From NCBI GenBank assembly GCA_943736015.1, contig OX031065.1:19544427-19608426 (forward strand): a DNA stretch of 64,000 bases, read 5' to 3'. This DNA is from Tridacna crocea. Taxonomy: Eukaryota > Mollusca > Bivalvia > Cardiida > Cardiidae. Each line of letters opens with the position of its first letter. Position 1 is the stretch's first letter. The notes beneath the pieces are model-generated. The model made no database searches and was not told the origin of the DNA. It saw nothing but the letters and a program-made list of their open reading frames with translations. Positions 1-64,000 of this stretch are shown piece by piece. The position numbers were made by a program, and so were the translations under genes.

Positions 1-131
1 GCCTCCGAAAGTGTCGAAGTTGATTTTACGATTTTATGCACAGCACGTAACAGTCAGGTATGGGCGAGATGGTCATCGTAACCAAATCAATGGCCCTAGT
101 AAGAGAAAATGAAAAAGAAAAATCCCTACAA

Positions 132-310
132 TTGACTTAAGCAACCATTGTCGTCTGCTATAAAATATTTCGTAAGTCGAATTTTCATGTTTTTGCGGAT
201 ACGTAAGTGGCACCTGCGAGACAGTAGACAACCTAAATGGGTTTGTTGTCAGGCATAAAAAGATTGGGAAAAAAAAAAAAGATATTAGAAATTATATAAG
301 TTCCCTCTAT
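132..310 (+). repeat. Diverged satellite monomer m2 (179 bp), shown in copy 1
   Basis: This is one of five related monomers inside the unit, anchored on the TTGA word at its start. The core from GTCGTCTGCTAT onward aligns with the next monomer at about four-fifths identity by hand. The main difference is an extra 8-9 bp (ATGTTTTT) near 186-194. The conserved box TGCGAGACAGTAGACAAC is at 215-232. It ends with the A12 tract (269-280) and an AT-rich linker. It recurs in every copy. Confidence 0.8.
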
Positions 311-479
311 TTGACCCATCAAGCAGCAGGTGTCGTCTGCTATGAAATGCTCCGTACGTCGATTTTTCGCGGAGACGTAAATGGCACCTATGAGACGGTA
401 GACAACGTAAATGGATTTGTCGTCACGGTATAAAGAGAATGGAGAAAGAAATATACATTAAAAATTTAGTTCCTTTTCT
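311..479 (+). repeat. Diverged satellite monomer m3 (169 bp), shown in copy 1
   Basis: This monomer shares GTCGTCTGCTAT and GCACCTATGAGACGGTAG with its neighbours, with the conserved box TATGAGACGGTAGACAAC at 389-406. It is the most CpG-dense part of the unit, with about 11 CpG in about 110 bp, including CGTACGTCG and TCGCGGAGACG. Its length is close to the typical nucleosomal repeat, as in many centromeric satellites; any centromeric role is inference only. Confidence 0.8.
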
Positions 480-665
480 TTGATTTATGCAATAAGAAGC
501 AGTTGATACTGAAAGAGCCTTCAGTCTTTTTTTAGCCACTTGTCGCATTATTTTCTGGGGTTTTCGCATGAGCGTAACGGGCACATATGAGACGGTAGTC
601 AACCTAACTGGGTTTCTTGTTGCGGTTTGAAGAGATTAGAAAAATTACACTTCAGTTGCCTTTGT
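480..665 (+). repeat. Diverged satellite monomer m4 (186 bp), shown in copy 1
   Basis: It aligns with m3 through GCGTAACGGGCACATATGAG and the box TATGAGACGGTAGTCAAC (586-603), then GGGTTTCTTGTTGCGG and AAGAGA. It is longer than the others because of a T-rich stretch (TCTTTTTTTAGCCA) in its first half, which m5 also has. m4 and m5 are therefore the closest pair on that side. Confidence 0.78.
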
Positions 666-717
666 TTGATATATGGGTTTTCAGTGTTTTTTTAGCCATT
701 TGTCACATTAATTTCTG
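666..717 (+). repeat. Left part of interrupted monomer m5, shown in copy 1
   Basis: It starts with TTGATATATGG and runs through GTTTTTTTAGCCA and TTGTCACATTAATTTCTG. This matches m4 in order and spacing (TTTTTTTAGCCACTTGTC, then GCATTATTTTCTGGGG). Similarity stops at the G/T tract, where the 779-bp insert begins. The missing second half is found at 1497-1619. Confidence 0.7.
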
Positions 718-965
718 GGGGGGTTTTTACACTGTACATTGATCACTTTGGCTTATTGAAAAGTTTCAATGTGCAGCATTTATTGTGGGCCCAGTTAGAA
801 AAGCAAATCTAGCTAAGGGCTGGGGAGGGCGGGGTGCATCGAGGGTTAAAGGGAAGTAACTCTTGCAAGGGGCTTGAAAAGACCAAAACAAGGTCTTCTG
901 GGCCCCTATTTTCTTAAATGTTTGCCCATATTCAGTGAAATCTGGCATGTGTGGATGGTGCATGC

Positions 966-980
966 CTGGCAGTTTGCCAA
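966..980 (+). promoter_or_regulatory. NFI-like palindromic site
   Basis: CTGGC, a five-base spacer and GCCAA match the NFI/CTF consensus TTGGC(N5)GCCAA with one mismatch. The site lies in the insert and repeats in every copy. It could occur by chance; no binding is shown by sequence alone. Confidence 0.25.
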
Positions 981-1092
981 GGACTGCACAGAAGCCTTTA
1001 AAGAAGACTTTAAATCCACTTTTATGCCGTTTTTTTTTCACTGTTTTGTATTGATAAATTAGCGCGCCATTTAGGAGCGAATTTGAAGCTCT

Positions 1093-1207
1093 CTGATTGG
1101 CTGATGGGCCCAGCTTTGAATTTGGCTGTTGGTACCCATTCTGATTTCCTTAAAGCTTCTCTGATTGGATCATTTCAGAGAGGGAAGAGATTTGATTGGC
1201 TGATGGG
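1093..1207 (-). promoter_or_regulatory. Cluster of three inverted CCAAT boxes (NF-Y-like)
   Basis: ATTGG occurs at 1096-1100, 1164-1168 and 1195-1199. Read on the minus strand these are CCAAT boxes, two of them within AGCCAATCA, which fits the NF-Y consensus. The last two are 31 bp apart, close to the roughly 31-33 bp spacing known for paired NF-Y sites in cell-cycle promoters. The 14-bp word GATTGGCTGATGGG occurs twice (1095-1108 and 1194-1207), so part of the cluster arose by local duplication. A GC-rich GGCGCGCTAA lies just downstream on the minus strand (1059-1068). Promoter activity is inference. Confidence 0.3.
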
Positions 1208-1210
1208 AAA

Positions 1211-1220
1211 GGGGGGGGGG
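1211..1220 (+). repeat. Hypervariable poly-G tract (G10 in copy 1)
   Basis: The tract lies between GATGGGAAA and AATATCTG. Its length varies from copy to copy: 8 in copies 8, 16, 34; 9 in 5, 9, 19, 27, 29, 32, 36; 11 in 3, 12, 13, 17, 18, 20, 21, 28, 37-39; 10 elsewhere, except copy 11, which has G9-A-G2. It is the main source of unit length variation and of reading-frame changes across the unit. Confidence 0.9.
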
Positions 1221-1304
1221 AATATCTGTTTATCCTTATTAACCTTTTACCACATAATGCAGCGGCTTTTTAACACCCCGAAGGCTTTTGAAAATAAACT
1301 GAGG

Positions 1305-1341
1305 AAAGGAGAAAATGCAGGTTACCAGCATTTTCTCCTTT
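1305..1341 (+). repeat. 37-bp near-perfect palindrome (14-bp stem hairpin)
   Basis: The left arm AAAGGAGAAAATGC (1305-1318) is the exact reverse complement of GCATTTTCTCCTTT (1328-1341). The 9-base centre AGGTTACCA itself contains GGT/ACC, so the whole is a palindrome with one mismatched pair around a central T at 1323. It lies in the insert and I saw no variation in it in any copy. It is not the histone mRNA stem-loop and has no T-run of a bacterial terminator. It could form a cruciform in DNA or a hairpin in a transcript. Confidence 0.8.
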
Positions 1342-1496
1342 TCCCACAATGTTTTCTACCCTATCAAAGAAAAAAATTGGATTTTTAGTCATTCTTACAT
1401 CTTATTTAATCTTTATGGCCTACTTCTGAATTCTTCAAACAAGAACAAGATTTTTTTATCGGAAAAAGTTTCCCCAACAGCAACCTGTTGCTTCTG

Positions 1497-1619
1497 AATT
1501 TTATATTTCGCGCAGCGGTTAAACATAAAATTGACTTATGACTCGCGTGGTCGTCAAAATCGCTTCAATGTTTTCGTGACCCTGGTAAGAAAACAGGGAA
1601 AAATTTTGTTTACCTTTCT
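1497..1619 (+). repeat. Right part of interrupted monomer m5, shown in copy 1
   Basis: TTTCGCGCAGCGGTTAA aligns with TTTCGCATGAGCGTAACGG of m4. TATGACTCGCGTGGTCGTCA (1537-1556) aligns with the conserved box of the other monomers (TATGAGACGGTAGTCAAC in m4). It then runs through GGTAAGAAAACAGGG into the linker before the next TTGA anchor. With 666-717 it makes one complete monomer. Confidence 0.7.
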
Positions 1620-1775
1620 TTGATTTGTACAACAGGTGTCAGTTGCCTCCGAAAGTGTCGAAGTTGATTTTACGATTTTATGCACAGCACGTAACAGTCA
1701 GGTATGGGCGAGATGGTCATCGTAACCAAATCAATGGCCCTAGTAAGAGAAAATGAAAAAGAAAAATCCCTACAA
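1620..1775 (+). repeat. Diverged satellite monomer m1 (156 bp), spanning the copy 1/copy 2 junction
   Basis: It starts TTGATTTGTACAACAGG, resembling the m4 start TTGATTTATGCAATAAG. It carries the most diverged form of the conserved box (TATGGGCGAGATGGTCATCG, at 59-78 in the copy 1 phase). It is followed by TAGTAAGAGAAAATG and then directly by m2. It is the shortest monomer. Confidence 0.72.
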
Positions 1776-3287
1776 TTGACTTAAGCAACCATTGTCGTCT
1801 GCTATAAAATATTTCGTAAGTCGAATTTTCATGTTTTTGCGGATACGTAAGTGGCACCTGGAGACAGTAGACAACCTAAATGGGTTTGTTGTCAGGCATA
1901 AAAAGATTGGGAAAAAAAAAAAGATATTAGAAATTATATAAGTTCCCTCTATTTGACCCATCAAGCAGCAGGTGTCGTCTGCTATGAAATGCTCCGTACG
2001 TCGATTTTTCGCGGAGACGTAAATGGCACCTATGAGACGGTAGACAACGTAAATGGATTTGTCGTCACGGTATAAAGAGAATGGAGAAAGAAATATACAT
2101 TAAAAATTTAGTTCCTTTTCTTTGATTTATGCAATAAGAAGCAGTTGATACTGAAAGAGCCTTCAGTCTTTTTTTAGCCACTTGTCGCATTATTTTCTGG
2201 GGTTTTCGCATGAGCGTAACGGGCACATATGAGACGGTAGTCAACCTAACTGGGTTTCTTGTTGCGGTTTGAAGAGATTAGAAAAATTACACTTCAGTTG
2301 CCTTTGTTTGATATATGGGTTTTCAGTGTTTTTTTAGCCATTTGTCACATTAATTTCTGGGGGGGTTTTTACACTGTACATTGATCACTTTGGCTTATTG
2401 AAAAGTTTCAATGTGCAGCATTTATTGTGGGCCCAGTTAGAAAAGCAAATCTAGCTAAGGGCTGGGGAGGGCGGGGTGCATCGAGGGTTAAAGGGAAGTA
2501 ACTCTTGCAAGGGGCTTGAAAAGACCAAAACAAGGTCTTCTGGGCCCCTATTTTCTTAAATGTTTGCCCATATTCAGTGAAATCTGGCATGTGTGGATGG
2601 TGCATGCCTGGCAGTTTGCCAAGGACTGCACAGAAGCCTTTAAAGAAGACTTTAAATCCACTTTTATGCCGTTTTTTTTTTCACTGTTTTGTATTGATAA
2701 ATTAGCGCGCCATTTAGGAGCGAATTTGAAGCTCTCTGATTGGCTGATGGGCCCAGCTTTGAATTTGGCTGTTGGTACCCATTCTGATTTCCTTAAAGCT
2801 TCTCTGATTGGATCATTTCAGAGAGGGAAGAGATTTGATTGGCTGATGGGAAAGGGGGGGGGGAATATCTGTTTATCCTTATTAACCTTTTACCACATAA
2901 TGCAGCGGCTTTTTAACACCCCGAAGGCTTTTGAAAATAAACTGAGGAAAGGAGAAAATGCAGGTTACCAGCATTTTCTCCTTTTCCCACAATGTTTTCT
3001 ACCCTATCAAAGAAAAAAATTGGATTTTTAGTCATTCTTACATCTTATTTAATCTTTATGGCCTACTTCTGAATTCTTCAAACAAGAACAAGATTTTTTT
3101 ATCGGAAAAAGTTTCCCCAACAGCAACCTGTTGCTTCTGAATTTTATATTTCGCGCAGCGGTTAAACATAAAATTGACTTATGACTCGCGTGGTCGTCAA
3201 AATCGCTTCAATGTTTTCGTGACCCTGGTAAGAAAACAGGGAAAAATTTTGTTTACCTTTCTTTGATTTGTACAACAGGTGTCAGTT
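1645..3287 (+). repeat. Satellite unit copy 2 (1,643 bp)
   Basis: Three private indels: loss of C near 1860 (CACCTGGAGAC instead of CACCTGCGAGAC), A11 instead of A12 (1912-1922), and T10 instead of T9 (2672-2681). The T10 change breaks the minus-strand open frame present in the other copies. G10. Confidence 0.97.
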
Positions 3288-4932
3288 GCCTCCGAAAGTG
3301 TCGAAGTTGATTTTACGATTTTATGCACAGCACGTAACAGTCAGGTATGGGCGAGATGGTCATCGTAACCAAATCAATGGCCCTAGTAAGAGAAAATGAA
3401 AAAGAAAAATCCCTACAATTGACTTAAGCAACCATTGTCGTCTGCTATAAAATATTTCGTAAGTCGAATTTTCATGTTTTTGCGGATACGTAAGTGGCAC
3501 CTGCGAGACAGTAGACAACCTAAATGGGTTTGTTGTCAGGCATAAAAAGATTGGGAAAAAAAAAAAAGATATTAGAAATTATATAAGTTCCCTCTATTTG
3601 ACCCATCAAGCAGCAGGTGTCGTCTGCTATGAAATGCTCCGTACGTCGATTTTTCGCGGAGACGTAAATGGCACCTATGAGACGGTAGACAACGTAAATG
3701 GATTTGTCGTCACGGTATAAAGAGAATGGAGAAAGAAATATACATTAAAAATTTAGTTCCTTTTCTTTGATTTATGCAATAAGAAGCAGTTGATACTGAA
3801 AGAGCCTTCAGTCTTTTTTTAGCCACTTGTCGCATTATTTTCTGGGGTTTTCGCATGAGCGTAACGGGCACATATGAGACGGTAGTCAACCTAACTGGGT
3901 TTCTTGTTGCGGTTTGAAGAGATTAGAAAAATTACACTTCAGTTGCCTTTGTTTGATATATGGGTTTTCAGTGTTTTTTTAGCCATTTGTCACATTAATT
4001 TCTGGGGGGGGTTTTACACTGTACATTGATCACTTTGGCTTATTGAAAAGTTTCAATGTGCAGCATTTATTGTGGGCCCAGTTAGAAAAGCAAATCTAGC
4101 TAAGGGCTGGGGAGGGCGGGGTGCATCGAGGGTTAAAGGGAAGTAACTCTTGCAAGGGGCTTGAAAAGACCAAAACAAGGTCTTCTGGGCCCCTATTTTC
4201 TTAAATGTTTGCCCATATTCAGTGAAATCTGGCATGTGTGGATGGTGCATGCCTGGCAGTTTGCCAAGGACTGCACAGAAGCCTTTAAAGAAGACTTTAA
4301 ATCCACTTTTATGCCGTTTTTTTTTCACTGTTTTGTATTGATAAATTAGCGCGCCATTTAGGAGCGAATTTGAAGCTCTCTGATTGGCTGATGGGCCCAG
4401 CTTTGAATTTGGCTGTTGGTACCCATTCTGATTTCCTTAAAGCTTCTCTGATTGGATCATTTCAGAGAGGGAAGAGATTTGATTGGCTGATGGGAAAGGG
4501 GGGGGGGGAATATCTGTTTATCCTTATTAACCTTTTACCACATAATGCAGCGGCTTTTTAACACCCCGAAGGCTTTTGAAAATAAACTGAGGAAAGGAGA
4601 AAATGCAGGTTACCAGCATTTTCTCCTTTTCCCACAATGTTTTCTACCCTATCAAAGAAAAAAATTGGATTTTTAGTCATTCTTACATCTTATTTAATCT
4701 TTATGGCCTACTTCTGAATTCTTCAAACAAGAACAAGATTTTTTTATCGGAAAAAGTTTCCCCAACAGCAACCTGTTGCTTCTGAATTTTATATTTCGCG
4801 CAGCGGTTAAACATAAAATTGACTTATGACTCGCGTGGTCGTCAAAATCGCTTCAATGTTTTCGTGACCCTGGTAAGAAAACAGGGAAAAATTTTGTTTA
4901 CCTTTCTTTGATTTGTACAACAGGTGTCAGTT
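3288..4932 (+). repeat. Satellite unit copy 3 (1,645 bp)
   Basis: G11 in the main G tract. The G/T tract is G8T4, the same total length as the usual G7T5. Confidence 0.97.
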
Positions 4933-6576
4933 GCCTCCGAAAGTGTCGAAGTTGATTTTACGATTTTATGCACAGCACGTAACAGTCAGGTATGGGCGAG
5001 ATGGTCATCGTAACCAAATCAATGGCCCTAGTAAGAGAAAATGAAAAAGAAAAATCCCTACAATTGACTTAAGCAACCATTGTCGTCTGCTATAAAATAT
5101 TTCGTAAGTCGAATTTTCATGTTTTTGCGGATACGTAAGTGGCACCTGCGAGACAGTAGACAACCTAAATGGGTTTGTTGTCAGGCATAAAAAGATTGGG
5201 AAAAAAAAAAAAGATATTAGAAATTATATAAGTTCCCTCTATTTGACCCATCAAGCAGCAGGTGTCGTCTGCTATGAAATGCTCCGTACGTCGATTTTTC
5301 GCGGAGACGTAAATGGCACCTATGAGACGGTAGACAACGTAAATGGATTTGTCGTCACGGTATAAAGAGAATGGAGAAAGAAATATACATTAAAAATTTA
5401 GTTCCTTTTCTTTGATTTATGCAATAAGAAGCAGTTGATACTGAAAGAGCCTTCAGTCTTTTTTTAGCCACTTGTCGCATTATTTTCTGGGGTTTTCGCA
5501 TGAGCGTAACGGGCACATATGAGACGGTAGTCAACCTAACTGGGTTTCTTGTTGCGGTTTGAAGAGATTAGAAAAATTACACTTCAGTTGCCTTTGTTTG
5601 ATATATGGGTTTTCAGTGTTTTTTTAGCCATTTGTCACATTAATTTCTGGGGGGGTTTTTACACTGTACATTGATCACTTTGGCTTATTGAAAAGTTTCA
5701 ATGTGCAGCATTTATTGTGGGCCCAGTTAGAAAAGCAAATCTAGCTAAGGGCTGGGGAGGGCGGGGTGCATCGAGGGTTAAAGGGAAGTAACTCTTGCAA
5801 GGGGCTTGAAAAGACCAAAACAAGGTCTTCTGGGCCCCTATTTTCTTAAATGTTTGCCCATATTCAGTGAAATCTGGCATGTGTGGATGGTGCATGCCTG
5901 GCAGTTTGCCAAGGACTGCACAGAAGCCTTTAAAGAAGACTTTAAATCCACTTTTATGCCGTTTTTTTTTCACTGTTTTGTATTGATAAATTAGCGCGCC
6001 ATTTAGGAGCGAATTTGAAGCTCTCTGATTGGCTGATGGGCCCAGCTTTGAATTTGGCTGTTGGTACCCATTCTGATTTCCTTAAAGCTTCTCTGATTGG
6101 ATCATTTCAGAGAGGGAAGAGATTTGATTGGCTGATGGGAAAGGGGGGGGGGAATATCTGTTTATCCTTATTAACCTTTTACCACATAATGCAGCGGCTT
6201 TTTAACACCCCGAAGGCTTTTGAAAATAAACTGAGGAAAGGAGAAAATGCAGGTTACCAGCATTTTCTCCTTTTCCCACAATGTTTTCTACCCTATCAAA
6301 GAAAAAAATTGGATTTTTAGTCATTCTTACATCTTATTTAATCTTTATGGCCTACTTCTGAATTCTTCAAACAAGAACAAGATTTTTTTATCGGAAAAAG
6401 TTTCCCCAACAGCAACCTGTTGCTTCTGAATTTTATATTTCGCGCAGCGGTTAAACATAAAATTGACTTATGACTCGCGTGGTCGTCAAAATCGCTTCAA
6501 TGTTTTCGTGACCCTGGTAAGAAAACAGGGAAAAATTTTGTTTACCTTTCTTTGATTTGTACAACAGGTGTCAGTT
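4933..6576 (+). repeat. Satellite unit copy 4 (1,644 bp)
   Basis: Consensus as read by eye, G10. Confidence 0.97.
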
Positions 6577-8219
6577 GCCTCCGAAAGTGTCGAAGTTGAT
6601 TTTACGATTTTATGCACAGCACGTAACAGTCAGGTATGGGCGAGATGGTCATCGTAACCAAATCAATGGCCCTAGTAAGAGAAAATGAAAAAGAAAAATC
6701 CCTACAATTGACTTAAGCAACCATTGTCGTCTGCTATAAAATATTTCGTAAGTCGAATTTTCATGTTTTTGCGGATACGTAAGTGGCACCTGCGAGACAG
6801 TAGACAACCTAAATGGGTTTGTTGTCAGGCATAAAAAGATTGGGAAAAAAAAAAAAGATATTAGAAATTATATAAGTTCCCTCTATTTGACCCATCAAGC
6901 AGCAGGTGTCGTCTGCTATGAAATGCTCCGTACGTCGATTTTTCGCGGAGACGTAAATGGCACCTATGAGACGGTAGACAACGTAAATGGATTTGTCGTC
7001 ACGGTATAAAGAGAATGGAGAAAGAAATATACATTAAAAATTTAGTTCCTTTTCTTTGATTTATGCAATAAGAAGCAGTTGATACTGAAAGAGCCTTCAG
7101 TCTTTTTTTAGCCACTTGTCGCATTATTTTCTGGGGTTTTCGCATGAGCGTAACGGGCACATATGAGACGGTAGTCAACCTAACTGGGTTTCTTGTTGCG
7201 GTTTGAAGAGATTAGAAAAATTACACTTCAGTTGCCTTTGTTTGATATATGGGTTTTCAGTGTTTTTTTAGCCATTTGTCACATTAATTTCTGGGGGGGT
7301 TTTTACACTGTACATTGATCACTTTGGCTTATTGAAAAGTTTCAATGTGCAGCATTTATTGTGGGCCCAGTTAGAAAAGCAAATCTAGCTAAGGGCTGGG
7401 GAGGGCGGGGTGCATCGAGGGTTAAAGGGAAGTAACTCTTGCAAGGGGCTTGAAAAGACCAAAACAAGGTCTTCTGGGCCCCTATTTTCTTAAATGTTTG
7501 CCCATATTCAGTGAAATCTGGCATGTGTGGATGGTGCATGCCTGGCAGTTTGCCAAGGACTGCACAGAAGCCTTTAAAGAAGACTTTAAATCCACTTTTA
7601 TGCCGTTTTTTTTTCACTGTTTTGTATTGATAAATTAGCGCGCCATTTAGGAGCGAATTTGAAGCTCTCTGATTGGCTGATGGGCCCAGCTTTGAATTTG
7701 GCTGTTGGTACCCATTCTGATTTCCTTAAAGCTTCTCTGATTGGATCATTTCAGAGAGGGAAGAGATTTGATTGGCTGATGGGAAAGGGGGGGGGAATAT
7801 CTGTTTATCCTTATTAACCTTTTACCACATAATGCAGCGGCTTTTTAACACCCCGAAGGCTTTTGAAAATAAACTGAGGAAAGGAGAAAATGCAGGTTAC
7901 CAGCATTTTCTCCTTTTCCCACAATGTTTTCTACCCTATCAAAGAAAAAAATTGGATTTTTAGTCATTCTTACATCTTATTTAATCTTTATGGCCTACTT
8001 CTGAATTCTTCAAACAAGAACAAGATTTTTTTATCGGAAAAAGTTTCCCCAACAGCAACCTGTTGCTTCTGAATTTTATATTTCGCGCAGCGGTTAAACA
8101 TAAAATTGACTTATGACTCGCGTGGTCGTCAAAATCGCTTCAATGTTTTCGTGACCCTGGTAAGAAAACAGGGAAAAATTTTGTTTACCTTTCTTTGATT
8201 TGTACAACAGGTGTCAGTT
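6577..8219 (+). repeat. Satellite unit copy 5 (1,643 bp)
   Basis: G9; otherwise consensus. Confidence 0.97.
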
Positions 8220-9863
8220 GCCTCCGAAAGTGTCGAAGTTGATTTTACGATTTTATGCACAGCACGTAACAGTCAGGTATGGGCGAGATGGTCATCGTAA
8301 CCAAATCAATGGCCCTAGTAAGAGAAAATGAAAAAGAAAAATCCCTACAATTGACTTAAGCAACCATTGTCGTCTGCTATAAAATATTTCGTAAGTCGAA
8401 TTTTCATGTTTTTGCGGATACGTAAGTGGCACCTGCGAGACAGTAGACAACCTAAATGGGTTTGTTGTCAGGCATAAAAAGATTGGGAAAAAAAAAAAAG
8501 ATATTAGAAATTATATAAGTTCCCTCTATTTGACCCATCAAGCAGCAGGTGTCGTCTGCTATGAAATGCTCCGTACGTCGATTTTTCGCGGAGACGTAAA
8601 TGGCACCTATGAGACGGTAGACAACGTAAATGGATTTGTCGTCACGGTATAAAGAGAATGGAGAAAGAAATATACATTAAAAATTTAGTTCCTTTTCTTT
8701 GATTTATGCAATAAGAAGCAGTTGATACTGAAAGAGCCTTCAGTCTTTTTTTAGCCACTTGTCGCATTATTTTCTGGGGTTTTCGCATGAGCGTAACGGG
8801 CACATATGAGACGGTAGTCAACCTAACTGGGTTTCTTGTTGCGGTTTGAAGAGATTAGAAAAATTACACTTCAGTTGCCTTTGTTTGATATATGGGTTTT
8901 CAGTGTTTTTTTAGCCATTTGTCACATTAATTTCTGGGGGGGGTTTTACACTGTACATTGATCACTTTGGCTTATTGAAAAGTTTCAATGTGCAGCATTT
9001 ATTGTGGGCCCAGTTAGAAAAGCAAATCTAGCTAAGGGCTGGGGAGGGCGGGGTGCATCGAGGGTTAAAGGGAAGTAACTCTTGCAAGGGGCTTGAAAAG
9101 ACCAAAACAAGGTCTTCTGGGCCCCTATTTTCTTAAATGTTTGCCCATATTCAGTGAAATCTGGCATGTGTGGATGGTGCATGCCTGGCAGTTTGCCAAG
9201 GACTGCACAGAAGCCTTTAAAGAAGACTTTAAATCCACTTTTATGCCGTTTTTTTTTCACTGTTTTGTATTGATAAATTAGCGCGCCATTTAGGAGCGAA
9301 TTTGAAGCTCTCTGATTGGCTGATGGGCCCAGCTTTGAATTTGGCTGTTGGTACCCATTCTGATTTCCTTAAAGCTTCTCTGATTGGATCATTTCAGAGA
9401 GGGAAGAGATTTGATTGGCTGATGGGAAAGGGGGGGGGGAATATCTGTTTATCCTTATTAACCTTTTACCACATAATGCAGCGGCTTTTTAACACCCCGA
9501 AGGCTTTTGAAAATAAACTGAGGAAAGGAGAAAATGCAGGTTACCAGCATTTTCTCCTTTTCCCACAATGTTTTCTACCCTATCAAAGAAAAAAATTGGA
9601 TTTTTAGTCATTCTTACATCTTATTTAATCTTTATGGCCTACTTCTGAATTCTTCAAACAAGAACAAGATTTTTTTATCGGAAAAAGTTTCCCCAACAGC
9701 AACCTGTTGCTTCTGAATTTTATATTTCGCGCAGCGGTTAAACATAAAATTGACTTATGACTCGCGTGGTCGTCAAAATCGCTTCAATGTTTTCGTGACC
9801 CTGGTAAGAAAACAGGGAAAAATTTTGTTTACCTTTCTTTGATTTGTACAACAGGTGTCAGTT
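8220..9863 (+). repeat. Satellite unit copy 6 (1,644 bp)
   Basis: G/T tract G8T4, G10; otherwise consensus. Confidence 0.97.
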
Positions 9864-11507
9864 GCCTCCGAAAGTGTCGAAGTTGATTTTACGATTTTAT
9901 GCACAGCACGTAACAGTCAGGTATGGGCGAGATGGTCATCGTAACCAAATCAATGGCCCTAGTAAGAGAAAATGAAAAAGAAAAATCCCTACAATTGACT
10001 TAAGCAACCATTGTCGTCTGCTATAAAATATTTCGTAAGTCGAATTTTCATGTTTTTGCGGATACGTAAGTGGCACCTGCGAGACAGTAGACAACCTAAA
10101 TGGGTTTGTTGTCAGGCATAAAAAGATTGGGAAAAAAAAAAAAGATATTAGAAATTATATAAGTTCCCTCTATTTGACCCATCAAGCAGCAGGTGTCGTC
10201 TGCTATGAAATGCTCCGTACGTCGATTTTTCGCGGAGACGTAAATGGCACCTATGAGACGGTAGACAACGTAAATGGATTTGTCGTCACGGTATAAAGAG
10301 AATGGAGAAAGAAATATACATTAAAAATTTAGTTCCTTTTCTTTGATTTATGCAATAAGAAGCAGTTGATACTGAAAGAGCCTTCAGTCTTTTTTTAGCC
10401 ACTTGTCGCATTATTTTCTGGGGTTTTCGCATGAGCGTAACGGGCACATATGAGACGGTAGTCAACCTAACTGGGTTTCTTGTTGCGGTTTGAAGAGATT
10501 AGAAAAATTACACTTCAGTTGCCTTTGTTTGATATATGGGTTTTCAGTGTTTTTTTAGCCATTTGTCACATTAATTTCTGGGGGGGTTTTTACACTGTAC
10601 ATTGATCACTTTGGCTTATTGAAAAGTTTCAATGTGCAGCATTTATTGTGGGCCCAGTTAGAAAAGCAAATCTAGCTAAGGGCTGGGGAGGGCGGGGTGC
10701 ATCGAGGGTTAAAGGGAAGTAACTCTTGCAAGGGGCTTGAAAAGACCAAAACAAGGTCTTCTGGGCCCCTATTTTCTTAAATGTTTGCCCATATTCAGTG
10801 AAATCTGGCATGTGTGGATGGTGCATGCCTGGCAGTTTGCCAAGGACTGCACAGAAGCCTTTAAAGAAGACTTTAAATCCACTTTTATGCCGTTTTTTTT
10901 TCACTGTTTTGTATTGATAAATTAGCGCGCCATTTAGGAGCGAATTTGAAGCTCTCTGATTGGCTGATGGGCCCAGCTTTGAATTTGGCTGTTGGTACCC
11001 ATTCTGATTTCCTTAAAGCTTCTCTGATTGGATCATTTCAGAGAGGGAAGAGATTTGATTGGCTGATGGGAAAGGGGGGGGGGAATATCTGTTTATCCTT
11101 ATTAACCTTTTACCACATAATGCAGCGGCTTTTTAACACCCCGAAGGCTTTTGAAAATAAACTGAGGAAAGGAGAAAATGCAGGTTACCAGCATTTTCTC
11201 CTTTTCCCACAATGTTTTCTACCCTATCAAAGAAAAAAATTGGATTTTTAGTCATTCTTACATCTTATTTAATCTTTATGGCCTACTTCTGAATTCTTCA
11301 AACAAGAACAAGATTTTTTTATCGGAAAAAGTTTCCCCAACAGCAACCTGTTGCTTCTGAATTTTATATTTCGCGCAGCGGTTAAACATAAAATTGACTT
11401 ATGACTCGCGTGGTCGTCAAAATCGCTTCAATGTTTTCGTGACCCTGGTAAGAAAACAGGGAAAAATTTTGTTTACCTTTCTTTGATTTGTACAACAGGT
11501 GTCAGTT
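9864..11507 (+). repeat. Satellite unit copy 7 (1,644 bp)
   Basis: Consensus as read by eye, G10. Confidence 0.97.
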
Positions 11508-13149
11508 GCCTCCGAAAGTGTCGAAGTTGATTTTACGATTTTATGCACAGCACGTAACAGTCAGGTATGGGCGAGATGGTCATCGTAACCAAATCAATGG
11601 CCCTAGTAAGAGAAAATGAAAAAGAAAAATCCCTACAATTGACTTAAGCAACCATTGTCGTCTGCTATAAAATATTTCGTAAGTCGAATTTTCATGTTTT
11701 TGCGGATACATAAGTGGCACCTGCGAGACAGTAGACAACCTAAATGGGTTTGTTGTCAGGCATAAAAAGATTGGGAAAAAAAAAAAAGATATTAGAAATT
11801 ATATAAGTTCCCTCTATTTGACCCATCAAGCAGCAGGTGTCGTCTGCTATGAAATGCTCCGTACGTCGATTTTTCGCGGAGACGTAAATGGCACCTATGA
11901 GACGGTAGACAACGTAAATGGATTTGTCGTCACGGTATAAAGAGAATGGAGAAAGAAATATACATTAAAAATTTAGTTCCTTTTCTTTGATTTATGCAAT
12001 AAGAAGCAGTTGATACTGAAAGAGCCTTCAGTCTTTTTTTAGCCACTTGTCGCATTATTTTCTGGGGTTTTCGCATGAGCGTAACGGGCACATATGAGAC
12101 GGTAGTCAACCTAACTGGGTTTCTTGTTGCGGTTTGAAGAGATTAGAAAAATTACACTTCAGTTGCCTTTGTTTGATATATGGGTTTTCAGTGTTTTTTT
12201 AGCCATTTGTCACATTAATTTCTGGGGGGGTTTTTACACTGTACATTGATCACTTTGGCTTATTGAAAAGTTTCAATGTGCAGCATTTATTGTGGGCCCA
12301 GTTAGAAAAGCAAATCTAGCTAAGGGCTGGGGAGGGCGGGGTGCATCGAGGGTTAAAGGGAAGTAACTCTTGCAAGGGGCTTGAAAAGACCAAAACAAGG
12401 TCTTCTGGGCCCCTATTTTCTTAAATGTTTGCCCATATTCAGTGAAATCTGGCATGTGTGGATGGTGCATGCCTGGCAGTTTGCCAAGGACTGCACAGAA
12501 GCCTTTAAAGAAGACTTTAAATCCACTTTTATGCCGTTTTTTTTTCACTGTTTTGTATTGATAAATTAGCGCGCCATTTAGGAGCGAATTTGAAGCTCTC
12601 TGATTGGCTGATGGGCCCAGCTTTGAATTTGGCTGTTGGTACCCATTCTGATTTCCTTAAAGCTTCTCTGATTGGATCATTTCAGAGAGGGAAGAGATTT
12701 GATTGGCTGATGGGAAAGGGGGGGGAATATCTGTTTATCCTTATTAACCTTTTACCACATAATGCAGCGGCTTTTTAACACCCCGAAGGCTTTTGAAAAT
12801 AAACTGAGGAAAGGAGAAAATGCAGGTTACCAGCATTTTCTCCTTTTCCCACAATGTTTTCTACCCTATCAAAGAAAAAAATTGGATTTTTAGTCATTCT
12901 TACATCTTATTTAATCTTTATGGCCTACTTCTGAATTCTTCAAACAAGAACAAGATTTTTTTATCGGAAAAAGTTTCCCCAACAGCAACCTGTTGCTTCT
13001 GAATTTTATATTTCGCGCAGCGGTTAAACATAAAATTGACTTATGACTCGCGTGGTCGTCAAAATCGCTTCAATGTTTTCGTGACCCTGGTAAGAAAACA
13101 GGGAAAAATTTTGTTTACCTTTCTTTGATTTGTACAACAGGTGTCAGTT
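11508..13149 (+). repeat. Satellite unit copy 8 (1,642 bp)
   Basis: G8. G to A at 11710 destroys a CpG (GATACATAAG for GATACGTAAG). Confidence 0.97.
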
Positions 13150-14791
13150 GCCTCCGAAAGTGTCGAAGTTGATTTTACGATTTTATGCACAGCACGTAAC
13201 AGTCAGGTATGGGCGAGATGGTCATCGTAACCAAATCAATGGCCCTAGTAAGAGAAAATGAAAAAGAAAAATCCCTACAATTGACTTAAGCAACCATTGT
13301 CGTCTGCTATAAAATATTTCGTAAGTCGAATTTTCATGTTTTTGCGGATACGTAAGTGGCACCTGCGAGACAGTAGACAACCTAAATGGGTTTGTTGTCA
13401 GGCATAAAAAGATTGGGAAAAAAAAAAAAGATATTAGAAATTATATAAGTTCCCTCTATTTGACCCATCAAGCAGCAGGTGTCGTCTGCTATGAAATGCT
13501 CCGTACGTCGATTTTTCGCGGAGACGTAAATGGCACCTATGAGACGGTAGACAACGTAAATGGATTTGTCGTCACGGTATAAAGAGAATGGAGAAAGAAA
13601 TATACATTAAAAATTTAGTTCCTTTTCTTTGATTTATGCAATAAGAAGCAGTTGATACTGAAAGAGCCTTCAGTCTTTTTTTAGCCACTTGTCGCATTAT
13701 TTTCTGGGGTTTTCGCATGAGCGTAACAGGCACATATGAGACGGTAGTCAACCTAACTGGGTTTCTTGTTGCGGTTTGAAGAGATTAGAAAAATTACACT
13801 TCAGTTGCCTTTGTTTGATATATGGGTTTTCAGTGTTTTTTTAGCCATTTGTCACATTAATTTCTGGGGGGGTTTTTACACTGTACATTGATCACTTTGG
13901 CTTATTGAAAAGTTTCAATGTGCAGCATTTATTGTGGGCCCAGTTAGAAAAGCAAATCTAGCTAAGGGCTGGGGAGGGCGGGGTGCATCGAGGGTTAAAG
14001 GGAAGTAACTCTTGCAAGGGGCTTGAAAAGACCAAAACAAGGTCTTCTGGGCCCCTATTTTCTTAAATGTTTGCCCATATTCAGTGAAATCTGGCATGTG
14101 TGGATGGTGCATGCCTGGCAGTTTGCCAAGGACTGCACAGAAGCCTTTAAAGAAGACTTTAAATCCACTTTTATGCCGTTTTTTTTTCACTGTTTTGTAT
14201 TGATAAATTAGCGCGCCATTTAGGAGCGAATTTGAAGCTCTCTGATTGGCTGATGGGCCCAGCTTTGAATTTGGCTGTTGGTACCCATTCTGATTTCCTT
14301 AAAGCTTCTCTGATTGGATCATTTCAGAGAGGGAAGAGATTTGATTGGCTGATGGGAAAGGGGGGGGGAATATCTGTTTATCCTTATTAACCTTTTACCA
14401 CATAATGCAGCGGCTTTTTAACACCCCGAAGGCTTTTGAAAATAAACTGAGGAAAGGAGAAAATGCAGGTTACCAGCATTTTCTCCTTTTCCCACAATGT
14501 TTTCTACCCTATCAAAGAAAAAAATTGGATTTTTAGTCATTCTTACATCTTATTTAATCTTTATGGCCTACTTCTGAATTCTTCAAACAAGAACAAGATT
14601 TTTTTATCGGAAAAAGTTTCCCCAACAGCAACCTGTTGCTTCTGAATTTTATATTTCGCGCAGCGGTTAAACATAAAATTGACTTATGACTCGCGTGGTC
14701 GTCAAAATCGCTTCAATGTTTTCGTGACCCTGGTAAGAAAACAGGGAAAATTTTGTTTACCTTTCTTTGATTTGTACAACAGGTGTCAGTT
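13150..14791 (+). repeat. Satellite unit copy 9 (1,642 bp)
   Basis: G9. G to A at 13728 at a CpG (GTAACAGG). One A is lost from the short A5 run near 14747-14750. Confidence 0.97.
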
Positions 14792-16434
14792 GCCTCCGAA
14801 AGTGTCGAAGTTGATTTTACGATTTTATGCACAGCACGTAACAGTCAGGTATGGGCGAGATGGTCATCGTAACCAAATCAATGGCCCTAGTAAGAGAAAA
14901 TGAAAAAGAAAAATCCCTACAATTGACTTAAGCAACCATTGTCGTCTGCTATAAAATATTTCGTAAGTCGAATTTTCATGTTTTTGCGGATACGTAAGTG
15001 GCACCTGCGAGACAGTAGACAACCTAAATGGGTTTGTTGTCAGGCATAAAAAGATTGGGAAAAAAAAAAAGATATTAGAAATTATATAAGTTCCCTCTAT
15101 TTGACCCATCAAGCAGCAGGTGTCGTCTGCTATGAAATGCTCCGTACGTCGATTTTTCGCGGAGACGTAAATGGCACCTATGAGACGGTAGACAACGTAA
15201 ATGGATTTGTCGTCACGGTATAAAGAGAATGGAGAAAGAAATATACATTAAAAATTTAGTTCCTTTTCTTTGATTTATGCAATAAGAAGCAGTTGATACT
15301 GAAAGAGCCTTCAGTCTTTTTTTAGCCACTTGTCGCATTATTTTCTGGGGTTTTCGCATGAGCGTAACGGGCACATATGAGACGGTAGTCAACCTAACTG
15401 GGTTTCTTGTTGCGGTTTGAAGAGATTAGAAAAATTACACTTCAGTTGCCTTTGTTTGATATATGGGTTTTCAGTGTTTTTTTAGCCATTTGTCACATTA
15501 ATTTCTGGGGGGGTTTTTACACTGTACATTGATCACTTTGGCTTATTGAAAAGTTTCAATGTGCAGCATTTATTGTGGGCCCAGTTAGAAAAGCAAATCT
15601 AGCTAAGGGCTGGGGAGGGCGGGGTGCATCGAGGGTTAAAGGGAAGTAACTCTTGCAAGGGGCTTGAAAAGACCAAAACAAGGTCTTCTGGGCCCCTATT
15701 TTCTTAAATGTTTGCCCATATTCAGTGAAATCTGGCATGTGTGGATGGTGCATGCCTGGCAGTTTGCCAAGGACTGCACAGAAGCCTTTAAAGAAGACTT
15801 TAAATCCACTTTTATGCCGTTTTTTTTTCACTGTTTTGTATTGATAAATTAGCGCGCCATTTAGGAGCGAATTTGAAGCTCTCTGATTGGCTGATGGGCC
15901 CAGCTTTGAATTTGGCTGTTGGTACCCATTCTGATTTCCTTAAAGCTTCTCTGATTGGATCATTTCAGAGAGGGAAGAGATTTGATTGGCTGATGGGAAA
16001 GGGGGGGGGGAATATCTGTTTATCCTTATTAACCTTTTACCACATAATGCAGCGGCTTTTTAACACCCCGAAGGCTTTTGAAAATAAACTGAGGAAAGGA
16101 GAAAATGCAGGTTACCAGCATTTTCTCCTTTTCCCACAATGTTTTCTACCCTATCAAAGAAAAAAATTGGATTTTTAGTCATTCTTACATCTTATTTAAT
16201 CTTTATGGCCTACTTCTGAATTCTTCAAACAAGAACAAGATTTTTTTATCGGAAAAAGTTTCCCCAACAGCAACCTGTTGCTTCTGAATTTTATATTTCG
16301 CGCAGCGGTTAAACATAAAATTGACTTATGACTCGCGTGGTCGTCAAAATCGCTTCAATGTTTTCGTGACCCTGGTAAGAAAACAGGGAAAAATTTTGTT
16401 TACCTTTCTTTGATTTGTACAACAGGTGTCAGTT
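14792..16434 (+). repeat. Satellite unit copy 10 (1,643 bp)
   Basis: A11 tract (15060-15070), G10; otherwise consensus. Confidence 0.97.
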
Positions 16435-18080
16435 GCCTCCGAAAGTGTCGAAGTTGATTTTACGATTTTATGCACAGCACGTAACAGTCAGGTATGGGCG
16501 AGATGGTCATCGTAACCAAATCAATGGCCCTAGTAAGAGAAAATGAAAAAGAAAAATCCCTACAATTGACTTAAGCAACCATTGTCGTCTGCTATAAAAT
16601 ATTTCGTAAGTCGAATTTTCATGTTTTTGCGGATACGTAAGTGGCACCTGCGAGACAGTAGACAACCTAAATGGGTTTGTTGTCAGGCATAAAAAGATTG
16701 GGAAAAAAAAAAAAGATATTAGAAATTATATAAGTTCCCTCTATTTGACCCATCAAGCAGCAGGTGTCGTCTGCTATGAAATGCTCCGTACGTCGATTTT
16801 TCGCGGAGACGTAAATGGCACCTATGAGACGGTAGACAACGTAAATGGATTTGTCGTCACGGTATAAAGAGAATGGAGAAAGAAATATACATTAAAAATT
16901 TAGTTCCTTTTCTTTGATTTATGCAATAAGAAGCAGTTGATACTGAAAGAGCCTTCAGTCTTTTTTTAGCCACTTGTCGCATTATTTTCTGGGGTTTTCG
17001 CATGAGCGTAACGGGCACATATGAGACGGTAGTCAACCTAACTGGGTTTCTTGTTGCGGTTTGAAGAGATTAGAAAAATTACACTTCAGTTGCCTTTGTT
17101 TGATATATGGGTTTTCAGTGTTTTTTTAGCCATTTGTCACATTAATTTCTGGGGGGGTTTTTACACTGTACATTGATCACTTTGGCTTATTGAAAAGTTT
17201 CAATGTGCAGCATTTATTGTGGGCCCAGTTAGAAAAGCAAATCTAGCTAAGGGCTGGGGAGGGCGGGGTGCATCGAGGGTTAAAGGGAAGTAACTCTTGC
17301 AAGGGGCTTGAAAAGACCAAAACAAGGTCTTCTGGGCCCCTATTTTCTTAAATGTTTGCCCATATTCAGTGAAATCTGGCATGTGTGGATGGTGCATGCC
17401 TGGCAGTTTGCCAAGGACTGCACAGAAGCCTTTAAAGAAGACTTTAAATCCACTTTTATGCCGTTTTTTTTTCACTGTTTTGTATTGATAAATTAGCGCG
17501 CCATTTAGGAGCGAATTTGAAGCTCTCTGATTGGCTGATGGGCCCAGCTTTGAATTTGGCTGTTGGTACCCATTCTGATTTCCTTAAAGCTTCTCTGATT
17601 GGATCATTTCAGAGAGGGAAGAGATTTGATTGGCTGATGGGAAAGGGGGGGGGAGGAATATCTGTTTATCCTTATTAACCTTTTACCACATAATGCAGCG
17701 GCTTTTTAACACCCCGAAGGCTTTTGAAAATAAACTGAGGAAAGGAGAAAATGCAGGTTACCAGCATTTTCTCCTTTTCCCACAATGTTTTCTACCCTAT
17801 CAAAGAAAAAAATTGGATTTTTAGTCATTCTTACATCTTATTTAATCTTTATGGCCTACTTCTGAATTCTTCAAACAAGAACAAGATTTTTTTATCGGAA
17901 AAAGTTTCCCCAACAGCAACCTGTTGCTTCTGAATTTTATATTTCGCGCAGCGGTTAAACATAAAATTGACTTATGACTCGCGTGGTCGTCAAAATCGCT
18001 TCAATGTTTTCGTGACCCTGGTAAGAAAACAGGGAAAAATTTTGTTTACCTTTCTTTGATTTGTACAACAGGTGTCAGTT
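16435..18080 (+). repeat. Satellite unit copy 11 (1,646 bp)
   Basis: The G tract is G9-A-G2 (17645-17656), the only copy with an interruption in this tract. Confidence 0.97.
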
Positions 18081-19725
18081 GCCTCCGAAAGTGTCGAAGT
18101 TGATTTTACGATTTTATGCACAGCACGTAACAGTCAGGTATGGGCGAGATGGTCATCGTAACCAAATCAATGGCCCTAGTAAGAGAAAATGAAAAAGAAA
18201 AATCCCTACAATTGACTTAAGCAACCATTGTCGTCTGCTATAAAATATTTCGTAAGTCGAATTTTCATGTTTTTGCGGATACGTAAGTGGCACCTGCGAG
18301 ACAGTAGACAACCTAAATGGGTTTGTTGTCAGGCATAAAAAGATTGGGAAAAAAAAAAAAGATATTAGAAATTATATAAGTTCCCTCTATTTGACCCATC
18401 AAGCAGCAGGTGTCGTCTGCTATGAAATGCTCCGTACGTCGATTTTTCGCGGAGACGTAAATGGCACCTATGAGACGGTAGACAACGTAAATGGATTTGT
18501 CGTCACGGTATAAAGAGAATGGAGAAAGAAATATACATTAAAAATTTAGTTCCTTTTCTTTGATTTATGCAATAAGAAGCAGTTGATACTGAAAGAGCCT
18601 TCAGTCTTTTTTTAGCCACTTGTCGCATTATTTTCTGGGGTTTTCGCATGAGCGTAACGGGCACATATGAGACGGTAGTCAACCTAACTGGGTTTCTTGT
18701 TGCGGTTTGAAGAGATTAGAAAAATTACACTTCAGTTGCCTTTGTTTGATATATGGGTTTTCAGTGTTTTTTTAGCCATTTGTCACATTAATTTCTGGGG
18801 GGGTTTTTACACTGTACATTGATCACTTTGGCTTATTGAAAAGTTTCAATGTGCAGCATTTATTGTGGGCCCAGTTAGAAAAGCAAATCTAGCTAAGGGC
18901 TGGGGAGGGCGGGGTGCATCGAGGGTTAAAGGGAAGTAACTCTTGCAAGGGGCTTGAAAAGACCAAAACAAGGTCTTCTGGGCCCCTATTTTCTTAAATG
19001 TTTGCCCATATTCAGTGAAATCTGGCATGTGTGGATGGTGCATGCCTGGCAGTTTGCCAAGGACTGCACAGAAGCCTTTAAAGAAGACTTTAAATCCACT
19101 TTTATGCCGTTTTTTTTTCACTGTTTTGTATTGATAAATTAGCGCGCCATTTAGGAGCGAATTTGAAGCTCTCTGATTGGCTGATGGGCCCAGCTTTGAA
19201 TTTGGCTGTTGGTACCCATTCTGATTTCCTTAAAGCTTCTCTGATTGGATCATTTCAGAGAGGGAAGAGATTTGATTGGCTGATGGGAAAGGGGGGGGGG
19301 GAATATCTGTTTATCCTTATTAACCTTTTACCACATAATGCAGCGGCTTTTTAACACCCCGAAGGCTTTTGAAAATAAACTGAGGAAAGGAGAAAATGCA
19401 GGTTACCAGCATTTTCTCCTTTTCCCACAATGTTTTCTACCCTATCAAAGAAAAAAATTGGATTTTTAGTCATTCTTACATCTTATTTAATCTTTATGGC
19501 CTACTTCTGAATTCTTCAAACAAGAACAAGATTTTTTTATCGGAAAAAGTTTCCCCAACAGCAACCTGTTGCTTCTGAATTTTATATTTCGCGCAGCGGT
19601 TAAACATAAAATTGACTTATGACTCGCGTGGTCGTCAAAATCGCTTCAATGTTTTCGTGACCCTGGTAAGAAAACAGGGAAAAATTTTGTTTACCTTTCT
19701 TTGATTTGTACAACAGGTGTCAGTT
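18081..19725 (+). repeat. Satellite unit copy 12 (1,645 bp)
   Basis: G11; otherwise consensus. Confidence 0.97.
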
Positions 19726-21371
19726 GCCTCCGAAAGTGTCGAAGTTGATTTTACGATTTTATGCACAGCACGTAACAGTCAGGTATGGGCGAGATGGTCA
19801 TCGTAACCAAATCAATGGCCCTAGTAAGAGAAAATGAAAAAGAAAAATCCCTACAATTGACTTAAGCAACCATTGTCGTCTGCTATAAAATATTTCGTAA
19901 GTCGAATTTTCATGTTTTTGCGGATACGTAAGTGGCACCTGCGAGACAGTAGACAACCTAAATGGGTTTGTTGTCAGGCATAAAAAGATTGGGAAAAAAA
20001 AAAAAGATATTAGAAATTATATAAGTTCCCTCTATTTGACCCATCAAGCAGCAGGTGTCGTCTGCTATGAAATGCTCCGTACGTCGATTTTTCGCGGAGA
20101 CGTAAATGGCACCTATGAGACGGTAGACAACGTAAATGGATTTGTCGTCACGGTATAAAGAGAATGGAGAAAGAAATATACATTAAAAATTTAGTTCCTT
20201 TTCTTTGATTTATGCAATAAGAAGCAGTTGATACTGAAAGAGCCTTCAGTCTTTTTTTAGCCACTTGTCGCATTATTTTCTGGGGTTTTCGCATGAGCGT
20301 AACGGGCACATATGAGACGGTAGTCAACCTAACTGGGTTTCTTGTTGCGGTTTGAAGAGATTAGAAAAATTACACTTCAGTTGCCTTTGTTTGATATATG
20401 GGTTTTCAGTGTTTTTTTAGCCATTTGTCACATTAATTTTTTGGGGGGGGTTTTACACTGTACATTGATCACTTTGGCTTATTGAAAAGTTTCAATGTGC
20501 AGCATTTATTGTGGGCCCAGTTAGAAAAGCAAATCTAGCTAAGGGCTGGGGAGGGCGGGGTGCATCGAGGGTTAAAGGGAAGTAACTCTTGCAAGGGGCT
20601 TGAAAAGACCAAAACAAGGTCTTCTGGGCCCCTATTTTCTTAAATGTTTGCCCATATTCAGTGAAATCTGGCATGTGTGGATGGTGCATGCCTGGCAGTT
20701 TGCCAAGGACTGCACAGAAGCCTTTAAAGAAGACTTTAAATCCACTTTTATGCCGTTTTTTTTTCACTGTTTTGTATTGATAAATTAGCGCGCCATTTAG
20801 GAGCGAATTTGAAGCTCTCTGATTGGCTGATGGGCCCAGCTTTGAATTTGGCTGTTGGTACCCATTCTGATTTCCTTAAAGCTTCTCTGATTGGATCATT
20901 TCAGAGAGGGAAGAGATTTGATTGGCTGATGGGAAAGGGGGGGGGGGAATATCTGTTTATCCTTATTAACCTTTTACCACATAATGCAGCGGCTTTTTAA
21001 CACCCCGAAGGCTTTTGAAAATAAACTGAGGAAAGGAGAAAATGCAGGTTACCAGCATTTTCTCCTTTTCCCACAATGTTTTCTACCCTATCAAAGAAAA
21101 AAATTGGATTTTTAGTCATTCTTACATCTTATTTAATCTTTATGGCCTACTTCTGAATTCTTCAAACAAGAACAAGATTTTTTTATCGGAAAAAGTTTCC
21201 CCAACAGCAACCTGTTGCTTCTGAATTTTATATTTCGCGCAGCGGTTAAACATAAAATTGACTTATGACTCGCGTGGTCGTCAAAATCGCTTCAATGTTT
21301 TCGTGACCCTGGTAAGAAAACAGGGAAAAATTTTGTTTACCTTTCTTTGATTTGTACAACAGGTGTCAGTT
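19726..21371 (+). repeat. Satellite unit copy 13 (1,646 bp)
   Basis: G11. At 20437-20450 the usual TTTCTG7 has become T6G8: the C is lost to a longer T run at the left insert junction. Confidence 0.97.
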
Positions 21372-23015
21372 GCCTCCGAAAGTGTCGAAGTTGATTTTAC
21401 GATTTTATGCACAGCACGTAACAGTCAGGTATGGGCGAGATGGTCATCGTAACCAAATCAATGGCCCTAGTAAGAGAAAATGAAAAAGAAAAATCCCTAC
21501 AATTGACTTAAGCAACCATTGTCGTCTGCTATAAAATATTTCGTAAGTCGAATTTTCATGTTTTTGCGGATACGTAAGTGGCACCTGCGAGACAGTAGAC
21601 AACCTAAATGGGTTTGTTGTCAGGCATAAAAAGATTGGGAAAAAAAAAAAAGATATTAGAAATTATATAAGTTCCCTCTATTTGACCCATCAAGCAGCAG
21701 GTGTCGTCTGCTATGAAATGCTCCGTACGTCGATTTTTCGCGGAGACGTAAATGGCACCTATGAGACGGTAGACAACGTAAATGGATTTGTCGTCACGGT
21801 ATAAAGAGAATGGAGAAAGAAATATACATTAAAAATTTAGTTCCTTTTCTTTGATTTATGCAATAAGAAGCAGTTGATACTGAAAGAGCCTTCAGTCTTT
21901 TTTTAGCCACTTGTCGCATTATTTTCTGGGGTTTTCGCATGAGCGTAACGGGCACATATGAGACGGTAGTCAACCTAACTGGGTTTCTTGTTGCGGTTTG
22001 AAGAGATTAGAAAAATTACACTTCAGTTGCCTTTGTTTGATATATGGGTTTTCAGTGTTTTTTTAGCCATTTGTCACATTAATTTCTGGGGGGGTTTTTA
22101 CACTGTACATTGATCACTTTGGCTTATTGAAAAGTTTCAATGTGCAGCATTTATTGTGGGCCCAGTTAGAAAAGCAAATCTAGCTAAGGGCTGGGGAGGG
22201 CGGGGTGCATCGAGGGTTAAAGGGAAGTAACTCTTGCAAGGGGCTTGAAAAGACCAAAACAAGGTCTTCTGGGCCCCTATTTTCTTAAATGTTTGCCCAT
22301 ATTCAGTGAAATCTGGCATGTGTGGATGGTGCATGCCTGGCAGTTTGCCAAGGACTGCACAGAAGCCTTTAAAGAAGACTTTAAATCCACTTTTATGCCG
22401 TTTTTTTTTCACTGTTTTGTATTGATAAATTAGCGCGCCATTTAGGAGCGAATTTGAAGCTCTCTGATTGGCTGATGGGCCCAGCTTTGAATTTGGCTGT
22501 TGGTACCCATTCTGATTTCCTTAAAGCTTCTCTGATTGGATCATTTCAGAGAGGGAAGAGATTTGATTGGCTGATGGGAAAGGGGGGGGGGAATATCTGT
22601 TTATCCTTATTAACCTTTTACCACATAATGCAGCGGCTTTTTAACACCCCGAAGGCTTTTGAAAATAAACTGAGGAAAGGAGAAAATGCAGGTTACCAGC
22701 ATTTTCTCCTTTTCCCACAATGTTTTCTACCCTATCAAAGAAAAAAATTGGATTTTTAGTCATTCTTACATCTTATTTAATCTTTATGGCCTACTTCTGA
22801 ATTCTTCAAACAAGAACAAGATTTTTTTATCGGAAAAAGTTTCCCCAACAGCAACCTGTTGCTTCTGAATTTTATATTTCGCGCAGCGGTTAAACATAAA
22901 ATTGACTTATGACTCGCGTGGTCGTCAAAATCGCTTCAATGTTTTCGTGACCCTGGTAAGAAAACAGGGAAAAATTTTGTTTACCTTTCTTTGATTTGTA
23001 CAACAGGTGTCAGTT
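21372..23015 (+). repeat. Satellite unit copy 14 (1,644 bp)
   Basis: Consensus as read by eye, G10. Confidence 0.97.
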
Positions 23016-24659
23016 GCCTCCGAAAGTGTCGAAGTTGATTTTACGATTTTATGCACAGCACGTAACAGTCAGGTATGGGCGAGATGGTCATCGTAACCAA
23101 ATCAATGGCCCTAGTAAGAGAAAATGAAAAAGAAAAATCCCTACAATTGACTTAAGCAACCATTGTCGTCTGCTATAAAATATTTCGTAAGTCGAATTTT
23201 CATGTTTTTGCGGATACGTAAGTGGCACCTGCGAGACAGTAGACAACCTAAATGGGTTTGTTGTCAGGCATAAAAAGATTGGGAAAAAAAAAAAAGATAT
23301 TAGAAATTATATAAGTTCCCTCTATTTGACCCATCAAGCAGCAGGTGTCGTCTGCTATGAAATGCTCCGTACGTCGATTTTTCGCGGAGACGTAAATGGC
23401 ACCTATGAGACGGTAGACAACGTAAATGGATTTGTCGTCACGGTATAAAGAGAATGGAGAAAGAAATATACATTAAAAATTTAGTTCCTTTTCTTTGATT
23501 TATGCAATAAGAAGCAGTTGATACTGAAAGAGCCTTCAGTCTTTTTTTAGCCACTTGTCGCATTATTTTCTGGGGTTTTCGCATGAGCGTAACGGGCACA
23601 TATGAGACGGTAGTCAACCTAACTGGGTTTCTTGTTGCGGTTTGAAGAGATTAGAAAAATTACACTTCAGTTGCCTTTGTTTGATATATGGGTTTTCAGT
23701 GTTTTTTTAGCCATTTGTCACATTAATTTCTGGGGGGGTTTTTACACTGTACATTGATCACTTTGGCTTATTGAAAAGTTTCAATGTGCAGCATTTATTG
23801 TGGGCCCAGTTAGAAAAGCAAATCTAGCTAAGGGCTGGGGAGGGCGGGGTGCATCGAGGGTTAAAGGGAAGTAACTCTTGCAAGGGGCTTGAAAAGACCA
23901 AAACAAGGTCTTCTGGGCCCCTACTTTCTTAAATGTTTGCCCATATTCAGTGAAATCTGGCATGTGTGGATGGTGCATGCCTGGCAGTTTGCCAAGGACT
24001 GCACAGAAGCCTTTAAAGAAGACTTTAAATCCACTTTTATGCCTTTTTTTTTTCACTGTTTTGTATTGATAAATTAGCGCGCCATTTAGGAGCGAATTTG
24101 AAGCTCTCTGATTGGCTGATGGGCCCAGCTTTGAATTTGGCTGTTGGTACCCATTCTGATTTCCTTAAAGCTTCTCTGATTGGATCATTTCAGAGAGGGA
24201 AGAGATTTGATTGGCTGATGGGAAAGGGGGGGGGGAATATCTGTTTATCCTTATTAACCTTTTACCACATAATGCAGCGGCTTTTTAACACCCCGAAGGC
24301 TTTTGAAAATAAACTGAGGAAAGGAGAAAATGCAGGTTACCAGCATTTTCTCCTTTTCCCACAATGTTTTCTACCCTATCAAAGAAAAAAATTGGATTTT
24401 TAGTCATTCTTACATCTTATTTAATCTTTATGGCCTACTTCTGAATTCTTCAAACAAGAACAAGATTTTTTTATCGGAAAAAGTTTCCCCAACAGCAACC
24501 TGTTGCTTCTGAATTTTATATTTCGCGCAGCGGTTAAACATAAAATTGACTTATGACTCGCGTGGTCGTCAAAATCGCTTCAATGTTTTCGTGACCCTGG
24601 TAAGAAAACAGGGAAAAATTTTGTTTACCTTTCTTTGATTTGTACAACAGGTGTCAGTT
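23016..24659 (+). repeat. Satellite unit copy 15 (1,644 bp)
   Basis: T to C at 23924 and G to T at 24044 (the G before the T tract, giving T10 after GCC). G10. Confidence 0.97.
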
Positions 24660-26301
24660 GCCTCCGAAAGTGTCGAAGTTGATTTTACGATTTTATGCAC
24701 AGCACGTAACAGTCAGGTATGGGCGAGATGGTCATCGTAACCAAATCAATGGCCCTAGTAAGAGAAAATGAAAAAGAAAAATCCCTACAATTGACTTAAG
24801 CAACCATTGTCGTCTGCTATAAAATATTTCGTAAGTCGAATTTTCATGTTTTTGCGGATACGTAAGTGGCACCTGCGAGACAGTAGACAACCTAAATGGG
24901 TTTGTTGTCAGGCATAAAAAGATTGGGAAAAAAAAAAAAGATATTAGAAATTATATAAGTTCCCTCTATTTGACCCATCAAGCAGCAGGTGTCGTCTGCT
25001 ATGAAATGCTCCGTACGTCGATTTTTCGCGGAGACGTAAATGGCACCTATGAGACGGTAGACAACGTAAATGGATTTGTCGTCACGGTATAAAGAGAATG
25101 GAGAAAGAAATATACATTAAAAATTTAGTTCCTTTTCTTTGATTTATGCAATAAGAAGCAGTTGATACTGAAAGAGCCTTCAGTCTTTTTTTAGCCACTT
25201 GTCGCATTATTTTCTGGGGTTTTCGCATGAGCGTAACGGGCACATATGAGACGGTAGTCAACCTAACTGGGTTTCTTGTTGCGGTTTGAAGAGATTAGAA
25301 AAATTACACTTCAGTTGCCTTTGTTTGATATATGGGTTTTCAGTGTTTTTTTAGCCATTTGTCACATTAATTTCTGGGGGGGTTTTTACACTGTACATTG
25401 ATCACTTTGGCTTATTGAAAAGTTTCAATGTGCAGCATTTATTGTGGGCCCAGTTAGAAAAGCAAATCTAGCTAAGGGCTGGGGAGGGCGGGGTGCATCG
25501 AGGGTTAAAGGGAAGTAACTCTTGCAAGGGGCTTGAAAAGACCAAAACAAGGTCTTCTGGGCCCCTATTTTCTTAAATGTTTGCCCATATTCAGTGAAAT
25601 CTGGCATGTGTGGATGGTGCATGCCTGGCAGTTTGCCAAGGACTGCACAGAAGCCTTTAAAGAAGACTTTAAATCCACTTTTATGCCGTTTTTTTTTCAC
25701 TGTTTTGTATTGATAAATTAGCGCGCCATTTAGGAGCGAATTTGAAGCTCTCTGATTGGCTGATGGGCCCAGCTTTGAATTTGGCTGTTGGTACCCATTC
25801 TGATTTCCTTAAAGCTTCTCTGATTGGATCATTTCAGAGAGGGAAGAGATTTGATTGGCTGATGGGAAAGGGGGGGGAATATCTGTTTATCCTTATTAAC
25901 CTTTTACCACATAATGCAGCGGCTTTTTAACACCCCGAAGGCTTTTGAAAATAAACTGAGGAAAGGAGAAAATGCAGGTTACCAGCATTTTCTCCTTTTC
26001 CCACAATGTTTTCTACCCTATCAAAGAAAAAAATTGGATTTTTAGTCATTCTTACATCTTATTTAATCTTTATGGCCTACTTCTGAATTCTTCAAACAAG
26101 AACAAGATTTTTTTATCGGAAAAAGTTTCCCCAACAGCAACCTGTTGCTTCTGAATTTTATATTTCGCGCAGCGGTTAAACATAAAATTGACTTATGACT
26201 CGCGTGGTCGTCAAAATCGCTTCAATGTTTTCGTGACCCTGGTAAGAAAACAGGGAAAAATTTTGTTTACCTTTCTTTGATTTGTACAACAGGTGTCAGT
26301 T
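24660..26301 (+). repeat. Satellite unit copy 16 (1,642 bp)
   Basis: G8; otherwise consensus. Confidence 0.97.
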
Positions 26302-27947
26302 GCCTCCGAAAGTGTCGAAGTTGATTTTACGATTTTATGCACAGCACGTAACAGTCAGGTATGGGCGAGATGGTCATCGTAACCAAATCAATGGCCCTAG
26401 TAAGAGAAAATGAAAAAGAAAAATCCCTACAATTGACTTAAGCAACCATTGTCGTCTGCTATAAAATATTTCGTAAGTCGAATTTTCATGTTTTTGCGGA
26501 TACGTAAGTGGCACCTGCGAGACAGTAGACAACCTAAATGGGTTTGTTGTCAGGCATAAAAAGATTGGGAAAAAAAAAAAAAGATATTAGAAATTATATA
26601 AGTTCCCTCTATTTGACCCATCAAGCAGCAGGTGTCGTCTGCTATGAAATGCTCCGTACGTCGATTTTTCGCGGAGACGTAAATGGCACCTATGAGACGG
26701 TAGACAACGTAAATGGATTTGTCGTCACGGTATAAAGAGAATGGAGAAAGAAATATACATTAAAAATTTAGTTCCTTTTCTTTGATTTATGCAATAAGAA
26801 GCAGTTGATACTGAAAGAGCCTTCAGTCTTTTTTTAGCCACTTGTCGCATTATTTTCTGGGGTTTTCGCATGAGCGTAACGGGCACATATGAGACGGTAG
26901 TCAACCTAACTGGGTTTCTTGTTGCGGTTTGAAGAGATTAGAAAAATTACACTTCAGTTGCCTTTGTTTGATATATGGGTTTTCAGTGTTTTTTTAGCCA
27001 TTTGTCACATTAATTTCTGGGGGGGTTTTTACACTGTACATTGATCACTTTGGCTTATTGAAAAGTTTCAATGTGCAGCATTTATTGTGGGCCCAGTTAG
27101 AAAAGCAAATCTAGCTAAGGGCTGGGGAGGGCGGGGTGCATCGAGGGTTAAAGGGAAGTAACTCTTGCAAGGGGCTTGAAAAGACCAAAACAAGGTCTTC
27201 TGGGCCCCTATTTTCTTAAATGTTTGCCCATATTCAGTGAAATCTGGCATGTGTGGATGGTGCATGCCTGGCAGTTTGCCAAGGACTGCACAGAAGCCTT
27301 TAAAGAAGACTTTAAATCCACTTTTATGCCGTTTTTTTTTCACTGTTTTGTATTGATAAATTAGCGCGCCATTTAGGAGCGAATTTGAAGCTCTCTGATT
27401 GGCTGATGGGCCCAGCTTTGAATTTGGCTGTTGGTACCCATTCTGATTTCCTTAAAGCTTCTCTGATTGGATCATTTCAGAGAGGGAAGAGATTTGATTG
27501 GCTGATGGGAAAGGGGGGGGGGGAATATCTGTTTATCCTTATTAACCTTTTACCACATAATGCAGCGGCTTTTTAACACCCCGAAGGCTTTTGAAAATAA
27601 ACTGAGGAAAGGAGAAAATGCAGGTTACCAGCATTTTCTCCTTTTCCCACAATGTTTTCTACCCTATCAAAGAAAAAAATTGGATTTTTAGTCATTCTTA
27701 CATCTTATTTAATCTTTATGGCCTACTTCTGAATTCTTCAAACAAGAACAAGATTTTTTTATCGGAAAAAGTTTCCCCAACAGCAACCTGTTGCTTCTGA
27801 ATTTTATATTTCGCGCAGCGGTTAAACATAAAATTGACTTATGACTCGCGTGGTCGTCAAAATCGCTTCAATGTTTTCGTGACCCTGGTAAGAAAACAGG
27901 GAAAAATTTTGTTTACCTTTCTTTGATTTGTACAACAGGTGTCAGTT
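26302..27947 (+). repeat. Satellite unit copy 17 (1,646 bp)
   Basis: A13 tract (26570-26582), the longest seen, and G11. Confidence 0.97.
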
Positions 27948-29592
27948 GCCTCCGAAAGTGTCGAAGTTGATTTTACGATTTTATGCACAGCACGTAACAG
28001 TCAGGTATGGGCGAGATGGTCATCGTAACCAAATCAATGGCCCTAGTAAGAGAAAATGAAAAAGAAAAATCCCTACAATTGACTTAAGCAACCATTGTCG
28101 TCTGCTATAAAATATTTCGTAAGTCGAATTTTCATGTTTTTGCGGATACGTAAGTGGCACCTGCGAGACAGTAGACAACCTAAATGGGTTTGTTGTCAGG
28201 CATAAAAAGATTGGGAAAAAAAAAAAAGATATTAGAAATTATATAAGTTCCCTCTATTTGACCCATCAAGCAGCAGGTGTCGTCTGCTATGAAATGCTCC
28301 GTACGTCGATTTTTCGCGGAGACGTAAATGGCACCTATGAGACGGTAGACAACGTAAATGGATTTGTCGTCACGGTATAAAGAGAATGGAGAAAGAAATA
28401 TACATTAAAAATTTAGTTCCTTTTCTTTGATTTATGCAATAAGAAGCAGTTGATACTGAAAGAGCCTTCAGTCTTTTTTTAGCCACTCGTCGCATTATTT
28501 TCTGGGGTTTTCGCATGAGCGTAACGGGCACATATGAGACGGTAGTCAACCTAACTGGGTTTCTTGTTGCGGTTTGAAGAGATTAGAAAAATTACACTTC
28601 AGTTGCCTTTGTTTGATATATGGGTTTTCAGTGTTTTTTTAGCCATTTGTCACATTAATTTCTGGGGGGGTTTTTACACTGTACATTGATCACTTTGGCT
28701 TATTGAAAAGTTTCAATGTGCAGCATTTATTGTGGGCCCAGTTAGAAAAGCAAATCTAGCTAAGGGCTGGGGAGGGCGGGGTGCATCGAGGGTTAAAGGG
28801 AAGTAACTCTTGCAAGGGGCTTGAAAAGACCAAAACAAGGTCTTCTGGGCCCCTATTTTCTTAAATGTTTGCCCATATTCAGTGAAATCTGGCATGTGTG
28901 GATGGTGCATGCCTGGCAGTTTGCCAAGGACTGCACAGAAGCCTTTAAAGAAGACTTTAAATCCACTTTTATGCCGTTTTTTTTTCACTGTTTTGTATTG
29001 ATAAATTAGCGCGCCATTTAGGAGCGAATTTGAAGCTCTCTGATTGGCTGATGGGCCCAGCTTTGAATTTGGCTGTTGGTACCCATTCTGATTTCCTTAA
29101 AGCTTCTCTGATTGGATCATTTCAGAGAGGGAAGAGATTTGATTGGCTGATGGGAAAGGGGGGGGGGGAATATCTGTTTATCCTTATTAACCTTTTACCA
29201 CATAATGCAGCGGCTTTTTAACACCCCGAAGGCTTTTGAAAATAAACTGAGGAAAGGAGAAAATGCAGGTTACCAGCATTTTCTCCTTTTCCCACAATGT
29301 TTTCTACCCTATCAAAGAAAAAAATTGGATTTTTAGTCATTCTTACATCTTATTTAATCTTTATGGCCTACTTCTGAATTCTTCAAACAAGAACAAGATT
29401 TTTTTATCGGAAAAAGTTTCCCCAACAGCAACCTGTTGCTTCTGAATTTTATATTTCGCGCAGCGGTTAAACATAAAATTGACTTATGACTCGCGTGGTC
29501 GTCAAAATCGCTTCAATGTTTTCGTGACCCTGGTAAGAAAACAGGGAAAAATTTTGTTTACCTTTCTTTGATTTGTACAACAGGTGTCAGTT
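27948..29592 (+). repeat. Satellite unit copy 18 (1,645 bp)
   Basis: G11; T to C at 28488 creates a CpG (CCACTCGTCG). Confidence 0.97.
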
Positions 29593-31235
29593 GCCTCCGA
29601 AAGTGTCGAAGTTGATTTTACGATTTTATGCACAGCACGTAACAGTCAGGTATGGGCGAGATGGTCATCGTAACCAAATCAATGGCCCTAGTAAGAGAAA
29701 ATGAAAAAGAAAAATCCCTACAATTGACTTAAGCAACCATTGTCGTCTGCTATAAAATATTTCGTAAGTCGAATTTTCATGTTTTTGCGGATACGTAAGT
29801 GGCACCTGCGAGACAGTAGACAACCTAAATGGGTTTGTTGTCAGGCATAAAAAGATTGGGAAAAAAAAAAAAGATATTAGAAATTATATAAGTTCCCTCT
29901 ATTTGACCCATCAAGCAGCAGGTGTCGTCTGCTATGAAATGCTCCGTACGTCGATTTTTCGCGGAGACGTAAATGGCACCTATGAGACGGTAGACAACGT
30001 AAATGGATTTGTCGTCACGGTATAAAGAGAATGGAGAAAGAAATATACATTAAAAATTTAGTTCCTTTTCTTTGATTTATGCAATAAGAAGCAGTTGATA
30101 CTGAAAGAGCCTTCAGTCTTTTTTTAGCCACTTGTCGCATTATTTTCTGGGGTTTTCGCATGAGCGTAACGGGCACATATGAGACGGTAGTCAACCTAAC
30201 TGGGTTTCTTGTTGCGGTTTGAAGAGATTAGAAAAATTACACTTCAGTTGCCTTTGTTTGATATATGGGTTTTCAGTGTTTTTTTAGCCATTTGTCACAT
30301 TAATTTCTGGGGGGGGTTTTACACTGTACATTGATCACTTTGGCTTATTGAAAAGTTTCAATGTGCAGCATTTATTGTGGGCCCAGTTAGAAAAGCAAAT
30401 CTAGCTAAGGGCTGGGGAGGGCGGGGTGCATCGAGGGTTAAAGGGAAGTAACTCTTGCAAGGGGCTTGAAAAGACCAAAACAAGGTCTTCTGGGCCCCTA
30501 TTTTCTTAAATGTTTGCCCATATTCAGTGAAATCTGGCATGTGTGGATGGTGCATGCCTGGCAGTTTGCCAAGGACTGCACAGAAGCCTTTAAAGAAGAC
30601 TTTAAATCCACTTTTATGCCGTTTTTTTTTCACTGTTTTGTATTGATAAATTAGCGCGCCATTTAGGAGCGAATTTGAAGCTCTCTGATTGGCTGATGGG
30701 CCCAGCTTTGAATTTGGCTGTTGGTACCCATTCTGATTTCCTTAAAGCTTCTCTGATTGGATCATTTCAGAGAGGGAAGAGATTTGATTGGCTGATGGGA
30801 AAGGGGGGGGGAATATCTGTTTATCCTTATTAACCTTTTACCACATAATGCAGCGGCTTTTTAACACCCCGAAGGCTTTTGAAAATAAACTGAGGAAAGG
30901 AGAAAATGCAGGTTACCAGCATTTTCTCCTTTTCCCACAATGTTTTCTACCCTATCAAAGAAAAAAATTGGATTTTTAGTCATTCTTACATCTTATTTAA
31001 TCTTTATGGCCTACTTCTGAATTCTTCAAACAAGAACAAGATTTTTTTATCGGAAAAAGTTTCCCCAACAGCAACCTGTTGCTTCTGAATTTTATATTTC
31101 GCGCAGCGGTTAAACATAAAATTGACTTATGACTCGCGTGGTCGTCAAAATCGCTTCAATGTTTTCGTGACCCTGGTAAGAAAACAGGGAAAAATTTTGT
31201 TTACCTTTCTTTGATTTGTACAACAGGTGTCAGTT
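29593..31235 (+). repeat. Satellite unit copy 19 (1,643 bp)
   Basis: G9; G/T tract G8T4. Confidence 0.97.
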
Positions 31236-32880
31236 GCCTCCGAAAGTGTCGAAGTTGATTTTACGATTTTATGCACAGCACGTAACAGTCAGGTATGGGC
31301 GAGATGGTCATCGTAACCAAATCAATGGCCCTAGTAAGAGAAAATGAAAAAGAAAAATCCCTACAATTGACTTAAGCAACCATTGTCGTCTGCTATAAAA
31401 TATTTCGTAAGTCGAATTTTCATGTTTTTGCGGATACGTAAGTGGCACCTGCGAGACAGTAGACAACCTAAATGGGTTTGTTGTCAGGCATAAAAAGATT
31501 GGGAAAAAAAAAAAAGATATTAGAAATTATATAAGTTCCCTCTATTTGACCCATCAAGCAGCAGGTGTCGTCTGCTATGAAATGCTCCGTACGTCGATTT
31601 TTCGCGGAGACGTAAATGGCACCTATGAGACGGTAGACAACGTAAATGGATTTGTCGTCACAGTATAAAGAGAATGGAGAAAGAAATATACATTAAAAAT
31701 TTAGTTCCTTTTCTTTGATTTATGCAATAAGAAGCAGTTGATACTGAAAGAGCCTTCAGTCTTTTTTTAGCCACTTGTCGCATTATTTTCTGGGGTTTTC
31801 GCATGAGCGTAACGGGCACATATGAGACGGTAGTCAACCTAACTGGGTTTCTTGTTGCGGTTTGAAGAGATTAGAAAAATTACACTTCAGTTGCCTTTGT
31901 TTGATATATGGGTTTTCAGTGTTTTTTTAGCCATTTGTCACATTAATTTCTGGGGGGGTTTTTACACTGTACATTGATCACTTTGGCTTATTGAAAAGTT
32001 TCAATGTGCAGCATTTATTGTGGGCCCAGTTAGAAAAGCAAATCTAGCTAAGGGCTGGGGAGGGCGGGGTGCATCGAGGGTTAAAGGGAAGTAACTCTTG
32101 CAAGGGCCTTGAAAAGACCAAAACAAGGTCTTCTGGGCCCCTATTTTCTTAAATGTTTGCCCATATTCAGTGAAATCTGGCATGTGTGGATGGTGCATGC
32201 CTGGCAGTTTGCCAAGGACTGCACAGAAGCCTTTAAAGAAGACTTTAAATCCACTTTTATGCCGTTTTTTTTTCACTGTTTTGTATTGATAAATTAGCGC
32301 GCCATTTAGGAGCGAATTTGAAGCTCTCTGATTGGCTGATGGGCCCAGCTTTGAATTTGGCTGTTGGTACCCATTCTGATTTCCTTAAAGCTTCTCTGAT
32401 TGGATCATTTCAGAGAGGGAAGAGATTTGATTGGCTGATGGGAAAGGGGGGGGGGGAATATCTGTTTATCCTTATTAACCTTTTACCACATAATGCAGCG
32501 GCTTTTTAACACCCCGAAGGCTTTTGAAAATAAACTGAGGAAAGGAGAAAATGCAGGTTACCAGCATTTTCTCCTTTTCCCACAATGTTTTCTACCCTAT
32601 CAAAGAAAAAAATTGGATTTTTAGTCATTCTTACATCTTATTTAATCTTTATGGCCTACTTCTGAATTCTTCAAACAAGAACAAGATTTTTTTATCGGAA
32701 AAAGTTTCCCCAACAGCAACCTGTTGCTTCTGAATTTTATATTTCGCGCAGCGGTTAAACATAAAATTGACTTATGACTCGCGTGGTCGTCAAAATCGCT
32801 TCAATGTTTTCGTGACCCTGGTAAGAAAACAGGGAAAAATTTTGTTTACCTTTCTTTGATTTGTACAACAGGTGTCAGTT
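31236..32880 (+). repeat. Satellite unit copy 20 (1,645 bp)
   Basis: G11; G to A at a CpG at 31662; G to C at 32107, one of only two transversions seen outside tracts. Confidence 0.97.
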
Positions 32881-34525
32881 GCCTCCGAAAGTGTCGAAGT
32901 TGATTTTACGATTTTATGCACAGCACGTAACAGTCAGGTATGGGCGAGATGGTCATCGTAACCAAATCAATGGCCCTAGTAAGAGAAAATGAAAAAGAAA
33001 AATCCCTACAATTGACTTAAGCAACCATTGTCGTCTGCTATAAAATATTTCGTAAGTCGAATTTTCATGTTTTTGCGGATACGTAAGTGGCACCTGCGAG
33101 ACAGTAGACAACCTAAATGGGTTTGTTGTCAGGCATAAAAAGATTGGGAAAAAAAAAAAAGATATTAGAAATTATATAAGTTCCCTCTATTTGACCCATC
33201 AAGCAGCAGGTGTCGTCTGCTATGAAATGCTCCGTACGTCGATTTTTCGCGGAGACGTAAATGGCACCTATGAGACGGTAGACAACGTAAATGGATTTGT
33301 CGTCACGGTATAAAGAGAATGGAGAAAGAAATATACATTAAAAATTTAGTTCCTTTTCTTTGATTTATGCAATAAGAAGCAGTTGATACTGAAAGAGCCT
33401 TCAGTCTTTTTTTAGCCACTTGTCGCATTATTTTCTGGGGTTTTCGCATGAGCGTAACGGGCACATATGAGACGGTAGTCAACCTAACTGGGTTTCTTGT
33501 TGCGGTCTGAAGAGATTAGAAAAATTACACTTCAGTTGCCTTTGTTTGATATATGGGTTTTCAGTGTTTTTTTAGCCATTTGTCACATTAATTTCTGGGG
33601 GGGTTTTTACACTGTACATTGATCACTTTGGCTTATTGAAAAGTTTCAATGTGCAGCATTTATTGTGGGCCCAGTTAGAAAAGCAAATCTAGCTAAGGGC
33701 TGGGGAGGGCGGGGTGCATCGAGGGTTAAAGGGAAGTAACTCTTGCAAGGGGCTTGAAAAGACCAAAACAAGGTCTTCTGGGCCCCTATTTTCTTAAATG
33801 TTTGCCCATATTCAGTGAAATCTGGCATGTGTGGATGGTGCATGCCTGGCAGTTTGCCAAGGACTGCACAGAAGCCTTTAAAGAAGACTTTAAATCCACT
33901 TTTATGCCGTTTTTTTTTCACTGTTTTGTATTGATAAATTAGCGCGCCATTTAGGAGCGAATTTGAAGCTCTCTGATTGGCTGATGGGCCCAGCTTTGAA
34001 TTTGGCTGTTGGTACCCATTCTGATTTCCTTAAAGCTTCTCTGATTGGATCATTTCAGAGAGGGAAGAGATTTGATTGGCTGATGGGAAAGGGGGGGGGG
34101 GAATATCTGTTTATCCTTATTAACCTTTTACCACATAATGCAGCGGCTTTTTAACACCCCGAAGGCTTTTGAAAATAAACTGAGGAAAGGAGAAAATGCA
34201 GGTTACCAGCATTTTCTCCTTTTCCCACAATGTTTTCTACCCTATCAAAGAAAAAAATTGGATTTTTAGTCATTCTTACATCTTATTTAATCTTTATGGC
34301 CTACTTCTGAATTCTTCAAACAAGAACAAGATTTTTTTATCGGAAAAAGTTTCCCCAACAGCAACCTGTTGCTTCTGAATTTTATATTTCGCGCAGCGGT
34401 TAAACATAAAATTGACTTATGACTCGCGTGGTCGTCAAAATCGCTTCAATGTTTTCGTGACCCTGGTAAGAAAACAGGGAAAAATTTTGTTTACCTTTCT
34501 TTGATTTGTACAACAGGTGTCAGTT
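32881..34525 (+). repeat. Satellite unit copy 21 (1,645 bp)
   Basis: G11; T to C at 33507. Confidence 0.97.
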
Positions 34526-36169
34526 GCCTCCGAAAGTGTCGAAGTTGATTTTACGATTTTATGCACAGCACGTAACAGTCAGGTATGGGCGAGATGGTCA
34601 TCGTAACCAAATCAATGGCCCTAGTAAGAGAAAATGAAAAAGAAAAATCCCTACAATTGACTTAAGCAACCATTGTCGTCTGCTATAAAATATTTCGTAA
34701 GTCGAATTTTCATGTTTTTGCGGATACGTAAGTGGCACCTGCGAGACAGTAGACAACCTAAATGGGTTTGTTGTCAGGCATAAAAAGATTGGGAAAAAAA
34801 AAAAAGATATTAGAAATTATATAAGTTCCCTCTATTTGACCCATCAAGCAGCAGGTGTCGTCTGCTATGAAATGCTCCGTACGTCGATTTTTCGCGGAGA
34901 CGTAAATGGCACCTATGAGACGGTAGACAACGTAAATGGATTTGTCGTCACGGTATAAAGAGAATGGAGAAAGAAATATACATTAAAAATTTAGTTCCTT
35001 TTCTTTGATTTATGCAATAAGAAGCAGTTGATACTGAAAGAGCCTTCAGTCTTTTTTTAGCCACTTGTCGCATTATTTTCTGGGGTTTTCGCATGAGCGT
35101 AACGGGCACATATGAGACGGTAGTCAACCTAACTGGGTTTCTTGTTGCGGTTTGAAGAGATTAGAAAAATTACACTTCAGTTGCCTTTGTTTGATATATG
35201 GGTTTTCAGTGTTTTTTTAGCCATTTGTCACATTAATTTCTGGGGGGGTTTTTACACTGTACATTGATCACTTTGGCTTATTGAAAAGTTTCAATGTGCA
35301 GCATTTATTGTGGGCCCAGTTAGAAAAGCAAATCTAGCTAAGGGCTGGGGAGGGCGGGGTGCATCGAGGGTTAAAGGGAAGTAACTCTTGCAAGGGGCTT
35401 GAAAAGACCAAAACAAGGTCTTCTGGGCCCCTATTTTCTTAAATGTTTGCCCATATTCAGTGAAATCTGGCATGTGTGGATGGTGCATGCCTGGCAGTTT
35501 GCCAAGGACTGCACAGAAGCCTTTAAAGAAGACTTTAAATCCACTTTTATGCCGTTTTTTTTTCACTGTTTTGTATTGATAAATTAGCGCGCCATTTAGG
35601 AGCGAATTTGAAGCTCTCTGATTGGCTGATGGGCCCAGCTTTGAATTTGGCTGTTGGTACCCATTCTGATTTCCTTAAAGCTTCTCTGATTGGATCATTT
35701 CAGAGAGGGAAGAGATTTGATTGGCTGATGGGAAAGGGGGGGGGGAATATCTGTTTATCCTTATTAACCTTTTACCACATAATGCAGCGGCTTTTTAACA
35801 CCCCGAAGGCTTTTGAAAATAAACTGAGGAAAGGAGAAAATGCAGGTTACCAGCATTTTCTCCTTTTCCCACAATGTTTTCTACCCTATCAAAGAAAAAA
35901 ATTGGATTTTTAGTCATTCTTACATCTTATTTAATCTTTATGGCCTACTTCTGAATTCTTCAAACAAGAACAAGATTTTTTTATCGGAAAAAGTTTCCCC
36001 AACAGCAACCTGTTGCTTCTGAATTTTATATTTCGCGCAGCGGTTAAACATAAAATTGACTTATGACTCGCGTGGTCGTCAAAATCGCTTCAATGTTTTC
36101 GTGACCCTGGTAAGAAAACAGGGAAAAATTTTGTTTACCTTTCTTTGATTTGTACAACAGGTGTCAGTT
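34526..36169 (+). repeat. Satellite unit copy 22 (1,644 bp)
   Basis: Consensus as read by eye, G10. Confidence 0.97.
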
Positions 36170-37813
36170 GCCTCCGAAAGTGTCGAAGTTGATTTTACGA
36201 TTTTATGCACAGCACGTAACAGTCAGGTATGGGCGAGATGGTCATCGTAACCAAATCAATGGCCCTAGTAAGAGAAAATGAAAAAGAAAAATCCCTACAA
36301 TTGACTTAAGCAACCATTGTCGTCTGCTATAAAATATTTCGTAAGTCGAATTTTCATGTTTTTGCGGATACGTAAGTGGCACCTGCGAGACAGTAGACAA
36401 CCTAAATGGGTTTGTTGTCAGGCATAAAAAGATTGGGAAAAAAAAAAAAGATATTAGAAATTATATAAGTTCCCTCTATTTGACCCATCAAGCAGCAGGT
36501 GTCGTCTGCTATGAAATGCTCCGTACGTCGATTTTTCGCGGAGACGTAAATGGCACCTATGAGACGGTAGACAACGTAAATGGATTTGTCGTCACGGTAT
36601 AAAGAGAATGGAGAAAGAAATATACATTAAAAATTTAGTTCCTTTTCTTTGATTTATGCAATAAGAAGCAGTTGATACTGAAAGAGCCTTCAGTCTTTTT
36701 TTAGCCACTTGTCGCATTATTTTCTGGGGTTTTCGCATGAGCGTAACGGGCACATATGAGACGGTAGTCAACCTAACTGGGTTTCTTGTTGCGGTTTGAA
36801 GAGATTAGAAAAATTACACTTCAGTTGCCTTTGTTTGATATATGGGTTTTCAGTGTTTTTTTAGCCATTTGTCACATTAATTTCTGGGGGGGTTTTTACA
36901 CTGTACATTGATCACTTTGGCTTATTGAAAAGTTTCAATGTGCAGCATTTATTGTGGGCCCAGTTAGAAAAGCAAATCTAGCTAAGGGCTGGGGAGGGCG
37001 GGGTGCATCGAGGGTTAAAGGGAAGTAACTCTTGCAAGGGGCTTGAAAAGACCAAAACAAGGTCTTCTGGGCCCCTATTTTCTTAAATGTTTGCCCATAT
37101 TCAGTGAAATCTGGCATGTGTGGATGGTGCATGCCTGGCAGTTTGCCAAGGACTGCACAGAAGCCTTTAAAGAAGACTTTAAATCCACTTTTATGCCGTT
37201 TTTTTTTCACTGTTTTGTATTGATAAATTAGCGCGCCATTTAGGAGCGAATTTGAAGCTCTCTGATTGGCTGATGGGCCCAGCTTTGAATTTGGCTGTTG
37301 GTACCCATTCTGATTTCCTTAAAGCTTCTCTGATTGGATCATTTCAGAGAGGGAAGAGATTTGATTGGCTGATGGGAAAGGGGGGGGGGAATATCTGTTT
37401 ATCCTTATTAACCTTTTACCACATAATGCAGCGGCTTTTTAACACCCCGAAGGCTTTTGAAAATAAACTGAGGAAAGGAGAAAATGCAGGTTACCAGCAT
37501 TTTCTCCTTTTCCCACAATGTTTTCTACCCTATCAAAGAAAAAAATTGGATTTTTAGTCATTCTTACATCTTATTTAATCTTTATGGCCTACTTCTGAAT
37601 TCTTCAAACAAGAACAAGATTTTTTTATCGGAAAAAGTTTCCCCAACAGCAACCTGTTGCTTCTGAATTTTATATTTCGCGCAGCGGTTAAACATAAAAT
37701 TGACTTATGACTCGCGTGGTCGTCAAAATCGCTTCAATGTTTTCGTGACCCTGGTAAGAAAACAGGGAAAAATTTTGTTTACCTTTCTTTGATTTGTACA
37801 ACAGGTGTCAGTT
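36170..37813 (+). repeat. Satellite unit copy 23 (1,644 bp)
   Basis: Consensus as read by eye, G10. Confidence 0.97.
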
Positions 37814-39459
37814 GCCTCCGAAAGTGTCGAAGTTGATTTTACGATTTTATGCACAGCACGTAACAGTCAGGTATGGGCGAGATGGTCATCGTAACCAAAT
37901 CAATGGCCCTAGTAAGAGAAAATGAAAAAGAAAAATCCCTACAATTGACTTAAGCAACCATTGTCTTGTCTGCTATAAAATATTTCGTAAGTCGAATTTT
38001 CATGTTTTTGCGGATACGTAAGTGGCACCTGCGAGACAGTAGACAACCTAAATGGGTTTGTTGTCAGGCATAAAAAGATTGGGAAAAAAAAAAAAGATAT
38101 TAGAAATTATATAAGTTCCCTCTATTTGACCCATCAAGCAGCAGGTGTCGTCTGCTATGAAATGCTCCGTACGTCGATTTTTCGCGGAGACGTAAATGGC
38201 ACCTATGAGACGGTAGACAACGTAAATGGATTTGTCGTCACGGTATAAAGAGAATGGAGAAAGAAATATACATTAAAAATTTAGTTCCTTTTCTTTGATT
38301 TATGCAATAAGAAGCAGTTGATACTGAAAGAGCCTTCAGTCTTTTTTTAGCCACTTGTCGCATTATTTTCTGGGGTTTTCGCATGAGCGTAACGGGCACA
38401 TATGAGACGGTAGTCAACCTAACTGGGTTTCTTGTTGCGGTTTGAAGAGATTAGAAAAATTACACTTCAGTTGCCTTTGTTTGATATATGGGTTTTCAGT
38501 GTTTTTTTAGCCATTTGTCACATTAATTTCTGGGGGGGTTTTTACACTGTACATTGATCACTTTGGCTTATTGAAAAGTTTCAATGTGCAGCATTTATTG
38601 TGGGCCCAGTTAGAAAAGCAAATCTAGCTAAGGGCTGGGGAGGGCGGGGTGCATCGAGGGTTAAAGGGAAGTAACTCTTGCAAGGGGCTTGAAAAGACCA
38701 AAACAAGGTCTTCTGGGCCCCTATTTTCTTAAATGTTTGCCCATATTCAGTGAAATCTGGCATGTGTGGATGGTGCATGCCTGGCAGTTTGCCAAGGACT
38801 GCACAGAAGCCTTTAAAGAAGACTTTAAATCCACTTTTATGCCGTTTTTTTTTCACTGTTTTGTATTGATAAATTAGCGCGCCATTTAGGAGCGAATTTG
38901 AAGCTCTCTGATTGGCTGATGGGCCCAGCTTTGAATTTGGCTGTTGGTACCCATTCTGATTTCCTTAAAGCTTCTCTGATTGGATCATTTCAGAGAGGGA
39001 AGAGATTTGATTGGCTGATGGGAAAGGGGGGGGGGAATATCTGTTTATCCTTATTAACCTTTTACCACATAATGCAGCGGCTTTTTAACACCCCGAAGGC
39101 TTTTGAAAATAAACTGAGGAAAGGAGAAAATGCAGGTTACCAGCATTTTCTCCTTTTCCCACAATGTTTTCTACCCTATCAAAGAAAAAAATTGGATTTT
39201 TAGTCATTCTTACATCTTATTTAATCTTTATGGCCTACTTCTGAATTCTTCAAACAAGAACAAGATTTTTTTATCGGAAAAAGTTTCCCCAACAGCAACC
39301 TGTTGCTTCTGAATTTTATATTTCGCGCAGCGGTTAAACATAAAATTGACTTATGACTCGCGTGGTCGTCAAAATCGCTTCAATGTTTTCGTGACCCTGG
39401 TAAGAAAACAGGGAAAAATTTTGTTTACCTTTCTTTGATTTGTACAACAGGTGTCAGTT
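37814..39459 (+). repeat. Satellite unit copy 24 (1,646 bp)
   Basis: A two-base insertion near 37966 gives TTGTCTTGTCTGC instead of TTGTCGTCTGC, inside the conserved GTCGTCTGC word of monomer m2. G10. Confidence 0.97.
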
Positions 39460-41103
39460 GCCTCCGAAAGTGTCGAAGTTGATTTTACGATTTTATGCAC
39501 AGCACGTAACAGTCAGGTATGGGCGAGATGGTCATCGTAACCAAATCAATGGCCCTAGTAAGAGAAAATGAAAAAGAAAAATCCCTACAATTGACTTAAG
39601 CAACCATTGTCGTCTGCTATAAAATATTTCGTAAGTCGAATTTTCATGTTTTTGCGGATACGTAAGTGGCACCTGCGAGACAGTAGACAACCTAAATGGG
39701 TTTGTTGTCAGGCATAAAAAGATTGGGAAAAAAAAAAAAGATATTAGAAATTATATAAGTTCCCTCTATTTGACCCATCAAGCAGCAGGTGTCGTCTGCT
39801 ATGAAATGCTCCGTACGTCGATTTTTCGCGGAGACGTAAATGGCACCTATGAGACGGTAGACAACGTAAATGGATTTGTCGTCACGGTATAAAGAGAATG
39901 GAGAAAGAAATATACATTAAAAATTTAGTTCCTTTTCTTTGATTTATGCAATAAGAAGCAGTTGATACTGAAAGAGCCTTCAGTCTTTTTTTAGCCACTT
40001 GTCGCATTATTTTCTGGGGTTTTCGCATGAGCGTAACGGGCACATATGAGACGGTAGTCAACCTAACTGGGTTTCTTGTTGCGGTTTGAAGAGATTAGAA
40101 AAATTACACTTCAGTTGCCTTTGTTTGATATATGGGTTTTCAGTGTTTTTTTAGCCATTTGTCACATTAATTTCTGGGGGGGTTTTTACACTGTACATTG
40201 ATCACTTTGGCTTATTGAAAAGTTTCAATGTGCAGCATTTATTGTGGGCCCAGTTAGAAAAGCAAATCTAGCTAAGGGCTGGGGAGGGCGGGGTGCATCG
40301 AGGGTTAAAGGGAAGTAACTCTTGCAAGGGGCTTGAAAAGACCAAAACAAGGTCTTCTGGGCCCCTATTTTCTTAAATGTTTGCCCATATTCAGTGAAAT
40401 CTGGCATGTGTGGATGGTGCATGCCTGGCAGTTTGCCAAGGACTGCACAGAAGCCTTTAAAGAAGACTTTAAATCCACTTTTATGCCGTTTTTTTTTCAC
40501 TGTTTTGTATTGATAAATTAGCGCGCCATTTAGGAGCGAATTTGAAGCTCTCTGATTGGCTGATGGGCCCAGCTTTGAATTTGGCTGTTGGTACCCATTC
40601 TGATTTCCTTAAAGCTTCTCTGATTGGATCATTTCAGAGAGGGAAGAGATTTGATTGGCTGATGGGAAAGGGGGGGGGGAATATCTGTTTATCCTTATTA
40701 ACCTTTTACCACATAATGCAGCGGCTTTTTAACACCCCGAAGGCTTTTGAAAATAAACTGAGGAAAGGAGAAAATGCAGGTTACCAGCATTTTCTCCTTT
40801 TCCCACAATGTTTTCTACCCTATCAAAGAAAAAAATTGGATTTTTAGTCATTCTTACATCTTATTTAATCTTTATGGCCTACTTCTGAATTCTTCAAACA
40901 AGAACAAGATTTTTTTATCGGAAAAAGTTTCCCCAACAGCAACCTGTTGCTTCTGAATTTTATATTTCGCGCAGCGGTTAAACATAAAATTGACTTATGA
41001 CTCGCGTGGTCGTCAAAATCGCTTCAATGTTTTCGTGACCCTGGTAAGAAAACAGGGAAAAATTTTGTTTACCTTTCTTTGATTTGTACAACAGGTGTCA
41101 GTT
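39460..41103 (+). repeat. Satellite unit copy 25 (1,644 bp)
   Basis: Consensus as read by eye, G10. Confidence 0.97.
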
Positions 41104-42747
41104 GCCTCCGAAAGTGTCGAAGTTGATTTTACGATTTTATGCACAGCACGTAACAGTCAGGTATGGGCGAGATGGTCATCGTAACCAAATCAATGGCCCT
41201 AGTAAGAGAAAATGAAAAAGAAAAATCCCTACAATTGACTTAAGCAACCATTGTCGTCTGCTATAAAATATTTCGTAAGTCGAATTTTCATGTTTTTGCG
41301 GATACGTAAGTGGCACCTGCGAGACAGTAGACAACCTAAATGGGTTTGTTGTCAGGCATAAAAAGATTGGGAAAAAAAAAAAAGATATTAGAAATTATAT
41401 AAGTTCCCTCTATTTGACCCATCAAGCAGCAGGTGTCGTCTGCTATGAAATGCTCCGTACGTCGATTTTTCGCGGAGACGTAAATGGCACCTATGAGACG
41501 GTAGACAACGTAAATGGATTTGTCGTCACGGTATAAAGAGAATGGAGAAAGAAATATACATTAAAAATTTAGTTCCTTTTCTTTGATTTATGCAATAAGA
41601 AGCAGTTGATACTGAAAGAGCCTTCAGTCTTTTTTTAGCCACTTGTCGCATTATTTTCTGGGGTTTTCGCATGAGCGTAACGGGCACATATGAGACGGTA
41701 GTCAACCTAACTGGGTTTCTTGTTGCGGTTTGAAGAGATTAGAAAAATTACACTTCAGTTGCCTTTGTTTGATATATGGGTTTTCAGTGTTTTTTTAGCC
41801 ATTTGTCACATTAATTTCTGGGGGGGTTTTTACACTGTACATTGACCACTTTGGCTTATTGAAAAGTTTCAATGTGCAGCATTTATTGTGGGCCCAGTTA
41901 GAAAAGCAAATCTAGCTAAGGGCTGGGGAGGGCGGGGTGCATCGAGGGTTAAAGGGAAGTAACTCTTGCAAGGGGCTTGAAAAGACCAAAACAAGGTCTT
42001 CTGGGCCCCTATTTTCTTAAATGTTTGCCCATATTCAGTGAAATCTGGCATGTGTGGATGGTGCATGCCTGGCAGTTTGCCAAGGACTGCACAGAAGCCT
42101 TTAAAAAAGACTTTAAATCCACTTTTATGCCGTTTTTTTTTCACTGTTTTGTATTGATAAATTAGCGCGCCATTTAGGAGCGAATTTGAAGCTCTCTGAT
42201 TGGCTGATGGGCCCAGCTTTGAATTTGGCTGTTGGTACCCATTCTGATTTCCTTAAAGCTTCTCTGATTGGATCATTTCAGAGAGGGAAGAGATTTGATT
42301 GGCTGATGGGAAAGGGGGGGGGGAATATCTGTTTATCCTTATTAACCTTTTACCACATAATGCAGCGGCTTTTTAACACCCCGAAGGCTTTTGAAAATAA
42401 ACTGAGGAAAGGAGAAAATGCAGGTTACCAGCATTTTCTCCTTTTCCCACAATGTTTTCTACCCTATCAAAGAAAAAAATTGGATTTTTAGTCATTCTTA
42501 CATCTTATTTAATCTTTATGGCCTACTTCTGAATTCTTCAAACAAGAACAAGATTTTTTTATCGGAAAAAGTTTCCCCAACAGCAACCTGTTGCTTCTGA
42601 ATTTTATATTTCGCGCAGCGGTTAAACATAAAATTGACTTATGACTCGCGTGGTCGTCAAAATCGCTTCAATGTTTTCGTGACCCTGGTAAGAAAACAGG
42701 GAAAAATTTTGTTTACCTTTCTTTGATTTGTACAACAGGTGTCAGTT
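41104..42747 (+). repeat. Satellite unit copy 26 (1,644 bp)
   Basis: T to C at 41846 (private). G to A at 42106 (TTAAAAAAGAC) is shared only with copy 31. G10. Confidence 0.97.
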
Positions 42748-44390
42748 GCCTCCGAAAGTGTCGAAGTTGATTTTACGATTTTATGCACAGCACGTAACAG
42801 TCAGGTATGGGCGAGATGGTCATCGTAACCAAATCAATGGCCCTAGTAAGAGAAAATGAAAAAGAAAAATCCCTACAATTGACTTAAGCAACCATTGTCG
42901 TCTGCTATAAAATATTTCGTAAGTCGAATTTTCATGTTTTTGCGGATACGTAAGTGGCACCTGCGAGACAGTAGACAACCTAAATGGGTTTGTTGTCAGG
43001 CATAAAAAGATTGGGAAAAAAAAAAAAGATATTAGAAATTATATAAGTTCCCTCTATTTGACCCATCAAGCAGCAGGTGTCGTCTGCTATGAAATGCTCC
43101 GTACGTCGATTTTTCGCGGAGACGTAAATGGCACCTATGAGACGGTAGACAACGTAAATGGATTTGTCGTCACGGTATAAAGAGAATGGAGAAAGAAATA
43201 TACATTAAAAATTTAGTTCCTTTTCTTTGATTTATGCAATAAGAAGCAGTTGATACTGAAAGAGCCTTCAGTCTTTTTTTAGCCACTTGTCGCATTATTT
43301 TCTGGGGTTTTCGCATGAGCGTAACGGGCACATATGAGACGGTAGTCAACCTAACTGGGTTTCTTGTTGCGGTTTGAAGAGATTAGAAAAATTACACTTC
43401 AGTTGCCTTTGTTTGATATATGGGTTTTCAGTGTTTTTTTAGCCATTTGTCACATTAATTTCTGGGGGGGTTTTTACACTGTACATTGATCACTTTGGCT
43501 TATTGAAAAGTTTCAATGTGCAGCATTTATTGTGGGCCCAGTTAGAAAAGCAAATCTAGCTAAGGGCTGGGGAGGGCGGGGTGCATCGAGGGTTAAAGGG
43601 AAGTAACTCTTGCAAGGGGCTTGAAAAGACCAAAACAAGGTCTTCTGGGCCCCTATTTTCTTAAATGTTTGCCCATATTCAGTGAAATCTGGCATGTGTG
43701 GATGGTGCATGCCTGGCAGTTTGCCAAGGACTGCACAGAAGCCTTTAAAGAAGACTTTAAATCCACTTTTATGCCGTTTTTTTTTCACTGTTTTGTATTG
43801 ATAAATTAGCGCGCCATTTAGGAGCGAATTTGAAGCTCTCTGATTGGCTGATGGGCCCAGCTTTGAATTTGGCTGTTGGTACCCATTCTGATTTCCTTAA
43901 AGCTTCTCTGATTGGATCATTTCAGAGAGGGAAGAGATTTGATTGGCTGATGGGAAAGGGGGGGGGAATATCTGTTTATCCTTATTAACCTTTTACCACA
44001 TAATGCAGCGGCTTTTTAACACCCCGAAGGCTTTTGAAAATAAACTGAGGAAAGGAGAAAATGCAGGTTACCAGCATTTTCTCCTTTTCCCACAATGTTT
44101 TCTACCCCATCAAAGAAAAAAATTGGATTTTTAGTCATTCTTACATCTTATTTAATCTTTATGGCCTACTTCTGAATTCTTCAAACAAGAACAAGATTTT
44201 TTTATCGGAAAAAGTTTCCCCAACAGCAACCTGTTGCTTCTGAATTTTATATTTCGCGCAGCGGTTAAACATAAAATTGACTTATGACTCGCGTGGTCGT
44301 CAAAATCGCTTCAATGTTTTCGTGACCCTGGTAAGAAAACAGGGAAAAATTTTGTTTACCTTTCTTTGATTTGTACAACAGGTGTCAGTT
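42748..44390 (+). repeat. Satellite unit copy 27 (1,643 bp)
   Basis: G9, as in copy 32; T to C at 44108 is private. Confidence 0.97.
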
Positions 44391-46036
44391 GCCTCCGAAA
44401 GTGTCGAAGTTGATTTTACGATTTTATGCACAGCACGTAACAGTCAGGTATGGGCGAGATGGTCATCGTAACCAAATCAATGGCCCTAGTAAGAGAAAAT
44501 GAAAAAGAAAAATCCCTACAATTGACTTAAGCAACCATTGTCGTCTGCTATAAAATATTTCGTAAGTCGAATTTTTATGTTTTTGCGGATACGTAAGTGG
44601 CACCTGCGAGACAGTAGACAACCTAAATGGGTTTGTTGTCAGGCATAAAAAGATTGGGAAAAAAAAAAAAGATATTAGAAATTATATAAGTTCCCTCTAT
44701 TTGACCCATCAAGCAGCAGGTGTCGTCTGCTATGAAATGCTCCGTACGTCGATTTTTCGCGGAGACGTAAATGGCACCTATGAGACGGTAGACAACGTAA
44801 ATGGATTTGTCGTCACGGTATAAAGAGAATGGAGAAAGAAATATACATTAAAAATTTAGTTCCTTTTCTTTGATTTATGCAATAAGAAGCAGTTGATACT
44901 GAAAGAGCCTTCAGTCTTTTTTTAGCCACTTGTCGCATTATTTTCTGGGGTTTTCGCATGAGCGTAACGGGCACATATGAGACGGTAGTCAACCTAACTG
45001 GGTTTCTTGTTGCGGTTTGAAGAGATTAGAAAAATTACACTTCAGTTGCCTTTGTTTGATATATGGGTTTTCAGTGTTTTTTTAGCCATTTGTCACATTA
45101 ATTTCTGGGGGGGGGTTTTACACTGTACATTGATCACTTTGGCTTATTGAAAAGTTTCAATGTGCAGCATTTATTGTGGGCCCAGTTAGAAAAGCAAATC
45201 TAGCTAAGGGCTGGGGAGGGCGGGGTGCATCGAGGGTTAAAGGGAAGTAACTCTTGCAAGGGGCTTGAAAAGACCAAAACAAGGTCTTCTGGGCCCCTAT
45301 TTTCTTAAATGTTTGCCCATATTCAGTGAAATCTGGCATGTGTGGATGGTGCATGCCTGGCAGTTTGCCAAGGACTGCACAGAAGCCTTTAAAGAAGACT
45401 TTAAATCCACTTTTATGCCGTTTTTTTTTCACTGTTTTGTATTGATAAATTAGCGCGCCATTTAGGAGCGAATTTGAAGCTCTCTGATTGGCTGATGGGC
45501 CCAGCTTTGAATTTGGCTGTTGGTACCCATTCTGATTTCCTTAAAGCTTCTCTGATTGGATCATTTCAGAGAGGGAAGAGATTTGATTGGCTGATGGGAA
45601 AGGGGGGGGGGGAATATCTGTTTATCCTTATTAACCTTTTACCACATAATGCAGCGGCTTTTTAACACCCCGAAGGCTTTTGAAAATAAACTGAGGAAAG
45701 GAGAAAATGCAGGTTACCAGCATTTTCTCCTTTTCCCACAATGTTTTCTACCCTATCAAAGAAAAAAATTGGATTTTTAGTCATTCTTACATCTTATTTA
45801 ATCTTTATGGCCTACTTCTGAATTCTTCAAACAAGAACAAGATTTTTTTATCGGAAAAAGTTTCCCCAACAGCAACCTGTTGCTTCTGAATTTTATATTT
45901 CGCGCAGCGGTTAAACATAAAATTGACTTATGACTCGCGTGGTCGTCAAAATCGCTTCAATGTTTTCGTGACCCTGGTAAGAAAACAGGGAAAAATTTTG
46001 TTTACCTTTCTTTGATTTGTACAACAGGTGTCAGTT
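44391..46036 (+). repeat. Satellite unit copy 28 (1,646 bp)
   Basis: G11. The G/T tract is expanded to G9T4 (total 13, as in copy 33). C to T at 44576 is private. Confidence 0.97.
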
Positions 46037-47679
46037 GCCTCCGAAAGTGTCGAAGTTGATTTTACGATTTTATGCACAGCACGTAACAGTCAGGTATGGG
46101 CGAGATGGTCATCGTAACCAAATCAATGGCCCTAGTAAGAGAAAATGAAAAAGAAAAATCCCTACAATTGACTTAAGCAACCATTGTCGTCTGCTATAAA
46201 ATATTTCGTAAGTCGAATTTTCATGTTTTTGCGGATACGTAAGTGGCACCTGCGAGACAGTAGACAACCTAAATGGGTTTGTTGTCAGGCATAAAAAGAT
46301 TGGGAAAAAAAAAAAAGATATTAGAAATTATATAAGTTCCCTCTATTTGACCCATCAAGCAGCAGGTGTCGTCTGCTATGAAATGCTCCGTACGTCGATT
46401 TTTCGCGGAGACGTAAATGGCACCTATGAGACGGTAGACAACGTAAATGGATTTGTCGTCACGGTATAAAGAGAATGGAGAAAGAAATATACATTAAAAA
46501 TTTAGTTCCTTTTCTTTGATTTATGCAATAAGAAGCAGTTGATACTGAAAGAGCCTTCAGTCTTTTTTTAGCCACTTGTCGCATTATTTTCTGGGGTTTT
46601 CGCATGAGCGTAACGGGCACATATGAGACGGTAGTCAACCTAACTGGGTTTCTTGTTGCGGTTTGAAGAGATTAGAAAAATTACACTTCAGTTGCCTTTG
46701 TTTGATATATGGGTTTTCAGTGTTTTTTTAGCCATTTGTCACATTAATTTCTGGGGGGGTTTTTACACTGTACATTGATCACTTTGGCTTATTGAAAAGT
46801 TTCAATGTGCAGCATTTATTGTGGGCCCAGTTAGAAAAGCAAATCTAGCTAAGGGCTGGGGAGGGCGGGGTGCATCGAGGGTTAAAGGGAAGTAACTCTT
46901 GCAAGGGGCTTGAAAAGACCAAAACAAGGTCTTCTGGGCCCCTATTTTCTTAAATGTTTGCCCATATTCAGTGAAATCTGGCATGTGTGGATGGTGCATG
47001 CCTGGCAGTTTGCCAAGGACTGCGCAGAAGCCTTTAAAGAAGACTTTAAATCCACTTTTATGCCGTTTTTTTTTCACTGTTTTGTACTGATAAATTAGCG
47101 CGCCATTTAGGAGCGAATTTGAAGCTCTCTGATTGGCTGATGGGCCCAGCTTTGAATTTGGCTGTTGGTACCCATTCTGATTTCCTTAAAGCTTCTCTGA
47201 TTGGATCATTTCAGAGAGGGAAGAGATTTGATTGGCTGATGGGAAAGGGGGGGGGAATATCTGTTTATCCTTATTAACCTTTTACCACATAATGCAGCGG
47301 CTTTTTAACACCCCGAAGGCTTTTGAAAATAAACTGAGGAAAGGAGAAAATGCAGGTTACCAGCATTTTCTCCTTTTCCCACAATGTTTTCTACCCTATC
47401 AAAGAAAAAAATTGGATTTTTAGTCATTCTTACATCTTATTTAATCTTTATGGCCTACTTCTGAATTCTTCAAACAAGAACAAGATTTTTTTATCGGAAA
47501 AAGTTTCCCCAACAGCAACCTGTTGCTTCTGAATTTTATATTTCGCGCAGCGGTTAAACATAAAATTGACTTATGACTCGCGTGGTCGTCAAAATCGCTT
47601 CAATGTTTTCGTGACCCTGGTAAGAAAACAGGGAAAAATTTTGTTTACCTTTCTTTGATTTGTACAACAGGTGTCAGTT
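46037..47679 (+). repeat. Satellite unit copy 29 (1,643 bp)
   Basis: G9. A to G at 47024 and T to C at 47087 are both shared only with copy 34. Confidence 0.97.
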
Positions 47680-49323
47680 GCCTCCGAAAGTGTCGAAGTT
47701 GATTTTACGATTTTATGCACAGCACGTAACAGTCAGGTATGGGCGAGATGGTCATCGTAACCAAATCAATGGCCCTAGTAAGAGAAAATGAAAAAGAAAA
47801 ATCCCTACAATTGACTTAAGCAACCATTGTCGTCTGCTATAAAATATTTCGTAAGTCGAATTTTCATGTTTTTGCGGATACGTAAGTGGCACCTGCGAGA
47901 CAGTAGACAACCTAAATGGGTTTGTTGTCAGGCATAAAAAGATTGGGAAAAAAAAAAAAGATATTAGAAATTATATAAGTTCCCTCTATTTGACCCATCA
48001 AGCAGCAGGTGTCGTCTGCTATGAAATGCTCCGTACGTCGATTTTTCGCGGAGACGTAAATGGCACCTATGAGACGGTAGACAACGTAAATGGATTTGTC
48101 GTCACGGTATAAAGAGAATGGAGAAAGAAATATACATTAAAAATTTAGTTCCTTTTCTTTGATTTATGCAATAAGAAGCAGTTGATACTGAAAGAGCCTT
48201 CAGTCTTTTTTTAGCCACTTGTCGCATTATTTTCTGGGGTTTTCGCATGAGCGTAACGGGCACATATGAGACGGTAGTCAACCTAACTGGGTTTCTTGTT
48301 GCGGTTTGAAGAGATTAGAAAAATTACACTTCAGTTGCCTTTGTTTGATATATGGGTTTTCAGTGTTTTTTTAGCCATTTGTCACATTAATTTCTGGGGG
48401 GGTTTTTACACTGTACATTGATCACTTTGGCTTATTGAAAAGTTTCAATGTGCAGCATTTATTGTGGGCCCAGTTAGAAAAGCAAATCTAGCTAAGGGCT
48501 GGGGAGGGCGGGGTGCATCGAGGGTTAAAGGGAAGTAACTCTTGCAAGGGGCTTGAAAAGACCAAAACAAGGTCTTCTGGGCCCCTATTTTCTTAAATGT
48601 TTGCCCATATTCAGTGAAATCTGGCATGTGTGGATGGTGCATGCCTGGCAGTTTGCCAAGGACTGCACAGAAGCCTTTAAAGAAGACTTTAAATCCACTT
48701 TTATGCCGTTTTTTTTTCACTGTTTTGTATTGATAAATTAGCGCGCCATTTAGGAGCGAATTTGAAGCTCTCTGATTGGCTGATGGGCCCAGCTTTGAAT
48801 TTGGCTGTTGGTACCCATTCTGATTTCCTTAAAGCTTCTCTGATTGGATCATTTCAGAGAGGGAAGAGATTTGATTGGCTGATGGGAAAGGGGGGGGGGA
48901 ATATCTGTTTATCCTTATTAACCTTTTACCACATAATGCAGCGGCTTTTTAACACCCCGAAGGCTTTTGAAAATAAACTGAGGAAAGGAGAAAATGCAGG
49001 TTACCAGCATTTTCTCCTTTTCCCACAATGTTTTCTACCCTATCAAAGAAAAAAATTGGATTTTTAGTCATTCTTACATCTTATTTAATCTTTATGGCCT
49101 ACTTCTGAATTCTTCAAACAAGAACAAGATTTTTTTATCGGAAAAAGTTTCCCCAACAGCAACCTGTTGCTTCTGAATTTTATATTTCGCGCAGCGGTTA
49201 AACATAAAATTGACTTATGACTCGCGTGGTCGTCAAAATCGCTTCAATGTTTTCGTGACCCTGGTAAGAAAACAGGGAAAAATTTTGTTTACCTTTCTTT
49301 GATTTGTACAACAGGTGTCAGTT
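47680..49323 (+). repeat. Satellite unit copy 30 (1,644 bp)
   Basis: Consensus as read by eye, G10. Confidence 0.97.
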
Positions 49324-50967
49324 GCCTCCGAAAGTGTCGAAGTTGATTTTACGATTTTATGCACAGCACGTAACAGTCAGGTATGGGCGAGATGGTCATC
49401 GTAACCAAATCAATGGCCCTAGTAAGAGAAAATGAAAAAGAAAAATCCCTACAATTGACTTAAGCAACCATTGTCGTCTGCTATAAAATATTTCGTAAGT
49501 CGAATTTTCATGTTTTTGCGGATACGTAAGTGGCACCTGCGAGACAGTAGACAACCTAAATGGGTTTGTTGTCAGGCATAAAAAGATTGGGAAAAAAAAA
49601 AAAGATATTAGAAATTATATAAGTTCCCTCTATTTGACCCATCAAGCAGCAGGTGTCGTCTGCTATGAAATGCTCCGTACGTCGATTTTTCGCGGAGACG
49701 TAAATGGCACCTATGAGACGGTAGACAACGTAAATGGATTTGTCGTCACGGTATAAAGAGAATGGAGAAAGAAATATACATTAAAAATTTAGTTCCTTTT
49801 CTTTGATTTATGCAATAAGAAGCAGTTGATACTGAAAGAGCCTTCAGTCTTTTTTTAGCCACTTGTCGCATTATTTTCTGGGGTTTTCGCATGAGCGTAA
49901 CGGGCACATATGAGACGGTAGTCAACCTAACTGGGTTTCTTGTTGCGGTTTGAAGAGATTAGAAAAATTACACTTCAGTTGCCTTTGTTTGATATATGGG
50001 TTTTCAGTGTTTTTTTAGCCATTTGTCACATTAATTTCTGGGGGGGTTTTTACACTGTACATTGATCACTTTGGCTTATTGAAAAGTTTCAATGTGCAGC
50101 ATTTATTGTGGGCCCAGTTAGAAAAGCAAATCTAGCTAAGGGCTGGGGAGGGCGGGGTGCATCGAGGGTTAAAGGGAAGTAACTCTTGCAAGGGGCTTGA
50201 AAAGACCAAAACAAGGTCTTCTGGGCCCCTATTTTCTTAAATGTTTGCCCATATTCAGTGAAATCTGGCATGTGTGGATGGTGCATGCCTGGCAGTTTGC
50301 CAAGGACTGCACAGAAGCCTTTAAAAAAGACTTTAAATCCACTTTTATGCCGTTTTTTTTTCACTGTTTTGTATTGATAAATTAGCGCGCCATTTAGGAG
50401 CGAATTTGAAGCTCTCTGATTGGCTGATGGGCCCAGCTTTGAATTTGGCTGTTGGTACCCATTCTGATTTCCTTAAAGCTTCTCTGATTGGATCATTTCA
50501 GAGAGGGAAGAGATTTGATTGGCTGATGGGAAAGGGGGGGGGGAATATCTGTTTATCCTTATTAACCTTTTACCACATAATGCAGCGGCTTTTTAACACC
50601 CCGAAGGCTTTTGAAAATAAACTGAGGAAAGGAGAAAATGCAGGTTACCAGCATTTTCTCCTTTTCCCACAATGTTTTCTACCCTATCAAAGAAAAAAAT
50701 TGGATTTTTAGTCATTCTTACATCTTATTTAATCTTTATGGCCTACTTCTGAATTCTTCAAACAAGAACAAGATTTTTTTATCGGAAAAAGTTTCCCCAA
50801 CAGCAACCTGTTGCTTCTGAATTTTATATTTCGCGCAGCGGTTAAACATAAAATTGACTTATGACTCGCGTGGTCGTCAAAATCGCTTCAATGTTTTCGT
50901 GACCCTGGTAAGAAAACAGGGAAAAATTTTGTTTACCTTTCTTTGATTTGTACAACAGGTGTCAGTT
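49324..50967 (+). repeat. Satellite unit copy 31 (1,644 bp)
   Basis: G to A at 50326, shared only with copy 26. G10. Confidence 0.97.
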
Positions 50968-52610
50968 GCCTCCGAAAGTGTCGAAGTTGATTTTACGATT
51001 TTATGCACAGCACGTAACAGTCAGGTATGGGCGAGATGGTCATCGTAACCAAATCAATGGCCCTAGTAAGAGAAAATGAAAAAGAAAAATCCCTACAATT
51101 GACTTAAGCAACCATTGTCGTCTGCTATAAAATATTTCGTAAGTCGAATTTTCATGTTTTTGCGGATACGTAAGTGGCACCTGCGAGACAGTAGACAACC
51201 TAAATGGGTTTGTTGTCAGGCATAAAAAGATTGGGAAAAAAAAAAAAGATATTAGAAATTATATAAGTTCCCTCTATTTGACCCATCAAGCAGCAGGTGT
51301 CGTCTGCTATGAAATGCTCCGTACGTCGATTTTTCGCGGAGACGTAAATGGCACCTATGAGACGGTAGACAACGTAAATGGATTTGTCGTCACGGTATAA
51401 AGAGAATGGAGAAAGAAATATACATTAAAAATTTAGTTCCTTTTCTTTGATTTATGCAATAAGAAGCAGTTGATACTGAAAGAGCCTTCAGTCTTTTTTT
51501 AGCCACTTGTCGCATTATTTTCTGGGGTTTTCGCATGAGCGTAACGGGCACATATGAGACGGTAGTCAACCTAACTGGGTTTCTTGTTGCGGTTTGAAGA
51601 GATTAGAAAAATTACACTTCAGTTGCCTTTGTTTGATATATGGGTTTTCAGTGTTTTTTTAGCCATTTGTCACATTAATTTCTGGGGGGGTTTTTACACT
51701 GTACATTGATCACTTTGGCTTATTGAAAAGTTTCAATGTGCAGCATTTATTGTGGGCCCAGTTAGAAAAGCAAATCTAGCTAAGGGCTGGGGAGGGCGGG
51801 GTGCATCGAGGGTTAAAGGGAAGTAACTCTTGCAAGGGGCTTGAAAAGACCAAAACAAGGTCTTCTGGGCCCCTATTTTCTTAAATGTTTGCCCATATTC
51901 AGTGAAATCTGGCATGTGTGGATGGTGCATGCCTGGCAGTTTGCCAAGGACTGCACAGAAGCCTTTAAAGAAGACTTTAAATCCACTTTTATGCCGTTTT
52001 TTTTTCACTGTTTTGTATTGATAAATTAGCGCGCCATTTAGGAGCGAATTTGAAGCTCTCTGATTGGCTGATGGGCCCAGCTTTGAATTTGGCTGTTGGT
52101 ACCCATTCTGATTTCCTTAAAGCTTCTCTGATTGGATCATTTCAGAGAGGGAAGAGATTTGATTGGCTGATGGGAAAGGGGGGGGGAATATCTGTTTATC
52201 CTTATTAACCTTTTACCACATAATGCAGCGGCTTTTTAACACCCCGAAGGCTTTTGAAAATAAACTGAGGAAAGGAGAAAATGCAGGTTACCAGCATTTT
52301 CTCCTTTTCCCACAATGTTTTCTACCCTATCAAAGAAAAAAATTGGATTTTTAGTCATTCTTACATCTTATTTAATCTTTATGGCCTACTTCTGAATTCT
52401 TCAAACAAGAACAAGATTTTTTTATCGGAAAAAGTTTCCCCAACAGCAACCTGTTGCTTCTGAATTTTATATTTCGCGCAGCGGTTAAACATAAAATTGA
52501 CTTATGACTCGCGTGGTCGTCAAAATCGCTTCAATGTTTTCGTGACCCTGGTAAGAAAACAGGGAAAAATTTTGTTTACCTTTCTTTGATTTGTACAACA
52601 GGTGTCAGTT
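50968..52610 (+). repeat. Satellite unit copy 32 (1,643 bp)
   Basis: G9, as in copy 27; otherwise consensus. Confidence 0.97.
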
Positions 52611-54255
52611 GCCTCCGAAAGTGTCGAAGTTGATTTTACGATTTTATGCACAGCACGTAACAGTCAGGTATGGGCGAGATGGTCATCGTAACCAAATCAA
52701 TGGCCCTAGTAAGAGAAAATGAAAAAGAAAAATCCCTACAATTGACTTAAGCAACCATTGTCGTCTGCTATAGAATATTTCGTAAGTCGAATTTTCATGT
52801 TTTTGCGGATACGTAAGTGGCACCTGCGAGACAGTAGACAACCTAAATGGGTTTGTTGTCAGGCATAAAAAGATTGGGAAAAAAAAAAAAGATATTAGAA
52901 ATTATATAAGTTCCCTCTATTTGACCCATCAAGCAGCAGGTGTCGTCTGCTATGAAATGCTCCGTACGTCGATTTTTCGCGGAGACGTAAATGGCACCTA
53001 TGAGACGGTAGACAACGTAAATGGATTTGTCGTCACGGTATAAAGAGAATGGAGAAAGAAATATACATTAAAAATTTAGTTCCTTTTCTTTGATTTATGC
53101 AATAAGAAGCAGTTGATACTGAAAGAGCCTTCAGTCTTTTTTTAGCCACTTGTCGCATTATTTTCTGGGGTTTTCGCATGAGCGTAACGGGCACATATGA
53201 GACGGTAGTCAACCTAACTGGGTTTCTTGTTGCGGTTTGAAGAGATTAGAAAAATTACACTTCAGTTGCCTTTGTTTGATATATGGGTTTTCAGTGTTTT
53301 TTTAGCCATTTGTCACATTAATTTCTGGGGGGGGGGTTTACACTGTACATTGATCACTTTGGCTTATTGAAAAGTTTCAATGTGCAGCATTTATTGTGGG
53401 CCCAGTTAGAAAAGCAAATCTAGCTAAGGGCTGGGGAGGGCGGGGTGCATCGAGGGTTAAAGGGAAGTAACTCTTGCAAGGGGCTTGAAAAGACCAAAAC
53501 AAGGTCTTCTGGGCCCCTATTTTCTTAAATGTTTGCCCATATTCAGTGAAATCTGGCATGTGTGGATGGTGCATGCCTGGCAGTTTGCCAAGGACTGCAC
53601 AGAAGCCTTTAAAGAAGACTTTAAATCCACTTTTATGCCGTTTTTTTTTCACTGTTTTGTATTGATAAATTAGCGCGCCATTTAGGAGCGAATTTGAAGC
53701 TCTCTGATTGGCTGATGGGCCCAGCTTTGAATTTGGCTGTTGGTACCCATTCTGATTTCCTTAAAGCTTCTCTGATTGGATCATTTCAGAGAGGGAAGAG
53801 ATTTGATTGGCTGATGGGAAAGGGGGGGGGGAATATCTGTTTATCCTTATTAACCTTTTACCACATAATGCAGCGGCTTTTTAACACCCCGAAGGCTTTT
53901 GAAAATAAACTGAGGAAAGGAGAAAATGCAGGTTACCAGCATTTTCTCCTTTTCCCACAATGTTTTCTACCCTATCAAAGAAAAAAATTGGATTTTTAGT
54001 CATTCTTACATCTTATTTAATCTTTATGGCCTACTTCTGAATTCTTCAAACAAGAACAAGATTTTTTTATCGGAAAAAGTTTCCCCAACAGCAACCTGTT
54101 GCTTCTGAATTTTATATTTCGCGCAGCGGTTAAACATAAAATTGACTTATGACTCGCGTGGTCGTCAAAATCGCTTCAATGTTTTCGTGACCCTGGTAAG
54201 AAAACAGGGAAAAATTTTGTTTACCTTTCTTTGATTTGTACAACAGGTGTCAGTT
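52611..54255 (+). repeat. Satellite unit copy 33 (1,645 bp)
   Basis: A to G at 52773 (private). The G/T tract is G10T3, the most G-rich form and related in length to that of copy 28. G10. Confidence 0.97.
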
Positions 54256-55897
54256 GCCTCCGAAAGTGTCGAAGTTGATTTTACGATTTTATGCACAGCA
54301 CGTAACAGTCAGGTATGGGCGAGATGGTCATCGTAACCAAATCAATGGCCCTAGTAAGAGAAAATGAAAAAGAAAAATCCCTACAATTGACTTAAGCAAC
54401 CATTGTCGTCTGCTATAAAATATTTCGTAAGTCGAATTTTCATGTTTTTGCGGATACGTAAGTGGCACCTGCGAGACAGTAGACAACCTAAATGGGTTTG
54501 TTGTCAGGCATAAAAAGATTGGGAAAAAAAAAAAAGATATTAGAAATTATATAAGTTCCCTCTATTTGACCCATCAAGCAGCAGGTGTCGTCTGCTATGA
54601 AATGCTCCGTACGTCGATTTTTCGCGGAGACGTAAATGGCACCTATGAGACGGTAGACAACGTAAATGGATTTGTCGTCACGGTATAAAGAGAATGGAGA
54701 AAGAAATATACATTAAAAATTTAGTTCCTTTTCTTTGATTTATGCAATAAGAAGCAGTTGATACTGAAAGAGCCTTCAGTCTTTTTTTAGCCACTTGTCG
54801 CATTATTTTCTGGGGTTTTCGCATGAGCGTAACGGGCACATATGAGACGGTAGTCAACCTAACTGGGTTTCTTGTTGCGGTTTGAAGAGATTAGAAAAAT
54901 TACACTTCAGTTGCCTTTGTTTGATATATGGGTTTTCAGTGTTTTTTTAGCCATTTGTCACATTAATTTCTGGGGGGGTTTTTACACTGTACATTGATCA
55001 CTTTGGCTTATTGAAAAGTTTCAATGTGCAGCATTTATTGTGGGCCCAGTTAGAAAAGCAAATCTAGCTAAGGGCTGGGGAGGGCGGGGTGCATCGAGGG
55101 TTAAAGGGAAGTAACTCTTGCAAGGGGCTTGAAAAGACCAAAACAAGGTCTTCTGGGCCCCTATTTTCTTAAATGTTTGCCCATATTCAGTGAAATCTGG
55201 CATGTGTGGATGGTGCATGCCTGGCAGTTTGCCAAGGACTGCGCAGAAGCCTTTAAAGAAGACTTTAAATCCACTTTTATGCCGTTTTTTTTTCACTGTT
55301 TTGTACTGATAAATTAGCGCGCCATTTAGGAGCGAATTTGAAGCTCTCTGATTGGCTGATGGGCCCAGCTTTGAATTTGGCTGTTGGTACCCATTCTGAT
55401 TTCCTTAAAGCTTCTCTGATTGGATCATTTCAGAGAGGGAAGAGATTTGATTGGCTGATGGGAAAGGGGGGGGAATATCTGTTTATCCTTATTAACCTTT
55501 TACCACATAATGCAGCGGCTTTTTAACACCCCGAAGGCTTTTGAAAATAAACTGAGGAAAGGAGAAAATGCAGGTTACCAGCATTTTCTCCTTTTCCCAC
55601 AATGTTTTCTACCCTATCAAAGAAAAAAATTGGATTTTTAGTCATTCTTACATCTTATTTAATCTTTATGGCCTACTTCTGAATTCTTCAAACAAGAACA
55701 AGATTTTTTTATCGGAAAAAGTTTCCCCAACAGCAACCTGTTGCTTCTGAATTTTATATTTCGCGCAGCGGTTAAACATAAAATTGACTTATGACTCGCG
55801 TGGTCGTCAAAATCGCTTCAATGTTTTCGTGACCCTGGTAAGAAAACAGGGAAAAATTTTGTTTACCTTTCTTTGATTTGTACAACAGGTGTCAGTT
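54256..55897 (+). repeat. Satellite unit copy 34 (1,642 bp)
   Basis: G8. A to G at 55243 and T to C at 55306, the same pair as in copy 29. Confidence 0.97.
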
Positions 55898-57543
55898 GCC
55901 TCCGAAAGTGTCGAAGTTGATTTTACGATTTTATGCACAGCACGTAACAGTCAGGTATGGGCGAGATGGTCATCGTAACCAAATCAATGGCCCTAGTAAG
56001 AGAAAATGAAAAAGAAAAATCCCTACAATTGACTTAAGCAACCATTGTCGTCTGCTATAAAATATTTCGTAAGTCGAATTTTCATGTTTTTGCGGATACG
56101 TAAGTGGCACCTGCGAGACAGTAGACAACCTAAATGGGTTTGTTGTCAGGCATAAAAAGATTGGGAAAAAAAAAAAAGATATTAGAAATTATATAAGTTC
56201 CCTCTATTTGACCCATCAAGCAGCAGGTGTCGTCTGCTATGAAATGCTCCGTACGTCGATTTTTCGCGGAGACGTAAATGGCACCTATGAGACGGTAGAC
56301 AACGTAAATGGATTTGTCGTCACGGTATAAAGAGAATGGAGAAAGAAATATACATTAAAAATTTAGTTCCTTTTCTTTGATTTATGCAATAAGAAGCAGT
56401 TGATACTGAAAGAGCCTTCAGTCTTTTTTTAGCCACTTGTCGCATTATTTTCTGGGGTTTTCGCATGAGCGTAACGGGCACATATGAGACGGTAGTCAAC
56501 CTAACTGGGTTTCTTGTTGCGGTTTGAAGAGATTAGAAAAATTACACTTCAGTTGCCTTTGTTTGATATATGGGTTTTCAGTGTTTTTTTAGCCATTTGT
56601 CACATTAATTTCTGGGGGGGGGTTTTTACACTGTACATTGATCACTTTGGCTTATTGAAAAGTTTCAATGTGCAGCATTTATTGTGGGCCCAGTTAGAAA
56701 AGCAAATCTAGCTAAGGGCTGGGGAGGGCGGGGTGCATCGAGGGTTAAAGGGAAGTAACTCTTGCAAGGGGCTTGAAAAGACCAAAACAAGGTCTTCTGG
56801 GCCCCTATTTTCTTAAATGTTTGCCCATATTCAGTGAAATCTGGCATGTGTGGATGGTGCATGCCTGGCAGTTTGCCAAGGACTGCACAGAAGCCTTTAA
56901 AGAAGACTTTAAATCCACTTTTATGCCGTTTTTTTTTCACTGTTTTGTATTGATAAATTAGCGCGCCATTTAGGAGCGAATTTGAAGCTCTCTGATTGGC
57001 TGATGGGCCCAGCTTTGAATTTGGCTGTTGGTACCCATTCTGATTTCCTTAAAGCTTCTCTGATTGGATCATTTCAGAGAGGGAAGAGATTTGATTGGCT
57101 GATGGGAAAGGGGGGGGGGAATATCTGTTTATCCTTATTAACCTTTTACCACATAATGCAGCGGCTTTTTAACACCCCGAAGGCTTTTGAAAATAAACTG
57201 AGGAAAGGAGAAAATGCAGGTTACCAGCATTTTCTCCTTTTCCCACAATGTTTTCTACCCTATCAAAGAAAAAAATTGGATTTTTAGTCATTCTTACATC
57301 TTATTTAATCTTTATGGCCTACTTCTGAATTCTTCAAACAAGAACAAGATTTTTTTATCGGAAAAAGTTTCCCCAACAGCAACCTGTTGCTTCTGAATTT
57401 TATATTTCGCGCAGCGGTTAAACATAAAATTGACTTATGACTCGCGTGGTCGTCAAAATCGCTTCAATGTTTTCGTGACCCTGGTAAGAAAACAGGGAAA
57501 AATTTTGTTTACCTTTCTTTGATTTGTACAACAGGTGTCAGTT
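55898..57543 (+). repeat. Satellite unit copy 35 (1,646 bp)
   Basis: The G/T tract is expanded to G9T5 (two bases longer than usual). G10. Confidence 0.97.
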
Positions 57544-59187
57544 GCCTCCGAAAGTGTCGAAGTTGATTTTACGATTTTATGCACAGCACGTAACAGTCAG
57601 GTATGGGCGAGATGGTCATCGTAACCAAATCAATGGCCCTAGTAAGAGAAAATGAAAAAGAAAAATCCCTACAATTGACTTAAGCAACCATTGTCGTCTG
57701 CTATAAAATATTTCGTAAGTCGAATTTTCATGTTTTTGCGGATACGTAAGTGGCACCTGCGAGACAGTAGACAACCTAAATGGGTTTGTTGTCAGGCATA
57801 AAAAGATTGGGAAAAAAAAAAAAGATATTAGAAATTATATAAGTTCCCTCTATTTGACCCATCAAGCAGCAGGTGTCGTCTGCTATGAAATGCTCCGTAC
57901 GTCGATTTTTCGCGGAGACGTAAATGGCACCTATGAGACGGTAGACAACGTAAATGGATTTGTCGTCACGGTATAAAGAGAATGGAGAAAGAAATATACA
58001 TTAAAAATTTAGTTCCTTTTCTTTGATTTATGCAATAAGAAGCAGTTGATACTGAAAGAGCCTTCAGTCTTTTTTTAGCCACTTGTCGCATTATTTTCTG
58101 GGGTTTTCGCATGAGCGTAACGGGCACATATGAGACGGTAGTCAACCTAACTGGGTTTCTTGTTGCGGTTTGAAGAGATTAGAAAAATTACACTTCAGTT
58201 GCCTTTGTTTGATATATGGGTTTTCAGTGTTTTTTTAGCCATTTGTCACATTAATTTCTGGGGGGGGGTTTTACACTGTACATTGATCACTTTGGCTTAT
58301 TGAAAAGTTTCAATGTGCAGCATTTATTGTGGGCCCAGTTAGAAAAGCAAATCTAGCTAAGGGCTGGGGAGGGCGGGGTGCATCGAGGGTTAAAGGGAAG
58401 TAACTCTTGCAAGGGGCTTGAAAAGACCAAAACAAGGTCTTCTGGGCCCCTATTTTCTTAAATGTTTGCCCATATTCAGTGAAATCTGGCATGTGTGGAT
58501 GGTGCATGCCTGGCAGTTTGCCAAGGACTGCACAGAAGCCTTTAAAGAAGACTTTAAATCCACTTTTATGCCGTTTTTTTTTCACTGTTTTGTATTGATA
58601 AATTAGCGCGCCATTTAGGAGCGAATTTGAAGCTCTCTGATTGGCTGATGGGCCCAGCTTTGAATTTGGCTGTTGGTACCCATTCTGATTTCCTTAAAGC
58701 TTCTCTGATTGGATCATTTCAGAGAGGGAAGAGATTTGATTGGCTGATGGGAAAGGGGGGGGGAATATCTGTTTATCCTTATTAACCTTTTACCACATAA
58801 TGCAGCGGCTTTTTAACACCCCGAAGGCTTTTGAAAATAAACTGAGGAAAGGAGAAAATGCAGGTTACCAGCATTTTCTCCTTTTCCCACAATGTTTTCT
58901 ACCCTATCAAAGAAAAAAATTGGATTTTTAGTCATTCTTACATCTTATTTAATCTTTATGGCCTACTTCTGAATTCTTCAAACAAGAACAAGATTTTTTT
59001 ATCGGAAAAAGTTTCCCCAACAGCAACCTGTTGCTTCTGAATTTTATATTTCGCGCAGCGGTTAAACATAAAATTGACTTATGACTCGCGTGGTCGTCAA
59101 AATCGCTTCAATGTTTTCGTGACCCTGGTAAGAAAACAGGGAAAAATTTTGTTTACCTTTCTTTGATTTGTACAACAGGTGTCAGTT
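57544..59187 (+). repeat. Satellite unit copy 36 (1,644 bp)
   Basis: G9, and G/T tract G9T4; the two length changes cancel. Confidence 0.97.
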
Positions 59188-60832
59188 GCCTCCGAAAGTG
59201 TCGAAGTTGATTTTACGATTTTATGCACAGCACGTAACAGTCAGGTATGGGCGAGATGGTCATCGTAACCAAATCAATGGCCCTAGTAAGAGAAAATGAA
59301 AAAGAAAAATCCCTACAATTGACTTAAGCAACCATTGTCGTCTGCTATAAAATATTTCGTAAGTCGAATTTTCATGTTTTTGCGGATACGTAAGTGGCAC
59401 CTGCGAGACAGTAGACAACCTAAATGGGTTTGTTGTCAGGCATAAAAAGATTGGGAAAAAAAAAAAAGATATTAGAAATTATATAAGTTCCCTCTATTTG
59501 ACCCATCAAGCAGCAGGTGTCGTCTGCTATGAAATGCTCCGTACGTCGATTTTTCGCGGAGACGTAAATGGCACCTATGAGACGGTAGACAACGTAAATG
59601 GATTTGTCGTCACGGTATAAAGAGAATGGAGAAAGAAATATACATTAAAAATTTAGTTCCTTTTCTTTGATTTATGCAATAAGAAGCAGTTGATACTGAA
59701 AGAGCCTTCAGTCTTTTTTTAGCCACTTGTCGCATTATTTTCTGGGGTTTTCGCATGAGCGTAACGGGCACATATGAGACGGTAGTCAACCTAACTGGGT
59801 TTCTTGTTGCGGTTTGAAGAGATTAGAAAAATTACACTTCAGTTGCCTTTGTTTGATATATGGGTTTTCAGTGTTTTTTTAGCCATTTGTCACATTAATT
59901 TCTGGGGGGGTTTTTACACTGTACATTGATCACTTTGGCTTATTGAAAAGTTTCAATGTGCAGCATTTATTGTGGGCCCAGTTAGAAAAGCAAATCTAGC
60001 TAAGGGCTGGGGAGGGCGGGGTGCATCGAGGGTTAAAGGGAAGTAACTCTTGCAAGGGGCTTGAAAAGACCAAAACAAGGTCTTCTGGGCCCCTATTTTC
60101 TTAAATGTTTGCCCATATTCAGTGAAATCTGGCATGTGTGGATGGTGCATGCCTGGCAGTTTGCCAAGGACTGCACAGAAGCCTTTAAAGAAGACTTTAA
60201 ATCCACTTTTATGCCGTTTTTTTTTCACTGTTTTGTATTGATAAATTAGCGCGCCATTTAGGAGCGAATTTGAAGCTCTCTGATTGGCTGATGGGCCCAG
60301 CTTTGAATTTGGCTGTTGGTACCCATTCTGATTTCCTTAAAGCTTCTCTGATTGGATCATTTCAGAGAGGGAAGAGATTTGATTGGCTGATGGGAAAGGG
60401 GGGGGGGGAATATCTGTTTATCCTTATTAACCTTTTACCACATAATGCAGCGGCTTTTTAACACCCCGAAGGCTTTTGAAAATAAACTGAGGAAAGGAGA
60501 AAATGCAGGTTACCAGCATTTTCTCCTTTTCCCACAATGTTTTCTACCCTATCAAAGAAAAAAATTGGATTTTTAGTCATTCTTACATCTTATTTAATCT
60601 TTATGGCCTACTTCTGAATTCTTCAAACAAGAACAAGATTTTTTTATCGGAAAAAGTTTCCCCAACAGCAACCTGTTGCTTCTGAATTTTATATTTCGCG
60701 CAGCGGTTAAACATAAAATTGACTTATGACTCGCGTGGTCGTCAAAATCGCTTCAATGTTTTCGTGACCCTGGTAAGAAAACAGGGAAAAATTTTGTTTA
60801 CCTTTCTTTGATTTGTACAACAGGTGTCAGTT
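59188..60832 (+). repeat. Satellite unit copy 37 (1,645 bp)
   Basis: G11; otherwise consensus. Confidence 0.97.
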
Positions 60833-62477
60833 GCCTCCGAAAGTGTCGAAGTTGATTTTACGATTTTATGCACAGCACGTAACAGTCAGGTATGGGCGAG
60901 ATGGTCATCGTAACCAAATCAATGGCCCTAGTAAGAGAAAATGAAAAAGAAAAATCCCTACAATTGACTTAAGCAACCATTGTCGTCTGCTATAAAATAT
61001 TTCGTAAGTCGAATTTTCATGTTTTTGCGGATACGTAAGTGGCACCTGCGAGACAGTAGACAACCTAAATGGGTTTGTTGTCAGGCATAAAAAGATTGGG
61101 AAAAAAAAAAAAGATATTAGAAATTATATAAGTTCCCTCTATTTGACCCATCAAGCAGCAGGTGTCGTCTGCTATGAAATGCTCCGTACGTCGATTTTTC
61201 GCGGAGACGTAAATGGCACCTATGAGACGGTAGACAACGTAAATGGATTTGTCGTCACGGTATAAAGAGAATGGAGAAAGAAATATACATTAAAAATTTA
61301 GTTCCTTTTCTTTGATTTATGCAATAAGAAGCAGTTGATACTGAAAGAGCCTTCAGTCTTTTTTTAGCCACTTGTCGCATTATTTTCTGGGGTTTTCGCA
61401 TGAGCGTAACGGGCACATATGAGACGGTAGTCAACCTAACTGGGTTTCTTGTTGCGGTTTGAAGAGATTAGAAAAATTACACTTCAGTTGCCTTTGTTTG
61501 ATATATGGGTTTTCAGTGTTTTTTTAGCCATTTGTCACATTAATTTCTGGGGGGGTTTTTACACTGTACATTGATCACTTTGGCTTATTGAAAAGTTTCA
61601 ATGTGCAGCATTTATTGTGGGCCCAGTTAGAAAAGCAAATCTAGCTAAGGGCTGGGGAGGGCGGGGTGCATCGAGGGTTAAAGGGAAGTAACTCTTGCAA
61701 GGGGCTTGAAAAGACCAAAACAAGGTCTTCTGGGCCCCTATTTTCTTAAATGTTTGCCCATATTCAGTGAAATCTGGCATGTGTGGATGGTGCATGCCTG
61801 GCAGTTTGCCAAGGACTGCACAGAAGCCTTTAAAGAAGACTTTAAATCCACTTTTATGCCGTTTTTTTTTCACTGTTTTGTATTGATAAATTAGCGCGCC
61901 ATTTAGGAGCGAATTTGAAGCTCTCTGATTGGCTGATGGGCCCAGCTTTGAATTTGGCTGTTGGTACCCATTCTGATTTCCTTAAAGCTTCTCTGATTGG
62001 ATCATTTCAGAGAGGGAAGAGATTTGATTGGCTGATGGGAAAGGGGGGGGGGGAATATCTGTTTATCCTTATTAACCTTTTACCACATAATGCAGCGGCT
62101 TTTTAACACCCCGAAGGCTTTTGAAAATAAACTGAGGAAAGGAGAAAATGCAGGTTACCAGCATTTTCTCCTTTTCCCACAATGTTTTCTACCCTATCAA
62201 AGAAAAAAATTGGATTTTTAGTCATTCTTACATCTTATTTAATCTTTATGGCCTACTTCTGAATTCTTCAAACAAGAACAAGATTTTTTTATCGGAAAAA
62301 GTTTCCCCAACAGCAACCTGTTGCTTCTGAATTTTATATTTCGCGCAGCGGTTAAACATAAAATTGACTTATGACTCGCGTGGTCGTCAAAATCGCTTCA
62401 ATGTTTTCGTGACCCTGGTAAGAAAACAGGGAAAAATTTTGTTTACCTTTCTTTGATTTGTACAACAGGTGTCAGTT
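60833..62477 (+). repeat. Satellite unit copy 38 (1,645 bp)
   Basis: G11; otherwise consensus. Confidence 0.97.
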
Positions 62478-64000
62478 GCCTCCGAAAGTGTCGAAGTTGA
62501 TTTTACGATTTTATGCACAGCACGTAACAGTCAGGTATGGGCGAGATGGTCATCGTAACCAAATCAATGGCCCTAGTAAGAGAAAATGAAAAAGAAAAAT
62601 CCCTACAATTGACTTAAGCAACCATTGTCGTCTGCTATAAAATATTTCGTAAGTCGAATTTTCATGTTTTTGCGGATACGTAAGTGGCACCTGCGAGACA
62701 GTAGACAACCTAAATGGGTTTGTTGTCAGGCATAAAAAGATTGGGAAAAAAAAAAAAGATATTAGAAATTATATAAGTTCCCTCTATTTGACCCATCAAG
62801 CAGCAGGTGTCGTCTGCTATGAAATGCTCCGTACGTCGATTTTTCGCGGAGACGTAAATGGCACCTATGAGACGGTAGACAACGTAAATGGATTTGTCGT
62901 CACGGTATAAAGAGAATGGAGAAAGAAATATACATTAAAAATTTAGTTCCTTTTCTTTGATTTATGCAATAAGAAGCAGTTGATACTGAAAGAGCCTTCA
63001 GTCTTTTTTTAGCCACTTGTCGCATTATTTTCTGGGGTTTTCGCATGAGCGTAACGGGCACATATGAGACGGTAGTCAACCTAACTGGGTTTCTTGTTGC
63101 GGTTTGAAGAGATTAGAAAAATTACACTTCAGTTGCCTTTGTTTGATATATGGGTTTTTTAGTGTTTTTTTAGCCATTTGTCACATTAATTTCTGGGGGG
63201 GTTTTTACACTGTACATTGATCACTTTGGCTTATTGAAAAGTTTCAATGTGCAGCATTTATTGTGGGCCCAGTTAGAAAAGCAAATCTAGCTAAGGGCTG
63301 GGGAGGGCGGGGTGCATCGAGGGTTAAAGGGAAGTAACTCTTGCAAGGGGCTTGAAAAGACCAAAACAAGGTCTTCTGGGCCCCTATTTTCTTAAATGTT
63401 TGCCCATATTCAGTGAAATCTGGCATGTGTGGATGGTGCATGCCTGGCAGTTTGCCAAGGACTGCACAGAAGCCTTTAAAGAAGACTTTAAATCCACTTT
63501 TATGCCGTTTTTTTTTCACTGTTTTGTATTGATAAATTAGCGCGCCATTTAGGAGCGAATTTGAAGCTCTCTGATTGGCTGATGGGCCCAGCTTTGAATT
63601 TGGCTGTTGGTACCCATTCTGATTTCCTTAAAGCTTCTCTGATTGGATCATTTCAGAGAGGGAAGAGATTTGATTGGCTGATGGGAAAGGGGGGGGGGGA
63701 ATATCTGTTTATCCTTATTAACCTTTTACCACATAATGCAGCGGCTTTTTAACACCCCGAAGGCTTTTGAAAATAAACTGAGGAAAGGAGAAAATGCAGG
63801 TTACCAGCATTTTCTCCTTTTCCCACAATGTTTTCTACCCTATCAAAGAAAAAAATTGGATTTTTAGTCATTCTTACATCTTATTTAATCTTTATGGCCT
63901 ACTTCTGAATTCTTCAAACAAGAACAAGATTTTTTTATCGGAAAAAGTTTCCCCAACAGCAACCTGTTGCTTCTGAATTTTATATTTCGCGCAGCGGTTA
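62478..64000 (+). repeat. Satellite unit copy 39, cut by the window edge (1,523 bp present)
   Basis: G11. At 63155-63160 the usual TTTTC has become T6 (GGGTTTTTTAGTG), again a C lost to a longer T run. The sequence ends at GCAGCGGTTA, unit position 1521, inside monomer m5. Confidence 0.97.

Follow-up and report, generated by a model that had tools for sequence, protein, structure and literature searches.

A composite satellite of diverged monomers and a MITE-bearing core in the genome of Tridacna crocea

The higher-order repeats (HORs) of primate alpha satellite are made of monomers only; near-nucleosomal, diverged monomers follow one another in a fixed order, several monomers are homogenised together, arrays carry their own variants, and whole monomers are gained and lost. 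Other arrays contain a transposable element (TE), as in the human composite transposable element arrays; their tandem unit combines a TE piece with satellite-like parts and further DNA, an organization that the unit described here matches in outline. HOR models of alpha satellite are treated in the available text of PMC8997354, and the human composite arrays are mentioned in that of PMC9186530. Among bivalves, the Cg170/HindIII and BIV160 satellites and their HINE/pearl carriers combine monomers of ~160-170 bp with a tie to mobile elements (excerpts of PMC7492417 and PMC5139131), and in the beetle Tribolium madens the satellites TmSat1 and TmSat2 have subunits inside longer units, occur in both orientations and are assigned to putative pericentromeric regions (PMC13081366, accessible portion).

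We analyzed a window of 64 kb (C10:19,544,427-19,608,426) that consists entirely of one tandem satellite array. We regard it as very probable that this DNA is a composite satellite, in which a monomer block of the form A-B-C-D-(E)-stub is joined to a core bearing a MITE, whole units are homogenised together, and the same monomer slots are common to arrays on different chromosomes. The unit shares with alpha satellite HORs its near-nucleosomal, diverged monomers in fixed order, its homogenisation over several monomers, its array-specific variants and its gain and loss of whole monomers. Unlike those HORs, 54% of it is neither monomer nor stub and its monomers are down to 52% alike. In contrast to Cg170 and BIV160, its monomers are embedded in a homogenised 1.6 kb unit, and while the inverted subarrays of TmSat1 and TmSat2 adjoin within tens of kb (PMC13081366, same portion), oppositely oriented sites here lie about 1-15 Mb apart. 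It is a well-built but fairly ordinary kind of satellite, in which HOR evolution (slot conservation, array-level homogenisation, whole-monomer gain and loss) can be followed in a unit that is not purely monomeric.

The array and its repeat unit

The host genome as searched comprises 31 contigs and 1.05 Gb, with the window on contig C10. A 30-base anchor occurs 39 times in the window at spacings of 1642-1646 bp, and the array (1..64000, + strand) is made of 38 full units of this length and a partial one. Pairwise identity between units is 99.7-100% over aligned bases, and the mean differences between the 38 full units are flat with inter-unit distance. One repeat unit, in the frame of an earlier sequence-only reading of this DNA, spans 1..1644 (+). 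Tandem Repeats Finder, run with a period limit of 500, returned no rows, and in a literature search made without the host name we noticed no paper on a 1.64 kb unit.

The C10 array starts at ~19.410 Mb, where a monomer fragment abuts unrelated sequence, and it is present at 19.800-19.802 Mb and absent at 19.820 Mb, which makes it ~0.4 Mb long; in the part covered by the matches listed, it lies on the + strand. At the left edge (L039 1-895, C10 ~19.409 Mb), unrelated DNA is followed by a fragment of a C-like monomer, which joins the core at unit position 1310. Unit spacings near this edge (C10:19,410,600-19,430,000) are more variable than further inside, as expected if exchange homogenises the middle of an array most.

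The sequence-only reading had proposed a pentameric unit. Four full monomers and a stub cover less than half of it (761 of 1644 bp, 46%), beside a core of ~880 bp with a MITE fragment, and the unit is therefore not a pentamer of monomers.

Genomic distribution and the centromere question

A core word chosen outside the MITE has 7,500 + 8,835 = 16,335 matches genome-wide (≤3 mismatches). At ~1.7 kb per unit, and assuming one match per unit and that all matches lie in units, the satellite would occupy about 27 Mb, some 2.6% of the genome. For a D-type monomer word the genome-wide count is 13,283. Word matches fall on at least 12 of the 31 contigs. Tandem units were read in sequence on ten of them (C1, C2, C4, C5, C6, C7, C8, C10, C11 and C15), on C12 match spacing alone points to an array, and on C17 there is a pair of matches separated by 31 kb.

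More than one array site is present on each of C4, C5, C6, C8, C10 and C12. Both orientations occur on C4, C5, C6, C8 and C10 (the sites near 24 Mb on C4 and near 23 Mb on C5 being placed by word matches only), and the several sites on C12 share a single orientation. On C10, for example, a - array runs from 15.25 Mb to 15.42 Mb or beyond, and a + array from 19.41 to ~19.81 Mb. This distribution fits a (peri)centromeric zone but also fits scattered heterochromatin; a location in (peri)centromeric heterochromatin is possible.

A functional centromeric satellite, with CenH3 nucleosomes on the ~170 bp monomers and one array per chromosome, would account for the high abundance, for arrays of hundreds of kb with array-specific variants, for near-nucleosomal monomers and for word matches on 12 of 31 contigs. 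We nevertheless consider this putative role rather unlikely, as six contigs carry two or more sites, separated by up to ~15 Mb, and more than half of the unit is non-monomeric. In contrast to alpha and other CENP-B-binding satellites, a CENP-B-box-like site is absent from the window; the pattern used has 0 matches with ≤1 mismatch, where shuffles averaged 7.6, a result that counts as one observation rather than many because the window is one repeated unit. No ~10 bp WW periodicity was detected in the monomer block (p 0.65) or the core (p 0.16). In another bivalve, the oyster C. gigas, centromere-specific repeats are reported to be lacking, on the basis of earlier ChIP work as given in the accessible text of PMC8268682. 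The composite satellite favored here is best read as a major one, possibly pericentromeric in placement and homogenised by unequal exchange.

The core, its MITE fragment and the CpG contrast

The core, which holds no full monomers, spans 728..1610 (+) and is 88-99% alike over 728-1536 between 13 array representatives, a comparison from which C8:21.65 was left out because the core start was not found there. Strong conservation at 1450-1477 is partly built in, because that word served for sampling. Being shared, the core provides an internal yardstick by which arrays can be dated independently of their monomers.

Within the core, 1239..1397 (+) is a diverged fragment of a dispersed MITE of ~230 bp, TTAA-ended and with a central palindrome, as seen from dispersed copies that we fetched. 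The palindrome appears in inverted-repeat and hairpin analysis as an unstranded inverted repeat at 1290..1356, whose 33 bp arms are 79% complementary and 1 nt apart; the inverted-repeat search returned four further pairs. A 33-base hairpin word has 282,817 matches on the + and 284,135 on the - strand genome-wide (≤3 mismatches), where its reversed control has none at the same threshold; the number of MITE copies may be about half of this strand sum, because a near-palindromic copy can count on both strands. Judged from these matches (≤3 mismatches), the MITE has perhaps 280,000 copies or more and occupies several percent of the genome. At all 12 hairpin-word places fetched, each chosen by exact match to the word, the unit matched only within 1235-1397, and the TTAACC.../...GTTAA-like MITE ends were recognised by script on both sides in four copies, on one side in six and on neither in two. 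The family of the core fragment thus has dispersed copies with terminal inverted repeats, as befits a MITE. A reading of the hairpin as a satellite-specific dyad was rejected, since the hairpin belongs to this abundant dispersed element. A relationship between monomers and MITE was likewise rejected; comparison of 4 MITE copies with 4 monomers on both strands yielded a single borderline alignment.

The outline of the unit (monomer block, stub, flank, palindrome) resembles that of a non-autonomous Helentron. According to the available part of PMC7492417, HINEs have two flanking modules, the right of which contains a palindrome, a short satellite-like array often lies between the modules, and some HINEs of C. 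gigas carry ~166 bp repeats of Cg170 type. Descent of the unit from such a HINE/pearl-type element, with a central tandem-repeat block and itself amplified in tandem, is improbable in our estimation, as the palindrome of the unit belongs to a separate dispersed MITE and the three places fetched as candidate single copies all proved to be arrays. Among the 100 core-word matches listed, three lie on C7, about 6.1 kb apart, and the others lie on C10 in runs at array spacing; old single copies would escape this list because it holds exact matches only.

The two parts of the unit differ sharply in CpG content. The observed/expected ratio is 0.90-1.19 in the monomer block (1611-2371 in window coordinates) and 0.35-0.48 in the core (728-1537), in 21 of 21 measurable loci, several of which come from the same arrays; 24 loci had been taken, three of them without a block or core of accepted size. 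In 17 non-array loci, 12 of them picked for a MITE, the ratio is 0.62. Between arrays, C>T/G>A change affects 65 of 837 CpG cells and 63 of 2,613 other C/G cells in the monomers (~3x), and 14 of 285 against 85 of 3,541 in the core (~2x), with Fisher p-values that are too small because the cells are not independent. CpG decay in each half suggests, from base changes between arrays, that both have been exposed to methylation-type mutation, in which case a difference in origin or age is a likelier source of the contrast than a difference in methylation. Such a sharp contrast inside one unit offers a way to ask whether satellites are shaped by methylation or by their origin. One might also imagine a centromere-competent composite with split roles, in which the CpG-rich block would position CenH3 nucleosomes, the CpG-poor, palindrome-bearing core would mark flanking heterochromatin and opposite arrays would bound the centromere; we hold this to be very improbable.

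Three ATTGG words lie in related 16-base copies at 1090-1204 of the core. The first is in a well-conserved stretch, the second is part of 11 consecutive bases that do not vary among 13 arrays, and the third falls in the least conserved stretch of the core (13 representatives). With two of these CCAAT-like words in conserved stretches and a strong hairpin nearby, a tandem non-coding RNA gene or promoter array might be envisaged, a reading to which we assign hardly any weight, given that the hairpin is that of the MITE and that RNA genes were rejected by direct search. The only Rfam family found (window 1-3400, E≤1) was a Brucella sRNA, which matched the hairpin in each of the two units at 24.6 bits against a gathering score of 155, and a tRNA search with bacterial settings found none. 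Protein coding was also rejected; 17 open reading frames of at least 100 aa (16 of 101 aa, one of 171 aa) are spread across 39 unit starts.

The monomer block and its slots across arrays

Within the unit, the sequence-only reading had seen a hidden second-level periodicity of five diverged monomers, anchored by TTGA at 132, 311, 480, 666 and 1620. All five anchors are present but carry little weight alone, because there are 17 TTGA per unit. The proposed spacings of 156-186 bp are correct, with anchor start-to-start distances of 156 (A), 179 (B), 169 (C) and 186 bp (D). By alignment and profile search, we delimit monomer A (156 bp, 1611..1766), which is the most diverged slot and spans the border of the 1..1644 frame, monomer B (179 bp, 123..301) and monomer C (169 bp, 302..470), the last absent from the C1 unit and, at C8:6.46 Mb, from one of two units read there. 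Monomer D (187 bp, 471..657), delimited by alignment, has a segment that A, B and C lack, and a stub, h (658..727; alignment and profile), contains only the 5' part of a D-like monomer; all five lie on the + strand.

The test on which that reading had staked the periodicity, pairwise alignment against shuffled sequence, was run with local alignments scored against 200 dinucleotide shuffles per segment pair, and it shows that A, B, C and D are related. The z values are 42 for B/C, 25 for C/D, 17 for B/D and 14 for D/stub; monomer A is weaker (A/C 7.2, A/D 4.0, A/B 3.8), and the A/D score was reached by one of 200 shuffles. In leave-one-slot-out searches, in which profiles built from 43-45 monomers of the other slots were run against the unit, A scored 14.5 bits (E 9e-6), B 77, C 104 and D 98, where the best scores in 300 shuffled units were 4.1-5.8 bits. 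In the unit on C10, identity is 52-55% between A and the other monomers, 79% between B and C, 59% between B and D, and 61% between C and D. Among four control segments that span 846-1529, z did not exceed 3 for any pair (+ strand only). The segment 1530..1602 (+), possibly a degenerate trace of another monomer, aligns with A at z 5.2, but its scores of 2.7-5.1 bits in three of the four profile searches are such as the best shuffles also reach.

The alignment and profile results bear out the periodicity itself, with two amendments. Of the words said to recur, in like form, in the five segments, GTCGTCTGC is exact in B and C only and GAGACGGTAG in C and D only. A to D stand as full diverged monomers, but the segment at 666 is a D-related stub of ~65 bp, in which 666-727 aligns with 503-564, the 5' part of D (50/65), and alignment with A, B or C is no better than chance by the shuffle test. 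Its profile score falls to 1.9 bits once D-type monomers are left out, which marks it as a truncated D-like copy. Identity with BIV160 was set aside as far as two BIV160 primers go (from the available text of PMC5139131), whose matches to the monomer block do not exceed those of their shuffled versions. That the five segments are unrelated and alike by chance, as the modest A/B and A/D values might suggest if taken alone, has a negligible probability, being refuted for A, B, C and D by the shuffle alignments and profile searches and contrary also to the slot tree and the slot identities across arrays.

The same unit recurs in other arrays. Across the genome the A anchor is matched exactly at 2,232 places, of which the first lie on C1, mostly spaced ~1,666 bp. 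Over aligned bases the C1 unit shares 86% identity with that of C10; it has a D-type monomer in place of C and a longer stub. Further arrays were sampled by length- and base-variants of one conserved core word, with uneven yield, and the sample is not random because it was drawn in this way. The slot comparison used 56 full monomers (13 A, 13 B, 11 C, 13 D and 6 E) from 13 array representatives, each array being represented by a single unit from a single locus. The tree leaves out further loci of these arrays, C6:7.55, and fetches from C10:13.86, C11 and C15, the last three of which are also tandem arrays. In a midpoint-rooted tree, printed without support values, monomers cluster mainly by slot and not by chromosome, with B nested in C and E nested in D; for C1 and C8:6.46, slots were named once this tree had been inspected. 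Monomers of the same slot in different arrays have a median identity of 91.6% (n=304 pairs, lowest 79.7%), compared with 57.7% for different slots of the same array (n=95, highest 92.4%), and D and E are ~90% alike.

The sequence-only reading had also likened the unit to a higher-order repeat. Much of that design is found here: monomers A to D are homologous and diverged within the unit and occupy fixed slots, units are much more alike than their internal monomers and are homogenised whole, and the same slots are recognisable on other contigs (13 representatives, two of them named after the tree). The unit does not consist of a whole number of monomers and no other DNA, as monomers and stub account for 761 of 1644 bp and one monomer is truncated. 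It falls outside a strict definition of a higher-order repeat because more than half of it is not monomer, though its behavior is HOR-like.

The composite satellite could have arisen when a short row of diverged ~170 bp monomers was joined to ~880 bp of other DNA that had acquired the MITE, yielding an ancestral unit that would have multiplied in tandem and then spread to many chromosomes. We infer this single origin and order of events; no ancestral single copy was found. Unequal exchange or gene conversion between whole units would keep arrays uniform and, because it acts on whole units, would leave the units of the window's array near-identical and the monomers within each unit old and diverged. 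Exchange inside the monomer block may occasionally gain or lose whole monomers, giving unit lengths from ~1.5 to 2.1 kb.

Unit make-up varies between arrays by whole monomers. The order A-B-C-D-h is found on C10, C2, C4 (31.98 Mb), C5, C7 and at C8:21.65, A-B-D-E-h on C1, A-B-C-D-E-h in four C6 representatives and at C8:22.17, and A-B-D-h at C8:6.46. Across arrays, unit spacings range from 1,472 bp to ~2.1 kb, the longest at C6 near 16.8 Mb, and C4 near 24 Mb has mixed spacings of ~1,828, 1,813 and 1,688 bp. Arrays differ in sequence and spacing, and chromosome-specific variants exist; a C10-unit word has 230 matches, all on the + strand, and the 100 matches listed are all on C10, which in a contig-ordered list leaves none on C1-C9. 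Neighboring units are not always uniform, which counts against the composite-satellite account; at C8:6.46 the three-monomer unit is preceded by one with four full monomers, and at C8:21.65 a four-monomer unit is preceded by a six-monomer block. Not seen in L031 or L032, repeats of a core-start word near 728 occur in the C6 arrays L024, L025, L026, L028 and L029, where two or three copies (≤5 mismatches) follow each other every 163-193 bp, as though duplication of the monomer kind had spread into the edge of the core.
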